A DNA stretch of 64,000 nucleotides. Source: Halorubrum aethiopicum. GTDB lineage: Archaea; Halobacteriota; Halobacteria; Halobacteriales; Haloferacaceae. The stretch covers positions 186,001 to 250,000 of the forward strand of contig NZ_LOAJ01000001.1 of the NCBI RefSeq assembly GCF_001542905.1, given 5' to 3'. The translations under genes were made by a program, and so were the position numbers. Under the pieces are notes generated by a model, which saw nothing but the letters and a program-made list of their open reading frames with translations, made no database searches and had not been told where the DNA came from. This document shows positions 1-64,000 of the stretch, in pieces. Numbering within the stretch: position 1 is the first letter of the stretch; each line of letters starts with the position of its first letter.

Positions 1-232
1 CGACGTTCGCGTCGCTCTCGTTCCGGGTCGCGGCCGCGCCGCCGCCGCCGAGACGGGCGTCGAGCCGCCGGACGAGCACGTAGACGGTTCCCGCGGCACC
101 GACGGCGACGCCGCCGTAGGCGACGAGCAGCGCCTCCGCGCCGAACCGGGCCTCGAGTATCGGCCCCGCCAGCCACGCGAACACGCAGACGCCGACGAGA
201 AACGCGGTGGCGAACGGAACGGCTCTGTCCAT
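1..232 (-). CDS. small membrane protein, C-terminus beyond window
   Basis: An open reading frame starts with ATG at 232 and runs leftward off the window edge, so only about 77 residues are visible. It begins MDRAVPFATAFLVGVCVFAW and shows two hydrophobic helices (about residues 6-25 and 33-57), followed by an Arg-rich turn and a Gly/Ala-rich stretch. It is transcribed divergently from rpl21e. I do not recognise a family; small two-helix proteins like this are common hypothetical proteins in haloarchaea. The start is supported by codon bias and by the membrane segment beginning directly after it. Confidence 0.55.
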   Translation of the reverse strand, partial: MDRAVPFATAFLVGVCVFAWLAGPILEARFGAEALLVAYGGVAVGAAGTVYVLVRRLDARLGGGGAAATRNESDANV

Positions 233-295
233 GGCTCGGATTCGGTCCGAGCGCTCAAAGCCGCGTCGCTCGCCGCTCGGGCGCGTAACGCACCA

Positions 296-303
296 TTTAT
301 AAC
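296..303 (+). promoter_or_regulatory. TATA-like box of the rpl21e-rpo4 operon
   Basis: tttataac lies about 30-37 bp upstream of the rpl21e ATG, the spacing expected for an archaeal TATA element with a very short leader. It would drive rpl21e and the tightly coupled rpo4. Confidence 0.55.
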
Positions 304-332
304 TGCGGCAGCGGAACCGTACCCCAACGACC

Positions 333-623
333 ATGCCGAGTTCCAATGGACCCCAGAAGGCCACTCGAGACAAGCTGTCGAACAAGCCGAGAGACCGCGG
401 AACCTCGCCGCCCCAGCGCGCGATCCAGGAGTTCGAGGAGGGCAGCCGAGTCCACCTCAAGATCGACCCGAGCGTCCAGGAGGGTCGCTTTCACCCCCGC
501 TTCGACGGCCGAACCGGCACCGTGATCGGCAAGCAGGGCGCGGCGTTCAAAGTCGAGATCACGGACGGCGGCAAGACCAAGACGCTCATCGTCCGCGCCG
601 CCCACATGAGCCGCCAGCAGTAA
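333..623 (+). CDS. rpl21e: 50S ribosomal protein L21e
   Basis: The 96-residue product is a component of the archaeal/eukaryotic large ribosomal subunit with an SH3-like barrel. The sequence shows the typical basic N-terminus ([15 protein letters not shown]) and the core [23 protein letters not shown]. Length and motif order match the family. The next gene starts 2 bp after the stop, so the two are certainly co-transcribed. This rpl21e-rpoF-DUF655-ksgA order is a conserved archaeal information-processing cluster. Confidence 0.97.
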
Positions 624-624
624 G

Positions 625-981
625 ATGACGATCTTCAAGGAGAAGCTCGACGAGGAGTACCTCACCACCGCGGAGGCGAAGGACATCCTCGGCGAGATCG
701 AGGCCGACCGCGCCGCCGACGAGGACCGCGAGCTCCGGTACGAGCTGGCCCGCGCGATCGAACACGTGAACCGGTTCGGCCACCTCGACGCCGAGGAGTC
801 CCGCGAACTCGTCGAGGAGCTTGCCGACCTCGAGCGGATCGACGTCCCGACCGCGGTCAAGATCGCCGACCTCCTTCCCGAGGACCGCACGGAGCTCCGC
901 TCCGTCTTCGCACAGGAGCGGTACTCGCTCGACGGCGAGGAGCTCGACGAGGTCCTCGACGTCGTCGCGAAGTACGCCTGA
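625..981 (+). CDS. rpo4: DNA-directed RNA polymerase subunit Rpo4 (RpoF)
   Basis: The 118-residue protein belongs to the Rpb4/RpoF family and forms the polymerase stalk with Rpo7. It is mostly helical with the family's N-terminal segment (YLTTAEAKDILGEIE) and the C-terminal HRDC-like helices (VPTAVKIADLLPEDRTELR and the following residues to 118). It starts 2 bp after rpl21e. Length is normal for archaeal Rpo4 and nothing is unusual. Confidence 0.94.
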   Translation: MTIFKEKLDEEYLTTAEAKDILGEIEADRAADEDRELRYELARAIEHVNRFGHLDAEESRELVEELADLERIDVPTAVKIADLLPEDRTELRSVFAQERYSLDGEELDEVLDVVAKYA

Positions 982-1071
982 GACGACGGATCGGCTGCGT
1001 CGCCCCGGTCGGTACCCGGCGTTTCCCCGACGGCAGCGGTTTTTTACCCCTCGGACGCGCACCCTGTTGGC

Positions 1072-1677
1072 ATGAGCGACCACTCGACGGACGCCGCCGA
1101 CGAGCGCGACTCGGCCCCCGAGGGCGGGACGGAGGAGCGCTCCGTCGCCGTCCTCCTCGACGTTCTCCCGAACGGCCGGCCCGACGACGGCCGACCGGGC
1201 TACCAGAAGTCCCCGGTCGCGTACGCGCTCGGCGAGCCGTCGTTCGGGCTGTACGAGCTGTCCCTCGAGGAGGACGCGGACGTCTCCGTGAGCGACCGGA
1301 TCGACCTCGACGGGCCGGCCGTCTCGCGGTACCGCAGGGTCGAGTTCGAGGACCTCACCCGGAACGCGGCCGCCGAGATCGAGTACGCCGTCGAGGCGAT
1401 CGTCGACGCGGACGAGCGCCGGTTCGTCGACTTCTACAACGAGGCGGAGCCGATCACGCTCCGGCTCCACCAGCTCAACCTCCTCCCCGGGATCGGCAAG
1501 AAGCTCCGGAACAGGGTCCTCGACGAGCGGAAGCGCGGCCCCTTCGAGAGCTTCGAGGAGGTGGAAGACCGGATCTCGGGGCTCCACAGCCCCCGCGAGG
1601 TGATCCTCGAACGGATCGTCGAGGAGATCCGCGAGGACGACCTGAAGTACCGGACGTTCGTCGACCGCGGGGAGTGA
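1072..1677 (+). CDS. DUF655 family protein (putative RNA/DNA-binding, HhH)
   Basis: The 201-residue protein matches the archaeal DUF655 family: an acidic N-terminal extension (1-22), an OB/S1-like segment, and a helix-hairpin-helix-like motif near residues 137-150 (LLPGIGKKLRNRVLDERKRG). It always travels with rpoF and ksgA in archaea, which suggests a role in ribosome or nucleic acid metabolism, but the activity is not established. A T-rich box (ttttttacc, near 1040) sits about 30 bp before the ATG, so it has its own promoter. Confidence 0.88.
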   Translation: MSDHSTDAADERDSAPEGGTEERSVAVLLDVLPNGRPDDGRPGYQKSPVAYALGEPSFGLYELSLEEDADVSVSDRIDLDGPAVSRYRRVEFEDLTRNAAAEIEYAVEAIVDADERRFVDFYNEAEPITLRLHQLNLLPGIGKKLRNRVLDERKRGPFESFEEVEDRISGLHSPREVILERIVEEIREDDLKYRTFVDRGE

Positions 1678-1761
1678 GGCGGGCTCCGGGGGCGGCACGG
1701 CGGCCCGCGCCCGACCGCGCCGAAACGGGACTTTTACCCCGAACCGACGTGTAGCGCGGCC

Positions 1762-2661
1762 ATGACCGATCGATCGGCGGGGGCCGCGGACGCGTACGGA
1801 ACCCGTGACCCCGACGCGCTCGCGCGGCGGGCGGGCACCCGCGCGGACCCCGACAACGATCAACACTTCCTCGTCGACGACCGGGTCCTCGACCGACTGC
1901 CGACGTATCTCCCGGAGGACGCGGACGCGAGCCACCTCCTCGAGGTCGGCGGCGGCGCTGGCGCGCTCACGGACCGGCTGCTCGCGGCGGCGGGCGCGAA
2001 CGACCCGGACCCCGCCGGCCGGGTGACCGTGATCGAGCGCGACCCACCGTTCGCGGCGTTCCTCCGCGAGGAGTTCGCCGACGCGGTCGAGTCGGGGACC
2101 CTCGAGGTGATCGAGGGGGACGCGCTGTCGGTCGATCTGCCCGCGTTCACCGCCTGCGTCGCGAACCTCCCGTACGGGATCTCCTCGGAGATCGCCTTCC
2201 GGCTCCTCCCCGAGAAGCGGCCGCTCGTGTTGACCTTCCAGGCGGAGTTCGCCGACCGGATGGTCGCGTCGGCCGGCGAGTCCGAGTACGGCCGGCTCTC
2301 CGTGTCCGCACAGCACTACGCGGACCTCGAGGTCGTAGAGCGGATCCCCAAGGAGGCGTTCGACCCCCAACCGGCCGTCGAGAGCGCGGTCGTCCGGTGT
2401 ACGCCGCGGGACCCCGACTACGAGGTCGGCGACGAGGCGTTCTTCCTGCGGTTCGTGAAGGCGCTTTTCACCCAGCGGCGCAAGACGGTCCGGAACGCGA
2501 TCCGCAACACGGCGCACATCTCGGGGCTCGACCGGCCCGACGCGGTCGTCGACGCGGCGGCGGAGGACCTGCTCTCCCGGCGACCGGGGACGCTCGACCC
2601 CCCGGCGTTCGCGGCGTTGGCCGAACTCGCCCGCGAGCACGGGTCGCCGGCGGAGGCGTGA
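1762..2661 (+). CDS. ksgA: 16S rRNA (adenine-N6)-dimethyltransferase KsgA/Dim1
   Basis: The product dimethylates two adjacent adenines in the 3' terminal hairpin of 16S rRNA using SAM, late in small-subunit assembly. In 299 residues the family signatures are clear: QHFLVD (34-39), SAM motif I EVGGGAG (61-67), acidic loop IERD (91-94), and catalytic motif IV NLPYG (135-139). The C-terminal helical domain contains FTQRRKTVRNAIRN. An extended acidic N-terminus is normal for haloarchaea. A cttttacccc box lies near 1731, about 30 bp upstream. It closes the conserved rpl21e cluster. Confidence 0.96.
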   Translation: MTDRSAGAADAYGTRDPDALARRAGTRADPDNDQHFLVDDRVLDRLPTYLPEDADASHLLEVGGGAGALTDRLLAAAGANDPDPAGRVTVIERDPPFAAFLREEFADAVESGTLEVIEGDALSVDLPAFTACVANLPYGISSEIAFRLLPEKRPLVLTFQAEFADRMVASAGESEYGRLSVSAQHYADLEVVERIPKEAFDPQPAVESAVVRCTPRDPDYEVGDEAFFLRFVKALFTQRRKTVRNAIRNTAHISGLDRPDAVVDAAAEDLLSRRPGTLDPPAFAALAELAREHGSPAEA

Positions 2662-2712
2662 GACGATGACCGACCGGACTCGAACCGAACGGTATCGGAC
2701 CGGAGGCGACCG

Positions 2713-3870
2713 ATGACGGCCGGAGCGGAGACCCTCGTCGGCGTGCTCGCCGACGTCGAGCGCCTCGTGAGCGGGAACGCCCGGCGCATTCTGATCAGCG
2801 CGGCGATCCTCGCGGTCGTTGTCGGCAGCAGGCTGGTCGTCGGACGGGTGAAACGACGGGAGGAGGAGCTCTCCTCGAAACAGCGGCTCGCGCTCTCGAC
2901 GGCCGTCGCCGGGACCACCGCCGCGGGGGTGCTCTCGCTTCTCGTCGTCTGGGAGCGCAGCGGGGCGCTCGTCGACGCGTTCCAGTCGGCCGCGATCGCG
3001 GACCAGCTGTCGAACGTCGTGCTCGCGGTGATCCTGCTCGCGAGCGCCTACGCGGTCACCGACTTCCTCGGGGGCGTGATCCGCGAGCTCTCCGTCGAGA
3101 GCACGGCGATCTCCGAACACCAGGAGGAGGTGCTCCGACGGATCGTCCAGTTGACCGTGTACACCCTCGTCGGGCTCGTGACCATCGGGCTCTTCACCGA
3201 CAACGTCGGCAGCCTCCTCGTCGGGGCGGGGTTCCTCGGGATCGTGATCGGGATGGCCGCGAGACAGACGCTCGGGGCCGTCCTCGCCGGGTTCGTGCTG
3301 ATGTTCTCGCGCCCCTTCGAGGTGGGCGACTGGGTGTCGATCGGCGAGCACGAGGGGACGGTCACGGAGATATCGATCATCAGCACGCGGCTCCGCTCGT
3401 TCGACGGGGAGGTCGTGACGCTTCCCAACGACGAGGTGCGCGCCGGCGCGGTCATCGACCGGTCGCGGCGCAACCGGCTCCGGATCGAGGTCGAGGTCGG
3501 CGTCGACTACGCGACCGACCTCGACCGGGCGACGGAGGTCGTCGAGGAGGCGGTCTCGGGGCTGGACGGGGTGGCTCGAATGCCCCAGCCGGACGTCGTG
3601 ACGAAGCGGTTCGCCGACTCGGCGGTCGTCTTCGGCGTCCGCTACTGGATCACGAACCCGAGCATGCGCAAGCGCTGGCGGACCCAGACCGCGGTCATGA
3701 GCGCGATCAAGACCGCGTTCGAGGAGGAGGGGATCACGATCCCCTTCCCGCAGCAGACGCTCTCGAGCCGCACGAAGGGGGCCGACGCCGAGATGGAGGC
3801 CAGGATCGGCGGTGCCGCCGAGGGCGAACCCACGCCCGCCAAGGGATCCGACGGCTCGGAGGGATCGTGA
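2713..3870 (+). CDS. MscS-family mechanosensitive ion channel
   Basis: The 385-residue protein would sit in the cytoplasmic membrane and release osmolytes on hypo-osmotic shock. Hydrophobic helices lie at about 24-44, 61-80, 99-120 and 134-163. The Gly/Ala-rich pore helix is at 167-198 (GFLGIVIGMAARQTLGAVLA), followed by the MscS beta domain starting at PFEVGDWV. A C-terminal low-complexity tail is acidic. The stop overlaps the GTG start of the next gene, implying translational coupling. Confidence 0.92.
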   Translation: MTAGAETLVGVLADVERLVSGNARRILISAAILAVVVGSRLVVGRVKRREEELSSKQRLALSTAVAGTTAAGVLSLLVVWERSGALVDAFQSAAIADQLSNVVLAVILLASAYAVTDFLGGVIRELSVESTAISEHQEEVLRRIVQLTVYTLVGLVTIGLFTDNVGSLLVGAGFLGIVIGMAARQTLGAVLAGFVLMFSRPFEVGDWVSIGEHEGTVTEISIISTRLRSFDGEVVTLPNDEVRAGAVIDRSRRNRLRIEVEVGVDYATDLDRATEVVEEAVSGLDGVARMPQPDVVTKRFADSAVVFGVRYWITNPSMRKRWRTQTAVMSAIKTAFEEEGITIPFPQQTLSSRTKGADAEMEARIGGAAEGEPTPAKGSDGSEGS

Positions 3871-4433
3871 ACCGCCTCGACCGCGACGGGCCGACGGTGT
3901 ATCAGCCCGCCGAGGACTCCGGACTGTTGGCCGAGGCGGCCCTCGAGACCGCACACGGCCGCGTGCTGGAGGTCGGTACCGGCTCCGGCTGGGTCGCCGA
4001 ACGCGTCGCGGCGGAGCGCGGACTCCGCGTCGTGGGCAGCGACCGCAACCCCCACGCGGCGCGGGAGGCGCGCGGTCGCGGCGTGGAGGCGGTCGTCGCC
4101 GACCTGCTCGACCCGTTCCGCGCCGACGCGTTCGACACGGTGTGTTTCAACCCGCCGTACCTCCCGACCGACCCCGAAAACGAGTGGGACGACTGGATGG
4201 AGCGCGCGCTCTCGGGCGGCGAGTCCGGACGGGAGCTCATCGAGCCGTTCCTCGACGACGTGGGTCGGGTGCTCGCGCCCGACGGCGTCGTCCTCCTGCT
4301 CGTCTCCTCGCTCACGGGGTACGAGGAGGTGCTGGCGCTGGTCGAGGCGGCCGGCTTCGGCCACGAGGTCGCGGTCGAGGAGTCGTTCCCGTTCGAGACG
4401 CTCAGCGTGTTGCGGCTCGAACGACGCGTCTGA
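3867..4433 (+). CDS. HemK2/Mtq2-type protein methyltransferase
   Basis: This 188-residue SAM-dependent methyltransferase carries motif I EVGTGSGWV (35-43) and the catalytic NPPY (95-98) that marks glutamine/adenine N-methyltransferases. Archaeal HemK2 relatives methylate the Gln of the GGQ loop in release factor aRF1; that substrate is inferred from the family. The GTG start at 3867 overlaps the mscS stop by 4 bp. Its 3' end overlaps the convergent cobalamin-binding gene by about 30 bp. RsmC-like activity is a less likely alternative. Confidence 0.85.
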   Translation: MNRLDRDGPTVYQPAEDSGLLAEAALETAHGRVLEVGTGSGWVAERVAAERGLRVVGSDRNPHAAREARGRGVEAVVADLLDPFRADAFDTVCFNPPYLPTDPENEWDDWMERALSGGESGRELIEPFLDDVGRVLAPDGVVLLLVSSLTGYEEVLALVEAAGFGHEVAVEESFPFETLSVLRLERRV

Positions 4434-5349
4434 CCCTCGCGTCGTCGCCGGTTCCATCCGCCTCGAACCGGTCCGGGTGGATCAGGGCCGCGAGCGCCTC
4501 CAGCGTGTCGACGACGCGGTGGCTGTGGCGGTTCAGGTAGGCGGTGCCGTCCATCGCGAACACCCGTCCCTCCCGCACCGCGGCCACCTCGTCGAGCGAC
4601 TCGCGGTCCAGCAGGTCGCGCGCCCGTCCGTGAGCCTCGTCGACGTCGGCGCTACAGGGGCCGACGACGAGCACCTCCGGGTCGAACGCGCGTAACTCGT
4701 CCGGGTCGACCTTGCGCGACCGCTCGCCGGCCGCCACGAGGCCGGGCTCGCCGCCGGCGAGGCGGACCAGGCCGGGGATCCAGAGCCCGCCGTGGCGGAT
4801 CGGGTCCGTCCAGTCGAGGACGGCGACGCGAGGGGGGTTTCCGGCGGGTCGATCGCCCGCGTCGTTCGTCCCCGCGGTTCCGCCCGGAACCGCGTCGACG
4901 ACGGCGTCGATGCGGGTCTCGAGGTTGGCGCGCAGGTCGGCCGCCGCGTCCGGGCGACCGACCGCCCCGCCGATCCGCTCGACGTTCGCGAGCACGTCCG
5001 CGAGGTCGTCGGCGTGGACGTCGAGCACCGCGGCGTCGAGGTCGAGCCGCTCGACCGCCCGGCGGGCGAGGCCGGCGTCGAGCGCGCAGACGGCACAGAC
5101 GCCCTGCGTGAGGATCGCGTCCGGGTCGGCCGCGGCGAGCGCGTCGCCGTCGAGGTAGTAGGTGTCGTCGTGGACGGCGATCCGGTCGATCCCGTCGGGA
5201 TCGCTCTCGAGGTCGCGAACGAGTCCGGTGAGCGTCGGCCGGGCGGCCGCCGCCGGCGGGTGATCGCACTGGTGGGAGACCGCGGCGGGCGTGACGCCGA
5301 GCGCCGCCGCGACCTCCGTCGCCGAGGGGAAAAGCGAGACGACGGACAT
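4402..5349 (-). CDS. cobalamin-binding protein (BtuF-like, helical-backbone metal receptor)
   Basis: The 315-residue protein starts MSVVSLFPSATEVAAALGV, a typical start for BtuF-like periplasmic-binding folds, and contains VSHQCDHP and TQGVCAVCA motifs seen in the cytosolic cobalamin-binding subfamily. I chose ATG 5349 over an upstream start at 5439 because the family motif begins there and a box (rev. cccttagta) lies about 25 bp upstream. There is no signal peptide or lipobox, so it is probably cytoplasmic rather than an ABC-transporter receptor. No transporter genes are adjacent. Confidence 0.85.
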   Translation of the reverse strand: MSVVSLFPSATEVAAALGVTPAAVSHQCDHPPAAAARPTLTGLVRDLESDPDGIDRIAVHDDTYYLDGDALAAADPDAILTQGVCAVCALDAGLARRAVERLDLDAAVLDVHADDLADVLANVERIGGAVGRPDAAADLRANLETRIDAVVDAVPGGTAGTNDAGDRPAGNPPRVAVLDWTDPIRHGGLWIPGLVRLAGGEPGLVAAGERSRKVDPDELRAFDPEVLVVGPCSADVDEAHGRARDLLDRESLDEVAAVREGRVFAMDGTAYLNRHSHRVVDTLEALAALIHPDRFEADGTGDDARVRRVVRAATR

Positions 5350-5439
5350 GGATCGCGGTTCGACGCGACGCGTACTAAGGGTTCGGCTCCGATCTCCCCG
5401 ATCGATGGGATAACCGAGAAGCATGAAACAGGTTCGCAA

Positions 5440-5448
5440 ATATTATAC
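5440..5448 (+). promoter_or_regulatory. TATA-like box of the methionine synthase pair
   Basis: An AT-rich stretch (aaatattatac) in otherwise GC-rich DNA is centred about 28 bp upstream of ATG 5472, the spacing of a leaderless haloarchaeal promoter. No riboswitch-like structure is evident in the short leader. Confidence 0.5.
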
Positions 5449-5471
5449 AACGGCATATCTAACGCTCGGTG

Positions 5472-6485
5472 ATGACTGAACGAGTCGCGGCCACGCCGGG
5501 GATCTATCCGCTCCCGGACTGGGCGAAAGGGACGCTCTCGGACCTGAAGGGCCACCAGAAGGGCGACCTCCTGAGCGGCGACGAGGGAGGGGAGATCGCC
5601 GAAACATACGACGAGGTCCGCGCGGAGTTCGTCGACGACCAGCTCGAGGCCGGCCTCGACCGCGTCGTCGAGGGAGAGGGCCGCTGGGACGACATGATCG
5701 CGCACCCGCTGACGGTCCACGAGAGCGTCGAGACCGGCGGGATCGTGCGGTACTACGACAACAACAACTTCTACCGCGACCCGCGCGTCGTCGACGACCT
5801 CGGCTTCTCCGGCGACGTCGCCGCCGAACTGGAGGCGGCCGCGGACCTGATCGCCGGGACGGACGCCGGCGACGCCCCGCTCGCGGCGACGCTGCCCGGC
5901 CCGTACTCGCTCGCGACGCTCGCGACCGACGAGCACTACGGCGACGAGGGGGCGTTCCAGGCGGCGATCGCCGACTTCCTCGCCGGCGAACTCGAGGCGT
6001 TCCCCGCCCACGAGACGCTGTTCCTCCTCGAGCCGTCGCTGGTGACGAACCCGCCGGCGGACGGGACGGAGGAGCGGGCGACCGACGCGATCGCGACCGT
6101 CGCCGGCGCGACGGACGCCGACGTGGTCGTCCAGACCTACTGGGGCGCGCTCGACGAGAAGCTGTACGCCCACCTCGTCGACGAGGCGGACGCGGACGCG
6201 CTCGGGCTCGACCTGGTCGCCGGCGACCGCGACGACACCGTGTACAACGTCCAGGAGTACGGCGCGACCGACTCGGTCTCGCTCGGGCTCGTCGACGGCC
6301 AGAACACCCTGATCGAGGAGCCGGAGACGGTCGCCGAGCGCGTCGAGTGGTTCGAGGGACAGGTCCCGGCCGCCGACTTCGAGACGACCTACCTGACGCC
6401 GAACACCGAGCTGTTCTACCTGCCGGAGAACAAGTACCGCGCGAAGCTGAACGCGCTCGCCGCCGCCACGGAGGTGTTAGAGTAA
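5472..6485 (+). CDS. MetE-like methyltransferase, N-terminal-type half (no zinc site)
   Basis: The 337-residue protein is a UROD/MetE-type TIM barrel resembling 5-methyltetrahydropteroyltriglutamate-homocysteine methyltransferase. Haloarchaea keep two adjacent copies of this fold; this one lacks the His-x-Cys and later Cys zinc ligands that the downstream copy has, so it is more likely a partner or non-zinc paralog than the catalytic subunit. GTG 5469 is immediately upstream; I prefer ATG 5472. The stop overlaps the next ATG by one base (taATG), so the two genes are translationally coupled. Confidence 0.82.
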   Translation: MTERVAATPGIYPLPDWAKGTLSDLKGHQKGDLLSGDEGGEIAETYDEVRAEFVDDQLEAGLDRVVEGEGRWDDMIAHPLTVHESVETGGIVRYYDNNNFYRDPRVVDDLGFSGDVAAELEAAADLIAGTDAGDAPLAATLPGPYSLATLATDEHYGDEGAFQAAIADFLAGELEAFPAHETLFLLEPSLVTNPPADGTEERATDAIATVAGATDADVVVQTYWGALDEKLYAHLVDEADADALGLDLVAGDRDDTVYNVQEYGATDSVSLGLVDGQNTLIEEPETVAERVEWFEGQVPAADFETTYLTPNTELFYLPENKYRAKLNALAAATEVLE

Positions 6486-7558
6486 TGGTCCGCAACCCGT
6501 CCGCCAACCGCGCCCAGTTCCGCCCGACCGACCACCCGAACGAGTCGTTCCTGCTCACGACCGTCGTCGGCTCCTACCCGAAGCCGAAGTGGCTGAACCG
6601 CGCGGACGAACTCGTCGAGGATCCCGACTCGAAGTTCGACGACGACGACCTCGAGGAGGCCCACGACGACGCCTGCCGGCTGATCACCCACGAGCACGAG
6701 CGCGCCGGCCTCGACACCGTCGTCGACGGCGAGATGCGCCGCAACGAGATGGTCGAGTTCTTCGCCGAGCGCATCGACGGCTACGAGTTCAACGGGCCGG
6801 TAAAGGTGTGGGGTCACAACTACTTCGACAAGCCGAGCGTCGTCGAGGACGTCGCCTACGACGAGCCGTGGCTCGTCGACGAGTTCGCGTTCACCACGAA
6901 CGTCGCCGAGAGGCCGGTGAAGGTCCCGATCACGGGGCCGTACACGCTCGGCTTCTGGGCGTTCAACGAGGCGTACCCCTCCACCGAGGAGCTCGTGTAC
7001 GACCTCGCGGACCTCGTGAACGAGGAGATCGAGAAGCTCGTGGAGGCGGGCGCGCGCTACGTCCAGATCGACGAGCCCGCGCTGGCGACGACGCCGGAGG
7101 ACCACGCCATCGTCGGCGAGGCGCTCGACCGGATCGTCTCGGGCATCGACGAGGACGTGCGGATCGGCCTCCACGTCTGTTACGGCGACTACTCGCGGAT
7201 CTACCCCGAGATCAACGACTTCCCGATAGACGAGTTCGACGTGGAGCTGTGTAACGGCGACTACGAGCAGATCCCGACGTTCCAGGATCCCGAGTTCGAG
7301 CCCGACCTCGCGCTCGGCGTCGTCGACGCCCACACCGCCGAGATCGAGCCGGTCGAGGAGATCAAAGCGAACATCCGCCAGGGCCTGCGCGTCGTTCCCC
7401 CCGAGAAGCTGACGATCTCGCCCGACTGCGGGCTGAAGCTGCTGCCCCGCGAGATCGCCTACGGCAAGACCGAGAACATGGTCGAGGCCGCCCGGCAGGT
7501 CGAAGCCGAGATCGACGCCGGCGAGATCGACCTCGACGCGCCGCTCGCCGACGACTGA
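6485..7558 (+). CDS. methionine synthase, cobalamin-independent type (MetE C-terminal domain)
   Basis: This 357-residue enzyme should transfer a methyl group to homocysteine to make methionine. It has the conserved core: QIDEPAL (203-209) and zinc ligands H230, C232 (LHVCYGDY) and C315 (SPDCGLK). At 357 residues it is half the size of bacterial MetE, corresponding to the catalytic half, as in archaeal MetE. The methyl donor in archaea is uncertain and may be a methylated corrinoid or pterin. Start ATG 6485 overlaps the upstream stop; an in-frame extension to 6347 lies inside the upstream gene and is rejected. Confidence 0.88.
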   Translation: MVRNPSANRAQFRPTDHPNESFLLTTVVGSYPKPKWLNRADELVEDPDSKFDDDDLEEAHDDACRLITHEHERAGLDTVVDGEMRRNEMVEFFAERIDGYEFNGPVKVWGHNYFDKPSVVEDVAYDEPWLVDEFAFTTNVAERPVKVPITGPYTLGFWAFNEAYPSTEELVYDLADLVNEEIEKLVEAGARYVQIDEPALATTPEDHAIVGEALDRIVSGIDEDVRIGLHVCYGDYSRIYPEINDFPIDEFDVELCNGDYEQIPTFQDPEFEPDLALGVVDAHTAEIEPVEEIKANIRQGLRVVPPEKLTISPDCGLKLLPREIAYGKTENMVEAARQVEAEIDAGEIDLDAPLADD

Positions 7559-7690
7559 GCGGTCGGGTCGGGGAGCGGTCGCCCGTCGGGGTCCGACGCC
7601 GATCCCGACGCTATCTCTCGATTCCACCCCAGTCACCCGATCACACCACCGTTACCACGCGTTTATGCGGGGCGAGCCCGTGTCTCCGAC

Positions 7691-8278
7691 ATGGCAAACG
7701 TCATCGTCGTCGGCGGCGGCCCCGCCGGCCTGAGCGCAGCCCTCTTCACGGCAAAGAACGGTCTCGAGACGGCGGTCTTCGACACCGACGGCACGTGGAT
7801 GCACAAGGCCCACCTGTTCAACTACCCCGGCATCGGGTCGGTCGACGGCAGCCTCCTCGTCGACACGATGCGGGACCAGGCCGACGACTTCGGCGTCGAG
7901 CGTCACCAGGGCGTCGAGGTGACCGGCGTCGAGGAGAGCGAGGACGGCTTCGTCGTCTCGACCGCCGAGGAGGAGTACGACGCCGACTACGTCGTGCTCG
8001 CGACCGGCGCGAGCCGCGACCTCGCCGAGGAGCTCGGCTGTGACCTCTCCGAGGACGACACGGTCGACGTCGGCGTGAACATGGAGACCTCCGTGGAGGA
8101 CGCCTACGCGACGGGCGCGATGGTCCGCGCCGAGGAGTGGCAGGCGGTCATCTCCGCCGGCGACGGCGCGGCGGCCGCGCTCAACGTCCTCTCGAAGGAG
8201 AAGGGCGAACACTACCACGACTTCGACGTGCCCGCCGACGCCGAGCGCGTGCTCGGCTCGCTCGTCGACGAGGAGTAG
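7691..8278 (+). CDS. short FAD-dependent thioredoxin-reductase-like protein
   Basis: The 195-residue protein has the N-terminal dinucleotide-binding motif GGGPAGLSAA (8-17) and the C-terminal FAD-contact region (VEDAYATGAMV near 139, then a Gly/Ala stretch), as in TrxB. It is about 110 residues shorter than thioredoxin reductase: the NADPH-binding domain and its CxxC redox pair are absent, with the two FAD halves joined directly. Such short relatives are widespread in haloarchaea; the electron partner is unknown. A gtttatgc box lies about 30 bp upstream (7661). Confidence 0.82.
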   Translation: MANVIVVGGGPAGLSAALFTAKNGLETAVFDTDGTWMHKAHLFNYPGIGSVDGSLLVDTMRDQADDFGVERHQGVEVTGVEESEDGFVVSTAEEEYDADYVVLATGASRDLAEELGCDLSEDDTVDVGVNMETSVEDAYATGAMVRAEEWQAVISAGDGAAAALNVLSKEKGEHYHDFDVPADAERVLGSLVDEE

Positions 8279-8334
8279 CGCGGCCGAGTTCCGCCGTCCG
8301 TTTTCTTAAGTCCCCCGCGGCGCAGCCGATCGGT

Positions 8335-9084
8335 ATGGACATCGGCGTGACCGTCGGCGACGACCTCGACCGGCTGGCGTCGTCGCCGGCGGCGTTCGAC
8401 TTCGTCGAACTCGGCGTGGGCGCGGGCAGCCTCCCGCCCGAATCGATCGACCCGGACCGGCTCGACCGGGCGTTAGCGGGCCGCGATCTGATGGTCCACC
8501 TGCCGTACAGCCAACTGCTCACGAGCTACGCGCCCGAGGTCAACGACGCCATCGTCGCCTACCAGCGGCGGCTGCTGGAGGCCGCCGGCGACCTCGGCGC
8601 GGAGAAGGCCGTCCTCCACGCCACCTCCGCCGACCGCGACGACGTCGAGTTCCGCGAGGTCGCCGCCGACCAGCTCCGTCGGGTCGCCGACGCCGGACGC
8701 GAGGCGGGCGTCGAGGTCGTCGTCGAGAACGTGGGGCACCAACACCGCGGGATCCAGCTGTCGGTGCTCGGCGACGTCGCCCGCGAGACGGACACCGCGG
8801 TCTGTTTCGACGTGGGTCACGCCTACATGGAGGGCGGAAACAAGGCGATACGGCGGTTCCTCCGGAGCCACGGCGACCGCGTCTCACACCTCCACTGTCA
8901 CGACGTGCGCCGGCGCGGCGACACGCACATCCCGGTCGGCGCGGGTGAAGTCGACTACGAGGGCGCGAGCGACGCGCTCGGGGAGTTCGACGGCACCGTC
9001 GCGCTGGAGGTGTTCACCGACGACGACGCGCTGCTCTGCGACTCCGCCGAGCGCGTCGCCGACCACCTCGGCGCGGAGTGGTGA
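8335..9084 (+). CDS. sugar phosphate isomerase/epimerase-like TIM barrel
   Basis: The 249-residue protein resembles the xylose-isomerase-like/AP endonuclease 2 superfamily. Metal-ligand regions are visible: VVENVGHQHRG, CFDVGHAYMEGG and LHCHDVRRRGDTHIPVGAG. Family members act on sugars, inosose or AP sites; the substrate here cannot be told from sequence. The start at ATG 8335 is supported by a ttcttaag box about 28 bp upstream. No metabolic neighbours help. Confidence 0.75.
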   Translation: MDIGVTVGDDLDRLASSPAAFDFVELGVGAGSLPPESIDPDRLDRALAGRDLMVHLPYSQLLTSYAPEVNDAIVAYQRRLLEAAGDLGAEKAVLHATSADRDDVEFREVAADQLRRVADAGREAGVEVVVENVGHQHRGIQLSVLGDVARETDTAVCFDVGHAYMEGGNKAIRRFLRSHGDRVSHLHCHDVRRRGDTHIPVGAGEVDYEGASDALGEFDGTVALEVFTDDDALLCDSAERVADHLGAEW

Positions 9085-9093
9085 CCGAGTCCG

Positions 9094-9936
9094 TCAGCGC
9101 TCGTCGTCCCCCCCGGGCCCGGCGGAGGCGTCGGAGCCCGCGTCGTCGTCGCCCGCGTCCGCCCCGTCGTCGCTCCTCTCGTCCTCCGCTCCGTCGTCGA
9201 GCTGGCGCTTGATCGACTCCAGCTCCGACTCGACGTCGACCTCGGGTCGGCCCTCGTCGGCGGACCGGTTCGCGTCCGCCGGCGCGTCGCCCCCGTCCGT
9301 GGGGCGGTCGGGGCGGTCGTCGTCCGGGTCGGTCACGTCGATGCGGACCGCCCCGTCGTCGGAGCGGTCGTCGCCCCCCGTCCGCTCGTCGCCCCCCGTC
9401 CGCTCGTCGCTCCCGGCACGGTCGGCGGCCCCGCGCTCCGACCGCCTCGCCGCGTCCGCCTCCCGGCGGCCCTCCTCGATCCGGGCTTCGATCTCCGCGG
9501 AGAGGTCGCGCGCGTCCTCGATGATGGAGCGCGAGGCGGCCTCCTCGGGGAGGTCGGCCTCCGCGAGCGCGGTCCGGAGCTCCGAGAGCGAGCGCGCGAG
9601 GCCGGTCGCCGCGCCGTCGCGAGCGTCCGCGAGCCGGCCCGCCGTCGCGTCCGCGTCCTCCCGTAACTCCCGACCGGGATCGAGCAATCGGAGGGTTCCG
9701 CGCACCAGCTCCAGCGACGTGATCGTCGTCTCCAGGAGGGCGATCAGCGTCGGGATCGTGTACTGCTCGGTGAACCGGACCAGCTCGGAGAGCCGCGGCG
9801 GGCGCGGGGGACCGCGGCGGTCGCGCTCGGTTTCCCGGAGGTCGCGCCGGAGGTCGGAGAGCACGTCCTCGAGCTCGTCGAGCCGCTCCTCGAGGTCGTC
9901 GTCGCGCGGGCCGTCGCGGGAGCCACGGGAACTCAT
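9094..9936 (-). CDS. haloarchaeal coiled-coil hypothetical protein
   Basis: The 280-residue protein is not recognised beyond being a haloarchaea-type conserved protein. It has an N-terminal coiled-coil-prone stretch (LEERLDELEDVLSDLRRDLR, 16-35), a more hydrophobic conserved segment (about 57-85, including TLIALLETTITSLELV), a central helical part, and a very acidic, disordered C-terminus with two copies of SDERTGGD-like repeats. It is convergent with the isomerase gene, 9 bp away. No signal peptide or transmembrane helix is obvious. A scaffold or membrane-associated role is only a guess. Confidence 0.65.
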   Translation of the reverse strand: MSSRGSRDGPRDDDLEERLDELEDVLSDLRRDLRETERDRRGPPRPPRLSELVRFTEQYTIPTLIALLETTITSLELVRGTLRLLDPGRELREDADATAGRLADARDGAATGLARSLSELRTALAEADLPEEAASRSIIEDARDLSAEIEARIEEGRREADAARRSERGAADRAGSDERTGGDERTGGDDRSDDGAVRIDVTDPDDDRPDRPTDGGDAPADANRSADEGRPEVDVESELESIKRQLDDGAEDERSDDGADAGDDDAGSDASAGPGGDDER

Positions 9937-10000
9937 GTCCGCCCGTACGCGGCCGGGAGGTAAAAAGGCCGGCCGGCGGGCCGAGACGCCGATCCCGTCG

Positions 10001-11086
10001 CTACTCGAACCGGCCGCGGCGGTACTGGACCGGCCACTCGATCTCCGCGCCGAGCTCGTGGGCGGCCTCGAGCGGCCAGTACGGGTGGCGGAGCAGCTCG
10101 CGGCCGAGCGCGACGAGGTCGGCGCGTCCGTTGCGCACGAGCGCGTCGGCGTGGGTCGGCTCCGTGATCCCGCCGACCGCGGCGACCGGCACGTCGGTTC
10201 CCTCGCGGATCGCCTCCGCGTACGGCACCTGGTAGCCCGGTCCCGCGTTCGGGAGCTCCTGGTCCGGGTGGATCCCGCCGCCGGAGACGTCGATCAGGTC
10301 CGCGCCCGCCTCGGCGAGCAGCGGGGCCAGCCGCACCGAGTCGTCCACGTCCCACGAGTCGCGGTCGGGGAGCCAGTCGGTCGCGGAGATCCGGACGAAG
10401 ACGGGCTTGTCGTCGGGCCAGACGCCGCGGACCGCCTCGACGACCTCGCGGACCAGCCGCGTCCGGTTCTCGAAGCTCCCGCCGTATTCGTCTCCGCGGT
10501 CGTTGGTGACCGGCGAGAGGAACTGGTGGAGGAGGTAGCCGTGGGCGGCGTGGACCTCCGCGATCTCGAAGCCGGCGGAGAGGGCGCGCTCCGCGGCCGC
10601 GGCGAACGCGTCGATCACGTCGTCGACGTCGTCGCCGTCCATGCGCCGGGTCGCGGCGGGCTCCTCGTCGGGGTACGGCTCGTCGGTCGCCGAGATCGTC
10701 TCCCAGCCCTCCTCGTGATCGAGCGGGAGCGCGTGGCCGCCCTCGCTCGGCGGAGCGTGCGAGGCCTTCCGGCCGGCGTGGGCCAGCTGGATCCCGGGGA
10801 CCGCGCCCTGCGACCGGACGAACGACGTGACCGGTTCGAGCGCCTCGGCCTGCTCGTCCGACCAGATCCCCAGACAGCCGGGGGTGATGCGGCCGCGACG
10901 CTCGACCCCCGTCGCCTCCGTCATCACGACGCCCGCGCCGCCGACCGCCCGGCTCCCGAGGTGGACGCGGTGCCACTCGTTCGGCATCCCCTCCTCCGCG
11001 GAGTACTGACACATCGGCGAGAGCATGACCCGGTTCGGGATCTCCGTGTCGCGCAGCGAGAACGGCGTGAAAAGCGAGTCCGTCAT
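10001..11086 (-). CDS. NADH:flavin oxidoreductase, Old Yellow Enzyme family (YqjM-like)
   Basis: The 361-residue FMN enzyme would reduce activated C=C bonds using NAD(P)H. It opens SLFTPFSLRDTEIPNRVMLS with SPMCQYSA, the YqjM-type N-terminus carrying the redox-modulating Cys, and has QLAHAGRKASH, FVRISATDW and the FMN-phosphate segment VALGRELLRHPYW. Start ATG 11086 is chosen at the family's N-terminus; longer in-frame extensions run through the neighbouring intergenic DNA. The gene is divergent from the small gene at 11229. Confidence 0.92.
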   Translation of the reverse strand: MTDSLFTPFSLRDTEIPNRVMLSPMCQYSAEEGMPNEWHRVHLGSRAVGGAGVVMTEATGVERRGRITPGCLGIWSDEQAEALEPVTSFVRSQGAVPGIQLAHAGRKASHAPPSEGGHALPLDHEEGWETISATDEPYPDEEPAATRRMDGDDVDDVIDAFAAAAERALSAGFEIAEVHAAHGYLLHQFLSPVTNDRGDEYGGSFENRTRLVREVVEAVRGVWPDDKPVFVRISATDWLPDRDSWDVDDSVRLAPLLAEAGADLIDVSGGGIHPDQELPNAGPGYQVPYAEAIREGTDVPVAAVGGITEPTHADALVRNGRADLVALGRELLRHPYWPLEAAHELGAEIEWPVQYRRGRFE

Positions 11087-11228
11087 CGTCGGGACCGACG
11101 CCGCCGTCGCGGTAATGCCCTCCGATAACCCGCCCGGATCGCCGCCATCCTCACCGTCGTCGCCGGCGTTCCGGTTCGATTTAGGTCGACCGAAACCTAT
11201 AACCATACCCGCCCCCGAGCGGTCGCTA

Positions 11229-11390
11229 ATGAGTAGCGGAGAACGCGTCGAACGTGACCTCGACGCTCCGGACGACGAGCCGCCGGCCGTGGCGACGAAC
11301 CACACCACTCCCGACCGCACCGTCTTCATCGAGGAGGGCAACACCGACGCCTGGATCGCGACCGACCTCACCGTCGAACCCGAGCGCTGA
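11229..11390 (+). CDS. small acidic haloarchaeal protein
   Basis: A 53-residue reading frame (MSSGERVERDLDAPDDEPPA and on to WIATDLTVEPER) starts at ATG 11229. A clear TATA-like box (aacctataac, near 11197) lies about 28 bp upstream, and the C-terminal segment (RTVFIEEGNTDAWIATD) looks like a conserved small-protein family of haloarchaea. Function unknown. An in-frame extension to 11025 would cross the promoter and overlap the divergent OYE gene, so it is rejected. Confidence 0.7.
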   Translation: MSSGERVERDLDAPDDEPPAVATNHTTPDRTVFIEEGNTDAWIATDLTVEPER

Positions 11391-11450
11391 CGGAGAAACG
11401 CGGACGTCGATCGTCGATCGCCGACTCCCGACCCTCCGGAAGCCACCCGA

Positions 11451-11999
11451 TCAGTCGAGCGCTTCGCGGCTGACGAGCGTGTCGTCCTCGAGGTAGTGCT
11501 CGAGGTGGTGGGCGTGTTCCTCGACATCCACCAACACGTCGCGGAGCAGTTCCTCCGTGGCGTAGTCGCCGAGGTTGTCGGCGAGCCGAACGTGCTCGCG
11601 TACGCTCTCTACGACATCGCCGAACATCTCGAGGTCGTGCTCGAGCGACGTGCGAACGTCGTAGGCGTCGGCGTCCTCGGGGGTCACCGGCGCGTGTTCC
11701 TCGTAGTTCGCGCCGCCCGAGAGCGGGACGCCGCCGAGGGCCTGCGCGCGCTCGGCGATCGCGTCCGCACCCTCCTCGAGGTCGGCCGCGACCTCGCCGA
11801 GGTACTCGTGGACGTCGTGGAACTCCGCGCCCTCGACGAGCCAGTGGTGTTTCTTGATCTGGTGGTACAACACGTACGTGGCCGCGAGGTCGGTGTTGAG
11901 CGCGTCGACGAGCTGTTCGGCCTTCTCTTCCGAGATCCGAAGCGCCTCGCTCTCGTGTACCTCTCCGTACCGCTGACGGGCCCGCGTTTGGGAACTCAT
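11451..11999 (-). CDS. dpsA: DNA starvation/stationary-phase protection protein DpsA (ferritin-like)
   Basis: The 182-residue Dps-family protein oxidises and stores iron and protects DNA from Fenton damage; halobacterial DpsA is the known example. The four-helix ferritin-like core has the intersubunit ferroxidase signature YHQIKKHHWLVEG near 45-57 and HDVHEYLGEVAADLEEGADA. Start ATG 11999 gives the normal length. A gaattaag box on the minus strand near 12030 is a likely promoter. Regulation by iron or redox is typical but not visible here. Confidence 0.95.
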   Translation of the reverse strand: MSSQTRARQRYGEVHESEALRISEEKAEQLVDALNTDLAATYVLYHQIKKHHWLVEGAEFHDVHEYLGEVAADLEEGADAIAERAQALGGVPLSGGANYEEHAPVTPEDADAYDVRTSLEHDLEMFGDVVESVREHVRLADNLGDYATEELLRDVLVDVEEHAHHLEHYLEDDTLVSREALD

Positions 12000-12254
12000 C
12001 GTGACTTCGGATACGACCTCTACCCACTTAATTCTTCTATTATGGAAAAATTCGTTTCTGATATTGAAAGGAAATATCTCATGTCCTTCGGTGAGATCAT
12101 CGAACATCGAACCATCCCGCGATCGCGTCGGCTTCGACTCTCGCGGAGTCGGCGGCGGTTCCCGACCGGATCGGTTCCGACCCCGCGTTCGGGGTCGGCG
12201 GGCGCGGCCGCGAAGGGAAACGTCTTAATGGACTACGCGCGCATTCTCCGGTAT
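12000..12254. other. divergent promoter region, dpsA / HEAT-repeat gene
   Basis: This non-coding stretch is locally AT-rich from 12025 to 12080 (poly-A/T runs around the dpsA promoter). It has a cttaatg box about 28 bp before ATG 12255. I see no RNA gene in it. Confidence 0.5.
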
Positions 12255-13733
12255 ATGAGCAACGGCGACGACGATCCGGCCGACGGCTCCGAGGGGGCCG
12301 ACGGCGACGCGGCGGCCGACGAGCCCGAGGCGACCGCCCCGACGCTCCCCGACGAGGCCACCGAGGAGTCCCTGACCGAGTACCTCGACGAGATCGAGAC
12401 GCTGCTCGACGACGCCGAGACCGAGGCGGACCTCGACGACGTCGAGGCGCTGCTCGACGACGCCGAGGGGGCGCTGGCGGACGCCGACCTCCCCGAGCCC
12501 GACGAGGACGACGAGGACGCCGACGACCCGCGCGGCGACCTCGAGGACCGGATCGCGGCGCTCCGCGAGAGCGTCGAGGAGGCGCGCGGCCCCTACGCCG
12601 AGGACGTCGTCGAGGCGATCGAGACGGCGGCCTCGACGCTCGAGGACACCGAGTGGACCGCCGACGGGCACGGGGACGCCGCGGAGGCGGTCCGCGCGTT
12701 CGTCGACGCGGCCGCCGACGCGGTCGACGTCGAGGCGGTCGACGACGGCGAAACCGACGGGGACGCGGCGGACGCGCTCCTCGACGAGGTCGCGGAGGCG
12801 GCCGACGAAGACGGCGGAAACGGCGACGACGACGGCGAGACGGCGGACGCGGACGGTCCGGAGACGGCCGACGGTCCGGACGGGGAGGTCCCGATCGCGG
12901 ACCTCGTCGCCGCGCTCGACGCGGTCGCCGGCGCGATCGGCGAGGCGGACCTCGACCCCGACGACGACGCGGAGACGATCGCGGCGCTCCTGGAGGCGAC
13001 CGGCGCGCTCGAGGACGGCCTGGAGGACGCCGAGGAGTGGGACGACCTCGAGACCCACGAGCAGCTCCGCGCGCAGGGGTACTACGACGTGCTCGGCCAC
13101 TACAAGGACTATCCCGTCGAGTGGGCGGCGCTGAAGGAACACGAGGCGCGCGGCAACGTCGACATGATCCTGCTCGCGCTCGATTCCCTCCAGTCGGACT
13201 TCATGGAGCGCCACTGTCTCGAGGCGCTCGAGCGGATGGGCAAACGCGGCAAGACCGAGGCGTCGCTCGAGGAGCTGGTCGGCCGCGCCGGCAAGCGCGA
13301 CCAGTTCGCGATCCGCATCCTCGGGAAGATGGCGGCCGAGGAGGCGGTCGAGACGCTCCTCGAGTACGTCGACGAGGACTCGAACCCGCAGCTCCAGAAG
13401 GCGACGTTCAAGGCGCTCGGCGAGATCGGCGCGACAGACGCCGTCGGCCCGCTCGCGGGGAAGCTGGAGATGGAGGACGACCACGTCCGCCCGCTCGCCG
13501 CGCGCGCGCTCGGGCTCATCGGCGACGCGCGGGCGGTCGACCCGCTCGCCGACGCGCTCGCCGAGGACGACTCCGACGACGTCCGCGCGGCCGCCGGCTG
13601 GGCGCTCCGGCAGATCGGCACGCGGGAGGCGCTCGAGACGGTCGCCGACTACGCCGACGAGCGCTCGTTCATCGTCCAGACGGAAGCCGAGAAGGCGAAG
13701 GCGGCCCTCGACGCCGCGGCGACGCCGGCGTAG
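12255..13733 (+). CDS. acidic HEAT-repeat protein
   Basis: The 492-residue protein has a highly acidic, probably disordered N-terminal half (about 1-250, Asp/Glu/Ala rich). A conserved block DDLETHEQLRAQGYYDVLGH begins near 260. The C-terminus has five or more HEAT/PBS-lyase-type repeats (about 300-485), such as AIRILGKMAAEEAVETLLEY and DAVGPLAGKLEMEDDHVRPL. Such alpha-solenoids are protein-interaction scaffolds; the partner is unknown. ATG 12255 is preferred to 12228 because the latter overlaps the promoter box. Confidence 0.85.
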   Translation: MSNGDDDPADGSEGADGDAAADEPEATAPTLPDEATEESLTEYLDEIETLLDDAETEADLDDVEALLDDAEGALADADLPEPDEDDEDADDPRGDLEDRIAALRESVEEARGPYAEDVVEAIETAASTLEDTEWTADGHGDAAEAVRAFVDAAADAVDVEAVDDGETDGDAADALLDEVAEAADEDGGNGDDDGETADADGPETADGPDGEVPIADLVAALDAVAGAIGEADLDPDDDAETIAALLEATGALEDGLEDAEEWDDLETHEQLRAQGYYDVLGHYKDYPVEWAALKEHEARGNVDMILLALDSLQSDFMERHCLEALERMGKRGKTEASLEELVGRAGKRDQFAIRILGKMAAEEAVETLLEYVDEDSNPQLQKATFKALGEIGATDAVGPLAGKLEMEDDHVRPLAARALGLIGDARAVDPLADALAEDDSDDVRAAAGWALRQIGTREALETVADYADERSFIVQTEAEKAKAALDAAATPA

Positions 13734-13980
13734 CCGGGGGATCTCGGCCTCTTCGTTTCGAACCGCCGCCGAGCCGCTTTCGAATCGGTTCCGAACGCTC
13801 GTAGCCGACTCGATGACGCGTCGATATCGACCTCAGCGACGCCTCGGTATCGGGCGTCTGCGCTGCTCTGTGTGCGATATGCGTGAGAAAGCGGGTCGCG
13901 TCCGGCGTCCTCCGATGAGAACGAAACGGGCTCGATTTTCGTCGTGTGAGATCTCGGGGCGACGATCGCCCGGGGGGAGC
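13734..13980. other. non-coding gap between HEAT gene and cspA
   Basis: About 250 bp lie between two convergent genes. There is no reading frame with haloarchaeal codon bias and no tRNA-like fold I can see; it presumably holds the terminators of both genes. Confidence 0.4.
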
Positions 13981-14175
13981 TTAGTTGCGGACGACGTTCG
14001 TCGCGCGGGGGCCTTTCGGCGACGACTCGATGTCGAACTCTAACTCCTGTCCCTCCTCGAGGTCCGGACCGCCGACGTCCTCCATGTGGAAGAACACGTC
14101 ATCGTCCTCGTCCTCAGTCGAAATGAAACCGTAGCCGCCAGTGTCGTTGAAGAAATCAACCTTTCCGTTTGCCAT
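13981..14175 (-). CDS. cspA: cold shock domain protein
   Basis: The 64-residue CspA-type OB-fold protein binds single-stranded nucleic acid. Both RNA-binding motifs are visible, GYGFIS (14-19) and DVFFHM (26-31), as is the ending KGPRATNVVRN. It starts MANGKVDFFNDTGGYGFIS, the standard haloarchaeal form. A gggttatccc box lies about 30 bp upstream on the minus strand. Its divergent neighbour is the PLD-family gene. Confidence 0.95.
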   Translation of the reverse strand: MANGKVDFFNDTGGYGFISTEDEDDDVFFHMEDVGGPDLEEGQELEFDIESSPKGPRATNVVRN

Positions 14176-14275
14176 TGCAATCAAACGTACGGCCGATCGG
14201 GGGATAACCCTTGCGAGGGTCGTGGTACCACGAGGGGGCCGGTCGTTTATCCCTGATGCCGCGGCCAGAGCGCGC

Positions 14276-16021
14276 ATGCGACCCTCGATCGGCCGAGTCC
14301 GCCGAGTCATCCGGGGCGGATCCGCGGTTCGAGTCGAAGTCACCGTCCGAGTCGTCGTCGCGGTCGCGGTCCTGATCGCGGCCGTCGGACCGGCCGCGGG
14401 CGTCGCCGGCGCGGCGACCGGGCCGTCGGCCGCTTCGGACGCCGCCGATCCGTCGCGGACCGCCACCATCGACGCGACCGGTCCCCGGATCGTCGAGCTG
14501 TACCCCAACCCGACTACGGAGGGGAACCGCGGCGAGTACCTCGTCGTCAGGCTCTCGGAGCCCGGTAACTGGTCGCTCTCCGACGGCCACCACGAGGCGT
14601 CGATCCCGTCGAACGCGACCGGGACCGTCGCGCTCTCGATGGAACCGGCACTCACGCGGGAACACCTCGTCGGCCGCGACGTTCCCGTCCGCGCGCTCGA
14701 CGACCACTTCCCGCTGTCCGCGAGCGGCGACCGGATCGTTCTCCGCCTGGACGGTGACCCCGTCGACGTCGTCGCGTACGACCGGGTCCGCGAGGGGTAC
14801 CGCTGGCGGGCGGCGTGGGACGAGTGGCGGCCGAACGGGTACGCGCCGCGCACGCCGGAGCGCGTCGCCGGCGCGTCCGTGACGCCGTTCGTCCTCCCGG
14901 ACAGCCCCGACGTTCCCGTCGACCCGCTCGCAGCCGCCGAGGACCGGATCCTGCTGGCCGGCTACACGGTCGAGTCCGACCGGGTCGTAAAGCGCCTCGT
15001 CGACGCGGCCGCCCGCGGGGCGGAGGTGCGCGTCCTCCTCGAAGGCTCCCCCGTGGGCGGCTTCCCGAAGCGGGGCGCGCGCGTCGCCGACCGCCTCGTC
15101 GCCGCCGGCGTCGAGGTCCGCGTCCTCGACGGCGAGCCGAACCGGTTCCGGTTTCACCACGCCAAGTACGCGGTCGCCGACGACCGGGCGGTCGTGCTCA
15201 CCGAGAACTGGAAGCGGTCGGGGACGGGCGGCGGATCGAGCCGCGGCTGGGGCGTGATCGCGGACGACCCGGCGGTCGCCGCGGACCTCGCGACGCTCTT
15301 CGAGAACGACGCGACCGGCCCCGACACCCGGTCCTGGAGGGAGTTTCGCGCCGACGCGACGTTTCACGGACCGCCCGCGTACGGCGGTGGCGACGGCGGT
15401 GCGAGCGGTCGAGACGACACGGACGGGGCCGACGTCGAGGACCGACCGTACCCCGTGCGGTTCGATCCGCCGCCTCCGGCTCCCGCCGACGTGGAACTGC
15501 TCACCGCCCCCGGCAACGCCGGCGACCGGATCGTCGACCGGATCGACGCCGCCGACGACCGCGTCCTCGCGGTCGTCCCGCGGACGGGCGGCCCGGACGA
15601 GCGGATCGTCCGGGCGCTCCGGCGGGCGGCCGCGCGCGGCGTCGACGTTCACCTCCTGTTGTCGAACGCGTGGTACGACCGTGAGACGAACCGGAAGCTG
15701 GCTGAGACGCTGGCCGCGGAGCCGATCGAGGTCGCCGTCGCGGAGCCGCGCGGCCGGTACGGCAAGATCCACGCCAAGGGGCTCGTGATTGACGACGCCG
15801 CGGTCGTGGGGAGTCTCAACTGGAACGAGGGGGCGAGGACGGAGAACCGCGAGGTGCTCCTCGCCGTCGAGAACGCCGAGGTCGCCGACTTCTACGCTCG
15901 AGCGTACGCCGCGGACTGGCGCGGCGGCGGCGTCCACCTGCCGGTCGGCACGGTCGTCGGACTGGTCGGCACGGTCGTCGTCTCGGGAGCGGTCGCGCGT
16001 CGGGAGATCGAGTTCGTGTGA
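14276..16021 (+). CDS. secreted/membrane phospholipase D-like protein with N-terminal lamin-tail-like domain
   Basis: The 581-residue protein begins with a hydrophobic signal or anchor helix (about 23-47). A lamin-tail-like beta region follows (IVELYPNPTTEGNRGEYLVV to about 180), then two PLD domains with HxKxxxxD motifs at H295 (HHAKYAVADD) and H499 (HAKGLVIDD, followed by SLNWNEGARTENREV). A short hydrophobic helix (about 556-573) is at the C-terminus. Two HKD motifs form one active site for phosphodiesterase or nuclease chemistry. Outer-surface location is inferred from the leader. The substrate could be lipid or extracellular DNA. Confidence 0.85.
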   Translation: MRPSIGRVRRVIRGGSAVRVEVTVRVVVAVAVLIAAVGPAAGVAGAATGPSAASDAADPSRTATIDATGPRIVELYPNPTTEGNRGEYLVVRLSEPGNWSLSDGHHEASIPSNATGTVALSMEPALTREHLVGRDVPVRALDDHFPLSASGDRIVLRLDGDPVDVVAYDRVREGYRWRAAWDEWRPNGYAPRTPERVAGASVTPFVLPDSPDVPVDPLAAAEDRILLAGYTVESDRVVKRLVDAAARGAEVRVLLEGSPVGGFPKRGARVADRLVAAGVEVRVLDGEPNRFRFHHAKYAVADDRAVVLTENWKRSGTGGGSSRGWGVIADDPAVAADLATLFENDATGPDTRSWREFRADATFHGPPAYGGGDGGASGRDDTDGADVEDRPYPVRFDPPPPAPADVELLTAPGNAGDRIVDRIDAADDRVLAVVPRTGGPDERIVRALRRAAARGVDVHLLLSNAWYDRETNRKLAETLAAEPIEVAVAEPRGRYGKIHAKGLVIDDAAVVGSLNWNEGARTENREVLLAVENAEVADFYARAYAADWRGGGVHLPVGTVVGLVGTVVVSGAVARREIEFV

Positions 16022-16049
16022 GCCGGGTCGATCGGCTCGAGACGCCGGC

Positions 16050-17996
16050 TCAGTCGTCGATGACGGCGGTCGAGGAGAGCGTCTCGTCGATCTCCGCCTC
16101 CGCCATCTTCCCGACGAGCGCGTCGATGACGGCCTCGCGACGGCCCTTCACGAACTTGATCGAGCCGACGACGAGGTGGCCGCCCCCGGAGACGCCGGCC
16201 TCGGGGAGCTCCTCGTTCAGCTCCGTCACCATCGTCGGGATGTCGAGCCGGACGCCGTCCGAGCGGAGGACGGCGAAGTCCGGCCCGTAGCCGATCGTGA
16301 TGACCGGGTCGCCCGTCTCCTGAACCCGCGTGTCGTGGAGCTCGCCCGTCGTCTTCCCCGGCGCGGGGTAGGTGAAGCGGTGGGCGTACTCGTCGACGTC
16401 GATCCGGTAGAGGTGCGCGCCGGAGGCGAGCCGCTCGTGTTCGACGTGGTCGTCGACGGCCTCGAGCTGGCGGTCCACGTCGCGTTCGGCGCGCTCGGCG
16501 AGGAACTCGACGAGCTCCTCGTGCCGCTCGGGGTCGTCACAGCCGACGTTCAAGGCGTCGTTGACGAGCGTCTTCCCCTCGGAGTAGCGCAGCCAGTGGG
16601 CGGCGTAATCGAGCGCCTCGCCGATGTCGAGGAGGTCCTCTTTCCCGTAGCCGGCCTCGGCGGCGAGCTCGACGTAGTCGTCCATCGCCTCCGCCTTCGA
16701 GCGGTCCGAGAGGCCGGCGACGGCCGGCACGTGTTCGAGCTCCTCGGTGAGCGACGGGTCGATCAGCCGCGCGAGCTCGACGCACATCATGCCGGTGGTG
16801 ACCCGGTAGTCCTCGCCGTGGAGGTAGGGGTTGACGTGGGCGTCCAGGAGCGGCGCGACCGCCTCGGGGTCGGGGTGGTGGTGGTCGACGACCGCGATGG
16901 GGATGTCGTAGTGCGTGAGGTTCTCGTAGGCGGGGACGTCCTCCTCGGTCGACCCGTTGTCGAGCATGAGAAGCAGGGGGAGCTTCCGGCCGTGGCGGGC
17001 GCGCCCCTCGAGCGCGAAGTTGAGGTCGCGGGTGACGTCCTCCATCTCGTAGTAGGGTGCCTTGCTCGGGAGCCGCTTGAAGAGGTGTCGCGAGGCGTCC
17101 GGGTCCTCGTGGACCTCGCGAACGAGCCGTTCGAGCGCCAGCTGGACCGGGATCGCCGCGCACATCCCGTCGCCGTCGGCGTGGTGGCGGACCCGGATCG
17201 GCCGTCCGGCGAGGACGGTTCTCCGGAGCAGCCGGGCCAGGTCGCGGAGGTCGTCGTGGATCGACTCGAACGCCTCCCACTCGACGAGCGGGTCCACGTC
17301 GGCCGGCTCCGCGCGCTCCTCGAGCGCCGCCTCGAACCGGTCGCGCGCTTCCGTGGCCCGGTCGCCGGAGAGCGCCGAGAGCGAGTCGACCTCGATCTGG
17401 AGGCCGCCCTCCCGCGTCTCGACGGTCCCGGAGACGTGGACCAGGTCGCCCACCTCGACGCCGGGATACGCCCGCACGCCGGCCTCCTCGAAGGCGGCAC
17501 ACGAGACGACGCCCGAGGCGTCGGCGACGCCGAAGATCGTCGGGCCGCCGGTCTGTTTCGTCTGGACGACCTCCCCTTCGACCGTCACCTCGTCGCCCGG
17601 CACGAGCCCGCGGACCCGCGAGATCGTCGGCTCGTGTTCGACGGTCTCGGTCGTGTAGCCGCCCGGCGACGCCTCCTCGAAGGCGACGTCGCCGTTCTCC
17701 TTGACCTCGGTCAGCCGAACGATGAGCCGGTCGCCGACCGCGTACTCGCCGTCGAGGTTCGACTCGTGGACGAGGCCGCTCACGGCGTCGGAGACGTCGA
17801 CGAAGATCCCGTAGTCGACGACGCCGTTGACGGCGGCGTGATACAGCGCGCCGGTCTCGACGTCCTCGAGGGTACAGTCGGGTGCCAGATCGTGAACGAC
17901 GTCTCGGTCGTCGCGTTCCCCCTCCGCCCTCACGGCGTCGGGTTCGGGACTCGAATCGTCCCGCATGCCGGAATCCCCGGCGGTGTGCTCGCTCAT
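16050..17996 (-). CDS. DHH-family phosphoesterase, RecJ-like, with S1 and OB domains
   Basis: The 648-residue protein has an S1 RNA-binding domain (about 43-110), an OB-fold (about 130-200), then a DHH phosphoesterase core. Motif I appears as [12 protein letters not shown] and motif III as [11 protein letters not shown]. The C-terminal DHHA1-like part contains [12 protein letters not shown]. Archaeal relatives are RecJ-type 5'-3' exonucleases, including the replisome-associated GAN nuclease; haloarchaea have several paralogs and I cannot say which this is. The S1 domain suggests RNA or single-stranded DNA substrates. Confidence 0.88.
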
Positions 17997-18172
17997 ACAC
18001 GCCGTTCGGGATCGGACGGTGTTAAGCTTGTTATGTTGCGCTCGCGACGCCGAGAGCGGCGACCCGTCCGCGACGAGGGTATCTCGAGGCGGAAGACCTC
18101 GAGACGAGGTCGCGTCCGGCCGCTCCCCGGCGGTCCGGAACCCATATGAGTCGACGGCGACTCCCTCGAGAC

Positions 18173-18694
18173 ATGCGACTGTTCCGGTCGGACGACCTCC
18201 TCGGGATCGCCCGGGAGACGATGGAGTTCGTCCTCGAGGCCAGCGAGGAGACCCACCCCAACGAGTACATGGGGTTCCTCCGCGCCGACGACGCTCGAGA
18301 CCTCGACATCGACCGGGACGGACAGGTCATCACGGACGTGCTCGTCATCCCCGGGACGGAGTCGTCGCCGACGAGCGCGTCGGTCCGCTCGCACATGAAG
18401 CCGAACGACATGCGCTCGGTCGGGTCGGTTCACTCGCACCCGAACGGCGTGCTCCGGCCGAGCGACGCCGACCTCGCGACGTTCGGCCAGGGCGAGGTCC
18501 ACATCATCGTCGGCGCGCCCTACGGGTGGGGCGACTGGAAGGCGTTCGACAACGAGGGGAACCGGCGCACCCTCGAGGTCCTCGACGTCGAGATGCCCGA
18601 CGAGCACTTCTTCGATTTCACCCAGGAGGACATCGACCGCGAGCTGGGCGACGCGAACGACGACCGGGGCGGGTTCCTCTCGTGGCTGCGATGA
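18173..18694 (+). CDS. JAMM/MPN metalloprotease (Mov34/PAD-1 family)
   Basis: The 173-residue protein carries a complete JAMM zinc motif: E31, then H87-S-H89-P with S97 and D100 ([14 protein letters not shown]). Haloarchaeal JAMM enzymes include desampylases that remove ubiquitin-like SAMP proteins, so a desampylase-like role is plausible but unproven here. The start may be ATG 18146 (nine residues longer) or 18173; the [10 protein letters not shown] start matches the family better. Its stop overlaps the ribL ATG, so the two are co-translated. Confidence 0.85.
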
Positions 18695-19119
18695 CCCGGG
18701 TCGTCGCGCAGGGGACCTTCGATCTGCTCCATCCCGGCCACGTTCACTACCTGGAAGACGCCGCGACGTACGGCGACGAGCTCCACGCGATCGTCGCCCG
18801 GGAGGCGAACGTCACCCACAAGGCGAAGCCGATCCTCTCCGACCGCCAGCGGCGGGACATGGTCGCCGCGCTCGCCGCCGTCGACGAGGCGCACCTCGGT
18901 CACACCGAGGACATCTTCGTGCCGATCGAGGCGATCGACCCGGACGTCATCGTGCTCGGCTACGACCAGCACCACGACGAGGACGCCATCGCGGCCGCGC
19001 TCGCGGATCGGGGCATCGACTGCCGCCTCGAGCGCGCGTCCGGCCGGAAGCCCCGCCACGACGACGAGCTGCTCTCGACGGGCGACATCATCGACCGGGT
19101 CCTCGAGCGCCGCGGGTGA
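18691..19119 (+). CDS. ribL: archaeal FAD synthase (CTP/ATP:FMN nucleotidyltransferase) RibL
   Basis: The 142-residue nucleotidyltransferase adenylates FMN to FAD. The motifs are HPGH (14-17) in [14 protein letters not shown] and a C-terminal LLSTGDIID block equivalent to the ISSTxx motif. Length matches archaeal RibL, which is unrelated to bacterial RibF. ATG overlaps the JAMM gene's stop (ATGA). A glycerol-3-phosphate cytidylyltransferase is the alternative reading, but the CTP-type binding context favours RibL. Confidence 0.9.
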
Positions 19120-19249
19120 GGGGATCCGGCGCGGCCGCGACCGATCGCCGCGCGGTCGGCCCGGCGTCCGCGACTCCCCTGCGACCGCGACCTCCCGGCG
19201 ACCGGCGGAAGCGCGGGACATATATGGACCGACGCCCAAGCCGATCCAC

Positions 19250-20673
19250 GTGACGATACCCGACCGGTTCCCCGCGGTCCTCGCCGCGGCGGCGATGGGC
19301 GTGTACCTCCTCGTCGTCGTCGGGGCGACGACCTCGCTCACCGACGCCGCAGCCGCCTGCGGCGGCTGGCCCGCCTGCGGCGGTGGCTACGCGCTCCCCG
19401 ACCAGCCGGCGGCCTGGATCGCGCTCGGCCACCGCGCGGCCGCCGCCGTCGTCGGGGGCTCGTCGTCGCCGCCGCGGCGCTGGCGTGGCTCGCCGACGCG
19501 GACCGTCGGGTCCGGGCCGCGCTCCTCCTCGCGCTCGCGCTGTTCCCGGCGCAGGCCGGGATCGGCGCGGTCGTCGCCCTCGGCGACACCTCGCTTTCGG
19601 TGCCGGGCGGAACGGTCCCGCTCGGGCTCACCCACCTCGCGCTCGGCGTGGCCATCTTCGCGAGCGTCCTCGCCGCGCTGGCGTGGTGGCTCGAGGCCGC
19701 GACCGGCGACGCGGACGACACTCCGACCGACTTCGAGCCGGGGACCGACGACCTGCCGCCGGTCGAGGACGCGCCCGAGCCGTCCGTGCCGACGGCGACG
19801 GTGCCGCGACTGCGCGCGACCGCGGCCGCGTACTTCCGGCTGATGAAGCCGCGGCTGATGTGGCTGCTCTGTCTCGTGGCCGCCGCCGCGATGGCGCTCG
19901 CCGGCGGTCCGGGGTTCACGCCGTACGCGGTCGCGGCGACGCTCGTCGGCGGGGCGCTCTCCATCGGCGCGTCGGGCACGTTCAACCACGTGTTCGAACG
20001 CGACGTCGACAGGCGGATGCGACGGACCAACGACCGGCCGCTGGCGACCGACCTGGTCCCGGTCCCGCACGCGCTCGCGTTCGGCGGGCTGTTGACGGCC
20101 GTCTCCCTCGGACTGTTCTGGAGCGTGAACGCCCTGACCGCCGCGCTCGGGCTAGTCGCGATCCTGTTCTACAGCGTCGTGTACACGCTCGTGTTGAAGC
20201 CGAACACGGTCCAGAACACCGTCCTCGGCGGTGCGGCGGGCGCGCTCCCGGCGCTCATCGGCTGGGCGGCGGTCACCGGCGAGATCGGCGGCGGCGGGCT
20301 GCTGCTCGCGGCCGTGATCTTCCTGTGGACGCCCGCGCACTTCTACAACCTCGCGCTGGCGTACAAGGAGGACTACGCCCGCGGCGGGTTCCCGATGATG
20401 CCCGTCGTCCGCGGCGAGACCGCCACCCGCCGACACATCCTCTGGTACCTCGGGGCGACGCTCGTCGCTGCGGTCGCGCTCGCGGCCGTCGCCGACCCGC
20501 TCGGCGCGCTGTACTCGCTCGTCGGCGTGGCGCTCGGCGCGGTCTTCCTCTGGACCGTCGTCCGACTCCACTACGAGCGGAGCGAGTCCGCGGCGTTCCG
20601 GGCGTTCCACGCGTCGAACGCGTACCTCGGACTGTTGCTGTTCGCCGTCGTCCTCGACGCGCTCGTCGTCTGA
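19250..20673 (+). pseudogene. ctaB: CtaA-like/CtaB fusion (heme o synthase), frameshifted
   Basis: Haloarchaeal heme o synthase has an N-terminal CtaA/Cox15-like region followed by the UbiA-type prenyltransferase. Here a GTG start at 19250 begins the CtaA-like part (VYLLVVVGATTSLTDAAAA), but the frame breaks in a run of five Gs at 19454-19458. From ctc 19459 onward the protein continues in another frame (LVVAAALAWLADADRRVRAA). One extra G would give an intact 474-residue protein. The CtaB domain (about 200-474, NHVFERDVDRRMRRTNDRPL and ALAYKEDYARGGFPMM) is intact. Either a real mutation or a homopolymer sequencing error. Confidence 0.8.
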
Positions 20674-20737
20674 ATCCGATCGACCCGGAGATCGCCGGGG
20701 CAGCCGTTTTATGCCGTTCGAGGTCCTACTCGCGCGT

Positions 20738-20980
20738 ATGACGCGAGTCGAGATCGAGTACTGCGTACCGTGCGGCATGCTGGACCGGGCACAGGACGTC
20801 TCGCGGGCGGTCCTCGAGCAGTTCGGGGAGGAACTCGAGGAGGTCGCGCTCGTGACCGGCGACCACGGCGTGTTCATCGTCCGCGTGGACGGCGAGGTCG
20901 TCTACGACAAAGACGAGGACGGCTACGACGTCGACGACATCGTCCGCGCGGTGAAGCCACACGTCGGCGCGGCCGCGTAG
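20738..20980 (+). CDS. Rdx/SelT-SelW-SelH family selenoprotein-like protein
   Basis: The 80-residue thioredoxin-fold protein has the redox pair C9-V-P-C12 near the N-terminus (VEIEYCVPCGML) and the family ending (DGYDVDDIVRAVKPHVG). Members are cysteine forms of selenoprotein W; no Sec codon is used here. Likely a thiol redox protein with unknown partner. ATG 20738 gives the motif at the usual position; a longer in-frame start overlaps the upstream promoter region. Confidence 0.85.
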   Translation: MTRVEIEYCVPCGMLDRAQDVSRAVLEQFGEELEEVALVTGDHGVFIVRVDGEVVYDKDEDGYDVDDIVRAVKPHVGAAA

Positions 20981-21086
20981 GCTACGACCCGCCCGCTCGG
21001 GCCGTCGACCGGTCCGGGATCGTTCCGAGACCGCTCCTCGACCGCCGGGGGAAGTTAATTGTTCCTCGCTGACGAACCCGGAGCCG

Positions 21087-21722
21087 ATGGCGGGCCAAAC
21101 GGAACGGGACCCGAACGAACTCGGCGGCGATACCTCGGACGAGAGCCGCGGCTTCGGCGGGGCGGACGGCCCCGAGTGGCTGGACCGAACGTGGTACCGA
21201 TCGGGGGTCGGGATCGCGATCGCCGTCGGCGATCTCCTGTTGACCGTCGTCCTCGTGGCGGCGGCGACCGTGACCTACGACGGCTCGTTCGCCGGGGTGG
21301 CGGACCTGTCCGCCGGTCTCGTTCCACCGTACGTCCCCGTGTTCAGCCTGCTCGGCGCGCTCGGGTTCGTCTTCACGACGCTGATCGAGCGGTTCGACGG
21401 CTCGGCCGGCAGGCTGCTCCGGTACAACTTCCACCTCCTCGCCGCGCTGCCGCTCGGCATCGGGGTCTTCCTGCTGTCGGACGTCGTTCTGGGCGAGGCC
21501 GCGACCAACGACGCCCTCGTCGCCGGGACGGTGTTCCTCGCGGGGCTGTACGTGAACCTCGCGTACAAGCGGCTCGGCGCCCTGGCGCGCCGGCTCCTGC
21601 CGGGCGGGCGCAGCGACGGGAACGACACGGACGCGGACGGCGGATCCGGATCGAAGGCGGACGGAGAGTCGTCCGAATCGGACGCCGACGACGACCGGTC
21701 CGAACCGGATCCGTCGAGGTGA
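21087..21722 (+). CDS. four-helix membrane protein of unknown function
   Basis: The 211-residue protein has an acidic cytosolic N-terminus, four predicted transmembrane helices (about 41-62, 80-100, 114-134, 143-160), and a disordered Ser/Asp-rich C-tail (about 172-211). I do not recognise a family beyond haloarchaeal hypothetical proteins. It is convergent with the Cu-ATPase gene and sits inside the heme/copper oxidase maturation block, but nothing in the sequence proves a link. Confidence 0.7.
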   Translation: MAGQTERDPNELGGDTSDESRGFGGADGPEWLDRTWYRSGVGIAIAVGDLLLTVVLVAAATVTYDGSFAGVADLSAGLVPPYVPVFSLLGALGFVFTTLIERFDGSAGRLLRYNFHLLAALPLGIGVFLLSDVVLGEAATNDALVAGTVFLAGLYVNLAYKRLGALARRLLPGGRSDGNDTDADGGSGSKADGESSESDADDDRSEPDPSR

Positions 21723-21734
21723 GGCGGGACGCGG

Positions 21735-24299
21735 TCACTCCCCGCCGGCGACCGACCGCGCCGAGTTGCTCACGACGAGCAGGCTGCTCGTCCCCATCGC
21801 GAGCGCGGCCAGGAGCGGGTTGAGCGCCCCGGAGACCGCGAGCGGGATCGCGATCGCGTTGTAGGCGAACGCCCACCCGAGGTTCTCCCTGATCCGCCGG
21901 TTCGTCCCGCTCGTGACGTCGAACAGCTCCGGGATCGCGGAGAGGCGGTCCTCGAGGAGGACGGCGTCCGCGGCGTCGGTCGCGAGGTCGGTCCCGCTGG
22001 CGACGGAGACGCCGAGGTCGGCCGCCGCGAGCGCCGGCGCGTCGTTGCTGCCGTCGCCGACCATCGCGACGCGCTCTCGCGCGCCGAGCCGCCGTACCGT
22101 CTCGGCTTTCGCCTCCGGCGGGACCCCCGCGAACACCTCGTCGATCGCCGGGTGCTCCTCGAAGCGCCGCGCCGCCGCGGCCGAGTCGCCGGTGAGCACG
22201 ACGACGCGTTTCCCGCGCTCGACGAGGTCGGTCACGACCGCCTCCCATCCCTCGCGGACCCCGTCGCCGACGACGAGAACGCCCCGGACGCGTCCGTCCC
22301 AGCCGACGAAGACGGGGACGTTCCCGTCCGCCGTCGCGCGCTCGCCCGCCTCGCGGAGTCGGTCGGGGAGCGCCCACCCGCGGTCCACGAACAGCGAGCG
22401 GTGGCCGACGACGACGCGGTCGCCGTCGATCCTCCCCGCGACGCCGCGGTCGGTGACCTCGACGTCGGCGGCGTCGGCGGCGTCGACGGCTACCCCGTCC
22501 GGGGGATCGTCGGGATCGATCGACTCGCCCGCTGGATCGGGCTCAGTCCCTCCCGCGCGGCCCGTCCCGGTCGCGGGCTCGGTCCCACCGTCGGCGACGG
22601 TTGCGGGGGAGGCGGATGACCGCCGGCCGGCCGCGTCCCGGTCCGCCGCGGCCGCGTCGACGATCGCCTCGGCGATCGGGTGGGCGGACGCGCGCTCGAG
22701 CGCGGCCGCCCGCCGGAGGACCCGGTCGGCGTCCGCGTCGGGATCGGTGTCGGAGGTGGCGGAGTCGGCGGTGGAGCCGGTGGAGCCGGAGTCGGACGAT
22801 TCCGAACCGCCGTCGAGAACCGTCTCGAGCAGCCGCATCTCGCCGTCGGTGAGCGTGCCGGTCTTGTCGAGCACGACCGCGTCGATCTCGGCGCCGGCCT
22901 CGAAGACGGCGTCGGAGACGATCACGATCCCGCGGCGGGCGGCGTCGCGGATCCCGGCGGCGACCGCGAGCGGGGTCGCGAGCCCGAGCGCGCACGGACA
23001 CGAGACGATGAGCACCGTGAGCGCGACGAGCGCCGCGTCCGTCGGCGCGCCGCCGAACGCCAGCGTGCCCGCGCCGGCGATCGCGGCGACCGCGACGACG
23101 AGCGGGACGAACACGGTCGCGAGCCGGTCGACGAGCCGCTGGATCCCCGACCGCGAGCTCTGGATGTCCCACAGCAGGCGCACGAGCGTGTCGAGCGTGC
23201 TCGTGGCGTCCTCGCCCACCTCGACCACGAGCGGCGAGTCCGTGACGACGGTCCCGCCGCGGACCGCGTCGCCGGGGTGTTTCGTCGCCGGCAGCGACTC
23301 GCCGGTGACGAGCGCCTCGTCGACGGCGGCGGTCCCCTCCGCGACCGTCCCGTCGAACGGGACGCGCTCGCCGGGGCGCACGAGCAGCCGGTCGCCCGGC
23401 TCGACCGCCTCCGTCGGGACGGTCTCGCCCGACTCCCGGCGCGCCTCGCTCTCGGCCGCGGTCGTCAGCTCCGAGAGCATCCCGGTCGCGCGCGATTTGA
23501 TCCGCGACTCGTACTCGTTGCCCGCGGTGACGACGAGGATCACGGCGATCGTCACGTCGAAGTAGAGGTCGGTCCGGCCGACGAGCATCGCGAGCGTGCT
23601 GTACGCGTAGGAGCTGACGGCCGCCAGCGACACCAACAGATCCATGTTCGGCCGGCCCGCCCGCAGGCTCACGTACGCCCCGCGGAGGATCGGGTAGCCC
23701 GTGTAGAACAACACGATCGAGGTGAAAAGCCAGATCTGCGTGAAGAGGTAGAGCCCGCTCACGCCGCCGAGATCGAGGAGGGGGTCGTAGCCGAAGTAGG
23801 TCGGATACAGGAAGAGGACGTACCACAGCATCGCCATCATCCCGAAGAAGCCGCCGCCGATCAGGAACCGCACCACGTCGACGTCGTCGCCCGCGGGCTC
23901 GGGGTCGGCCCGGTCGCTCGCGGTGTAGCCGGCGACCGAGAGCGCGTCGGGCAGCTCGTCGGCGGTCACTCGATCGGGGTCGTACTCGACGCGGATCGTG
24001 TCGGTGGCGTAGCTCGCCTCCGCGGCCGCGACGCCCTCGCGCTCGGCGGCGGTCATCTCGAGGAACGACTCGCAGGTCGCACAGTGCATGCCGTCGACGT
24101 GGAGAAACGTCGTCTCGCCCTCGAAGTCGTCGGGCGGCTCCGCGTCCGGGGCCCGCGCCTCGAGGTCCTCGAGGTCGTCCACGTCCTCGAGCGAGCGCGC
24201 CACCGCGAGACACCCCTGACAGCAGTACTCGCCCTCGACGGCCGGGTCAGTGTGCGGGTCGGGTCCCGTCGGCAACTCACAGAGGGTACAGTTCGGCAT
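21735..24299 (-). CDS. copper-translocating P1B-type ATPase (CopA/FixI-like)
   Basis: The 854-residue heavy-metal pump has an N-terminal Cys cluster (C4, C7, C26, C27, C30) and an HMA domain with C73-A-T-C76. It has eight membrane helices, the CPC metal motif (SCPCALGLATPLAV, near 433), the phosphorylated DKTGT (near 477) and MVGDGSNDAPAL. The Cys-rich N-terminus is typical of FixI/CcoI-type pumps that load copper into terminal oxidases, and the ba3 oxidase operon is next door. Two acidic low-complexity insertions in the nucleotide-binding domain (about 495-520 and 555-610) are unusual in size. Confidence 0.92.
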   Translation of the reverse strand: MPNCTLCELPTGPDPHTDPAVEGEYCCQGCLAVARSLEDVDDLEDLEARAPDAEPPDDFEGETTFLHVDGMHCATCESFLEMTAAEREGVAAAEASYATDTIRVEYDPDRVTADELPDALSVAGYTASDRADPEPAGDDVDVVRFLIGGGFFGMMAMLWYVLFLYPTYFGYDPLLDLGGVSGLYLFTQIWLFTSIVLFYTGYPILRGAYVSLRAGRPNMDLLVSLAAVSSYAYSTLAMLVGRTDLYFDVTIAVILVVTAGNEYESRIKSRATGMLSELTTAAESEARRESGETVPTEAVEPGDRLLVRPGERVPFDGTVAEGTAAVDEALVTGESLPATKHPGDAVRGGTVVTDSPLVVEVGEDATSTLDTLVRLLWDIQSSRSGIQRLVDRLATVFVPLVVAVAAIAGAGTLAFGGAPTDAALVALTVLIVSCPCALGLATPLAVAAGIRDAARRGIVIVSDAVFEAGAEIDAVVLDKTGTLTDGEMRLLETVLDGGSESSDSGSTGSTADSATSDTDPDADADRVLRRAAALERASAHPIAEAIVDAAAADRDAAGRRSSASPATVADGGTEPATGTGRAGGTEPDPAGESIDPDDPPDGVAVDAADAADVEVTDRGVAGRIDGDRVVVGHRSLFVDRGWALPDRLREAGERATADGNVPVFVGWDGRVRGVLVVGDGVREGWEAVVTDLVERGKRVVVLTGDSAAAARRFEEHPAIDEVFAGVPPEAKAETVRRLGARERVAMVGDGSNDAPALAAADLGVSVASGTDLATDAADAVLLEDRLSAIPELFDVTSGTNRRIRENLGWAFAYNAIAIPLAVSGALNPLLAALAMGTSSLLVVSNSARSVAGGE

Positions 24300-24352
24300 T
24301 GGTGGTGGCTTCGTCCGCCCGGCTCCGATCGGAGTCGCCGGCGCGGATCCGC

Positions 24353-24565
24353 TTACGCGTCCTCGATGTCGCTCGGCTCGAGCCTGTCGTCGTCGCCGCC
24401 GGGCCGGAGGCTGCCGCCGGTGGCCACCCGGAGGCTCGCCCAGATGAGCACCACGTTGACGAACGTGACGGCGACGACGTACTCGGCGCGCGAGGCGATG
24501 TAGGCCGCGGCCGGGAGCACGCCGCCGAGCACCAGGAAGACGGCGTGCTGGAGCGAGAAGTCCAT
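24353..24565 (-). CDS. small two-helix membrane protein next to Cu-ATPase
   Basis: The 70-residue protein begins MDFSLQHAVFLVLGGVLPAA, has two transmembrane helices (about 6-24 and 28-46) and an acidic tail. It lies 53 bp upstream of the Cu-ATPase gene on the same strand, so it probably starts that operon. A tatagt box (rev. actatatgg, 24589-24597) lies about 28 bp before its ATG. Position suggests a role in oxidase or copper assembly; function unknown. Confidence 0.65.
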   Translation of the reverse strand: MDFSLQHAVFLVLGGVLPAAAYIASRAEYVVAVTFVNVVLIWASLRVATGGSLRPGGDDDRLEPSDIEDA

Positions 24566-24628
24566 ACGGGGGAGTGTGCGGCCGCCACCATATAGTCCAA
24601 GCGGATTTTCATGCCGCGGGAACGGATG

Positions 24629-24638
24629 GATATTATAT
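24629..24638 (+). promoter_or_regulatory. TATA box of the ba3 oxidase operon
   Basis: gatattatat lies about 25-34 bp upstream of ATG 24663. It faces the divergent promoter of the 70-residue membrane protein, 40 bp away, so oxidase and maturation operons share one regulatory gap. Confidence 0.55.
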
Positions 24639-24662
24639 GGTTGGCTACCCGTAAGCGGACCC

Positions 24663-24836
24663 ATGAGCCGAACCGAGACGGCAGGCGCGCCGACGGACGA
24701 CGCGGGCGGCGACGAGGAGTTCGATCCCGTCGGCACGCTCGCGCTCATCGCGGTGTACTTCGCGATCCTCGTGATCGCGTGGGTGTACATCTACTACATC
24801 GAGTTCCTCGGCCGTGACCTGGTCGTGGTGGGGTGA
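24663..24836 (+). CDS. cytochrome ba3 oxidase small subunit (subunit IIa / CbaD-like)
   Basis: The 57-residue single-helix protein (helix about 26-46, LALIAVYFAILVIAWVYIYY) is the first gene of the oxidase operon. The B-type (ba3) oxidases carry such a one-helix IIa subunit next to subunit II, and halophile operons list it first. The next gene begins 7 bp downstream. The assignment rests on position and topology, not on a diagnostic motif. Confidence 0.7.
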   Translation: MSRTETAGAPTDDAGGDEEFDPVGTLALIAVYFAILVIAWVYIYYIEFLGRDLVVVG

Positions 24837-24842
24837 TACCGG

Positions 24843-25355
24843 ATGCACATTCACGCCTACGAGAAGATCTGGCTCGCGTTCGCCATCGTGTTGATCCTGT
24901 TGCTCCTCGGCTCCGTGACGTACGGAGCGGTCGGGCCGGGGGTGGCAATGGTCGCCGACAGCGAGGGACAGATCGACGCGACCGCGCTCGACGAGGACGA
25001 GCGGTTCGCCGAGCCGCGCGTCGAGCAGGTCGGCGAGAACCACTACGCGGCGTACGTCGTCGCCTACCAGTTCGGGTTCGAGCCGGACCCGATCGTCGTC
25101 CCGGCGAACAGCCGGGTGACGCTACACGTCACCTCCCGCGACGTGATCCACGGCTTCGAGGTCGTGGGAACGAACGCGAACACGATGGTCGTGCCGGGCG
25201 AGGTCTCGGAGATCACGGTCGAAGTGGGCGAGCCGCAGGAGTACGGCCTCCTCTGTAACGAGTACTGCGGGGCCGGCCACCACGCCATGGAGGGGAAACT
25301 CCACGTCGTTCCGCGGGAGGAGTTCGAGTCGTCCGACGGGGGTGAGAGCGCATGA
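24843..25355 (+). CDS. ba3-type cytochrome c oxidase subunit II (CuA)
   Basis: The 170-residue protein has one N-terminal membrane anchor (about 8-28) and a periplasm-facing cupredoxin domain. The binuclear CuA site is complete: an upstream His in RDVIHGFEV and the cluster CNEYCGAGHHAM. It accepts electrons from a halocyanin-type donor and passes them to subunit I. The stop overlaps the start of subunit I by 4 bp. Confidence 0.93.
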   Translation: MHIHAYEKIWLAFAIVLILLLLGSVTYGAVGPGVAMVADSEGQIDATALDEDERFAEPRVEQVGENHYAAYVVAYQFGFEPDPIVVPANSRVTLHVTSRDVIHGFEVVGTNANTMVVPGEVSEITVEVGEPQEYGLLCNEYCGAGHHAMEGKLHVVPREEFESSDGGESA

Positions 25356-27172
25356 GCGACGCGCTCGAGGCGGAACAGACGTTCTACGACGAGTTCCCCG
25401 CGGAGTCGAGGGTCGTTCGGTCGTCGCTTCTGGGCGCGTTCCTCGCGCTCACGCTCGGAGCGATCTTCGGGATCATCCAGACGCTCCACCGGACCGGTAT
25501 CTTCCGCGGGATCATCGCCTCGACCGACTACTACACCCTGCTCACCGCACACGGCGTGTTCCTGGCGATCAGTTTCACCACGTTCTTCCTCGCCGGGCTG
25601 TTCACGTGGGCCGTCGTTCGCAGCCTCGACCGGCCGCTCGTGAACATCAAGATCACCTGGACGTGGTACGCGCTCATGGCGGGCGGGATGACGATGACCG
25701 GCGTCACCATCCTCGCCGGCCTGGTCGACGCCGTCGACATGAGCGCGGACGTGCTCTTCACCTTCTACGCGCCGCTTCAGGCGCACCCGCTCTTCTACAC
25801 GGGCCTCGCCGTGTTCATCGTCGGGACGTGGCTCGCCGGCGCGGACTGGTTCCGCACGTGGCTCGCGTGGCGCGAGGAGAACCCGAACGAGCGGATCCCG
25901 CTCCAGACGTTCATGGTGTTGACCACCATGATCATGTGGTACATCGCCTCCTCGGCGGTGGCCGCGTCGGTGCTGATCTTCCTCCTGCCGTGGTCGCTCG
26001 GGCTGATCGAGTCGGTGAACCCGACGCTCACCCGGACGCTGTTCTGGTTCTTCGGCCACCCCGTCGTCTACTTCTGGCTGATGCCCGCGTACCTGCTGTG
26101 GTACACCGTGCTCCCCTCGATCGCCGGCGGGCGGCTGTTCAGCGACCCGCTGGCGCGGGTCGTCTTCGTCCTCTTCCTGCTCCTCTCGACGCCGGTGGGG
26201 ATCCATCACCAATACCTCGACCCCGGCATCGCCGAGGGGTTCAAGTTCATCTCGATGACGAACACGATGTTCCTGCTGTTGCCGAGCCTGCTCACGGCGT
26301 TCACGGTCGTCGCCAGCGTCGAGTACGGCGCGCGCCGGCGCGGCGGCACCGGGATCTTCGGCTGGCTCCGGGCGCTCCCCTGGCGGAACCCGGCGTTCAC
26401 CGGGATGATGCTGGCGGGGCTGATGTTCGCGGCCGGCGGGTTCTCCGGGATGGTCAACGCCGGCATGAACGTCAACTACATGATCCACAACACGATCTGG
26501 GTGCCCGGCCACTTCCACCTCACCGTGGGGACGGCGGTCGCGCTCACGTTCATGGCGGCGACCTACTGGCTCTGGCCGCAGATCACCAACAAGCCGATCT
26601 ACAGCAGCCAGATCGGGCTGTTCCAAGTCGTCCTCTGGTTCATCGGGATGGCGCTCATGTCGAACGCGATGCACGCCCAGGGGCTCCTCGGCGTCCCCCG
26701 GCGGACCGCCGAGCCGGAGTACTCCGGGTTCGACTACCCGGTCGCGTTCGGCGGCTTCGAGGAGCTGAACGTCCAGATCGCGATCGGCGGGACGCTGCTG
26801 TTTCTCTCGACGGTCCTCTTCATCGGGAACCTCGTCCTCACGATGGGGAACCCGCGCGTCTCGGGGATCGCGGAGACCCTCCGTCCCGCGCTCTCCGGCC
26901 CCGACGACGCCCCCGAGGTCCTCGACGACCTCCGGATCTGGAGCGGGATCGCCGTCACCCTCGTCGTGCTCGCGTACGCGCTCCCGCTCGCGGCGATCAT
27001 CAGCGACGGCGGGCTGCTCGGTCCCGGCGTCGGGACGTATCCGGTGTGGATCGACGCCGCGGCCGGGGCGCTCGCCGACGTCGCTCTCCCGGCGGCGTGG
27101 TCGCTCGTCGACGCGCTCGCGCTCCTCGGCTCCCGCCTCCTGGACGCGGTCGCCTCGGGGGTGGTCGCGTGA
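25352..27172 (+). CDS. ba3-type cytochrome c oxidase subunit I
   Basis: The 606-residue heme-copper oxidase core reduces oxygen to water and pumps protons. Visible ligands are TAHGVFLAI (low-spin heme), FGHPVVYFWLMP (CuB His and Tyr), the GIHHQYLDPG pair of CuB His, and VPGHFHLTVG (high-spin and low-spin heme His). The YFWL form without a K-channel Glu pattern fits B-type oxidases. About 13 membrane helices. It overlaps subunit II upstream and the GTG of the next gene downstream. Confidence 0.95.
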   Translation: MSDALEAEQTFYDEFPAESRVVRSSLLGAFLALTLGAIFGIIQTLHRTGIFRGIIASTDYYTLLTAHGVFLAISFTTFFLAGLFTWAVVRSLDRPLVNIKITWTWYALMAGGMTMTGVTILAGLVDAVDMSADVLFTFYAPLQAHPLFYTGLAVFIVGTWLAGADWFRTWLAWREENPNERIPLQTFMVLTTMIMWYIASSAVAASVLIFLLPWSLGLIESVNPTLTRTLFWFFGHPVVYFWLMPAYLLWYTVLPSIAGGRLFSDPLARVVFVLFLLLSTPVGIHHQYLDPGIAEGFKFISMTNTMFLLLPSLLTAFTVVASVEYGARRRGGTGIFGWLRALPWRNPAFTGMMLAGLMFAAGGFSGMVNAGMNVNYMIHNTIWVPGHFHLTVGTAVALTFMAATYWLWPQITNKPIYSSQIGLFQVVLWFIGMALMSNAMHAQGLLGVPRRTAEPEYSGFDYPVAFGGFEELNVQIAIGGTLLFLSTVLFIGNLVLTMGNPRVSGIAETLRPALSGPDDAPEVLDDLRIWSGIAVTLVVLAYALPLAAIISDGGLLGPGVGTYPVWIDAAAGALADVALPAAWSLVDALALLGSRLLDAVASGVVA

Positions 27173-27384
27173 GCCTCGACGTCACCCGCGGCGGGCTGTT
27201 GGTCGGGCTCGCGATATTCGGCGTCATCGTCTACGAGCTCCGGACCGTGCTCGACGCCCTCGGCGTCAGCCTCCCGATCGTGCCGTACATGGCCGGCGTG
27301 TTCGTCCTCGCCGGCGTGGCGATCTGGCTCGTGGTGCTCACCGGCGGATGGCGGACCGAGCCCGAACCCGACGAGGCCGGCTGA
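27169..27384 (+). CDS. small membrane subunit of ba3 oxidase operon (CbaC-like)
   Basis: The 71-residue protein starts at GTG 27169, overlapping the subunit I stop by 4 bp. It has two helices (about 8-28 and 38-58) and an acidic tail. The location matches the last gene of haloarchaeal cba operons; the function is unknown. Its final codons form the first unit of an 18-bp degenerate tandem repeat that continues downstream. Confidence 0.7.
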   Translation: MSLDVTRGGLLVGLAIFGVIVYELRTVLDALGVSLPIVPYMAGVFVLAGVAIWLVVLTGGWRTEPEPDEAG

Positions 27385-27482
27385 CTCGGCGAGGCCGACT
27401 GATCCGACGAGGCCGGATCGACCCGGCCCGACGGGCGGATCCGGGTCGACGGGGCGATCCGGACCGACGGGGCGATCCGGGT
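27372..27482 (+). repeat. degenerate 18-bp tandem repeat, six units
   Basis: Units at 27372, 27390, 27408, 27429, 27447 and 27465 are each 18 bp (a 3-bp spacer follows the third). The first three share cgaggccg..., the last three cgacgggg.gatccgg. The array begins in the last codons of the preceding gene and ends about 55 bp before the next ATG. It is too short and unspaced to be a CRISPR. Confidence 0.7.
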
Positions 27483-27536
27483 CGCCGGTGGCTCTCCGAC
27501 CGGTGCGGTTTTGCCGACCCCGACCCTCCCTTCCGT

Positions 27537-27794
27537 ATGGCCCGAACGCGCGTCGTCGTCCGCTGTGCGGACTGCCGGTTCGAGTCGATCCACGACCGGC
27601 TCCGGTCGGCGAGGGAGACGCTCACGGCCCACGAGGCCGACGCCGGTCACGCCGTCGACTGGCGGATCGAGTCGCTCGCGCCGGGCGTCGAGCGCGCGGG
27701 CGCGGACGCCGGCGTGTGCGGCCTCCCGGAGCGTTCGAACGGGGACTCCCCGCTCGTCGATCCGGATCCCGATCGGGACATCTCCGACCCCTGA
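27537..27794 (+). CDS. small zinc-finger-like haloarchaeal protein
   Basis: The 85-residue protein has a CADC pair (10-13) followed by HEADAGH (34-40), giving a C2H2-like zinc site in the first half (VVVRCADCRFESIHDRLRSA). The second half is acidic and Pro-rich. Function unknown; such proteins are common in haloarchaea. ATG 27537 follows a ggttttgc box at about -30. It is convergent with the trmB-type gene. Confidence 0.65.
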   Translation: MARTRVVVRCADCRFESIHDRLRSARETLTAHEADAGHAVDWRIESLAPGVERAGADAGVCGLPERSNGDSPLVDPDPDRDISDP

Positions 27795-27830
27795 GGCCGA
27801 GTCGTCGCGCGCCGAGCGGATTCCCGAGGG

Positions 27831-28637
27831 CTACCCGATCGAGAGCGACTCCGCCTCCGCCCACCGCGGCTCGAACTCCTCGCTCACGCTGGCGGCGAAC
27901 TCGGCGTCCTTGATGTCGATCATCGCGAACGGCTCCTCGCCGGAGAGCGGGTGTGGCACCTCGATACACACCTCCAGCCCGTCGAAGACGTTGAACGTCC
28001 CCTCGACGCCCGGCGTCGTCCGAACCGAGAATCCCTCGTTGTCGGCGAGTTCGGCGGTGTAGCGGCGGCCGACGCTGCGCGGGAGCTCGTCGACCGTCTC
28101 CGGCGAGAGCAACACCCGGACCTCGACGCCGCGGTCGAGCGCCGCCTCCAGCTCCTCCGTCACCCGCTCGCCGACCGTGCCGAGGTCGAAGCCGGTCGCG
28201 GGCGCGCCGGCGACGACGACCATCCGGCGCTCCGCGGCCGCGATCCGCTCCAACAGGAGGTCCGTGGCGTCCTCCGCGCCGACGGCGGCCGTCCAGAACT
28301 CGCCGTCGACGGGGTCGGTCGCGTCGAGCTCCGTCGACAGCTCCTCGACGACCGACGCGTACTGCTCCGCCTGCGCTTCGAGCTCCCGCTCCTTCTCCTC
28401 GAGCAGGCGGTCGAGCGCGGCGTCGGGCTCGACGCCGACGTACTTCTTCGGTCGGCTCGCCGCCTGACTGCGGACGAGGTCGTGACCCTCGAGACTGTTG
28501 AGCACGTCGTATATCCGACCCATCGGGACCTCGCTGGCCCGCGAGAGGTCCTTCGCCGTCGTCGGCCCGGTCCGCAACAGGGCGCGGTACGCGCGGGCCT
28601 CGTACTCGGAGAGACCGAGGTCACGAAGGGATGCCAT
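27831..28637 (-). CDS. TrmB-family transcriptional regulator
   Basis: The 268-residue protein has an N-terminal winged helix (LGLSEYEARAYRALLRTGPT through RIYDVLNSLEGHDLV, about 6-60). A coiled-coil linker (about 78-100) and a C-terminal sugar-binding-like TrmB domain follow. Haloarchaeal TrmB proteins regulate sugar metabolism or transport; the effector here is unknown. A rev. tttata box lies near 28664, about 25 bp before ATG. No sugar genes are adjacent, so it may act elsewhere in the genome. Confidence 0.9.
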   Translation of the reverse strand: MASLRDLGLSEYEARAYRALLRTGPTTAKDLSRASEVPMGRIYDVLNSLEGHDLVRSQAASRPKKYVGVEPDAALDRLLEEKERELEAQAEQYASVVEELSTELDATDPVDGEFWTAAVGAEDATDLLLERIAAAERRMVVVAGAPATGFDLGTVGERVTEELEAALDRGVEVRVLLSPETVDELPRSVGRRYTAELADNEGFSVRTTPGVEGTFNVFDGLEVCIEVPHPLSGEEPFAMIDIKDAEFAASVSEEFEPRWAEAESLSIG

Positions 28638-28770
28638 ACCCTCACGTGTCTCGGTGTCGGTATAAACGCGTCGGACGTTTACGGTCGTTCCGTCGGCCGG
28701 AGCGCGTCGGCGGGACGAGGGGACCGATCGGCCCCGCGTCTCGGCCGCCTGACGCCGTCGGTCGCGGCGG

Positions 28771-30447
28771 TCACTCGACCGTCTCGGCGACCCGAGTCAT
28801 CAACTCGTCCGGCGTTGTCGCGGGGGCGGAGACGGCGTCGCCGGCGGCCACGACGGCGGCCCCCTCGGGAACGGTTCGCGGCGCGGTGGCGTCCTCGCGG
28901 TGGGCGTTCGGGACGACGACCTTCTCGTGGTCGGCGACGCGCCAGGCCGCGCGGTGGAGGTCGCTTCCGGGCTCGTCGCCGACGGCGATGACGGTCGTCC
29001 CGCGGAGCAGCCGCCCGACGAGGCTCCCGTACCCGGCGACCTGAACGCCGAGCCGGTCGGTCGCGCCCGCGAACGCCTCTGCGGTCTCGCGGGCGACGTC
29101 CCGGTAGCGGTCCTCGCCGGTGAGCGCGGCGAGGTCGACGAGCGCGGACGAGAGCTCCACGTTGCCGTCGAGCGGCCTGAAGGGGCGGTCGAGCAGCCCG
29201 GCACCCGAGCGCGGGCCGTCCACGAACGAGCCGTCGACGTGGAGCTCCGCGATCGCGCGATCGGCGACCGCGCGGGCGACGTCGGCCCCCTCGCCGAGCA
29301 CGCCGGCGGCGCGGACGTACGCGCCCACGACGCGAGAGATGTCCTCGAGGAGGTCGCGCGGGGCGTCGTCGCCGGTCCCGTCGTCGACGTCCGTGGGTCG
29401 ATAGTGGGTCACGACGCCGGAGTCGGGGTCGATCAGGTCGCGCTCGAGGCCGTCGAGGATCCGCTCGGCGTACTCGCGGGCGCGGTCGTCGTCGGTGTAG
29501 GCCGCGACCGCCAGGAGCGCGTCGGCCGCGAGCGCGTTCGCGCCGGCGAAGACGGTCAGATCACGCCGGGGCGGGTCGAGGTCCGCGCGTTCGTCGGCGG
29601 GGGCGGCGTAGTAGGCCCGGCCGAGCCCCGGTCCGAGGCTCCCGCCGACGCCGTAGCCGGTCCAGAGGTCGTCGGTGAGGAACTCGACCGCCGCCGCGGC
29701 GGGCTCGCGGTACGCCGCCTCGCCGGTGTAGAGGTAGGCGTTCGCGAACGCTCGCGTCACCGCCGCGTTCGTATCCGCCGGCTTCTCGTAGGCCACGTCG
29801 CTCCAGTCGCGCGCGCCGGCGAACCGGAAGAAGCCGCCGGCGACCTCGTCGGCGAGGTGGTCGCGGACGGCGTCGAGGGTGCGGAGCGCGCGGTCGCGGT
29901 CGCGCTTCAGCGCGAACTCGACGGTTCGGGGCAGCGGGAACTTCGCGTCCGTGCCCCAGCCGGCGTACTCGGCGTCGTACTTGGTCTCGAGCTGGCCGGC
30001 GAGGTGGCTCTCGATCGCCTCCGAGAGCTCCCCCGCGGGCGGGCGGTCGCCGTTCAGCGCGCGCGGGATCCGGCCGGCCTCGCGGCCGTCCTCGTTCCAC
30101 ATTCGGTGGACGGACTCGAGCACCTGGCGCATCCCGTCGACGCCGAAGTAGCCCGCGCCGGTGAGCAGCTCGCCGTCGGGCGTGAGGAAGGCGGTCGTCG
30201 GGAACCCGCCCATGTTGTATCGCTCGCGGACGCGCGGGCGCCGGTCGACGTCGACCCGGACCGGGACGAACCACTCGTTCACGTTGGCGGCGACCCGCGG
30301 CTCGGCGTAGGTGGTCGCGTCCATCTCGTGACAGCCCTCACACCAGGTGGCCGAAAGCGAGAGGAGGACGGGCAGGTCCCGCTCGTCGGCCTCTGAGAAC
30401 GCCTCGCGGCCCCACTCGCGCCACTCGACCCGCGTCGCGTCGGTCAT
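28771..30447 (-). CDS. DUF255/thioredoxin-domain protein with alpha/alpha barrel (YyaL/spermatogenesis-20-like)
   Basis: The 558-residue protein has an N-terminal thioredoxin-like DUF255 domain with C36-E-G-C39 (SATWCEGCHEMD) and MGGFPTTAFLTPDG. A six-hairpin (alpha/alpha) toroid follows. The family, called YyaL in bacteria and SPATA20 in animals, has no firmly established reaction; the fold combination suggests redox-linked modification. Bacterial members are around 650-700 residues, so this is a slightly compact form. Start at ATG 30447. Confidence 0.85.
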   Translation of the reverse strand: MTDATRVEWREWGREAFSEADERDLPVLLSLSATWCEGCHEMDATTYAEPRVAANVNEWFVPVRVDVDRRPRVRERYNMGGFPTTAFLTPDGELLTGAGYFGVDGMRQVLESVHRMWNEDGREAGRIPRALNGDRPPAGELSEAIESHLAGQLETKYDAEYAGWGTDAKFPLPRTVEFALKRDRDRALRTLDAVRDHLADEVAGGFFRFAGARDWSDVAYEKPADTNAAVTRAFANAYLYTGEAAYREPAAAAVEFLTDDLWTGYGVGGSLGPGLGRAYYAAPADERADLDPPRRDLTVFAGANALAADALLAVAAYTDDDRAREYAERILDGLERDLIDPDSGVVTHYRPTDVDDGTGDDAPRDLLEDISRVVGAYVRAAGVLGEGADVARAVADRAIAELHVDGSFVDGPRSGAGLLDRPFRPLDGNVELSSALVDLAALTGEDRYRDVARETAEAFAGATDRLGVQVAGYGSLVGRLLRGTTVIAVGDEPGSDLHRAAWRVADHEKVVVPNAHREDATAPRTVPEGAAVVAAGDAVSAPATTPDELMTRVAETVE

Positions 30448-30593
30448 GGCTCACGCTCGGGTCGGCGGGTGGGTAAGCGCTTCGAGACGCCGGGCGGGAT
30501 CCGGATGCCGGCGCTGGGTCGGAGGGGGGAGAGAGCCGTCGGAGGGCGGACGACGGGAGGGCAGCGTCGCCGGCGGAGGGCGATCGGTTCCGA

Positions 30594-30950
30594 TCAGGCG
30601 TCGGCGTCGTCGGCTCGTCTCCGGGCGTCGCCGGCTCCGCGGCGCGCGTTCGACGCGGGGGGGTCCGTGCGACCGTGACGATCCGTCACGTCGGGACGGT
30701 CCGTCACGCCGCCGGCGTCGGAGGAGCCGGGGTCGTAGTCGTGGCCGACCGCGAGCGCGACCGCGTTCGCGGCCAGCAGCCCGACGAAGTAGAGGCCGTT
30801 CGTCCCGTCGAGCCCCGCGGACAGCAGGAACGGGTAGCCGATCGGGAGGACGATCGCCGCCCAGAACGCGGCGGCGCGGACGGCGCGAACCATCCGCTCC
30901 GCGAGGGGGAGGTCGAAGGCGAGTCGGTTGAGGGGGACGCGGGTGGACAT
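30594..30950 (-). CDS. small membrane protein, haloarchaeal hypothetical
   Basis: The 118-residue protein has two helices (about 26-46 and 53-70; AAFWAAIVLPIGYPFLLSAG) and a disordered basic/acidic C-terminus. The start MSTRVPLNRLAF at 30950 is favoured over 30980. No family is recognised. It stands alone between the DUF255 gene and asparaginase. Confidence 0.6.
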   Translation of the reverse strand: MSTRVPLNRLAFDLPLAERMVRAVRAAAFWAAIVLPIGYPFLLSAGLDGTNGLYFVGLLAANAVALAVGHDYDPGSSDAGGVTDRPDVTDRHGRTDPPASNARRGAGDARRRADDADA

Positions 30951-31216
30951 CTGACGACCGGGACAAGGGGCGGTACCCACATATAGCCCGCCGAGGGTTC
31001 GACGTAATTCACACCTTGTACGGGGTTTCGCGACGTTTTAAAATCGTCTCAAAAATAGTTAAAAGGTTCAAAACGCTCTCAGAAGATTCTTTCACTGTAT
31101 CCGAAGGTGATTCCACGATCCGGCCGATCGGGGGCGAACTGCGGCTCTCAGGGACGAAACGGAGCCCGGCTGCCGGGGGGCGAAGCGATTTACCCCTCCC
31201 GCGGCCACCGTCGGCC
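30951..31216. other. AT-rich intergenic stretch upstream of asparaginase
   Basis: Between 31015 and 31110 the DNA is strikingly AT-rich for this chromosome (runs such as ttttaaaatcg and caaaaatagttaaaagg). The only reading frame through it lacks haloarchaeal codon bias. It then returns to high GC, and a gatttaccc box lies about 30 bp before ATG 31217. Probably regulatory or a remnant of foreign DNA. Confidence 0.4.
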
Positions 31217-32290
31217 ATGACACGCGACGAGGTCGACGAGGGTGACGAGCACGAGGAGGGTGGAAGCGAGCGCGACGGGAGGCGACCCCACGTGTGCGTC
31301 GTCGCCTGCGGCGGGACGATCGCGTCGGAGCCGGGAGACGACGGTGTCGCGCCGGCCAAGACGGGAGCGGACCTCGTGGAGGCGGTTCCCGGCGTCGAGC
31401 GGTACGCGACCGTGTCGGCCCGCGAGGTGTGTTCACAGCCGGGGTTCGACGTGCGCTGGCGCGACGTGTTCGCGACCGCTGCCGCGGCCCGGGAGGCGGT
31501 CGAGGAGGGCGCGGACGGGGTCGTCGTCACGCACGGGACCGACACGCTTTCCGACACCGCCTACGCGCTCGACGTGTTGACGGACCTGCCCGCGCCGGTC
31601 GTGGTGACGGGCGCACAGCGCCGCCTCGACGAGCCCTCGAGCGACGTGCCGGCGAACCTGACGCTCGCGGTTCGGGCGGCGGCGGACGACCGGTTCGCGG
31701 GCGGCGTCCACGTCGCGTTCGACGACGAGCTCCACGCCGGCCGCGACGTCGTGAAGGGCCACAGCAACGCGCTCTCGACGATGACCTCGCCGGCGACCGC
31801 GCCGGTCGCGACGTTCACCCGCGCCGCCTCCGATCTGATCCGGGAGCCGCGCCGACGGGTCGCGGTCGACCCGCTCTGTGGTCCCGAGGGGCCGATCGAC
31901 CCGTCGGATCCGACCGCGGCGGCCGACCGCGTCCCCGAGGTGCCCGTGATCCACTCGGGGACGGGGGCCACCGCGGCGGGGATCGAGCGCGCGCTCGCGG
32001 CCGACGTGGGCGGGCTCGTGATCGAGGGGACCGGCCTCGGGAACGCCACGGCCGCCATCGGCGACGCGGTCGCGGAGGCGATCGAGGAGGTACCCGTCGT
32101 CGTCGCCGGGCGACCGGCGGGTCCGACCGAGCCGGTGTACGGCACGCCGGGCGGGGCGGTCACGCTCGCGGACCACGGCGTCGTCTTCGCCGGCGACCTC
32201 CCGGCCGCGAAGGCCCGCGTGGGGCTGGCGCTCGGGCTGGCCGCCGGGGTCGAGCGCGGGGATCTGCCCCGCTTGTTCGGTCGACCGTAG
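31217..32290 (+). CDS. ansA: L-asparaginase, type I
   Basis: The 357-residue amidohydrolase turns L-asparagine into aspartate and ammonia. Both catalytic motifs are seen: VACGGTIASE with the nucleophilic Thr, and VVTHGTDTLSDTAY with the second Thr-Asp pair. A conserved SGTGATAAGIERAL helix follows. An acidic 24-residue N-terminal extension is normal for halophiles. Cytoplasmic: no signal peptide. GatD-like tRNA amidotransferase subunits are the main alternative, but no gatE is adjacent and the GatD N-terminal domain is missing. Confidence 0.88.
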   Translation: MTRDEVDEGDEHEEGGSERDGRRPHVCVVACGGTIASEPGDDGVAPAKTGADLVEAVPGVERYATVSAREVCSQPGFDVRWRDVFATAAAAREAVEEGADGVVVTHGTDTLSDTAYALDVLTDLPAPVVVTGAQRRLDEPSSDVPANLTLAVRAAADDRFAGGVHVAFDDELHAGRDVVKGHSNALSTMTSPATAPVATFTRAASDLIREPRRRVAVDPLCGPEGPIDPSDPTAAADRVPEVPVIHSGTGATAAGIERALAADVGGLVIEGTGLGNATAAIGDAVAEAIEEVPVVVAGRPAGPTEPVYGTPGGAVTLADHGVVFAGDLPAAKARVGLALGLAAGVERGDLPRLFGRP

Positions 32291-32415
32291 CGGGTCGGCG
32301 GGTCGGCGAGTCGCGGCGACGCGGCGGGCGGAGATCCGAGGGACGGAGACCGGTAGCACAGAGAGTCGTTTGTGCCTCCACGAAGCCCTTATCAGACACC
32401 GGCGTACGGCCGCCC

Positions 32416-33549
32416 ATGAGACGGATCAGCCGACGATCGACGCTTCGCGGCATCGCGGCCGCCGGAGCGGCCGGGATCGCCGGCTTCGGTGGCTGTCTCG
32501 GCGACCCCGGCACCGGAGCCGACGGCGGAAGCGATCCCGACCCGGAGACCGCGGTCCACCAGGTCGGCGGCGCGCTCTCCGGGCCCGCGTGGCGGCGGAC
32601 GGAGCGCCCGGGCTTCGTGACCCTGTTCGACGAACGCGACGCGGTCGAGTGGCTCCTCCGGGACGCGCCGCCGGAGACGGTCGGGTTCGTGGACGACACC
32701 GACTTCGAGGAGTCGGTGCTCGCCTACGTCGAGTCCGTCGGCCGGAACACCTGCGAGCGCCTCGTCGAGTTCGCGGACGTCGCGGTCGACGACGACACCT
32801 TGACCGCGACGGCCGAGGCGACCGCCGGAGACGACGCCGAGGGGGACGTCGGCTGCGGCCAGGCGATCACGTACGCCGGCGCGTTCCTCCGGGTCACGGC
32901 CGACCCGCTCCCGGCGTCGATCCGGGTCGAGGTGACCGACGGCTGGGGGACCAGTACCGAACTGACCGGCGAGGACGGCGTCCGCGACCCGGCGGCGCTC
33001 GACGGGTTCGTCCGACCCGACGACGACCCGCCGAACGTCCCGCCCGCGCTCTCGTGTCCCGACGATGGGTTCGAGCGCCACCCGGCGGCCTACGAGGGGG
33101 AGGTGAACTGGGGCTCGGGCGGCGGCGGCGGCGGCGGGTCGGGGCTCGAACTCAGGGTCGTGGATCCGGAGGACGACGGCGATTCCGACGACCCGAACGA
33201 CGCGCTCCGGTTCGAGCGCGGCGACGCGTTCCGCGTCGAGATGACGAACGTCTCCGCGCGGCCGGTCGGCGTCGGCAACCGCTCGAAGTACAACCTTGAG
33301 GCGGAGACGGAGGGCGGCTGGACGGACGTGCGCGGGAGCGACGACGGCCGGTTCGAGTACACCGACGAACTGGTCCCGGTCCGGCCGGGCGAGACGGTCG
33401 AGTGGTCGTTCGCGATGGACGAGGCGGGGATCGTTGCCGAACACCCGAACGACGACCTTCGGGTGTGTCCGGACCTCCGGTCGGGACGGTATCGGTTCGT
33501 CCTCTTCGGAGCCGACGACGTCGCCGTCGCGTTCGATCACGTCGCGTAA
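32416..33549 (+). CDS. Tat-exported lipoprotein of unknown function
   Basis: The 377-residue protein has a twin-arginine leader (RRISRRSTLRGIAAAGAAGI) followed by a lipobox with Cys about residue 28 (FGGCLGD), so it should be lipid-anchored on the outer face. The mature part is acidic with two pairs of Cys, a Gly-run linker (about 235-246) and a C-terminal beta domain (LELRVVDPEDDGD to the end) resembling a conserved haloarchaeal sandwich. The ligand is unknown. Confidence 0.82.
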   Translation: MRRISRRSTLRGIAAAGAAGIAGFGGCLGDPGTGADGGSDPDPETAVHQVGGALSGPAWRRTERPGFVTLFDERDAVEWLLRDAPPETVGFVDDTDFEESVLAYVESVGRNTCERLVEFADVAVDDDTLTATAEATAGDDAEGDVGCGQAITYAGAFLRVTADPLPASIRVEVTDGWGTSTELTGEDGVRDPAALDGFVRPDDDPPNVPPALSCPDDGFERHPAAYEGEVNWGSGGGGGGGSGLELRVVDPEDDGDSDDPNDALRFERGDAFRVEMTNVSARPVGVGNRSKYNLEAETEGGWTDVRGSDDGRFEYTDELVPVRPGETVEWSFAMDEAGIVAEHPNDDLRVCPDLRSGRYRFVLFGADDVAVAFDHVA

Positions 33550-33629
33550 GGGCGGACTGTCGCGTAAGGGCGGCTGTCGCGTGAGAGCGGAACTGTCGCG
33601 CGAGTGGACGCGTATCGGCGAACCGGGTC

Positions 33630-35282
33630 TCAGACCGACCCGGTCCGCCCGGCGTCCACGGCGGACCGCTCGGCCGAGAGCCGAGTCACGGCGGATTCGA
33701 CCTCCTCGACCATCTCCGCCTGTCGCTCGTTGGCGGCCGCCAACTCCCGGATCTCGTCGGTGACGTGGGCCGACCGCTCGACGATCTCGTCGACCGTGGC
33801 CGCGATCTCCTCCGCCGCGGCCGCCTGGTCGTCGGTGACGTCGGACACCTCGCGGATCCCCGCCGCGGTCTCCGAGACCGCCTCCGCGATGGCGGTCAGA
33901 TCCGACATCGCGTCCTCGACGCGGGCGACCCCGCGGGAGACCCGCTCGTTCGCCGCCGTCAGGCTCTCGACGGTCTCCTCCGTGTCCGCCTGGATCCCGG
34001 CGACCATCTCTTCGATGTCGCCGGCGTGGCGCTTTGACTCCTCGGCGAGCGACTTGATCTCGTCGGCGACGACGCCGAACCCGGAGCCGGCCTCGCCGGC
34101 GCGGGCGGCCTCGATGGAGGCGTTGAGCGCGAGCAGGTTCGTCTGCTCCGCGATCCCGTTTATCGCGTCGACGAACTCGTCGATCTCGCCGACGCCGTCC
34201 TGAAGCGCGGCCACGTCCGCGGCGGCCTCGTCGACCGCCTCCCCGATGTCGTCCATGACCTCGGCCGCGTCGTCCGCGGCGTCCCGGCCGTCGCCCGCGA
34301 GCGTCTCCGCGCGGTCGCTGGCGTTCTCGACCTGGTCGGCCGTGGAGGCGACCTCCTCGACGGTCGCGGAGAGGTTGCCCACCTCCGCGGCGATCTCGCG
34401 GATCCGGTCGGACTGCTCCCCGGAGGCGTCGCGGATGGTGGCCGCGCTCTCGGCGACGTCGGTGGCGGACGTCTGGAGGTCCTCGATCGGGTCGCGAAGC
34501 TCCTCGCGGACCTCGGTCATCAGCCGCTCGTTTCGGCGCGACTCGGCCTCGATCTCCCGGCTGTAGGAGTGGATGTACGTGTCCGTGACGACCTGCGTGT
34601 CGAGGTTGACGATCCGGAGGATCGAGAGGAGGTCCTCGACGGCGTCGTCGACCTCCGCCCGGACGACGCTCTCGACGTCCTCCCCGACCGCGCCGTCGTG
34701 GTTCCCCCCGGCGTCTCCGGTCGGGGTCGCGGTCGAGCCGCTCGACCCCTCCCCGGCGACCGCCAGCCCGCCGTCCGTGGCCGCGCCGGTCAGCCGCTCC
34801 GTGAGCGACTCGACGAGGCGGTCGCCGACGATCGGCAGGATCAGGTCGTAGTAGACGCCGTACTGGCCGAGGTAGTGTTTCATCGGCATCTCCAGCAGGT
34901 CGTGGATCTTGCCGATCCGCGCCCGGTCGGCGAAGTAGTCGGCACCGTACTCGCCGCCCGCGAGCGTCACGAGGTACGCCGACTGGGTCCGTTTGAGCTG
35001 CTCGATCCCCTTCTCGGAACGACCGATGACGTCGACCGTCTGTTGGTGGTCGGTGAGGTTGTCGTAGAAGTCCTCGGCGACCCGATCGGCGTTGGCCGCG
35101 AACGCCTCCTCGTACCGCTCGAGCCGACGAACGTCCTCCTCGTCGAAGCCGACGAACGCCTTTCGCCACGCGATCTCGTCGTCGTCGAGGCCGATCTCGC
35201 CGACCAGCTCCTCGACGTCCAACCGATCGTTCAGTCCGCCCTGCCCGAAGTCGTGTCGTCCGTACTCCCCGGAATAGCCCAT
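33630..35282 (-). CDS. hemAT: globin-coupled aerotaxis transducer HemAT
   Basis: The 550-residue cytoplasmic chemoreceptor has an N-terminal heme-binding globin domain (about 20-190) with the proximal His at H127 (RARIGKIHDLL). The C-terminal methyl-accepting signalling domain has the conserved hairpin tip LLALNASIEAARAGEAGSGF. Archaeal HemAT senses oxygen and signals through CheA/CheW. There are no membrane helices, as expected. The start at 35282 is preceded by a rev. cttatatac box about 30 bp upstream; a longer frame to 35609 overlaps trx and is rejected. Confidence 0.95.
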   Translation of the reverse strand: MGYSGEYGRHDFGQGGLNDRLDVEELVGEIGLDDDEIAWRKAFVGFDEEDVRRLERYEEAFAANADRVAEDFYDNLTDHQQTVDVIGRSEKGIEQLKRTQSAYLVTLAGGEYGADYFADRARIGKIHDLLEMPMKHYLGQYGVYYDLILPIVGDRLVESLTERLTGAATDGGLAVAGEGSSGSTATPTGDAGGNHDGAVGEDVESVVRAEVDDAVEDLLSILRIVNLDTQVVTDTYIHSYSREIEAESRRNERLMTEVREELRDPIEDLQTSATDVAESAATIRDASGEQSDRIREIAAEVGNLSATVEEVASTADQVENASDRAETLAGDGRDAADDAAEVMDDIGEAVDEAAADVAALQDGVGEIDEFVDAINGIAEQTNLLALNASIEAARAGEAGSGFGVVADEIKSLAEESKRHAGDIEEMVAGIQADTEETVESLTAANERVSRGVARVEDAMSDLTAIAEAVSETAAGIREVSDVTDDQAAAAEEIAATVDEIVERSAHVTDEIRELAAANERQAEMVEEVESAVTRLSAERSAVDAGRTGSV

Positions 35283-35380
35283 GGTTCGGCTCCGGCCGCA
35301 GCCGTATATAAGCGATCGCGGCGAGATCCCAGATGGGATAATCGGGGGGCTGCGGGCGGCTGTACGGAGACCCCGACCGA

Positions 35381-35911
35381 TTAGGCGACGGCGTTCGCGA
35401 TCGCCGTCTCGAGCGTGGTGCGGTCCTGTGCGCCGACGAACCGGTCGACCGGCTCGCCGTTCGCGTACACGACGAACGTCGGCACGCCTCGAGCGCCGAG
35501 CCGCTGGGCCAGTTCGGGCAGCGCGTCCACGTCGACCGTCGCGACGACCGCGTCCGTCTCCGCCGCGAGCGACTCGACCGTCGGCTCCATCATCCGACAC
35601 GGTCCGCACCAGTCGGCGTAACAGTCCACGAGCACGGCGTCGTGGTCGGCGACGAGCCGCTGGAACGCCTCGACGCTCTCGACCTCGACCGGCGCGGTCG
35701 GCGTTCCGGGATCGGCTCCGGCGTCGGGGTCGCCCGCGTCGCCGTCGTCCGCGGCGTCGACGCCGCCCGCGGACTCGCCGGTCCCCTCCCCCTCGAGCCG
35801 CTCGCGGAGTTCCCTGCGTTTTCGCTCGCGGATGCGCTCGCGCTCGCTCCGTCCGGACCGTTCCTCGTCGCCCGGTTCCCGATCGGCGTCGCTTCGGTCG
35901 GCCTCGCTCAT
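35381..35911 (-). CDS. trx: thioredoxin with charged N-terminal extension
   Basis: The 176-residue protein has a classic thioredoxin domain (about 76-176) with the active site W101-C-G-P-C105 and the cis-Pro loop GVPTFVVYANG. Its unusual feature is about 75 residues of charged N-terminal sequence: an Arg/Glu helix (about 21-41), then an acidic linker. The extension resembles those found on other haloarchaeal thioredoxins. A minus-strand aaaacacaata box lies about 22 bp upstream. Confidence 0.9.
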   Translation of the reverse strand: MSEADRSDADREPGDEERSGRSERERIRERKRRELRERLEGEGTGESAGGVDAADDGDAGDPDAGADPGTPTAPVEVESVEAFQRLVADHDAVLVDCYADWCGPCRMMEPTVESLAAETDAVVATVDVDALPELAQRLGARGVPTFVVYANGEPVDRFVGAQDRTTLETAIANAVA

Positions 35912-36001
35912 GCGAGAGTATTGTGTTTTTTGGACAATATACGTTTCGATCGGCGGGATCGCCGTGGCAGAGTTATATGCCGCCACGTCCTCAGATGACA
36001 C

Positions 36002-36454
36002 ATGAGCGACACCGACGCGGTCCGCATGGACGACGACGAGCGCGACGAGTTCCTCGGGCGGTCCGGAACCGGCGTCATCTCGCTCGCGACGCCCGCGGGC
36101 GACCCGCCCCACAGCGTCCCGGTCTCCTACGGCTACGACCCGGTCGAGTCGGTCCTCTACTTCCGGCTCTCCGTGGGACCGGACCGGGCGAAGGGCGACC
36201 TCGACGGCCGCGAGGCGACGTTCGTGACCTACGGGGAGCGCGACGGCCGGTGGCGAAGCGTCGCGGCGAGCGGGCGGCTGGTGTCGACCACGGACGAGTC
36301 CGTGGCCGCCGAGACCATCGAGGGCCTCGAGCGGACCGGCAGGATCCCGATCGTCGACGTCTTCGGCGAGCCCACGAGCGAGGTGACCTTCGCGTTCTAC
36401 CGGCTCGACCCCGAGCGGTTCACCACCCGGATCGAGCGGCCGATGGACCCCTGA
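36002..36454 (+). CDS. pyridoxamine 5'-phosphate oxidase-fold flavoprotein
   Basis: The 150-residue protein has the split-barrel FMN-binding fold: LGRSGTGVISLATPAGDPPH and VPVSYGYDPVESVLYFRLS match the family. Members include FMN or F420-binding reductases and heme-degrading enzymes; the substrate cannot be told. A gttatatgcc box lies about 25 bp before ATG 36002, divergent from the thioredoxin gene. Confidence 0.85.
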   Translation: MSDTDAVRMDDDERDEFLGRSGTGVISLATPAGDPPHSVPVSYGYDPVESVLYFRLSVGPDRAKGDLDGREATFVTYGERDGRWRSVAASGRLVSTTDESVAAETIEGLERTGRIPIVDVFGEPTSEVTFAFYRLDPERFTTRIERPMDP

Positions 36455-36520
36455 GATCGGAGCCGGCGATCGCCCGGACCGCCCGGATCGGGCGGGGAGT
36501 CGACGGGTCGACCCCGGCGC

Positions 36521-38539
36521 TCAGACCTGTCCGACGGCGACGAAGCCGACGTAACAGGCCGCCACCAGCACGCCGGAGTGGAACAGCGCCCCGTACCTGC
36601 CGCGCGCGGCGGCCCCGGCGAACCACCCCGAGGCGAGCATCGTCGCCTGCGCGACCACGTAGAGGCGGAACCGCTCCAGTTCGGGGTGGACGAGGTCGGG
36701 ATCGACGGGGGCGTCGAGCGCGGCCGCGAGCGCGAGCAGGCGGTCCGTCTCCATCACGCCCGCGTTGATCGCGGCGACCACGCCGGCGACCGACAGCGCC
36801 GCGACCCAGCCGACCACGACGTACCGGCGCATCGCCCCGCGGAGCGCCCGCTTCTCGTGGGTCAGCCGGTCGACCTCGACCTGGAGCGTCTCGAACACCT
36901 CGTCGACGGTGCTCCCGGCGTTCAACGCCCCGGCGACCAGCCCGACGGTCCGGGCGGCCAGCGGCGTCCCGACGCGGTCGACGAACCGGTCGAGCGCCGC
37001 GGCGCGCACGTCGCTGCCGGCGGCCGACGCGTCGACCGCGGGGCCGTCGGCCGGAGAGTCTCGACCGCCGTCGTCGACGCCCGTGACGACGGCCGCCCCG
37101 CCGCTGCCGGTGGTCGTCAGCGAGAGGTTGAACGCGAGGTCGGCGACGTCGTCGCGCAACACGCCGAGATCCGTCTCGCGAGCCGCGGCCGCGACCGCCT
37201 CGGGGAACGGGCGGCCGACGGCGGCGTGCGCGGAGACCGCGTAGACGAGGTCGGCGACCCGGCGGTCCTTCGCGTCGTCGATCTGACCGCGCCGGGCGGC
37301 GACGAGCCCGACGGGGAGCGCGAACGCGACGTACGCCAAAAGCGCGACGTTCACGAGCGGATACCCGGCGTACGCGAGCCAGGCGGCCGCGGCCGCCGCG
37401 GGGACGGCCGCGACGGTCGACGCGCTCGCGGGGTTGGACGGCGCGGACGCGAGCACGGCGCGGATCCCCCTCGGCCGCCGGTAGCTCGTGCGGGAGTCGA
37501 CGGGGCGGAGCGCGCCGGTGGCGGCGATGCCGACGAGCCCGACCGCGAGCAGGAACCCGACGGAGGCGTAGACGGCGACCGCGCGCGGCGAGACGGCCCC
37601 GACCGGCGTGTCGACCAGCCGCGAGAGATCCGGCGCGAACACGCTCGTCACCGTGACGGCGACGACGAGCAGCGCCGGCAACACGAGCACCAGCACGAAC
37701 AGCTCCGCGATCGGTTTCAGGTATCGCCGCGCCCGCGTCCGGGCGTGCTCCTGTCGGTGCGCGAGGAGGCGACTCTCGGTCCGGAGGAACTCCGCGAGCG
37801 CCTCGTCGCCGGCGGAGACGTGCTGGCGGAACTTGAGCAGGAACGGTGCGAGCAGGTCCCGCGAGGGCGTGTCGCGGGCGACGCGGCGGAGCCCGGCGTC
37901 GAGGCTGCCCGTGAGCCGCGCCGCGTTGAGCGCCTTCCGGAACGAGACGGCCGTGCCGCCGTAGGCGTCGTTCTCCGCGACCTTCGCGATCAGCGTCCGG
38001 GCGTCGTCGCTCCCCGAGGAGAGCGCGTCGAGGTACCTGACCGCGCCGGGGAGCGTCCGCTCGATCCGGGTCCGGCGCGCGGAGACCAGCCACCGGAGGT
38101 AGAGCCCGCCGGCGCGGACCGTCGCTCGCTTGGCGAGGAGGCCCGCGACCGCCGACAGGGCGACCGCGAGCGCGGCGGGCGGCGGGACGGGAACGGGGAC
38201 CGGCACGCGTGCGCCGAGACCTGACGCGAGCGCGACGGACGCGCCGGGAGCGACCGCGACGGCGACGAGGAAGGCCGGAGCGACCGCCGCGAGACACGCG
38301 ACCCACGAGAGCGCGTACGTCCGCGCGAGGTACGTCTCGAAGCCCGTCGACGGGTCCGCCCCGCGGTAGCGCTGTCTGTCGACGTCGTGACGGCGGTCGT
38401 CGGCGTGGCGGGCGAACAGCGCGCCGAGGAGCCGGTCGAGCCGGGCGAACCGAGGGGGGCGGGGACGGTCGGCGGGGTCGTCGCGTCGGGCCCCGACCCC
38501 GCGTTCTCCGCGGGTCGACGCCCGCGTGCCGCCGCTCAC
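36521..38539 (-). CDS. pilC: type IV pilus inner-membrane platform protein (T2SSF / PilC family)
   Basis: The 672-residue polytopic protein has two T2SSF-type cytoplasmic domains, each with conserved Pro/Gly-rich turns (LRHVARDTPSRDLLAPFLLK-like and GTPLAARTVGLVAGALNAGS), and about nine transmembrane helices. It would anchor the pilus assembly ATPase. GTG 38539 overlaps the stop of the pilB remnant by 4 bp, so it is normally co-translated with pilB. Because pilB is interrupted upstream, its expression in this configuration may depend on the element's own transcripts. No pilin gene lies next to it. Confidence 0.86.
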   Translation of the reverse strand: MSGGTRASTRGERGVGARRDDPADRPRPPRFARLDRLLGALFARHADDRRHDVDRQRYRGADPSTGFETYLARTYALSWVACLAAVAPAFLVAVAVAPGASVALASGLGARVPVPVPVPPPAALAVALSAVAGLLAKRATVRAGGLYLRWLVSARRTRIERTLPGAVRYLDALSSGSDDARTLIAKVAENDAYGGTAVSFRKALNAARLTGSLDAGLRRVARDTPSRDLLAPFLLKFRQHVSAGDEALAEFLRTESRLLAHRQEHARTRARRYLKPIAELFVLVLVLPALLVVAVTVTSVFAPDLSRLVDTPVGAVSPRAVAVYASVGFLLAVGLVGIAATGALRPVDSRTSYRRPRGIRAVLASAPSNPASASTVAAVPAAAAAAWLAYAGYPLVNVALLAYVAFALPVGLVAARRGQIDDAKDRRVADLVYAVSAHAAVGRPFPEAVAAAARETDLGVLRDDVADLAFNLSLTTTGSGGAAVVTGVDDGGRDSPADGPAVDASAAGSDVRAAALDRFVDRVGTPLAARTVGLVAGALNAGSTVDEVFETLQVEVDRLTHEKRALRGAMRRYVVVGWVAALSVAGVVAAINAGVMETDRLLALAAALDAPVDPDLVHPELERFRLYVVAQATMLASGWFAGAAARGRYGALFHSGVLVAACYVGFVAVGQV

Positions 38540-39215
38540 GGCGCGCCCCCGGACCGGTCGTCGTCGCGCGGCGCGTCGTCGACGTGTGCGTCACCGGCGC
38601 GTGCGTTCCCGGGTCGGGCGTTCCCGTCCGCGTCGGTCGCGCGCCGAATCGACCGCGCGGCGCGCTCGACGGTCGCGGCCTCGTCGGCCCGGAGGTCGGC
38701 GAGGAACTCGAACAGTTCGTCGAAGTCGTCGACGCCGTCGCGGACGAGGTACTCCACGTAGCGGTGTTTGGCGGCGAACTCGGACTCGACCGCCTCGAGG
38801 TCGCGGTCGGTCCGCTCGGCGAGTCTCGCGAGCGCGTGGAGCCGCCGGCCGCCGTCGTACGAGCCCGCGGCGTCCGCGGTCGGCGCGCCGTCCATCCGGA
38901 ACCCGCCCGCGGGGTCGCACCACGCGACGGTGTTGTAGTGGACGCTCGTGTCGTCGCGCTCGATCACGCCGGCCCCGCCGTGTTTCGGGTCGCCGGTCCG
39001 GCTCCGCGTCGCGGCCGGGTCGAGCGCGTCGTACTCGGCGGGCGAGAGCGGCTCGACCGCCTGTGCGACGTAGCGGTCGCCGCCGACCTGCCGCGGGAAG
39101 ACCACGAGGTCGATCTCCCGGAGCAGGTACGGCGGGAGCCCGCGCTCTATCGCGCGGTTGACGAGCGTCCGCACGTCCGCGGCGTGGGTGGTCCCGACGA
39201 CGCCGTGGCCCGTGT
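38536..39215 (-). pseudogene. pilB: pilB C-terminal fragment, separated by the element
   Basis: Reading minus from 39213 the frame runs TGHGVVGTTHAADV, the His-box region of type II/IV secretion ATPases, then RTLVNRAIERGLPPYLLRE and to stop 38536 (224 residues after the junction). It has no start codon of its own near the junction; the first ATG is at 39174. Its other half lies 9.8 kb away at 49000-50979. Joined through gcccgtgt, the two give one intact ATPase. Confidence 0.93.
39208..39215 (+). other. attachment core, left copy (attL)
   Basis: gcccgtgt is the left edge of the element and at the same time encodes the TG of the pilB motif TGHG on the minus strand. The identical right copy is at 49027-49034. 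The sequence beyond the 8 bp diverges on both sides. Confidence 0.85.
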
Positions 39216-39221
39216 AGAGTG

Positions 39222-39244
39222 AATATCTATTAGTACCTGTAGTC
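39222..39244 (+). promoter_or_regulatory. promoter/operator of the integrase module
   Basis: An AT-rich box (aatatctatta) is followed by gtacctgtagtc (39233-39244), ending about 18 bp before ATG 39263. The same box-plus-12-mer recurs before the nuclease gene (41271-41282), so the two transcripts may share a regulator. Confidence 0.55.
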
Positions 39245-39262
39245 TAATCATTTGCCTGTATC

Positions 39263-39700
39263 ATGGGCGATCCTGAAACACAAGCGGCCATGACCTACCC
39301 CACCAAGCCCCAATATGAGGGATGGAAGGAGGATGCCGCCGACATGGATATGTCGGTTTCTGAGTGGATTCAGGCTATGGTCGAAGCCGGCCGAAAGAAG
39401 TTCGACGCCGGCGTTGAACCGGACGAAACGCTCCAAGAGGTACGGAAGCACCGCAACGATCTCAAGGAGGAACTGGACCACGCCCGCGAGCGTATCCAAG
39501 ACCTAGAAAACCAGCTTCACCACGGCGAACAAGCCGCAATTCGGGGGTTTGTCGAAGAAAACCCCGGCGCTACCTTTGAGGACATTACCCGCCACGTCAT
39601 TGAGACTGTTCCCGAACGGGTGAACCGTCATCTGGACGAACTCGAAGGTGACGTGTTGTACGTCGACGGCGAAGAATACTACCCACAGGAGGAGAGTTGA
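39263..39700 (+). CDS. element protein with coiled coil, first gene of integrase operon
   Basis: The 145-residue protein starts MGDPETQAAMTYPTKPQYEG. It has a short predicted helix-turn region (about 20-45, DMDMSVSEWIQAMVEAGRKK, resembling ribbon-helix-helix proteins), a coiled coil (about 55-87) and a compact C-terminus (about 90-145) with a winged-helix feel (TFEDITRHVIETVPERVNRH). It could be a DNA-binding regulator or directionality factor for the integrase operon; this is inferred from position only. The next gene starts 2 bp after the stop. Confidence 0.7.
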   Translation: MGDPETQAAMTYPTKPQYEGWKEDAADMDMSVSEWIQAMVEAGRKKFDAGVEPDETLQEVRKHRNDLKEELDHARERIQDLENQLHHGEQAAIRGFVEENPGATFEDITRHVIETVPERVNRHLDELEGDVLYVDGEEYYPQEES

Positions 39701-39702
39701 AT

Positions 39703-40152
39703 ATGTCCGAGTTACGGACGCCGCTGGACCGCCTCGGCGTATTCAAGGAACTTTCCGATGTTCCTAGCGCCCGCCGATTCCACCAATTCGCACCCTCGTA
39801 TGAGGGCAAAGATACGTGGATGGAATACCGGGCGACGGTAGAACTGTCGGACCGTATGGCCGAAGAGTGGACCCGGTTCGCTCGTCGGTGGAAAGAACAC
39901 ATGGACCACCAAGGACGGCACCACGCCTTAGCTCAGCCGGCGGATGTCGAAACATGGTCCGAAGACCTACTGAATCAATTCAGCCGGGATAGATCCTACC
40001 AGCATTGGAACGTGATTGAAGGGTTCTATGAGTGGCTGAAGTGGCATACGGACCACCCCCACACCTACAACCCGTTTCACATGGCCGTTTCCGAACCTGA
40101 CAGTAGCGCCCGTGAGATATGGACCCGCAAAATCGAGAAAGCCAATGACTGA
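39703..40152 (+). CDS. stand-alone SAM-like core-binding-domain protein (integrase accessory 1)
   Basis: The 149-residue protein resembles only the N-terminal core-binding domain of tyrosine recombinases. The helical block LSDRMAEEWTRFARRWKEHM, then GRHHALAQPADVETWSEDLL and HPHTYNPF, mirror the corresponding segments in the next gene's product. It has no catalytic residues. It follows the coiled-coil gene directly and overlaps the next gene by 8 bp. Together with that gene and the recombinase it forms a three-part integrase, like the Int/Orf2/Orf3 operon of the haloarchaeal virus SNJ2. Confidence 0.72.
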   Translation: MSELRTPLDRLGVFKELSDVPSARRFHQFAPSYEGKDTWMEYRATVELSDRMAEEWTRFARRWKEHMDHQGRHHALAQPADVETWSEDLLNQFSRDRSYQHWNVIEGFYEWLKWHTDHPHTYNPFHMAVSEPDSSAREIWTRKIEKAND

Positions 40153-40591
40153 TTCCGACAGAGAAGCACTAGCCGAAGCGTTCGACCGAGAACTAGACCC
40201 GCTCGCCAAATACGCGGAAACTTTCGAAGAGACTGGTGTAGACCCGTTTGAGGTATACGTCGATGAACGGCTCTCAAACAAGGACTTGTCAAAGTCGACT
40301 GTCGGAGAGTACCACCGGACCTTCGAGGAGTGGCGGGCGTTCATGGCTAGGGAAGGCCGCCATCCCGCTTGTCCGAACGAGAATCACATCAAGCGGTTCA
40401 TTGAGTACCTACAGGATGAACGCGAGAACGCCGCCGGAACGATCAAGAACCGACTCATGTACCTCAATGCTCCGTATCAGTATTGGCAGGATGATGCCGC
40501 CTTTCCCCACCCACAGGATTACAATCCGATTGACCTAGCGAAAGAAACCGTCGAACTGAACGGCGCTTCCCCAAAGGAACCCCCCGGTTGA
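40145..40591 (+). CDS. stand-alone SAM-like core-binding-domain protein (integrase accessory 2)
   Basis: The 148-residue protein has a clear phage-integrase N-terminal SAM-like domain (about 30-135): LSKSTVGEYHRTFEEWRAFM, GRHPACPNENHIKRFIEYL, LNAPYQYWQDD and FPHPQDYNP. In ordinary XerC/D-type enzymes this block is fused to the catalytic domain; here a stop codon separates it, with the recombinase start overlapping (TTGA). The reading frames differ, so this is not a simple nonsense mutation of one gene. Confidence 0.8.
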   Translation: MTDSDREALAEAFDRELDPLAKYAETFEETGVDPFEVYVDERLSNKDLSKSTVGEYHRTFEEWRAFMAREGRHPACPNENHIKRFIEYLQDERENAAGTIKNRLMYLNAPYQYWQDDAAFPHPQDYNPIDLAKETVELNGASPKEPPG

Positions 40592-41235
40592 CCGTCAAAG
40601 AGCTTCGGGACAAAATGGTCGATATTACGCATATCCGGGACCGGGCGATTGTCCTAATTCAGTTGAAACTCGGCCTTCGCGCAACCGAAGTGTGTAACCT
40701 GAAGCTCTCAGAAATCCACCTCGCCAATAGCGGCGTTCTGAACCACTACGACGAGATGGGGTCGGTCAGGGCTTTGAAAAACCGCGAAAATGCCGTGTAT
40801 ATCCCGCATGATCGGGAGGGTAACAAGTCACGCCGACCGCGTGTTCTCCCGCTCGATGATGAACTCCGCCACGCGCTTCTACAGTATCTACTAATCCGGC
40901 CAGACAACGGAGAACCGTGGCTGTTCCTCTCCAAGAACGGCCGGACTCAGCTCCGACAAAAGAACGTCAATGTGGTGTGGAAAGATGCTTTCCACCCTGA
41001 ATACGCCGAAACAGAAGATTTCCGAGCCGTTACGAGCCACTACGGTCGACACAGATTCACGACGTTCTGGCGTGTTGAAGAGGACTTGAACCGTGAACTA
41101 ATCAAGTATATGCGGGGCGATACCGCTGGTTCAGCTACACTCGATGACCGTGGGGCGATTGATGAATACATCCACACCTACTACGAGGACATTGAGCCGA
41201 TCTATCGGGAACGGATCTATAAGTTGGGGCTGTAG
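40588..41235 (+). CDS. int: tyrosine recombinase, catalytic domain only (integrase)
   Basis: The 215-residue protein holds the catalytic half of a tyrosine integrase: R31 in LGLRATEVCNLKL, the HxxR box H151-Y-G-R154 (SHYGRHRFTTFW), and the Tyr nucleophile in IDEYIHTYYEDI (Y194 or Y198/199). It starts with TTG at 40588, overlapping the upstream stop by 4 bp. It has no DNA-binding SAM-like N-terminus; that is supplied by the two upstream genes. It should integrate and excise the element at gcccgtgt in pilB. Confidence 0.9.
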   Translation: MTVKELRDKMVDITHIRDRAIVLIQLKLGLRATEVCNLKLSEIHLANSGVLNHYDEMGSVRALKNRENAVYIPHDREGNKSRRPRVLPLDDELRHALLQYLLIRPDNGEPWLFLSKNGRTQLRQKNVNVVWKDAFHPEYAETEDFRAVTSHYGRHRFTTFWRVEEDLNRELIKYMRGDTAGSATLDDRGAIDEYIHTYYEDIEPIYRERIYKLGL

Positions 41236-41262
41236 TCACCCCACATGTTATGGGTAAGAGAC

Positions 41263-41282
41263 GGATATTTGTACCTGTAGTC
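41263..41282 (+). promoter_or_regulatory. promoter/operator of the nuclease gene
   Basis: gatattt followed directly by gtacctgtagtc (41271-41282) repeats the signal seen at 39233-39244. ATG 41297 follows 14 bp later, giving the TATA-to-start spacing of a leaderless gene. Confidence 0.5.
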
Positions 41283-41296
41283 GACTATCTGACCTA

Positions 41297-42565
41297 ATGG
41301 GGATTGCTCGGTTCCTAATCAAAATATTTGGTGCCTTTTTGCTGATCGCGGTTATATTTGCTTTCTTCCCACTATTCGCCGCAATAGCGATCACGATAAA
41401 TTGGCATGGGGCGGCCGATAAATTGGACTTTTTACCGGGTATCGATAGTGAGGAAGCACTAAAATCATTCCTCGCCGGACTAGGGTATGGGTTAGTCCTT
41501 TGGTCTATTCTTATAGTCGTGGGAGGTGGTTCAGACTCTTCTCAGCCAAGCAATACCGCAGAACCAACTTCAAACACAAATCCCACACCTGACCCGTCAA
41601 CGGAACAGGCTCCGGTTCAGAACAATTCGACACAGACTGAAGGAGACAATGAAACCGAGCCATCATCCGATGATGAGATACAAGCCAATACAACCGTAGA
41701 GACATCTACGAACCAAACCACATCCGACGAAGAGGAGAATCAAGTGACAATTGTGGATGTCGTGGATGGGGATACGGTTGATATTCGCTTTGGAAATGGA
41801 ACTAGAGATACTGTACGTTTACTTGGGGTCGACACTCCAGAAGTGAACGGTCAGAACGATCCCGCCGAATTTGAGGGAGTACCAAACAACGCCAACGGCG
41901 AGCAATGTCTCGCAACAGAAGGTAGTGAGGCAAGTGACTATGCGGAATCTCGATTATCAGGTGAGACGGTTGAGCTTCAATTCGACTCTCAATCGTCTCG
42001 AAGGGGTTCGTATGGCCGATTATTAGCATACATTGTCGTTGATGGCTCAAATTTCAATTACCAACTTGTATCCGAAGGGTATGCTCGTGTCTACGATTCA
42101 GAATTTGAACAGTCAGATCGGTTCTACTCCGCTGAAAGCGAAGCACAGAGAAGTGAGATCGGAGTTTGGGAGTGTAGGAATGTAGAAGAGACTACTACAA
42201 GCGACACGTCAACTGGATCCTCAAGTAGCGGAGATAGTCTCGCCGTGGATTATGTCCATGCCGATGCCGAAGGTAATGATCATGAGAATCTGAATGATGA
42301 ATATGTTGTGTTTGAAAATACGGGAGGTTCCACGCTAGATATTGGCGGATGGACGGTTGAAGACGACGCAGACCACACCTATACAATTCCGAGTGGAACC
42401 GAGATCGATTCGGGACAAACAATCACGTTATATTCCGGGTCAGGGAGTGATACAGATTCAGAACTGTACTGGGGTAGTAGCTCTGCCATTTGGAATAACG
42501 GTGGAGATACTGTGATCGTTACCGACAGAAGTGGGAATACAATTATCGACTACTCTTATTCATAG
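41297..42565 (+). CDS. membrane-anchored micrococcal-type nuclease with lamin-tail domain
   Basis: The 422-residue protein has two N-terminal membrane helices (about 9-34 and 57-76) and a Ser/Thr/Asn/Gln-rich linker (about 78-148). A thermonuclease (SNase) domain follows (about 149-297) with DVVDGDTVDIRF, the catalytic Arg/Glu region VRLLGVDTPEV and SYGRLLAYI. A lamin-tail beta domain is at the C-terminus (about 312-420; EYVVFENTGGSTLDIGGW). The topology puts the nuclease outside the cell if the linker is extracytoplasmic. It stands alone and looks like cargo. GC content and codon use are far from host style. Confidence 0.86.
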   Translation: MGIARFLIKIFGAFLLIAVIFAFFPLFAAIAITINWHGAADKLDFLPGIDSEEALKSFLAGLGYGLVLWSILIVVGGGSDSSQPSNTAEPTSNTNPTPDPSTEQAPVQNNSTQTEGDNETEPSSDDEIQANTTVETSTNQTTSDEEENQVTIVDVVDGDTVDIRFGNGTRDTVRLLGVDTPEVNGQNDPAEFEGVPNNANGEQCLATEGSEASDYAESRLSGETVELQFDSQSSRRGSYGRLLAYIVVDGSNFNYQLVSEGYARVYDSEFEQSDRFYSAESEAQRSEIGVWECRNVEETTTSDTSTGSSSSGDSLAVDYVHADAEGNDHENLNDEYVVFENTGGSTLDIGGWTVEDDADHTYTIPSGTEIDSGQTITLYSGSGSDTDSELYWGSSSAIWNNGGDTVIVTDRSGNTIIDYSYS

Positions 42566-42775
42566 CGCGAACACAGATTTCCCTTCAAGTGAACAGGGTT
42601 CACAGGGTTTCACCCTACTTTATTTCTATATACAACTCTCCTCTTTCACTCTCACTATTCAATAGACATGAGAAAATGCTGTGAACCCTGTGATCCCCGG
42701 CAATAGTTGAAGAAAAATCCATTCAGAGACGCTACCCTTAACCAACATTGAGGGTCCAGAACCCGCCGGCGTTGG
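42566..42775. promoter_or_regulatory. non-coding gap with 13-bp inverted repeats
   Basis: About 210 bp between two convergent operons. acagggttcacag (42593-42605) is matched in inverted orientation by ctgtgaaccctgt (42680-42692), 74 bp apart. The first copy is also part of a partial tandem (cagggtt/cacagggttt). The DNA between them is AT-rich with a ctatatac tract. Candidates are a replication-related iteron pair, a regulator site or a terminator. No gene is visible. Confidence 0.6.
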
Positions 42776-42985
42776 TTAAGACTCTCCCAACTCCTCAAGA
42801 TCAATCGGTGGGTGATAGTATATCTCGCCCGTCTCTTGTCGCCGCTTCAAGTTACGGTCCTCATCGACGGTTTCCCATTCCCATGAGAACAGTCCAGCCA
42901 ACGTCACCGTGGGATATTCGTCCGCCGGGTCAGCGTCAAGCTCATCAAGTCGTTGTTTAATCTCGCGTTTACTCTTCCGTGTCAT
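42776..42985 (-). CDS. small RKSKREI-type element protein, paralog 3
   Basis: The 69-residue protein begins MTRKSKREIKQRLDELDADP, the same N-terminus as the two genes upstream (paralogs at 42969-43151 and 43160-43357). The rest differs: AGLFSWEWETVDEDRNLKRR ends in a short acidic tail. It is the last gene of the leftward operon and overlaps the neighbouring gene by 17 bp. Function unknown; the shared motif may be a DNA- or protein-binding helix. Confidence 0.72.
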   Translation of the reverse strand: MTRKSKREIKQRLDELDADPADEYPTVTLAGLFSWEWETVDEDRNLKRRQETGEIYYHPPIDLEELGES

Positions 42986-43151
42986 TGTCGGGTCGTAGCT
43001 GTTCGGCCCATGCCTCCCGAACCAACCGTTCGGGCGGATCGGGATACTTGTCTGAAAAATGCTGTTCAATCACACCGACGCCGTCAACCAAGTCGCCGTC
43101 GTCTAACTCTTCGATCTTCGATTCGATCTCACGTTTTGATTTGCGTGGCAT
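42969..43151 (-). CDS. small RKSKREI-type element protein, paralog 2
   Basis: The 60-residue protein begins MPRKSKREIESKIEELDDGD and ends in an unrelated, charged segment (IEQHFSDKYPDPPERLVREA). Its N-terminus is nearly the same as the flanking paralogs, so this is a tandem family with a conserved first 17 or so residues and variable C-termini. ATG 43151 is placed at the shared start. Confidence 0.72.
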   Translation of the reverse strand: MPRKSKREIESKIEELDDGDLVDGVGVIEQHFSDKYPDPPERLVREAWAEQLRPDNDTEE

Positions 43152-43159
43152 AATCAGGT

Positions 43160-43357
43160 TTATAGGTCCAGCGTCGCCCGCGCGGTGGGGGAAAGGTGTT
43201 CTTCCGGAGAGTCCAGTATCGCCCGCTCTTGTGTGGTTAATCGACCACCGTAAGCGGCCTTCAAGTCGGCCCATAGATAGGCGTGAATCGATACCTGTTC
43301 GCCGGAATCCAGATCGTCTAATGCCGCTTCGATCTCCCGTCTACTTTTGCGGGCCAT
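43160..43357 (-). CDS. small RKSRREI-type element protein, paralog 1
   Basis: The 65-residue protein begins MARKSRREIEAALDDLDSGE and continues with VSIHAYLWADLKAAYGGRLT and LSPTARATLDL. It is the first of three tandem paralogs. Its start overlaps the end of the upstream coiled-coil gene (43341-43607), so all four are one operon. No known family recognised. Confidence 0.74.
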   Translation of the reverse strand: MARKSRREIEAALDDLDSGEQVSIHAYLWADLKAAYGGRLTTQERAILDSPEEHLSPTARATLDL

Positions 43358-43607
43358 CGTTTGTATGCTCCTCAAGTTGGTCCAGCCGTTCGGACAATTC
43401 TTCGAGGTCTTTGTCGGCCAGATACTTCCGCCGGGTCGACAGCGCGGAGATAATCACACGTAAGTATTTCAGTCGGATTCGTTCCTTCTCCGGCGAACGG
43501 ATTCGACCCTCACCAAGTGATTTGTATCGCGCCTGTTCGACTACGTCGCTTAACTCCGCTAAGGCGTCGTCGCGTTGAGATTGTATCTTATCGGATTCGT
43601 CTGTCAT
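43341..43607 (-). CDS. helical/coiled-coil element protein
   Basis: The 88-residue protein is almost wholly helical: MTDESDKIQSQRDDALAELS, then a basic segment (EKERIRLKYLRVIISALSTR) and a coiled coil at the C-terminus (LEELSERLDQLEEH). It resembles small haloarchaeal plasmid/provirus proteins of unknown role. It leads the paralog array and is preceded by about 190 bp without a clear gene. Confidence 0.68.
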   Translation of the reverse strand: MTDESDKIQSQRDDALAELSDVVEQARYKSLGEGRIRSPEKERIRLKYLRVIISALSTRRKYLADKDLEELSERLDQLEEHTNDGPQK

Positions 43608-43794
43608 AGGTATTTACTCGGCTGATTTTTGCTGATTGCCGTCTCACAATGTGTCGCTTAGATTCCGCTTACGCTCGACAATTGATTCCCGGTCAAAACC
43701 GCCACCGGGGTACTGAAAAAATAAAATCCGCGGCCGACTGATACCGATACCATGCCTGTAGGTCCCTCGCCTTCCGGGTCATCGGGATACTGAT
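43608..43794. other. gap between two leftward element genes
   Basis: About 190 bp. Only tiny frames are possible, for example a 29-codon minus-strand frame starting with MTRKARDLQAW near 43778, which I do not trust. A tract of As and Ts near 43718 (gaaaaaataaaa) could hold the promoter of the downstream paralog operon. Confidence 0.35.
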
Positions 43795-44160
43795 TCAATA
43801 GCTAATGTCGTACTCCTGTTTGAGATCCCCCACCCGGTTCTGTTGCTTCCGAACGGTTCCAAGCGATCGAAGCGACTCCGCCTCCGCTTCATGTCCATGC
43901 TCAATCAACCACGCATAGACCCGCTGAATGTCACCCTTACTGGACGTTCGGAATTCATCGTGTTTCGGATCGAATTCCGGGTGTTGGCGGATTAGCCGAA
44001 GCTGTTCCTGAATTGAATCCGTGCGTCGTACCTCGCTCGCGGCGTCATCTCTCCCGCGTTCCTTGAGCTTTTCATAGCCCCGTTTCACTTTGCCACCGTT
44101 CGGCGTCTTTGCGTTATCCGTCTCTGGATCGAAGCCTCTGATAGACTCTGAGCTACTCAT
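43795..44160 (-). CDS. element protein with charged helical sequence
   Basis: The 121-residue protein (MSSSESIRGFDPETDNAKTP) is hydrophilic. It contains two similar internal segments, KTPNGGKVKRGYEKLKERGR and TSSKGDIQRVYAWLIEHGHE, suggesting an internal duplication. Function unknown. Its start overlaps the end of the next upstream gene by 4 bp. Confidence 0.66.
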   Translation of the reverse strand: MSSSESIRGFDPETDNAKTPNGGKVKRGYEKLKERGRDDAASEVRRTDSIQEQLRLIRQHPEFDPKHDEFRTSSKGDIQRVYAWLIEHGHEAEAESLRSLGTVRKQQNRVGDLKQEYDISY

Positions 44161-44489
44161 AGATTGTCCTCCAATTTCTGTCGGACGCTCCGCCAACTCC
44201 GGGAGTGGAGGCTGTTTTTCAGCGTCTCAAGTGCCGCCTTCTTATCCTCAAGCTCTTCGGCGTGTTCCGGCGTGCGACCCTTCATGAGGTCAATACGCCG
44301 CTGTAAAGTGTCGATCTCGGCTTGGATCTCCGAGTTGCTGTTCAGCGTATCTAAGTCGTACTCCTCCTTGAGAGTGTCAACAACCACCGCCGGAGACGTG
44401 TCGCCGTCAGAATTTGCTTTCTCGCGTTCTAAGGCGTCCTGAAACTCTTTCCGCTTCTGTTCAATCTCGTCAGTAGTGTTCGTACTCAT
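44157..44489 (-). CDS. coiled-coil element protein
   Basis: The 110-residue protein is highly charged and helical with a predicted coiled coil (about 54-95, EIDTLQRRIDLMKGRTPEHA). No family recognised. It is translationally linked to the gene downstream (ATGA-type overlap at 44157-44160). Confidence 0.66.
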   Translation of the reverse strand: MSTNTTDEIEQKRKEFQDALEREKANSDGDTSPAVVVDTLKEEYDLDTLNSNSEIQAEIDTLQRRIDLMKGRTPEHAEELEDKKAALETLKNSLHSRSWRSVRQKLEDNL

Positions 44490-44542
44490 GGTTGAATTTC
44501 TAACTGCTAAGTCCTCGCCCCGATGGGTCATCGGCCGAGTGT

Positions 44543-44725
44543 CTAACAGCCTTCGCGGGCTTCCTGACAGATCACGCCGACCAACGCGGGGAGGTCGATA
44601 ATCTGAATCAAGCCGATCGTCAGAACAGCCACGGTCCCGTTCGCATGATCGGCGAAGGCTAATATCGCTACCAAAACGACCGCCACCGTGTTCCGATCAA
44701 CTAACTCGGATAGTGTGACGTTCAT
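44543..44725 (-). CDS. small two-helix membrane protein of the element
   Basis: The 60-residue protein (MNVTLSELVDRNTVAVVLVA) has two hydrophobic segments (about 13-26 and 31-53) and one short loop. Its ATG overlaps the stop of the large primase gene by 4 bp, which supports real translation. Size and topology are reminiscent of small viral/plasmid membrane proteins; function unknown. Confidence 0.6.
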   Translation of the reverse strand: MNVTLSELVDRNTVAVVLVAILAFADHANGTVAVLTIGLIQIIDLPALVGVICQEAREGC

Positions 44726-47271
44726 TGGTACTCTCCTAATCCTGTTCCGTGGGATTCCGCATTGTCGTCTGACGGCTCCGGTTCTGGACGGGGCGCGTCG
44801 TTAGTCAACTCAAGGCCGACATAACACCGGGTCCGGCTTCCATCAACGGTCCGCTGTCGCTGGACCACGTCGCCGCGTTTGGTTAGCTCGGCCGTGAACT
44901 TTTGGAGTGATTCACGTTCTAAGCCATTGTTTCGAGAGAACCGAAGATATGAGTCGTATGCCCCAACGGTTCCCCCGCTTGTGGTTCGCTTCGGAACGCT
45001 CCCACCGTCGTCGGTGTTCGCATATCGCTCGATGAATTGCTCAATACTGTTCCCATACCGCTCCCACTTCTGACGATTCTCGAAGGGGTACGGCTCATTA
45101 GTGAATTTCCCCTGTTCCATCAATCGGACATAACCGTCTATTGCCCAATTCAGGATCCCCGGAAGTTCGCTTATCAACTTCTCTGTGAGCTGTGGATCTT
45201 GGTCCTCGCGGGGAACGCTTTCAGGGAAGAACACGGTGAGCCATCGATTCCAGAACCCGTCGTCATCAACGTCGCGGTCCGGCGCACGGTTGGCCGCGAA
45301 GATATGCTTCGTCGTCGGTGAAAACTTGAACACCGGCTTTTGCTTTCGCTCGGCGTCCAAGGCGTCGCCGGCGATTATCTCTTTGACCTTCCCCGTGTTT
45401 TCAATCGTTGAGTTATCCAGATCGTTCCGGATATTGATCGCCGTGTTCACAAGCCGCGCCGGTCCCCAACGCTCATTAGCGAGGTACTGGACGCTTGTGC
45501 TACTTGTGGCGGTACTGTCGTCGCCGCCGAATAATGCTCGAACCACGTCTAAGAACACGCTCTTCCCGGCGTCAGTCGGCCCGAACAGGATTAGGGCCTT
45601 CTTCCGCGGAAGATCCCAATGGTGTAGGCAAAACCCAACATACTCCTGTAGGAGCGGGATCGATTCGGGTTCGACCACGTCACCAAGAAACGCCTTCCAT
45701 TGGGGACAATCCGCTTCGGGGTCGTATTCCGTTTCAAGCCGCCACCGAACGCGATCGTCCGGCTCAATCGGCCGACAGTCGCGCGTCTCCAAGTCCAGAA
45801 GGCCGCTCTTGGTAGCAATGGTTCCGGGCGGGCCGCCACCGAAAGCCGTTTCATCGGCGCGTGAGCGGGCTTTCAATTGGTCCAGCACTTCCGTCCGTAA
45901 CCGACTCCTGTAGTGATCGCCAAACTCGGAATCCAGCCACCGCCGGACAAATTCCTCACCGTGGCTATGCCAGATCCCAGACGTATCGCACCAGTACCAT
46001 TCTTCGCGTTTTGACAGCCACGCGATCCGTTCATCCGGAATCTCTCGAAGCGCGACGTTCTTTAACTCCTGTAAGGAGAGGTCGGCATACGGATCCCGGT
46101 CGCGTTCTCTCACGGTCCAGTCGCCGGCGTTCTTGAGGAAACTATCTCCTCCCGCTACCTCATTAACGGCCATCGTTTCGGCTGTCGTGAACCGGTCCGG
46201 ATCCTCGAACCGTTTGACAAGCTCGGCGGCGTCGTACTCTTCGGTCGACTGGACTTTGACGACTTGCCCCTGTTCATCAAACCACGTTGAATCAATCGCG
46301 TTCTCGAAGGGTGTTTCGCGGGTCTGACCGCCGGGGGCAACGCCCGACGATCCACTCTTCGGCGGCGTCCAGCCGCCTTCTTTCGCTTTATGGATTAGTG
46401 TGCCAAGTGTGACGCCCGCGCCTTCCGAAGCGTCCGACCAAATCCATTCAATGCTACTCTCGGCGGCGTCATCGAATTTGCCGCCACGTTTCGACCACTT
46501 CTCGAACAGTCGCTTTCCCCTACTTCCGTCGTCAAAGTCGTGAACAGCAAACCCGATCCGTATCCAGTCGGTATGAGGTAGATCGGGGTCGACGTGGGAT
46601 AGTGCCTCTTCAATGTCTTCGTCGGTAAGGTACTCCTCGCGGTCGCCGGCGCGGCTGGATTGCGCTTCTGTTCCCAACGACGGGGCGCGATCGTGAACCG
46701 ACTTGTAGGCGTCAAACAGCCACGGCGCGGGATTGATGGATTCGATCGTTCTCCCGCTTAGGCTATGCGGCTCGCCCGTAAACACCGTGAACTTATTCTG
46801 TAGGATGTCAACGCCTTCGTGTTCTCCAAGTTGGCCATCGGTCCACCAGTCGGGTATCTCGCGACCTTCCACCGGGATATGTAACCCCGTTCCGCTGGTT
46901 GAATATTCGACGTATGTTCCCTCGAATCTGTCCAGATCGGGAACCCAACTCTTGAGGCTTCCATCATCCGCAATCCCGCCGTCAATGTCGATACAGGCAT
47001 AACGCCCGGTTTCATAGTCGTCGTTTCCGGCGGCCATGATGTAACCAATACCCCAACTCTCGCGGGCTTGTGCGGCGTCTCTCGCCGCTTCAAACGTATG
47101 CCATGTCTCCGGGTTGGACCAACTAATGTTGAAGTCTCCCTTCCAATGCGGCCGCTTAGGTGTCTCACCAGAAGCGTCCCACATGAGCCATTGATCGCGG
47201 GCCTTCAATTCGTCTGGAATTGGTCCGTACTGTTCAACCGAATCCGCCGGGGTTGAATCCGCTCGGCTCAT
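44722..47271 (-). CDS. primase-polymerase / D5-like superfamily 3 helicase (replication protein)
   Basis: The 849-residue protein combines an N-terminal primase-polymerase domain with a C-terminal D5/P4-type helicase. The primase part has catalytic acids D95-I-D97 in YACIDIDGG and SGTGLH (126-131). The helicase part has Walker A near 565 (LFGPTDAGKSVFLDVVRALF), ENTGKVKEIIAGDALDAERK and FAANRAPDRDVDDDGFWNRW. Such proteins initiate replication of plasmids and viruses. It is transcribed leftward and ends inside the next small gene. It is the best evidence that the element can replicate by itself. Confidence 0.9.
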   Translation of the reverse strand: MSRADSTPADSVEQYGPIPDELKARDQWLMWDASGETPKRPHWKGDFNISWSNPETWHTFEAARDAAQARESWGIGYIMAAGNDDYETGRYACIDIDGGIADDGSLKSWVPDLDRFEGTYVEYSTSGTGLHIPVEGREIPDWWTDGQLGEHEGVDILQNKFTVFTGEPHSLSGRTIESINPAPWLFDAYKSVHDRAPSLGTEAQSSRAGDREEYLTDEDIEEALSHVDPDLPHTDWIRIGFAVHDFDDGSRGKRLFEKWSKRGGKFDDAAESSIEWIWSDASEGAGVTLGTLIHKAKEGGWTPPKSGSSGVAPGGQTRETPFENAIDSTWFDEQGQVVKVQSTEEYDAAELVKRFEDPDRFTTAETMAVNEVAGGDSFLKNAGDWTVRERDRDPYADLSLQELKNVALREIPDERIAWLSKREEWYWCDTSGIWHSHGEEFVRRWLDSEFGDHYRSRLRTEVLDQLKARSRADETAFGGGPPGTIATKSGLLDLETRDCRPIEPDDRVRWRLETEYDPEADCPQWKAFLGDVVEPESIPLLQEYVGFCLHHWDLPRKKALILFGPTDAGKSVFLDVVRALFGGDDSTATSSTSVQYLANERWGPARLVNTAINIRNDLDNSTIENTGKVKEIIAGDALDAERKQKPVFKFSPTTKHIFAANRAPDRDVDDDGFWNRWLTVFFPESVPREDQDPQLTEKLISELPGILNWAIDGYVRLMEQGKFTNEPYPFENRQKWERYGNSIEQFIERYANTDDGGSVPKRTTSGGTVGAYDSYLRFSRNNGLERESLQKFTAELTKRGDVVQRQRTVDGSRTRCYVGLELTNDAPRPEPEPSDDNAESHGTGLGEYQ

Positions 47272-47462
47272 CGGGCCACCTCCTCACGGACTCGAAGCTC
47301 ACAGACACCACACCGGTAATCCGTCAATTCGTCCGGCGTTGACTCAAGCGTTGGCCGGTCGCAATCGGGGCAATTGAATCCAGCGTAACGACTTTCAACC
47401 TTCGGTTCGCTTACTGATTTAGACGGAACCCCACAACCGTCTATGCTCTGTCTTCGGCTCAC
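47268..47462 (-). CDS. small zinc-ribbon protein
   Basis: The 64-residue protein has two CxxC pairs (FNCPDCDRP and YRCGVCELR), forming a zinc ribbon about 20 residues long. It overlaps the primase gene by 4 bp and the upstream gene by 4 bp, so it is the middle gene of a replication operon. A nucleic-acid-binding accessory role is likely but not shown. Confidence 0.78.
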   Translation of the reverse strand: MSRRQSIDGCGVPSKSVSEPKVESRYAGFNCPDCDRPTLESTPDELTDYRCGVCELRVREEVAR

Positions 47463-47668
47463 CCTTCCGTCACCTCTTGAATATCTAGTCGACCGTCTCT
47501 CACACCGTACTGGATACTATCAGCGTTTTCAACGCCAAGCCTATCCAGATCCGTCTTTCCAAGGAACAGACAAACACCAAGCGTCTCTCCGTCTGCCGTA
47601 GTGTTGACTGTCGCTTGTGCGTGTTCGGTCCGCTCGATACTTCTCTCTCGCGTAGTAGCATTATTCAT
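47459..47668 (-). CDS. small beta-rich protein, possible AbrB-like DNA binder
   Basis: The 69-residue protein (MNNATTRERSIERTEHAQAT) has a C-terminal part (about 40-66, KTDLDRLGVENADSIQYGVR) with the beta pattern and spacing of SpoVT/AbrB swapped-hairpin domains. That match is weak. It starts the replication operon, where a copy-control or autoregulatory protein would be expected. ATG 47668. Confidence 0.6.
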   Translation of the reverse strand: MNNATTRERSIERTEHAQATVNTTADGETLGVCLFLGKTDLDRLGVENADSIQYGVRDGRLDIQEVTEG

Positions 47669-47782
47669 TATCTAGCGGTAGAATTGCTAAATGCGCGGGG
47701 CCGATCCCGCGTCTTTGTAGTAACGCCGTCAAACGGGTGGTCACTCTCACACAACCACACCCGGACGGCGTTCTCTGATACG
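47669..47782. other. short gap with a possible tiny minus-strand gene
   Basis: Directly after the RHH gene a TTG-started minus-strand frame of about 42 codons (LRSDVSENAVRVWLCESDHP, ending near 47674) is open and overlaps that gene. It would be part of the same operon, but the start codon is weak and I do not recognise the product. Otherwise nothing seen. Confidence 0.3.
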
Positions 47783-47905
47783 TCACTCCTCAAGGAGCCG
47801 ATCCACTACGTCGTTAAACGCTTCTCCGGGTTCCTGCTTCCGTGAATTGAGTCGTTGCCAATTCTCCCGACTAATCTTAATCGTGGTATGTTGTTTCGTA
47901 CTCAT
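47783..47905 (-). CDS. tiny ribbon-helix-helix-like protein (antitoxin-like)
   Basis: A 40-codon gene reads MSTKQHTTIKISRENWQRLN, then SRKQEPGEAFNDVVDRLLEE. The pattern 'TTIK(I/L)S.E..QRL..RK...E.F.DVV.RLL' is that of small haloarchaeal VapB/CopG-like ribbon-helix-helix proteins, which bind DNA as dimers. It would lie upstream of the replication operon and could regulate it. No VapC-type PIN toxin gene is next to it. ATG 47905; stop TGA 47783-47785. Confidence 0.75.
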   Translation of the reverse strand: MSTKQHTTIKISRENWQRLNSRKQEPGEAFNDVVDRLLEE

Positions 47906-48313
47906 TATGTTTTTAATCGTGATTATTCAAATACCAATTCTACAGAACCAACTTGGACGCTATTCCCCACAGCGGGTTACACGCCCTCATCAATACCAGC
48001 GTATTTTTTACAAAATGCCGAGGGACGCTGGTCGGACTGGTTGTTTTGACGAAATCAAATACCTACTTCCCGGATTCATGGTGGGTGGCTCCACCATCGG
48101 TTGTAGGTCCTCCCGGCCGCCCAAAACCACGCACCTCCGAAAAACGCGCGTGATCATCGTCACGTCCGACTCCCACGCTGGCGGGGGAGAGGCTTCCATG
48201 CGGGGTCGGTGATTCGGTGGGTCCGCCCCGTTCGCCCCGATCCTCCGGGACTTGTCGTGACTGATCATACTAGCGACAGCATTATAAACTGGTATCTTCT
48301 AACAAAATATCGT
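47906..48313. other. 400-bp structured intergenic region, candidate origin
   Basis: This gap lies between the leftward replication operon and a rightward gene. It has AT-rich ends and a GC-rich structured middle. The clearest structure is a nested pair: ACCTAC at 48061-48066 pairs with GTAGGT at 48103-48108, enclosing a 7-bp perfect stem with a 6-nt loop (atggtgg 48078-48084 and ccaccat 48091-48097). A second possible hairpin (ctccc...gggag) lies near 48170-48190. Position next to the primase-helicase operon fits an origin or a small regulatory RNA; neither is shown. Confidence 0.5.
48281..48288 (+). promoter_or_regulatory. TATA box of the right-end element gene
   Basis: attataaa lies 26-33 bp upstream of ATG 48314, ideal spacing for a leaderless archaeal transcript. 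Confidence 0.6.
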
Positions 48314-49003
48314 ATGAGTGATTATCCGTCTTCGCTGTTGACCAGCGGACAGCGGGAGTACCTCAAGGGAGAGAAAGAGGCATCCAACGAGAGCCAGATG
48401 AAGAAGCGAATCCGTGAACGTGTTTACGCCGGCTTTCGAGAGGACGGGGGAATTTTGCTTGATGAACTCTCGATTGAAGAACGGCGTCGGATGTTCCGAC
48501 ATTGGGAAGAAAGGGAGGACGAACGACACCGCGATGGCATTCCTCTCCGTGAGGACGATGAGTTGATGAACACCTTCGAGAAATCCACGTTAGAAATCAA
48601 TCTCGGGAGTCTTCTGGCGTTCATTTACTTTGGCGTTGAGGAAACGAACCTCTCTGATTTTGAAGAACTCTTAGAAACCGGGATTCAGCTTGGGGCACAA
48701 AAATACGGTTACAACGTGAGTAAGCTGAACTTCGAGGTGGAATTCGAGGAAGCACTAACACCCGCAGATACGTTTGAGTACATGAAAAACGAGGAAGTGT
48801 CGCTTGAAGAGTTAAAGGAGCATATTCTGATGAGTCACCTCAACACCATAGCACAAGCCGACAGGTTCGATCTTGAGGAATTGCCCGAACGGTTCAGAGA
48901 GTTCATAGTTGAAGAGAATAAGTCGTTTCAAGAGACACAGGAATGGGTAGAGTCAAGCGGATTTCGCGAGGTACTTAAGAAACTGGAAGAACGCCGGGAC
49001 TAG
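48314..49003 (+). CDS. haloarchaeal accessory protein (SLLTSGQREYLKGE family)
   Basis: The 229-residue protein begins MSDYPSSLLTSGQREYLKGE, an N-terminal signature I recall on many haloarchaeal accessory and provirus proteins (a conserved 'LL...QREYL.G' start followed by IRERV and a hydrophobic strand). The rest is acidic and helical, with no membrane segment. Function unknown; a regulator or immunity-like role for the element is a guess. Its stop overlaps the truncated pilB stop on the opposite strand by 4 bp, exactly at the right end of the element. Confidence 0.72.
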   Translation: MSDYPSSLLTSGQREYLKGEKEASNESQMKKRIRERVYAGFREDGGILLDELSIEERRRMFRHWEEREDERHRDGIPLREDDELMNTFEKSTLEINLGSLLAFIYFGVEETNLSDFEELLETGIQLGAQKYGYNVSKLNFEVEFEEALTPADTFEYMKNEEVSLEELKEHILMSHLNTIAQADRFDLEELPERFREFIVEENKSFQETQEWVESSGFREVLKKLEERRD

Positions 49004-49011
49004 TATACTAG
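49000..49011. repeat. 12-bp perfect palindrome at right end
   Basis: ctagtatactag sits 15 bp inside the right attachment core and holds the stop codons of two genes. Its position near the core suggests an integrase or excisionase arm site; there is no copy at the left end. Confidence 0.5.
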
Positions 49012-49026
49012 CATTTCTTCAGAATA

Positions 49027-49034
49027 GCCCGTGT
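49027..49034 (+). other. attachment core, right copy (attR)
   Basis: gcccgtgt is identical to the left core at 39208-39215. In the minus frame it encodes TG of NTG; the base before it (a) and after it (t) differ from the left copy. Confidence 0.85.
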
Positions 49035-50982
49035 TCACCGTCTCCGCGAACGTCTCGAAGCTGGCGGGCGTGTTGATCTCGGCTATCACCTCGACGTCGG
49101 GGTTGAGGTAGTTGGCCTCGGTCATCAGCGTCGCCATGCTCACCGCCTTGTACGCGTTCTCGTGGTCGCGGGTCGTCAGCGCCACGCCGGTCTCGTGGGG
49201 GAGCCGCACCTCGCGGGAGCCCTCGTCGATGGAGACGGGCCGGTCGTCGAACGGGATGAAGGGCATGTGGGCGTTCATCAGCGTCGTCTTGCCCGCCCCC
49301 GTCGGCCCCGCGAAGAGGACGACGCCGCGGTGTTCGTACAGCAGCCACAGGAGCGTGACGAGCTCGGTCGAGAGCGCGCCGTGGGCGACCAGGTCGACGG
49401 GCGTGAGCGGGTCGGCCGCCTGCTTCCGGATCGAGACGTGCGGACCGTCCGCGGAGATGACCGGGAGCGCGATCGCACACCGGATCGTCTCGGAGACGCC
49501 GGGAACGTCGAGGTTGACCTTCGCGGAGGGCGTCGAGGCGTTCAGCTCCACGCCGTCGCGGGCGGCCAGTCGCGTGACGACGTCGACGAACCGCGACTCG
49601 TCGGTGAACGCGAGGTTCGTCGGGATCCGGCCGCCGCCGGCGAGCGGGTCGAGTCCGCGCCGGTCGGTCGCGGCAGCGTTCCCGCCGGCCGCCGCGTCAC
49701 CGCCGGCCACCGTGTCACCGCCGGCCGCGTCGGTATCGATCGTCGCGTCGCTCTCCGCGGCCGCGTGGCCGTCGACCGCCGCGCCGCTCCCGGCGGCCAC
49801 GTCATCCCCGGCCGCCGCGTCGCTCCCGCTCTCCGCTCCAGCCAACACCGCGGGCCGGGGAACGACCTTCACGCGCTCGCCGACGCGGTTTGCCTCGACG
49901 TCCTCCAGGTGGGGGTCCCGGATCGGGACGGTGAGGACGCCCTCGCCGACGAAGTCGCGGAGCACGTAGTAGACGAGGTCGTCGAGGCGGTCGGCGGCGT
50001 ACGCCGGGTCGACGCTCGGAGCGGCGAGGTCCCGGTCGGCGAGGGCGCTCCGGACGCCCTCGCGGGCGGTCGCGACCCACCCCCGCGGCGAGGAGCCGCC
50101 GGCGAGCCGGCGCGAGAGGTACCGGCGGGCGTGCTCGGCGACGAAGGCGGTGCGGTCGTCGATCAGCCGGTCGACAGGGGTTTCCCAGATCCGGCGCTCG
50201 CAGTCGCAGATGAGCGCCTCGTCGCCGGGGAGGAGGTCGGGCTCCAGCGCGGCGTACTTCGTCTCGAAGGCATCCGAGCCGAGCAGCCGCTCGCGGTAGA
50301 TCACCACGTCGACGGCGAAGCCGGCGAACTCGACGGCGTACCGGGCGAGCCGCTCGCCGGCGACGCGCTCGACGTACTCGGCGTCGGCGTCGATACCGGT
50401 CTCGAGCGGGGCGAACGCGTCCGTGTGGACGACGAGTTCGCGATCGTCGCCGACGTCGGCGACCGCGATCCGGCCGTCGAGCGCGACGGGCGTGAGGTCG
50501 CCGAACAGCCGCAGCTCACACAGCGCGTGGTGGTCGATCCGGCGGCGGGCGGCCGCGGTCGCCGAGAGGAGGCGGTCGAGCACGCGCTCGTACTTCGGCT
50601 CGAAGCCCGCCTCCGCCCGCTCGACCGCGCCGGCGCGGGTGAGCGGTCGCCGGCCGCGGACGGCCGAGAAGTGCTCTCTGACCCGCCCGAGCGCGCGCTC
50701 GTCGGCGGGCGAGAGGGGCGGTTCGCGCACGTCGTAGCCGAACCGGCCGCCGTCGCGCTCGCGGATCGTCGCGACGACGCCGGGCGCGGACTCGTACTGC
50801 GCGCGGACGTCGGGTGCGTACCAGGCTTCGGGGTCGTCGGGCGGGACCGGGGCGGGAACCGAGGCGTCGTCGTCGCCGGAGCCGCCGCCGATCCGCAGGG
50901 TGGGAGTCGTCACGTCTCTGCGCTCGTCTGCTCGACCGGAGTTCGACCATCGGATATAACGATTCTCTTTTCCTGACATGTC

Positions 50983-51000
50983 GTTTCAGGGGCCTGAAAC
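50983..51000. promoter_or_regulatory. inverted repeat in the pilB / FtsZ-like divergent region
   Basis: gtttcagg-gg-cctgaaac is an 8-bp perfect inverted repeat with a 2-bp centre. It lies upstream of the pilB promoter box and 72 bp before the ATG of the divergent gene, so it is a likely operator for pilB or both. Confidence 0.5.
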
Positions 51001-51071
51001 GCGATCGACCGCGGGTCGGCGGCCGCCGGAGTGCCAAGAGGTTTGTCGTCGGGCGCGGAACCGGCGGGGTG

Positions 51072-51989
51072 ATGGTGTCGAGCGAGGACCTCGGACGGCG
51101 GGCCGCCGCGCTCGACGGCTCCGTGGTCGTCTGCGGGGTCGACGGCGACGCCGCCGTCCCCGCCGGGGCGTTTCCCGGCGCTCGCGTCGCGACGGTCCCG
51201 GAACTCCTCTCCGGGCGGGACGCCGATCCGGGGAACGACGACGCCGATCCGGGGGACGACGACGCCGGCGACGTCGCCGGGGTCGCCGCCGCGTTGGTCG
51301 CCGTGGATCCGCCGCTCGAGGGGGACCGCGTCCTCGACGCGCTCGACGGCCTCGACGACCTCGACGCGTTCGTCGTCGCGGTCGCGCCGGCGGGCGTCGA
51401 CCCGGAGTCGCTGGCGGCGGTGCGCCGACGGGCCGACGCGACGCTGCTCGCCGGGGACGGCGGGCCGGCGGAGGCGATCCGGACGTTCCTTGAGGCGGTA
51501 CAGCGCCCCGGCTTCGTCAACCTGGACCTGGCCGACGCCCGGACCGCCCTCTCGACCGGCGTCGCCGCCGTCGGAACCGGAACCGTCGCGCGGCGCGGGG
51601 ACGCGGACGAGGCGCCCGCGCTCGCGGTCGACGCCGCGTTCGGGCGGTTGCCGGAGGGCGTCGATCCGGCGGGCGCGAGCGCCGCGCTCGTCGACGTGGT
51701 GGTCGACCCGGAGACCAGCATCGCCGCCGCGACCGACGCGATCGCGGCGGTCCGCGAGCGGATCGGCGCGGACGCGAACGTGATCTGGGGCGGCGCGGTC
51801 GACGAGTCGGCCGAGGGCGAGATCGGCGTCCGGGTCGTCGTCGCGGACGTCGAGTACGCCCCGCCGCTCGCCGCCGGCGACCCCTGTCCGCGCTGTGGAG
51901 CCCCGCTGTCGGCGTACGCGTTCGGGACGCGCGAGACGCTCTCGTGTGACGGCTGCGGCTACTCCGGGATCGCGATCGACCGCGGGTAG
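51072..51989 (+). CDS. FtsZ-like protein without GTPase domain, with C-terminal zinc ribbon
   Basis: The 305-residue protein lines up with the C-terminal half of FtsZ. FLEAVQRPGFVNLDLADART corresponds to the FtsZ block LITVPGLINLDFADVKT, and ALVDVVVDPETSIAAATDAI with ANVIWGGAVDES matches the FtsZ C-domain ending in FGAVIDD. The N-terminal tubulin GTPase motifs (GGGTGSG) are absent; the first 130 residues form only a short Asp-rich and Rossmann-like segment. The C-terminus carries a zinc ribbon (CPRCGAPL and CDGCGYSG). It cannot hydrolyse GTP by the normal mechanism; the partner is unknown. Confidence 0.72.
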   Translation: MVSSEDLGRRAAALDGSVVVCGVDGDAAVPAGAFPGARVATVPELLSGRDADPGNDDADPGDDDAGDVAGVAAALVAVDPPLEGDRVLDALDGLDDLDAFVVAVAPAGVDPESLAAVRRRADATLLAGDGGPAEAIRTFLEAVQRPGFVNLDLADARTALSTGVAAVGTGTVARRGDADEAPALAVDAAFGRLPEGVDPAGASAALVDVVVDPETSIAAATDAIAAVRERIGADANVIWGGAVDESAEGEIGVRVVVADVEYAPPLAAGDPCPRCGAPLSAYAFGTRETLSCDGCGYSGIAIDRG

Positions 51990-52009
51990 CGGTCGGGGAC
52001 GTACGTCAT

Positions 52010-52023
52010 CATCGTTAACGATG
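52010..52023. promoter_or_regulatory. 14-bp palindrome before the FAD/Fe-S dehydrogenase gene
   Basis: catcgttaacgatg is a perfect palindrome ending 2 bp before a tttatt TATA-like box (52026-52031) and 32 bp upstream of ATG 52056. The placement just upstream of TATA is typical for an archaeal activator or operator site. Confidence 0.55.
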
Positions 52024-52055
52024 GATTTATTCGACGGTCGACGCCCTGTTATCGT

Positions 52056-55000
52056 ATGGCAACAGACCCCACGCCGGGGAGCGATTCCTCGGAGTCCGGG
52101 AGGTCGGGATCCGCGGCGTTCGGTCCGGGCGGGTCCGGGCTCGACGCGTCGGCGGCGGCGCTCGGTCACGACAGGCCGGACGTGCCCGCCTACCGGGCGC
52201 TCGCGTCGGCGCTCCGCGAGCGCGTCGACGGCGAGGTCCAGTTCGACGAGTACGCGCAGGTGCTGTACGCGACCGACGGCAGCATCTACGGCGCGCGGCC
52301 CGCGGGCGTCGTGTGCCCGCGCTCGGTCGAGGACGTCCGGGCGGCGATGCGGGTCGCCGCCGACCACGACGTCCCGGTGCTCCCGCGCGGGGCGGGCTCC
52401 TCGCTCGCGGGACAGACCGTCGGGCCCGGCTGCGTCGTCCTGGACCTCTCCAGACACATGGACGAGATACGGGAAGTCCGCCCCGAGGACCGCCGTGCGG
52501 TGGTCGAGCCGGGCGTCGTCCAGGACCGCCTCGACGACCGGCTCGCGGAGGACGGACTGAAGTTCGCGCCGGATCCGGCCTCCTCGGCGCGGGCGACGGT
52601 CGGCGGGGGGATCGGCAACAACTCCACCGGCGCGCACTCGGTCCGGTACGGCATCACCGACGCCTACACCGAGGAGCTCCGGGTCGTGCTCGCGGACGGC
52701 TCCCTGATCCACACCCGCGAGGTCGTCCTCGACTCGCCGGAGTACGAGGCGATCGTCGCGGGCGAGGAGGGCGGCGAGCGCGAGGCGGCGCTGTACGAGA
52801 CGGTCCGCGAACTCGTCGAGGGCAACGAGGCGGAGATCGCGGAACGGTACCCGACGCTCAAGCGGTCGGTGTCGGGGTACAACCTCCACAAGGTGATCTA
52901 CGAGAACGACGACGGCGAGGAGGTCGTCAACCTCTCGAAGCTGTTCGTCGGCGCGGAGGGAACCCTCGGGGTCGTCGTCGAGGCGGAGGTGTCGCTCGTC
53001 ACCCGCCCCGAGGAGACGGCGCTGGCGCTGTACTGTTTCGACTCGCTTCCGGCCGCGATGCGGGCGGTCCCCGAGGCGCTGGAGTTCCCGGTGAGCGCGG
53101 TCGAGCTGATGGACGACGAGGTGTTCTCGCTCGCGGCGGGCTCCCCGCAGTTCGCGGAGTACGCCGAGCCGATCCCCGACCGCGCCGCGGCGGCGCTGAT
53201 GCTCGAGTGGGACTCCGAGCTCGTCGACGACTTCGAGGCGGCGGTCGCCGATACGAACGACCACTTCCTCGAGGGGGGCGACGCCTTCGACGTCCTGGAG
53301 GCGTACGCGGACGAGGACCAGGCGGACCTCTGGAACCTCCGGAAGGCGGCCATCCCGCTGTTGATGAGCATGGAGGGGGACCCGAAGCCGTACCCGTTCA
53401 TCGAGGACGCGTCGGTGCCGCCCGCGGAGCTCGCCGAGTACGTCGGCGAGTTCGAGGCGGTGCTCGAGGCGCACGACACCTCGGCGGCGTACTTCGCGCA
53501 CGCCGGGAGCGGAACCCTCCACATCCGCCCGATCCTCTCGCTGAAGGAGGAGGAGGGGATAGAGAAGATGCACTCGATCGCCGACGACGTCACCGACCTC
53601 GTGTTGGACCACCACGGCGCGTTCTCCGGCGAGCACGGCGACGGCCTCGCGCGCACCGAGTTCAACCCGAAGATGTACGGCGACGAACTCTGGAGCGCGT
53701 TCCAGGAGCTGAAGTCGGCGTTCGACCCCGACTGGCGGCTGAACCCCGGGAAGGTCGTCTACGTCGACGGCGAGACCGCAAGCGAGCGCGGCTACCCGGA
53801 AACCGCCGCCGACACGGACATGCGCGAACACCTCCGGTACGGGCCGGCCTACCAGTCGATCGAGCCGCAGACGACGCTCGATTTCGACGACGAGGGCGGC
53901 TTCTCGCACCTCGTGGAGCTGTGTAACGGCTGCGGCACCTGCCGGGAGACCGACTCGGGCGTGATGTGTCCGACCTACCGCGCCTCCGGCGAGGAGATCC
54001 AGACGACGCGGGGGCGCGCCAACATGCTCCGGGCCGCCATCAGCGGCGACCTCGACGACGACGAGATCCACTCCGACCGCTTCCAGGGGGAGGTGCTCGA
54101 CCTCTGTGTCGGGTGTAAGGGGTGTAAGAGCGACTGCCCGACTGGCGTCGACCTCGCGAAGCTCAAGGCGGAGGTGAAACACGAACACCACGAGAAGGAG
54201 GGCGCGGGGCTCCGCGAGCGGCTCTTCCGCGACATCGACCGCCTCTCGGCGGTCGGGAGCGCGCTCGCACCGGTCTCGAACGCGGCCACGAAGGTCCCCG
54301 GCGCTCGCCGGGTGATGGACGCCGTCGCGGGGATCGCGCCCGACCGCGCGCTGCCGACGTTCCGCTCCGAGAGCTTCGAGGAGTGGTTCGCGGCGCGGGG
54401 CGGTTCGAGCGTCTCGCCCGCGGACGCGACCGACGCGGTCGTCCTCTTCCCGGACACCTACACCAACTACAGCTACCCGGCGGCCGGGAAGGCGGCGGTG
54501 GAGGTGTTGGAGGCCGCGGGGGTCCGCGTCGAGGTGCCCGACGACCTCGCGCCCTCGGGTCGCGCCGCGTTCTCGACCGGCTTCCTCGACGCGGCCCGCG
54601 AGCGCGCCGAGACGAACGTCGAGCGGCTCGCGCCCCGCGTTCGCGAGGGGAAGTCGGTCCTCTTCGTCGAGCCCTCCGACGCGGTCATGTTCCAGGACGA
54701 GTACCTGGACCTGCTCGACGGCGAGGACGCGGCGGCGGTCTCGGCGGCCGCGTACGGCGTCTGTGAGTACCTCGACGCCGGCCGGGTCGACGAGCGACTC
54801 CGATTCGACGCGCCCGCCGAGTCGCTCGCCTACCACGGCCACTGTAACCAGAAGGCGCTCGACAAGGACCACCACGCGGTGGGCGTGCTCCGGCGCGCCG
54901 GCTACGAGGTCGACCCGCTCGACTCCTCGTGTTGCGGCATGGCCGGCTCGTTCGGCTACGAGTCCGAACACTACGACCTCTCGAAGGCCATCGGCCGGAT

Positions 55001-55187
55001 CCTCTTCGACCGGCTCGAGGAGAGTCCCGCCGAGACGGCGACCGCGCCGGGGGCCTCCTGTCGGTCACAGCTCGGCGACCGCGACGGGGCCGCGGAGACC
55101 CCCCCGCACCCGATCGAGAAGGTCGCCGAGGCGCTCGTCGGCCCGGCGGAGACGGCCGCCGGCGACGACCGAGACCGCCGGAGGTGA
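52056..55187 (+). CDS. dld: FAD-binding and Fe-S-binding oxidoreductase, D-lactate dehydrogenase type
   Basis: The 1043-residue enzyme has an N-terminal FAD_binding_4 domain (about 80-230; LPRGAGSSLAGQTVGPGCVV) with its cap domain. A ferredoxin-like unit holds two 4Fe-4S motifs (CNGCGTCRETDSGVMCPTYR and CVGCKGCKSDCPTG), and a C-terminal heterodisulfide-reductase-like CCG domain follows (HGHCNQKAL, SSCCGMAGSFGYE). This architecture is that of membrane-associated D-lactate or glycolate dehydrogenases. The electron acceptor would be a quinone. It lies alone with its own palindrome-controlled promoter, fitting substrate induction. Confidence 0.9.
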   Translation: MATDPTPGSDSSESGRSGSAAFGPGGSGLDASAAALGHDRPDVPAYRALASALRERVDGEVQFDEYAQVLYATDGSIYGARPAGVVCPRSVEDVRAAMRVAADHDVPVLPRGAGSSLAGQTVGPGCVVLDLSRHMDEIREVRPEDRRAVVEPGVVQDRLDDRLAEDGLKFAPDPASSARATVGGGIGNNSTGAHSVRYGITDAYTEELRVVLADGSLIHTREVVLDSPEYEAIVAGEEGGEREAALYETVRELVEGNEAEIAERYPTLKRSVSGYNLHKVIYENDDGEEVVNLSKLFVGAEGTLGVVVEAEVSLVTRPEETALALYCFDSLPAAMRAVPEALEFPVSAVELMDDEVFSLAAGSPQFAEYAEPIPDRAAAALMLEWDSELVDDFEAAVADTNDHFLEGGDAFDVLEAYADEDQADLWNLRKAAIPLLMSMEGDPKPYPFIEDASVPPAELAEYVGEFEAVLEAHDTSAAYFAHAGSGTLHIRPILSLKEEEGIEKMHSIADDVTDLVLDHHGAFSGEHGDGLARTEFNPKMYGDELWSAFQELKSAFDPDWRLNPGKVVYVDGETASERGYPETAADTDMREHLRYGPAYQSIEPQTTLDFDDEGGFSHLVELCNGCGTCRETDSGVMCPTYRASGEEIQTTRGRANMLRAAISGDLDDDEIHSDRFQGEVLDLCVGCKGCKSDCPTGVDLAKLKAEVKHEHHEKEGAGLRERLFRDIDRLSAVGSALAPVSNAATKVPGARRVMDAVAGIAPDRALPTFRSESFEEWFAARGGSSVSPADATDAVVLFPDTYTNYSYPAAGKAAVEVLEAAGVRVEVPDDLAPSGRAAFSTGFLDAARERAETNVERLAPRVREGKSVLFVEPSDAVMFQDEYLDLLDGEDAAAVSAAAYGVCEYLDAGRVDERLRFDAPAESLAYHGHCNQKALDKDHHAVGVLRRAGYEVDPLDSSCCGMAGSFGYESEHYDLSKAIGRILFDRLEESPAETATAPGASCRSQLGDRDGAAETPPHPIEKVAEALVGPAETAAGDDRDRRR

Positions 55188-55272
55188 TCGAGGCCGCCAC
55201 CGACGACGACCGGGGGAGGAACCGGTCGGTCGCCCAACGTTTATCTTCGTCCGTCCCGTGGTAACTATTGTC

Positions 55273-55443
55273 ATGTGTCACCACGGAGACGAGGCGCTCT
55301 CCCTGGCGGAGATCCGGGAGCGTCACCGATCGCTGGCGGCGGAAGAGGAAGCCGACGACGCGCCGGACGAGCGGGTCGAGGAGCCGGCGGAGACCGACGA
55401 TCCCGAGCGGCCGGCGGAGCCGCGAGCGCCCGCCGACGACTGA
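55273..55443 (+). CDS. small acidic protein (possible gene)
   Basis: A 56-residue frame starts MCHHGDEALSLAEIRERHRS and ends in an acidic/Pro-rich tail. An AT-rich box (cgtttatctt) lies about 35 bp upstream and codon bias is haloarchaeal. C2, H3 and H4 could bind metal. No family recognised. It may be real or chance. Confidence 0.5.
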   Translation: MCHHGDEALSLAEIRERHRSLAAEEEADDAPDERVEEPAETDDPERPAEPRAPADD

Positions 55444-55570
55444 CGCGACGGCGGCGCGTCCCGCCGCGAATCCCGCCTTTTTGGGCGTGACGACCGCCGG
55501 GACGAGCCGCGGCTGAAGTCGTCGTTCCGCCGGCCGAAGGACACTATCCGCTCCGTCCCCAACCGATCGC

Positions 55571-57007
55571 ATGGACCTGTTCTGGCACCGGCGCGACCCG
55601 CGGCTCCGCGACAACGCGGGACTGGCGGCGGCCGCGGCGGCCGCGGACGCGCGGAGCGATCGGGTCGTCCCCGTCTTCGCGTACGACGCGGAGCTCCTGG
55701 AGACGGTCGGCGCGAGGCGGCGGACGTTCCTCCTCCGGACGGCCGCCGCCCTCCAGCGTCGCTACCGCGAGCGCGGGAGCGACCTCGTCGTCCGGTCGGG
55801 CGACCCCGCGGCGGTCCTCCCGGATCTCGCCGAGGAGTACGGGGCGGGGCGGGTCACCTACAACGAGCACTACCGGCCCGCGCGGCGGGAGCGCGAGCGT
55901 GGGGTCGAGTCGGCGCTCGCCGACGCCGGGGTCGAGACGAACGCGCGGACCGACCTCGTGGTGGTCGACCCCGGCCGACTGGCGGGGTCGTACCCGAACC
56001 ACGGACGGTTTCGAGACGACTGGGACGCGGTTCCCACGCCGGACCCGTACCCGGCGCCGGAGGCGGGGAGGTTCGCCGACGTGGGCGGCGAGCGATCGGT
56101 GCGTGCGGTCGCCGCCGACGCCTCCGGCGAGCCCGACCCGTTCCGAACCGATGTCGACCTGCCGGCGGCCGGCTACCGCGCCGCCCGCGACCGGCTCGAC
56201 GGCTTCCTGGCGGAGGGGATCGCGACCTACGCCGACACCCGCGACGACCTCGCGCGGGCGGTCGAGGCACCCACCCGCGCCGTCTCGCGACTGTCTCCCT
56301 ACCTCGCGGCGGGCGCGATCGGGATCCGGGAGGTGTGGGCGGCCGCGACCGAGGCCCGCGACGACGCGAGCGACGAGGACGCCCGCCGAAACGTCGAGAA
56401 GTACCGGGACGAACTGACGTGGCGCGAGGGGATGTACCACCTGCTGTACTACGCCCCCGATCTGGCCGAGTCGAACTACCGGTCGTTCCCGAACCCCATC
56501 GCGTGGCGCGAGGACGATGCGGGGTTCGACGCGTGGAAGCGAGGCGAGACGGGCTATCCCCTCGTCGACGCGGGGATGCGCCAGCTGGAGGCGGAGGGAT
56601 ACGTCCACAACCGCCCGCGGCAGGTGGTCGCGAGCTTCCTCACCAAACACCTCCTCGTCGACTGGCGGCGCGGGGCGCGGTGGTTCATGAAGCGGCTCGT
56701 CGACGCGGACCACGCGTCGAATCACGGGATGTGGCAGTGGATCGCCTCGACCGGGACCGACTCCGTCGACGTGCGGATCTTCGACCCGGTGAGCCAGGCC
56801 GCGAAGTACGACCCGGAGGCGACGTTCGTCCGGGAGTACGTCCCCGAACTGCGGGAGGTGCCGGCCGACGCCGTCGTCGACTGGCCGACGCTTTCGCCCG
56901 AGGAGCGCGAGGAGCTGGCCCCCGACTACCCCCACCCGATCGTCGACCGCGACGCCGCCTACGAGCGGGCGAAACGCGTCTTCGAGGAGGCGCTCGGCAA
57001 GCGGTGA
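55571..57007 (+). CDS. phr: deoxyribodipyrimidine photo-lyase (cryptochrome/photolyase)
   Basis: The 478-residue flavoenzyme repairs UV-induced cyclobutane dimers with light. The N-terminal antenna domain begins MDLFWHRRDPRLRDNAGLAA. The FAD domain (about 200-478) has LSPYLAAGAIGIREVW, WREGMYHLLYY, YPLVDAGMRQLEAEGYVHNR, RQVVASFLTKHLLVDW and the classic MWQWIASTGTDS. It is full length and typical of halophiles, which are exposed to strong sunlight. The next gene begins 49 bp downstream. Confidence 0.95.
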   Translation: MDLFWHRRDPRLRDNAGLAAAAAAADARSDRVVPVFAYDAELLETVGARRRTFLLRTAAALQRRYRERGSDLVVRSGDPAAVLPDLAEEYGAGRVTYNEHYRPARRERERGVESALADAGVETNARTDLVVVDPGRLAGSYPNHGRFRDDWDAVPTPDPYPAPEAGRFADVGGERSVRAVAADASGEPDPFRTDVDLPAAGYRAARDRLDGFLAEGIATYADTRDDLARAVEAPTRAVSRLSPYLAAGAIGIREVWAAATEARDDASDEDARRNVEKYRDELTWREGMYHLLYYAPDLAESNYRSFPNPIAWREDDAGFDAWKRGETGYPLVDAGMRQLEAEGYVHNRPRQVVASFLTKHLLVDWRRGARWFMKRLVDADHASNHGMWQWIASTGTDSVDVRIFDPVSQAAKYDPEATFVREYVPELREVPADAVVDWPTLSPEEREELAPDYPHPIVDRDAAYERAKRVFEEALGKR

Positions 57008-57056
57008 CGGGTCTGCCCGGACCGGTCTTTTTGATCCCGCCTGCCCTCGTCGGCGT

Positions 57057-57503
57057 ATGCCGAGCGTCAGCGACACCTACATCGAGAACCGCCAGCGCGT
57101 CCAGCCGACCCACACAAACAACTACGCGTCGGCCCACGGGGGCAACGTCGTCAAGTGGATGGACGAGGTGGGCGCGATGTCGGCGATGCGCCACGCCGGC
57201 GAGACGTGCGTCACGGCGAGGATCAACGAACTCGACTTCAAGCGGCCGATCCCGCAGGGGGACACCTGCGTGATCGAGTCGTACGTCTACGCCGCCGGCC
57301 GGACGAGCGTCCGGGTCCGGCTCCGGGCGTTCCGCGAGTCGCCCCGAACCGGCGAGCGGGAGCTGACGACGGACTCCTACTTCGTCTTCGTCGCCGTCGA
57401 CGCCGAGGGATCGCCGACGCCCGTTCCCGAACTCACCGTCGACGGAGAGCGCTGTCGAGAGCTGCGCGACGACGCGCTCGCGGCGGAGCCGGACGAAGAG
57501 TAG
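57057..57503 (+). CDS. acyl-CoA thioesterase (hotdog fold)
   Basis: The 148-residue protein matches the YciA/Acot12-like acyl-CoA thioesterases: NRQRVQPTHTNNYASAHGGN with GGNVVKWMDEVGAMSAMRHA carries the catalytic Asp. INELDFKRPIPQGD and an acidic C-terminus complete the single hotdog domain. It hydrolyses acyl-CoA; chain-length preference is unknown. An ctttttgat box lies about 30 bp before ATG 57057. Confidence 0.9.
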   Translation: MPSVSDTYIENRQRVQPTHTNNYASAHGGNVVKWMDEVGAMSAMRHAGETCVTARINELDFKRPIPQGDTCVIESYVYAAGRTSVRVRLRAFRESPRTGERELTTDSYFVFVAVDAEGSPTPVPELTVDGERCRELRDDALAAEPDEE

Positions 57504-57588
57504 TCGCCGGTGTGTGCGGGATCGAGTCACGAAACGTCCATCGCCGCTTCCTCGGCCCTTTTGCCCCGAGGGCCCGAACGACGACCCG

Positions 57589-58602
57589 ATGACGTCCACA
57601 CCAGACGACGCCGACCTCGAGTTCGTGAAACTCGACGGCACCGGCCTCTACACCAGCGAGCTCCAGTTCGGCACCTGGCGGTTCGGCAAGGAGAACGAGG
57701 CGGGCGAGATCGAGATCGGCGAGGAGCGCGCCCACGAGCTGCTCGACGCCTACGCCGACGCCGGCGGCCGGTACATCGACACCGCCGACGTGTACGGCGG
57801 CGGCACCTGCGAGGAGTGGATCGGCGACTGGCTCGAGGGACGCGACCGCGAGCGCTACACGATCGCCTCGAAGATCTACTGGCAGATCCGCGACGGCGAC
57901 CCGAACAGCCGGGGAACGAACCGCAAGAACCTCCGGCACCGCCTCGAGGCGCTGCTCGACCGGCTCGGCACCGACTACGTCGACGTGCTCTACATCCACC
58001 GCTGGGACGACGCGACCGACGCCCGCGAAACCATGAAGACCCTGAACGGGTTCGTCGAGTCGGGGAAGGTCCACTACCTCGGCGCGTCGACGCACCGACC
58101 GAACGCCTGGAAGGTCGCCCGCGCCAACGAGATCGCCCGCGCGGAGGGGTGGGAACCGTTCACCGTGCTCCAGCCGCGGTACAACCTCGTCGACCGCGAG
58201 GTCGAGGGGGACTACCTCGAGTTCGCCCGCCAGCGGAACCTGGCCGTCTGTCCGTGGAGCCCGCTCGGACAGGGCTTTCTCACGGGGAAGTACGACCGCG
58301 AGGAGGACCTGCCCGAGGAGTCGAAGGTCGCCTCCTCGAGCCGGTTCAGAGACGCCTACCTCACCGAGGAGAACTTCGACGTCCACGACGAGCTCGATCG
58401 GGTCGCCGACGAGGTCGACGCCTCGCCCGCACAGGTCGCGCTCGCGTGGCTCTCCCACCGCGACGGCGTCACCGCGCCGATCGTGGGCGCGCGCACCGTC
58501 GACCAGCTGGAGGAGAACCTCGCGGCCGCCGAGATCGACCTCTCCGACGAGCAGGTAGAGCGGCTCACGGACGCGAAGGCGAGCCCCTACGAGGGGCTGT
58601 AG
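57589..58602 (+). CDS. aldo/keto reductase
   Basis: The 337-residue TIM-barrel NADPH enzyme has the catalytic tetrad in RYIDTADVYGGGTCEEWIGD (Asp and Tyr), a Lys in YTIASKIYW and a His in VLYIHRWDD. It ends with the NADPH phosphate region (AWLSHRDGVTAPIVGARTVD and QVERLTDAKASPYEGL). The substrate is unknown; such enzymes in haloarchaea act on sugars or aldehydes. ATG 57589 follows an ttttgcccc box at about -28. Confidence 0.92.
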   Translation: MTSTPDDADLEFVKLDGTGLYTSELQFGTWRFGKENEAGEIEIGEERAHELLDAYADAGGRYIDTADVYGGGTCEEWIGDWLEGRDRERYTIASKIYWQIRDGDPNSRGTNRKNLRHRLEALLDRLGTDYVDVLYIHRWDDATDARETMKTLNGFVESGKVHYLGASTHRPNAWKVARANEIARAEGWEPFTVLQPRYNLVDREVEGDYLEFARQRNLAVCPWSPLGQGFLTGKYDREEDLPEESKVASSSRFRDAYLTEENFDVHDELDRVADEVDASPAQVALAWLSHRDGVTAPIVGARTVDQLEENLAAAEIDLSDEQVERLTDAKASPYEGL

Positions 58603-59048
58603 CGGAATCGGTCAATAGAGGCGAAGGAGCGAGCGATCGCCGGAGCGGTGGCGCGCCGGTGAGCGCCCGGAGGGCGCGAACCGCCCGCGAGGGACGCGGC
58701 GACTGAAAGGAGCCGCGAGGCTGAGGAGGTGTGAGGTGCGGGGCTGTGCGGGGTGGGACTCAAAGGGGCAGCCGTCTCCGGGAAGACGGCCGAAGCAAGC
58801 ACCGCAGGAGCGAGCAACGCGAGCGACGAGGAGCACAGCGAGGCCCTCGACCGGAGCCGGCTGGGGCTTTGGAAGAGTTCACCGCGCCAGCAACGATCTC
58901 CTTCGTATCACCCCGATCACTCACGAAACACCCGCTCTATAAGCACGCCGTTCTGCTAGGTGATTCAGATACGGAAAGACGCAAACGACCCTTTCGTGAA
59001 CCGTTCCACGACACCCGTGCGGAGTTGTAGGTTAACAGGATCGTCGGA
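58603..59048. repeat. 450-bp non-coding stretch with haloarchaeal repeat-like sequence
   Basis: The segment from about 58620 to 58880 (around gtgcggggtgggactcaaag and ctcgaccggagccggctggg) recalls a sequence family found in many haloarchaeal genomes, where its spurious frames are often annotated as small proteins. It contains a 7-bp stem-loop (gccgtct-ccggga-agacggc, near 58780). No codon bias supports a protein. After 58885 the stretch is unremarkable and lower in GC, up to the hisH stop. Confidence 0.5.
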
Positions 59049-59708
59049 CTACCGCTCGGCGCAGTACTCGACGAAGTTCCGAAGGATCCGCAGCCCCGTC
59101 TCCCCGCTCTTCTCGGGGTGGAACTGCGTGCCGAAGACGTTGCCCGCCTCGTTGGCGACGACCGCCGGGAAGTCGACGCCGTAGTCGGCGGTGGCGACCA
59201 CCGCGTCGGGGTCGTCCGGGGCGGCGTAGTAGGAGTGGACGAAGTAGGCGTACTCCCCGTCTACCCCCTCGACGACCGGGTGGTCGCGCTCGACCGAGAG
59301 CTCGTTCCACCCCATGTGGGGCACCTTGCGGTCGACGTCGAACCGGACGTTGGTGCCGGGGACCAGATCGAGGCCGGTCACCTCGCCTTCGCCCTCGTGG
59401 TCGGCCTCCTCGCTCGAGGTGAGGAGCATCTGCATCCCGAGGCAGATCCCGAAGAGCGGCCGGCCGGCCGCGGCGTGGTCGGTCAGCGCCTCCCGCAGCG
59501 GGCCGGCGTTCTCCATCCCCTCGCGGAACGCGCCGACGCCCGGGAGGACCACGCCGTCGGCGGCGGCGAACGCCTCGGGGTCATCGGTGATCTCGACCGA
59601 CGCGCCGGCGCGCTCGAGCCCGCGGGTGGCCGAGCGCAGGTTCCCGAGCCCGTAGTCGACGAGGACGACGTCCGCCAGCGTCTCCGCGGGCGGTTCGAAA
59701 GTGCTCAT
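59049..59708 (-). CDS. hisH: imidazole glycerol phosphate synthase, glutaminase subunit HisH
   Basis: The 219-residue glutamine amidotransferase supplies ammonia to HisF in histidine biosynthesis. The class I triad is present: the Cys nucleophile in GRPLFGICLGMQMLL, and His-Glu in VFGTQFHPEKSG. The N-terminus (VVLVDYGLGNLRSATRGLERAG) is typical of HisH, with a short acidic extension. HisF and other his genes are not nearby, as usual in haloarchaea where they are scattered. Confidence 0.95.
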   Translation of the reverse strand: MSTFEPPAETLADVVLVDYGLGNLRSATRGLERAGASVEITDDPEAFAAADGVVLPGVGAFREGMENAGPLREALTDHAAAGRPLFGICLGMQMLLTSSEEADHEGEGEVTGLDLVPGTNVRFDVDRKVPHMGWNELSVERDHPVVEGVDGEYAYFVHSYYAAPDDPDAVVATADYGVDFPAVVANEAGNVFGTQFHPEKSGETGLRILRNFVEYCAER

Positions 59709-59801
59709 ACCTCCCCTCGGAGGGGGACGGAAAAGTCGGTTTCCCTTGGGGCAGGCGTCAGCCGACGGGGGCGACCGGGGCGGAGCGCCCGCTCCCGCGC
59801 G

Positions 59802-60770
59802 TCACTTCAGCGCGGCCTCGGCCATCCGCTGCGGGAAGCCGAGAAGCAGCGCCACGATCCCCTGGGCCTCGTCGCCCTCGCGGAGCGCGGAGCGGATCCG
59901 TTGAGAGAAGATCTCAACGGAGATGATCAACACGAGGATGACGAGGATCGTCGCCATCATGTTGGTGAACGCGAACAGCCCCTGCTGGACGGAGAGCACG
60001 TTGCCGAGTCCGCCGCCGCCGATGATCCCGAGCGAGACGGCGATCCGGACGTTGATCTCGAAGATGTACAGCGTCCACGCGATGAAGGGCGTGGTCACCT
60101 GCGAGAGCATCCCGAACGTGATCGTCTGCGGCTTGTTCGCGCCGGTCGTCTCCATCGCCTCGATCGGGCCATCCTCGATCTCCTCGAGCTCGTCCGTGAA
60201 CAGCCGGCCGAGGTTCCCGATCGTGTCGGTGGCGATCGCGAGCGTCGCGGTGACCGGACCGATCCCGCCGAGCGGGATGTAGATGAGCCCCCACACCAGC
60301 GCCGGGATGGCGCGGATGGAGGACATGATCCCGCGGAAGATGAAGTTAAACGGGAAGGGGGTGACGCGGCCGGAGCCGAGGATCCCGAACAGCAGCGCGA
60401 GCGGGAACCCCATCACCGTCCCGGCGAAGCCCATCGCGAGCGTGATCCCCGCCTCGCCGAGCAGCGGCACGTCGCCGCCGAAGCCGCCCCAGATCAGGTT
60501 CCGCTCCTGGATGAACGCCCAGTAGTCGAGGAAGCCGCTCGGGTCGATGAAGGGGAAGGAGGGCGCGAGGAACGGGAAGAAGTCGCGCAGTGCGTTGAGG
60601 AAGTTCGGGAGGTACTCCGGAATGTTCGCCGCGAAGAAGCCGACGGAGATCAGCGCGTAGTAGAACACGCCGGCGAGGGCGACGACCCCGACGGTCAAGA
60701 CGAGCGCGCGGACCCGCCGCGCGAGGACGATCTCCTCGTAGCGGTCGCGGACGCGATCGCTGTAGCTCAT
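59802..60770 (-). CDS. phnE: phosphonate/phosphate ABC transporter permease PhnE
   Basis: The 322-residue permease has about six membrane helices and a binding-protein-dependent transport signature, the EAA loop (AMETTGANKPQTITFGMLSQ). It matches PhnE (ETGAsr...I..A.LPQ.). The start overlaps the stop of phnC by 4 bp (ATGA). With phnC and phnD it forms an uptake operon for phosphonate, phosphite or phosphate. Signature helices also include SVQQGLFAFTNMMATILVIL. Confidence 0.93.
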   Translation of the reverse strand: MSYSDRVRDRYEEIVLARRVRALVLTVGVVALAGVFYYALISVGFFAANIPEYLPNFLNALRDFFPFLAPSFPFIDPSGFLDYWAFIQERNLIWGGFGGDVPLLGEAGITLAMGFAGTVMGFPLALLFGILGSGRVTPFPFNFIFRGIMSSIRAIPALVWGLIYIPLGGIGPVTATLAIATDTIGNLGRLFTDELEEIEDGPIEAMETTGANKPQTITFGMLSQVTTPFIAWTLYIFEINVRIAVSLGIIGGGGLGNVLSVQQGLFAFTNMMATILVILVLIISVEIFSQRIRSALREGDEAQGIVALLLGFPQRMAEAALK

Positions 60771-61579
60771 CTCGGCACCCCGCTTTCGGCGGGTTCGGTG
60801 CCGCTCGAGGACGGGTCGGGCCCGTCGGCCGCCTCGCCCTCGGGCGCGAACATGCCCTCCGTGTCGATGTCGCCGTAGATCTCGTCTATCACGTCCATGT
60901 CGAACTCGTCGCGGTAGCCGTCGAACACCTTCTTCCCGTCGCGCAGCCCGATGAACCGCTCGCCGAACTTCCGCGCGAGGTTCACCTGGTGGAGGCTGAT
61001 GACCGCCGAGAGGTCGCGTTCGCGCGCGGCGGTCCGGAGGTACCCCATCACCTGCTGGGAGGAGCCCGGATCGAGGCTCGCGACCGGCTCGTCCGCGAGC
61101 AGGATCGTCGGGTCTTGGACCAGCGCGCGAGCGATCCCGACGCGCTGTTGTTGGCCGCCGGACATGCGCTGGGCGCTCTGTTGGGCCTGATCCAGGAGGC
61201 CGACCGTCTCGAGGGCGTCGAGCGCCTGGAGCTTGTCCGCCTCGTCCTGCCGCTGGAGAAGCGAGTCGAGGAACGTGTTCCTGTTGAGCGAGCCGGTGAG
61301 CGCGTTGGAGTACGCGCTCATCTGGCCGATGATGTTGTGCTGTTGGAAGATCATCGCGACGTCGTCACGGGGACTCGTGACCGGCGTCTCGTCGATCCGT
61401 ATCTCGCCCTCGGTCGGCGTTTCGAGGGCGTTCATACACCGGAGCAGGGTGGATTTCCCCGATCCGGAGACGCCGAGCACGATGACGAACTCGCCTTGCG
61501 GGATCTCGAAGGAGACGTCGTCGAGCGCGACCGTCTCGCCGAACCGCTTCGTGAGTCCGTCGACTGTGATGCGACTCAT
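60767..61579 (-). CDS. phnC: phosphonate/phosphate ABC transporter ATP-binding protein PhnC
   Basis: The 270-residue ATPase has Walker A GVSGSGKSTLLR, signature SGGQQQRVGIARAL and Walker B TILLADEPVASLDP, plus the H-loop LHQVNLARKFGERFIGLRDG, which is characteristic of PhnC. It powers phnE. It has a C-terminal acidic extension (about 240-270). Overlaps phnE by 4 bp; separated from phnD by 23 bp. Confidence 0.95.
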   Translation of the reverse strand: MSRITVDGLTKRFGETVALDDVSFEIPQGEFVIVLGVSGSGKSTLLRCMNALETPTEGEIRIDETPVTSPRDDVAMIFQQHNIIGQMSAYSNALTGSLNRNTFLDSLLQRQDEADKLQALDALETVGLLDQAQQSAQRMSGGQQQRVGIARALVQDPTILLADEPVASLDPGSSQQVMGYLRTAARERDLSAVISLHQVNLARKFGERFIGLRDGKKVFDGYRDEFDMDVIDEIYGDIDTEGMFAPEGEAADGPDPSSSGTEPAESGVPR

Positions 61580-61602
61580 GAGAAGTGTAGTGACGGGGAG
61601 CG

Positions 61603-62643
61603 TTACGCGAGGTCCTCGAACTCGAGGCCCAGCTCGTCGAGCACGGTCCGGATCATCTCGTAGTCCTCGATGGTTCCCTCCTCGACGCCGGTGAACCAGA
61701 GCGGCTCGCCCTCGTAGTCCTCGCCGTGGCTGAGGTCGTCCTCGGAGACGTTCAGGATGGCCTCCTCGATCTCGCCTTTCACGGAGTTGTCCCAGTTGGA
61801 CCGCGTCACGAGCGGCGCGCGCGGGATCGGGTCGGAGACGGCGAGCAGCTGGAGCTCGGTACCGGACTCCTCGATCTGGTCGCCCGCTCCCTCGTACTCC
61901 GCGGAGATGTCGACGAAGTCCTGGGACATCTCCTCGAACTGTTCCTGGGGAACGTACGGCGCGGAGGAGAACGCGCCGGTTGTCGCCGCCATCACGTCGT
62001 CCCGCTGGACCATCTGTTCGCGGGCCGTCGTGTGGTCGGAGTACTCCGCGTCGAAGGCCTCCGCGTCGCCGTCGGGCGCGTTCCCGATGTCGAGGCCCGC
62101 GTCCTGGAGCATGGTGAGCGGGACGAGCGTGCCGGACACCGAGAGGATGTCGCCCATGTAGATCAGCTCGCCCTCGAGGTCGGTCAGGGACTCGATGCCG
62201 CTGTCCGGCGTCGTCGTGGTCGTCGAGAAGTACTGGGCCGCGCCGTAGGCGATCCGGATGCCGACGATGTCGAGGATGTCCTCGCCCGCGATGACCGCCG
62301 ACGGCGAGATGTCCGCGATCTCACCCTGATCGTTGCGCATCGCCTGGAGCGTCGCGGTGTAGCTCTCCGCGCGGTCGGGCTCGATCTCGACGTCGACCTC
62401 GGACTCGAGGTACTCGAACATCGGCTGGTACTGCCGTTCGATCTCGACGTCGGCCTCCGCCGGGTTCAGGATGAACTGCGCCGTGGGCGTGGATTCGGTG
62501 TCGCCCGCCGTTCCCCCGTCGGAGCCGGAGCCGCCGTCTCCGGATCCACCGCCGCCGGTACACCCGGCGAGGCCGACGACCCCGCTCGCCCCCGCCGTTT
62601 TAACAAACGTCCGTCGGTTCGCCGACCACCTGTTGTCGGACAT
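61603..62643 (-). CDS. phnD: phosphonate/phosphate substrate-binding lipoprotein PhnD
   Basis: The 346-residue periplasmic-binding-type protein has a twin-arginine leader (NRRTFVKTAGASGVVGLAGC) with a lipobox Cys at about 28, then a Gly/Ser/Asp linker. The PhnD core contains FILNPAEADVEIERQYQPMF, DISPSAVIAGEDILDIVGIR, SGIESLTDLEGELIYMGDIL and DAEYSDHTTAREQMVQ. It captures substrate on the cell surface and passes it to PhnE. First gene of the operon. The ligand could be phosphonate, phosphite or phosphate. Confidence 0.94.
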   Translation of the reverse strand: MSDNRWSANRRTFVKTAGASGVVGLAGCTGGGGSGDGGSGSDGGTAGDTESTPTAQFILNPAEADVEIERQYQPMFEYLESEVDVEIEPDRAESYTATLQAMRNDQGEIADISPSAVIAGEDILDIVGIRIAYGAAQYFSTTTTTPDSGIESLTDLEGELIYMGDILSVSGTLVPLTMLQDAGLDIGNAPDGDAEAFDAEYSDHTTAREQMVQRDDVMAATTGAFSSAPYVPQEQFEEMSQDFVDISAEYEGAGDQIEESGTELQLLAVSDPIPRAPLVTRSNWDNSVKGEIEEAILNVSEDDLSHGEDYEGEPLWFTGVEEGTIEDYEMIRTVLDELGLEFEDLA

Positions 62644-62778
62644 ACACCGGGGAATCCGGGCGACGGGACTAATCGTTTTCTATGTTCACTAGGGACGGCT
62701 TCCCTGAAAACGGTTCTCACGCCGCGCGCGTCCGGAGATCGAACGGATCGCGTGGACCGATCGGATCGGTCGTGGCCC
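62644..62778. promoter_or_regulatory. promoter gap of the phn operon
   Basis: About 130 bp before phnD, between two leftward genes. An AT-rich segment (cgttttctatgttcactag, 62674-62692) about 40 bp before the start holds the likely box. No PhoB-like repeat is evident to me. Confidence 0.4.
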
Positions 62779-63459
62779 TCAGAACTCGCCGAGTCGCGAC
62801 TGGCCGCCGGAGCCTCCCTCCCCCTCCGCGGCGACGCCGCTCAGTTCGCCCGAACGGGCGATCGTCTCGAAAAAGCCCTCGCGCTGGCTCCGGTCGTACA
62901 GCGTCGCCGCCGGGTGGACCGAGAGGAGGACGCGCCGCGACTCCCCGCCGATCCGGGCGTCGACGACGTCGCCCGACTCGGCCGTGATGCGCACCGAGCG
63001 ACCGAGCAGGTGCTCGCTCGGGACCTTCCCCAGCGTCACGATCAGTTCCGGGTCGAGTCCGGCGATCTCCGCCTCGAGGTGGCCGCGACAGTTCGCCAGC
63101 TCCTCGGTCGTCGGGTCGCGGTTCTCCGGGGGACGACACCGCACGCAGTTCGTGATCCGCACGTCGGCCCGCGCGAGCCCCGCGTCCCGCAGCGCCTCGT
63201 CGAGGACGTCGCCCGACCGGCCCACGAACGGCTCGCCCTCCTCGTCCTCGTTCGCGCCGGGACCCTCGCCGACGAACAGCAGGTCGGCGTCCGTCGGGCC
63301 GACGCCCTCGACGATCCGGCTCCGCGACTCGACCAGCGCCGGGCATCGTTCACAGGAACCCACGCGCAGATCGGAATCCAACGCGCCGTCTCCGGGGCCG
63401 TCCCCGAGCGCGCCGTCGCCGGAGTCGGCCGCGTCGGCCCCCTCTCCGTCCTCGCTCAT
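62779..63459 (-). CDS. uracil-DNA glycosylase, family 4/5-type with Fe-S cluster
   Basis: The 226-residue enzyme removes uracil from DNA. It has an N-terminal acidic extension with CERCPALVESR and later CVRCRPPENR Cys residues that bind the 4Fe-4S cluster, and motif 1 GEGPGANEDEEGEPFVGRSG, whose form (GEGPGxxE) is typical of family 4 UDGs. The second motif is LLSVHPAATLYDRSQREGFF. Start ATG 63459 is preferred to 63504. It is separated by 41 bp from the downstream gene's stop. Confidence 0.9.
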   Translation of the reverse strand: MSEDGEGADAADSGDGALGDGPGDGALDSDLRVGSCERCPALVESRSRIVEGVGPTDADLLFVGEGPGANEDEEGEPFVGRSGDVLDEALRDAGLARADVRITNCVRCRPPENRDPTTEELANCRGHLEAEIAGLDPELIVTLGKVPSEHLLGRSVRITAESGDVVDARIGGESRRVLLSVHPAATLYDRSQREGFFETIARSGELSGVAAEGEGGSGGQSRLGEF

Positions 63460-63500
63460 GTCACCGACTCCGGGAGCGGGGCGTATAAGTTCGGACGGTC

Positions 63501-64000
63501 TCACCCGGTCTCGTCCTCGACGACGACCGCCCGGAGGTCGTTCACGTTCGTCCCCGTCGGGCCGGTCCGAAGCAGGGCGTCGGCCTCGGCCAGAAGCGGG
63601 GCCGCGTCGTGGCGGTCGAGCGCGTCCCGCGCGGCCGGCGCGTGGAGCGTCGTCGCGTCGACGATCCCGCCCGCGGCGTCGCTCGCCCCGTCGATCCCGT
63701 CGGTGTCGACGCTCGCGACGACCGACCCCTCCCGGTCGAGTTCGATCCCCGCGCTCGCGACGAGTTCGGCGTTCGGCCCGCCGCTTCCACTGTCACCGGT
63801 TCCGTCCGCGAGGGTCACGGTCGTCTCCCCGCCCGTGAGCAACACCGCGGGCGGGGAGACGGGCCGGTCCTCGGCGGCGCACGCCTCGGCGAGTTCGGCG
63901 TGCTCGCGGCCCGCGTCGCGCGCCTCGCCCGCGACGTCGTCCGCGACGACGACCCCCTCGTACCCCCGGTCGCCGGCGGCGGTCGCGGCGGCGTCGAGGG
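63501..64000 (-). CDS. glycerate 2-kinase-like (MOFRL/DUF4147) protein, C-terminal part
   Basis: The last 165 or so residues of a gene that starts beyond the right edge are visible. The MOFRL domain is clear: VLLTGGETTVTLADGTGD, PNAELVASAGIELD, SVDTDGIDGASDAAGGIVDA and RTGPTGTNVNDLRAVVVEDE. In haloarchaea this family phosphorylates glycerate. The end of the reading frame lies at stop 63501. Confidence 0.87.
   Translation of the reverse strand, partial: LDAAATAAGDRGYEGVVVADDVAGEARDAGREHAELAEACAAEDRPVSPPAVLLTGGETTVTLADGTGDSGSGGPNAELVASAGIELDREGSVVASVDTDGIDGASDAAGGIVDATTLHAPAARDALDRHDAAPLLAEADALLRTGPTGTNVNDLRAVVVEDETG

Follow-up and report, generated by a model that had tools for sequence, protein, structure and literature searches.

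Genes and boundaries of the element

We analysed a window of 64,000 nucleotides (the whole stretch of Halorubrum DNA read here), in which the module under study is encoded on the forward strand. ORF0 (39263-39700, 145 aa) has a central coiled coil and an HTH-like C-terminus and gives weak Pfam and PHROG matches only; it immediately precedes A on the same strand and was absent from the initial annotation. It is followed by A (39703-40152, 149 aa, ATG start), B (40145-40591, 148 aa, ATG start) and C (40588-41235, 215 aa, TTG start), with an overlap of 8 bp between A and B and of 4 bp (TTGA) between B and C. Re-reading of the ORF list and of the translations confirmed the sizes and overlaps first given for these three ORFs. 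As the base composition at the three codon positions is of the coding type in A, B and C, and homologues of each are found in other haloarchaea with about 36-75% identity, they are not chance ORFs.

In the Pfam search, B, the N-terminal (core-binding) half of an integrase, matched Phage_int_SAM_1 with an E-value of 3.8e-8, and C, the catalytic half, matched Phage_integrase (PF00589) above the cut-off, with an E-value of 1.6e-12. A alone showed no significant Pfam match. The domain composition proposed at the outset, two SAM-like proteins and a catalytic one, was therefore recovered by Pfam for B and C, while A had no match of its own. In an alignment of 21 sequences, the residues R31, K80, H151-x-x-R154 and Y194 of C, which we take from the family pattern to be the catalytic ones, are invariant, and C thereby presents the R-K-HxxR-Y set of tyrosine recombinases. 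In the same alignment Glu34 is present in at least 90% of the relatives, and Gly177, which occupies the His/Trp-III position, is invariant.

The module belongs to an element of 9,819 bp, extending from 39208 to 49034, which carries the 8-bp core GCCCGTGT at its left end (attL, 39208-39215) and, identically, at its right end (attR, 49027-49034). The element cuts a gene of the reverse strand for a type II/IV secretion ATPase (T2SSE; PF00437, E 7e-14), which adjoins a gene for a T2SSF-type membrane protein. The N-terminal part of the ATPase gene is found at 49027-50979 and the C-terminal part at 38536-39215; upon joining of the two flanks, the frame continues across the junction as a single open ATPase frame of 876 codons, and intact homologues in the genus span this junction. 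The exact empty site is present in the close relative G290, whose uninterrupted ATPase gene contains the predicted attB around the core, and about 40 genomes of the genus carry the gene unbroken. No tRNA gene was found in the window. The target is thus not a tRNA gene, as had been pointed out, and the joined frame together with the PF00437 match identifies it as the T2SSE ATPase gene. The locus is best read as the integration module (ORF0, A and a single-chain tyrosine integrase) of a 9.8-kb integrative element of a haloarchaeon, Halorubrum.

The same ATPase site is occupied by the module in Halorubrum alkaliphilum (L099) and in a Haloarcula MAG (L105), and an ATPase fragment ends at this site in G370. 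In two further loci, L048 and L109, the module is inserted in the same ATPase gene at a different site. In none of these loci is the target a tRNA gene, and the secretion-ATPase gene seems to be a recurrent integration target. The second site, shared by L048 and L109 and also by G331 and G406, corresponds to residues ~570-590 of the joined protein, and this stretch is repeated at both ends. In Haladaptatus salinisoli (L112, the same locus as L044), A and the integrase alone lie between two ATPase pieces, at ~8893-10651; this 1.8-kb, cargo-free element is either minimal or deletion-derived. In the element of the window, the cargo next to int (41297-42565) is a predicted staphylococcal-nuclease and lamin-tail protein (SNase + LTD). 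A primase/D5-type helicase (PriCT_2, D5_N, DUF5906) is encoded at 44722-47271 and has relatives in the elements L039, L041 and L042; its presence suggests that the element is able to replicate as a plasmid or as a virus-like circle.

Fold and gene linkage of protein A

Comparison of profiles with hhalign showed A and B to be homologous over ~100 residues, with a probability of 98.3 and an E-value of 1.1e-14. Taken singly, the homologues of A gave weak matches, to Phage_int_SAM_4 in 7 of 26 (best E 3e-4) and to Phage_int_SAM_1 in 6 of 26. A search of PDB sequences with the profile of A returned no significant match, so a fold search was needed. The AlphaFold2 model of A has a pLDDT of 91 and a pTM of 0.85. 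With this model, Foldseek retrieved Cre with a probability of up to 0.99, at modest E-values (best 0.09). In the VIA-align comparison, the model superposed on XerD with a Z-score of 10.3 and an rmsd of 2.0 Å over 86 residues; the core-binding domains of Brujita Int (Z 10.3), lambda Int (10.2) and XerA (9.1) and the MrpR/YopR structure (8bj6, Z 8.7) also aligned, while unrelated entries scored far lower (Z 2).

The core-binding fold is thus recovered for A by hhalign, by Foldseek and by VIA-align of the predicted structure, and the initial view that two paralogous SAM-like proteins precede the catalytic domain is upheld by the A-B profile homology together with the fold. On the profile match and the model, A is a genuine paralogue of the integrase core-binding domain that lacks a catalytic domain.

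In the order-level search, A was present in 49 of 392 genomes. Its linkage was assessed in 55 informative order-level loci, those matching Int strongly (E up to 1e-70), by comparing positions by hand; in 52 of them A precedes the integrase. In the A-less loci G158, G269 and G004, the Int match starts late, which corresponds to an N-terminally truncated or diverged integrase. A fused A-Int chain was considered for the 635-codon frame of G158 and was rejected, the upstream part having no match to the A profile. The search of plasmids gave no match to A and three weak or partial matches to Int; among the phages no close Int was found, and neither C nor its alignment retrieved a relative from the viral contigs, the sequences aligned for A being too divergent for a scan by pattern. 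A is conserved in haloarchaea, and the widespread association of a tyrosine integrase with a separately encoded duplicate of its own core-binding half is apparently undescribed.

The frame break between B and C

The integrase had been regarded as made of three separate chains. This view finds no support, since B and C are a single chain wherever the junction could be read in a relative: they form one continuous frame in 28/28 order-level relatives in which the junction was read and the same ORF in 33/33 named loci with a full module. The split is accordingly conserved in 0/28 and 0/33, respectively, and the fused frame of the relatives has about 360-440 codons. In comparison with all relatives, the integrase frame of the window is lost by one base at a C-run (40580-40585, forward strand); this run is located in the interdomain linker and is the sole G/C run of at least 6 in the 9.8-kb element. 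In many relatives the linker sequence is KEPPR with L or I as the next residue, encoded in an open frame with mixed codons. The arrangement of the core-binding and catalytic domains on one chain is that of all intact relatives, and is interrupted in the window by the frame loss, which is probably an error.

For the intact relative L099, AlphaFold2 modelling (mean pLDDT 88) places the core-binding domain at residues 22-136 and the catalytic domain at 152-360, with the break falling in the linker that joins them, which is modelled with less confidence. As the break lies in this linker, the B and C halves resemble tidy separate proteins. The intact relatives have a Cre/XerA/Tn1549-Int-like fold, and share with the XerA/XerD/Cre-like recombinases (PF02899 + PF00589) the one-chain layout and the R-K-HxxR-Y residues; they differ from them by the Gly at the His/Trp-III position and by the extra gene for a core-binding paralogue before the integrase. 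A split of the SSV type (suicidal), in which integration occurs at an att site inside the int gene, was ruled out, both cores (39208 and 49027) lying outside int. Decayed copies of the module were observed in Natrinema gari (L131, 9384-10426), where A is shortened and B and C are out of frame, and in G159, which has a stop plus a frame change.

Using about 450 kb of the genome, of which ~119 kb aligned to G290 (90% identity) and 63 kb to G115, both of the same genus, we scanned these DNA alignments for single-base insertions or deletions at which the codon-position pattern changes phase; a tblastn comparison based on long ORFs had been misled by ORFs on the antisense strand of this GC-rich DNA. 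Three conserved host genes of the assembly are broken by the loss of one base at a G/C run. Named from their protein sequences, they presumably encode EtfA (C-run at genome position 164221), a rhodanese/metallo-beta-lactamase-fold hydrolase (G/C-run at genome position 180188) and the COX15/CtaB heme O synthase (window 19244-20670; G-run at ~19459, genome 205459). Each of them occupies two frames here and one frame in nearly all other holders among the 29 genus genomes searched; in G299 the heme O synthase is also in two frames, with the break elsewhere in the gene. G/C runs of at least 7 occur at 26.7 per Mb in this assembly compared to 40.5 in G290 and 47.5 in G115, all of these being small counts. 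The simplest common cause is probably a systematic under-calling of G/C runs.

The same one-base loss in three conserved host genes makes a sequencing or assembly error the likeliest origin of the B/C split, and we consider this origin probable. The break could instead be real and recent, slippage at the C-run having inactivated the integrase after insertion and thereby fixed the element in its place within the ATPase gene. Slippage occurs naturally at C-runs, modules such as those of L131 and G159 have decayed, and A, B and C are intact otherwise, as a recent event would leave them; like lesions in three unrelated conserved host genes, however, point to a systematic error, and we hold a real mutation to be unlikely.

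The two remaining explanations give the split a function, and even taken together they are very improbable. Three working polypeptides, with B and C coupled in translation at TTGA and joined in trans, would be in line with the 8- and 4-bp ORF overlaps, with the position of the split in a flexible interdomain linker, with the retention of all catalytic residues in C and with the overlap of the C start codon and the B stop. In some tyrosine recombinases, moreover, the catalytic domain stays partly active on its own. Nevertheless, the split is seen in no relative, coincides with an error-prone run and leaves C with a TTG start, so that there is very little to recommend an integrase assembled in this way. 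Programmed -1 frameshifting at CCC CCC, which would yield a short B plus a full-length Int, agrees with the two consecutive CCC codons that precede the stop; it is hardly credible given that the C-run is unconserved, that the relatives encode the KEPPR linker in a single open frame of mixed codons and that an A stands ahead of the run, making it a poor -1 slippery site.

A single-chain integrase with a frame loss at the C-run, accompanied by A as a core-binding partner, is thus the best explanation of the locus overall, and one that we hold with good confidence. On this reading the locus drops out as a misleading case of a split integrase, and the probable under-calling of G/C runs calls for caution with the other broken genes of this assembly.

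Comparison with SNJ2 and possible roles of A and ORF0

The SNJ2 Int/Orf2/Orf3 operon had been named as a relative of the module, a relation that the comparison does not bear out. In SNJ2, Orf2 is a coiled-coil protein and Orf3 is MarR-like, and they modulate a single-chain integrase (PMC8371274). In SNJ2-type integrases, Gly or Ala takes the place of Glu/Asp-I, and Ala or Val that of His/Trp-III (PMC7547991). This signature is absent from C, which keeps Glu34 and has Gly177 at the His/Trp-III position, whereas the aligned integrases of HHPV4 and HRPV9 show the other active-site signature. BLASTP against the SNJ2-type integrase of HHPV4 gave no significant similarity (E ~1 or worse). Because the Glu is present, Gly stands at the His/Trp-III position and no significant similarity to the HHPV4 integrase was found, the integrase is, as judged from its sequence, not of the SNJ2 type. 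On the published descriptions and the active-site signature, Orf2 and Orf3 were also rejected as homologues of the SAM-like pair; compared by description, Orf2 is a coiled coil, whereas A is a core-binding protein. The two systems also differ in their targets, tRNA-Met for SNJ2 and the T2SSE ATPase gene for the element described here. They are alike in being haloarchaeal elements in which the integrase gene is preceded by two small ones (PMC8371274, PMC13107129, PMC7547991), one of which encodes a small HTH-type protein, and the order ORF0-A-Int resembles orf3-orf2-int. By analogy, A or ORF0 may have helper roles similar to those of the SNJ2 accessory proteins.

The intact integrase (B + C) would recombine attP and attB over the 8-bp core by the standard R-K-HxxR-Y chemistry. 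Its core-binding fold suggests that A binds DNA, and A likely does so at the att sites or at an operator beside Int, or else pairs with Int. Homology and gene linkage suggest that it would thereby control integration, excision or int expression, acting on the sites of Int or on the operon promoter, and A is a candidate recombination subunit, directionality factor or repressor.

In the haloarchaeal integrase family considered here, A might be indispensable to the recombination complex as a subunit without catalytic activity. Mixed synapses would then form, in which the core-binding domain of A fills some of the half-sites or acts as a clamp on the DNA across from Int, and A would set the choice of site or the direction. 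We regard this as doubtful; if A does take part in recombination, it would represent a mode of integration control without description in the literature surveyed. Somewhat more plausible, and still tentative, is a role of A as a recombinase-derived transcriptional repressor acting outside the recombination complex, in the manner of MrpR (YopR) of phage SPbeta, a repressor of recombinase fold without recombinase activity (PMC10516654). The N-terminal domain of this DNA-binding protein superposes on the model of A, as given above for 8bj6; MrpR, however, retains a full-length recombinase fold, while A is a core-binding half encoded beside an Int of the active type. The 12-mer GTACCTGTAGTC, found exactly at 39233-39244 and at 41271-41282, is consistent with a repressor, since the first of these sites lies in the promoter region of the operon, just upstream of ORF0, and the second in that of the next gene after int, which encodes the nuclease. 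Against it, A is linked to Int rather than to any wider regulon, and ORF0 could equally bind the 12-mer, which is a possible operator for either protein.

ORF0 is itself likely to be a DNA-binding regulator, and a candidate regulator or directionality factor of the module. The RdfS-like wHTH directionality factors (PMC11963761) are likewise small DNA-binding proteins encoded with a tyrosine integrase, of which ORF0 is a possible analogue; A differs from them in not being a wHTH protein. Homologues of ORF0 immediately precede A in 12 of the 20 order-level loci and in about half of the named loci.

Follow-up and report, generated by a model that had tools for sequence, protein, structure and literature searches.

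Within the window, the whole 64-kb stretch of haloarchaeal DNA analysed here, lies an integrated element that carries a nuclease gene, P0001. An earlier note, made from the sequence alone, had described the product as one chain in which a two-helix anchor and a long polar linker are joined to an SNase and a lamin-tail domain (LTD). Pfam, hydrophobicity analysis and an AlphaFold2 model confirm this description. The gene also sits where the note had placed it, between an integrase (40112-41235) and a P4-type primase (44722-47271). Table 1 gives the coordinates.

Table 1. Features of the integrated element, its flanks and the nuclease gene.
Feature	Position	Strand	Remarks
Integrated element, 9,819 bp	39208..49026		GC drop, 8-bp core at both ends, in-frame flanks
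Left attachment-core copy	39208..39215		
Right attachment-core copy	49027..49034		
Split secretion-ATPase gene, C-terminal part	38536..39207	-	In-frame join; genus matches
Split secretion-ATPase gene, N-terminal part	49000..50979	-	PF00437, E 7.1e-14
Promoter repeat copy 1 (TATA-like box + operator-like bases)	39228..39244	+	Upstream of first integrase-operon gene
145-aa coiled-coil/HTH-like gene, first of integrase operon	39263..39700	+	Kept beside related integrases
151-aa conserved integrase-operon gene	39697..40152	+	Weakly similar to integrase N-terminal half
Integrase N-terminal SAM-like part	40112..40591	+	PF02899, E 5.4e-8
Integrase catalytic part	40588..41235	+	PF00589, E 1.6e-12
Promoter repeat copy 2	41266..41282	+	Box centre ~27 bp before nuclease start codon
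SNase-LTD nuclease P0001	41297..42565	+	ORF, 422 aa
P0001 two-helix anchor module	41297..41524	+	aa 1-76
P0001 polar acidic linker	41525..41740	+	aa 77-148
P0001 SNase domain with Cys204/Cys293	41741..42175	+	aa 149-293
P0001 lamin-tail domain (LTD)	42221..42559	+	aa 309-421
P4-family primase/helicase, 849 aa	44722..47271	-	TIGR01613, E 3.6e-48
Right-end gene, 264 aa, no assigned function	48209..49003	+	Weak relative in sister element

Between about 39.2 and 49 kb the GC content drops from about 0.70 to 0.50-0.61. What flanks this region? On its two sides lie the two parts of one secretion-ATPase (T2SSE) gene, and an 8-bp core, GCCCGTGT, stands at both ends. When the flanks are joined, the open frame is restored, reading ...AETVNTGHGVVGTTHA.... 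A 101-aa query spanning the junction gave 47 matches in 46 of the 52 genus genomes; 41 of these cross the junction without a break, covering 100-101 aa with identities of up to 99%. The other six are partial, and those in G000 (the genome of the window itself) and G009 start just before the junction. The element is of mobile type, with a direct-repeat core and both filled and empty sites.

The filled site in G009 holds a sister element. Compared with the window element, its integrase operon is 68% identical in the first gene and 71% in the second; the integrase is 72-73% identical and the primase 42%. No nuclease directly follows the integrase there; the next gene starts 15 bp on, and the contig ends inside the element, so that a nuclease may lie further on. 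The survey of neighbours that the earlier note had called for found no pairing of nuclease and integrase: across 20 neighbourhoods of related integrases (10-20 kb taken), there is no match to P0001. On these two counts, a reading in which the nuclease belongs permanently to the integrase module is rejected. Because the gene is absent beside the related integrases and directly after that of the sister element, P0001 is accessory cargo; the note had likewise called it cargo of the element.

Within the integrase operon, the frame of the integrase breaks off at a short homopolymer run that lies between the two halves of the gene, so the integrase is not intact as read. It is unbroken in relatives, the G009 sister element included, and the break may be a sequencing error. 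The second gene of the operon is possibly a duplicated DNA-binding domain; in L354 it aligns with the N-terminal half of the integrase at 28% over 116 aa.

Several further features of these regions were observed. Four of the 20 neighbourhoods (L128, L129, L133 and L136) have a related integrase module inside or next to the same secretion-ATPase gene, mostly just past the Walker A region and not at the window's site. Downstream of related integrases, L127 and L128 have pairs of genes of ~360-380 aa, and L126 has genes that by eye resemble a type I restriction set. G038 encodes a lipobox SNase protein ~11 kb from a related integrase, perhaps within one element. In the window, small ORFs at 42776-43375 with MxRKSKREIE-like starts resemble tandem paralogues, and similar arrays occur in L148.

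The nuclease and the integrase operon are preceded by the same repeat. The 17-mer TATTWGTACCTGTAGTC has exactly two copies in the 64-kb window at up to three mismatches, where 0.01 would be expected. Its TATA-like part stands at a distance typical of leaderless haloarchaeal promoters. The sister element keeps the TATA-like part (TATTAGTA), but the bases that come next differ and form AAGAGGG-n7-CCCTCTT. The operator-like part is therefore element-specific, and the nuclease gene has the window element's version. We infer that the nuclease is co-regulated with the integrase operon.

In P0001 the SNase match (PF00565, aa 172-292) has an E-value of 2.9e-18 and 66.7 bits against a Pfam cut-off of 21, and the LTD match (PF00932, aa 309-421) an E-value of 1.6e-21 and 77.1 bits against 34.3. 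Hydrophobicity is highest at aa 14-32 and 58-76, and the linker (aa 77-148) has 16 D/E and no K/R. We looked for a lipobox at the N terminus; none is present, and the two hydrophobic helices stand there instead. Is the active site complete, a point on which the earlier note had made its proposal depend? Residues were assigned through the alignment and S. aureus SNase numbering, and the catalytic Asp/Arg/Asp/Glu/Arg set has no gap: D159, R174, D179, E182 and R241. D159, R174 and E182 are kept in all 111 aligned rows, D179 in 109 and R241 in 107. In the AlphaFold2 model, built from 26 sequences and with a mean pLDDT of 78.9, residues 2-45 and 52-76 are helical, confidence is low in the linker, and the SNase and LTD regions contain strands. 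The SNase region of the model has the SNase fold, and all 50 PDB matches listed by Foldseek are staphylococcal nuclease entries. P0001 is the sole SNase match in its genome; two other frames of this genome, of 493-498 aa, match the LTD, and one of them has a lipobox. As a separate observation, the terminal domain of a viral tail-protein family (PHROG phrog_7043) matches the P0001 LTD with an E-value of 8.4e-36.

The earlier note had called the domain order unusual for archaeal mobile elements. This part of the note does not hold: SNase followed by LTD is the standard haloarchaeal order, found in plasmid-borne proteins as well. P0001-like matches (E <= 1e-30) occur in 202 of the 293 genomes of the order, some of them LTD-only or SNase-only. 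Scans of genome contigs and viral contigs with P0001 as a single protein found no relatives; an alignment-based search of the same two sets gave loci in each (the best 80 of more). Those in viral contigs, again the best 80 of more, match the SNase part at 26-39% identity.

The N-terminal module is one feature that sets P0001 apart. Sorted by motif, 113 SNase rows comprise 91 with a lipobox, nine with a two-helix anchor and 13 others; judged by sequence, the module in P0001 replaces the lipobox, and with it the predicted lipid anchor, of its relatives. The core of the module is NxxGxAxxLxxLPGI, and its profile gives 26 matches in 25 of the 293 genomes. A Pfam scan of nine module-bearing proteins produced no hit over the module in any of them. 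The partners are diverse: SNase plus LTD, SNase plus Excalibur, DUF4352, and a protein with carboxypeptidase-regulatory and PQQ-propeller domains. Several module proteins have no known domain, and one stops directly after the second helix. A single chain in L268 (2788-4296, Haloarcula amylovorans) combines a zinc-ribbon-like motif with the two-helix module and with SNase and LTD domains; the N termini of L268, L317, L318 and L325 were inspected by eye. Do the anchored nucleases descend from one lineage? In a quick LG+G4 tree of the SNase domain (113 rows, with the anchored group named beforehand), a single lineage is rejected (p-AU 2e-7): the nine do not form one clade, in a tree whose long branches include the anchored L268. 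The module therefore seems to have been combined with SNase on more than one occasion, and was probably exchanged repeatedly.

What does the nuclease do? We consider it somewhat probable that P0001 is an extracellular-DNA (eDNA) nuclease of the Hvo_1477 type, tethered at the outer face of the membrane, which the element carries as accessory cargo and which serves mainly in feeding. The two-helix module would insert in the cell membrane in place of a lipid anchor, and the acidic linker would give the enzyme reach through the S-layer. The SNase domain, stabilised by a disulfide, would cut DNA near the surface using a divalent metal, while the LTD would probably help to hold DNA or the surface at high salt. 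The gene would have its own promoter, and because the operator-like repeat is common to it and the integrase operon, its expression is probably tied to regulation of the element. The likeliest benefit would be feeding on eDNA, for a host in which this is the only SNase gene; the enzyme might in addition limit the entry of foreign DNA. Nutrition, which the earlier note had listed as one option, is the best-supported benefit, by analogy with Hvo_1477.

Might the element instead use a surface nuclease mainly as an exclusion device, against the DNA of competing plasmids, viruses or vesicles? The gene is element-borne, its promoter repeat is that of the integrase operon, and SNases are encoded by other viruses and proviruses, namely phages of the SPbeta group (yokF) and a pleomorphic provirus of Archaeoglobus. 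In L148 an anchored SNase-LTD gene comes after one for a tape measure (phrog_58, E 7.6e-37); an integrase, a primase-like gene and genes related to those of two small window proteins all lie within 20 kb. P0001 also matches the PADLOC candidate family C3a212, 'SNc+LTD' (E 4.6e-23); a PADLOC scan of the other seven element proteins gave no convincing defence match. Against exclusion as the main role, the relatives of P0001 are mostly lipoproteins in ordinary haloarchaeal genomes, one of which serves growth on DNA, and the integrase of the sister element is not followed by a nuclease gene. Moreover, a tailed virus injects its DNA past the cell surface. We regard this role as unlikely, though the best placed of the alternatives.

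The feeding model requires that the nuclease lie outside the cell. The earlier note's view of P0001 as a surface-type nuclease is supported. Cys204 and Cys293 occur together in 53 of 111 rows, are both missing from 52 and occur singly in six, as expected for a disulfide. P0001 and the anchored L268 keep both. Of the nine anchored nucleases, six have neither cysteine in the sequences compared, and L183 is without the first at least, so among anchored forms the disulfide argument applies only to P0001 and L268. Summed over 17 anchors, the charges come to +47/-18 on the N side of helix 1 and to +49/-27 within the loop, with +3/-82 for the first 40 aa past helix 2. By the positive-inside rule these charges suggest an N-in, loop-in, C-out arrangement, which needs a first segment that does not span the membrane. 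This segment has 17-32 residues and a nearly invariant proline. The AlphaFold2 model speaks against an outside location here: residues 2-45 form one continuous long helix with no re-entrant hairpin. Glycosylation sequons in the linker were considered as a further sign, but their excess is not significant (five against 2.8 expected; 10% of shuffles reach five).

If both helices are plain membrane crossings and the N terminus is cytoplasmic, the nuclease is inside, with SNase and LTD facing inward and acting on entering DNA or on that of the element. The two predicted helices and the positively charged N terminus agree with such an arrangement, as does the zinc-ribbon-like N terminus of L268, since motifs of this kind are usually cytoplasmic. 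The cysteine pair, the charges past helix 2, the K/R-free linker and the exported-type partner domains of the module all argue otherwise, and a constantly active DNase in the cytoplasm would harm the cell. Given the co-occurring cysteines, the flanking charges and the exported relatives, we infer that the nuclease probably faces outside; an inward-facing enzyme seems a shade less likely than an exclusion device.

It is very unlikely that P0001 is a chance-acquired passenger of no lasting benefit to host or element: its absence from the 20 related neighbourhoods and from the position after the sister integrase would fit, as would the broken integrase frame, but the 422-aa frame is intact, all active-site residues are present and the promoter repeat matches the element's own. 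We give just as little credence to a two-part block to DNA entry, in which the element, whose insertion splits a pilus-type secretion-ATPase gene, would also express a tethered surface nuclease from the operator shared with the integrase operon, with an interchangeable archaeal anchor module holding the protein N-in and C-out by a non-spanning first hairpin.

The placing of a module without a Pfam entry before several exported-type domains indicates that haloarchaeal surface nucleases exchange membrane anchors. A nuclease of surface type can also be carried by an element that sits in a secretion-ATPase gene and bears a matching promoter repeat. If P0001 is outside and active, feeding on eDNA or the exclusion of foreign DNA would be linked to archaeal mobile elements. 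Literature searches, as far as their listings and passages of a review (PMC8371274) show, gave no report of an element-borne SNase-LTD gene or of this secretion-ATPase gene as a haloarchaeal integration site.

The closest known system is Hvo_1477 of Haloferax volcanii, described in PMC3929857 as a surface lipoprotein of 327 aa with a lipobox, SNase and LTD. Growth on DNA, for this species mainly a source of phosphorus, was impaired when the gene was deleted (PMC3929857). Both proteins belong to a haloarchaeal family of surface type with SNase followed by LTD. Hvo_1477, however, is a chromosomal lipobox lipoprotein, whereas P0001 is encoded within an integrated element and bears a two-helix anchor; because it lacks the lipobox and has the two helices, P0001 is a variant of the Hvo_1477 type and not a plain member. 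YokF of the Bacillus phage SPbeta group, listed as a surface-bound lipoprotein in Table 2 of PMC3929857, is likewise an SNase-family nuclease on a mobile element. It matches P0001 at about 34-36% identity in the SNase part only, leaving the LTD and the two-helix module unmatched. The EcnA calcium-activated nuclease (NF047969) is the best NCBIfam match over the SNase domain, at 131.3 bits, below its curated cut-off of 180; its model has 151 positions and covers neither LTD nor anchor. The MBL-LTD lipoproteins (ComA-like, Hlac_1867; PMC5118699) resemble P0001 in joining an LTD to a DNA-related enzyme at the haloarchaeal surface, but carry a metallo-beta-lactamase domain where P0001 has SNase. 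PADLOC C3a212 has the same domain pair as P0001 and is a candidate defence name only. In enzymes of the DNaseI family, the LTD has been proposed to bind DNA at high salt (PMC4486849). The SNase-LTD order is thus already known; less ordinary are the anchor, the cargo status, the shared repeat and the position as sole SNase gene of the genome. P0001 presents a known enzyme family in a new arrangement, with a swapped anchor, as probably element-regulated cargo in a secretion-ATPase gene.
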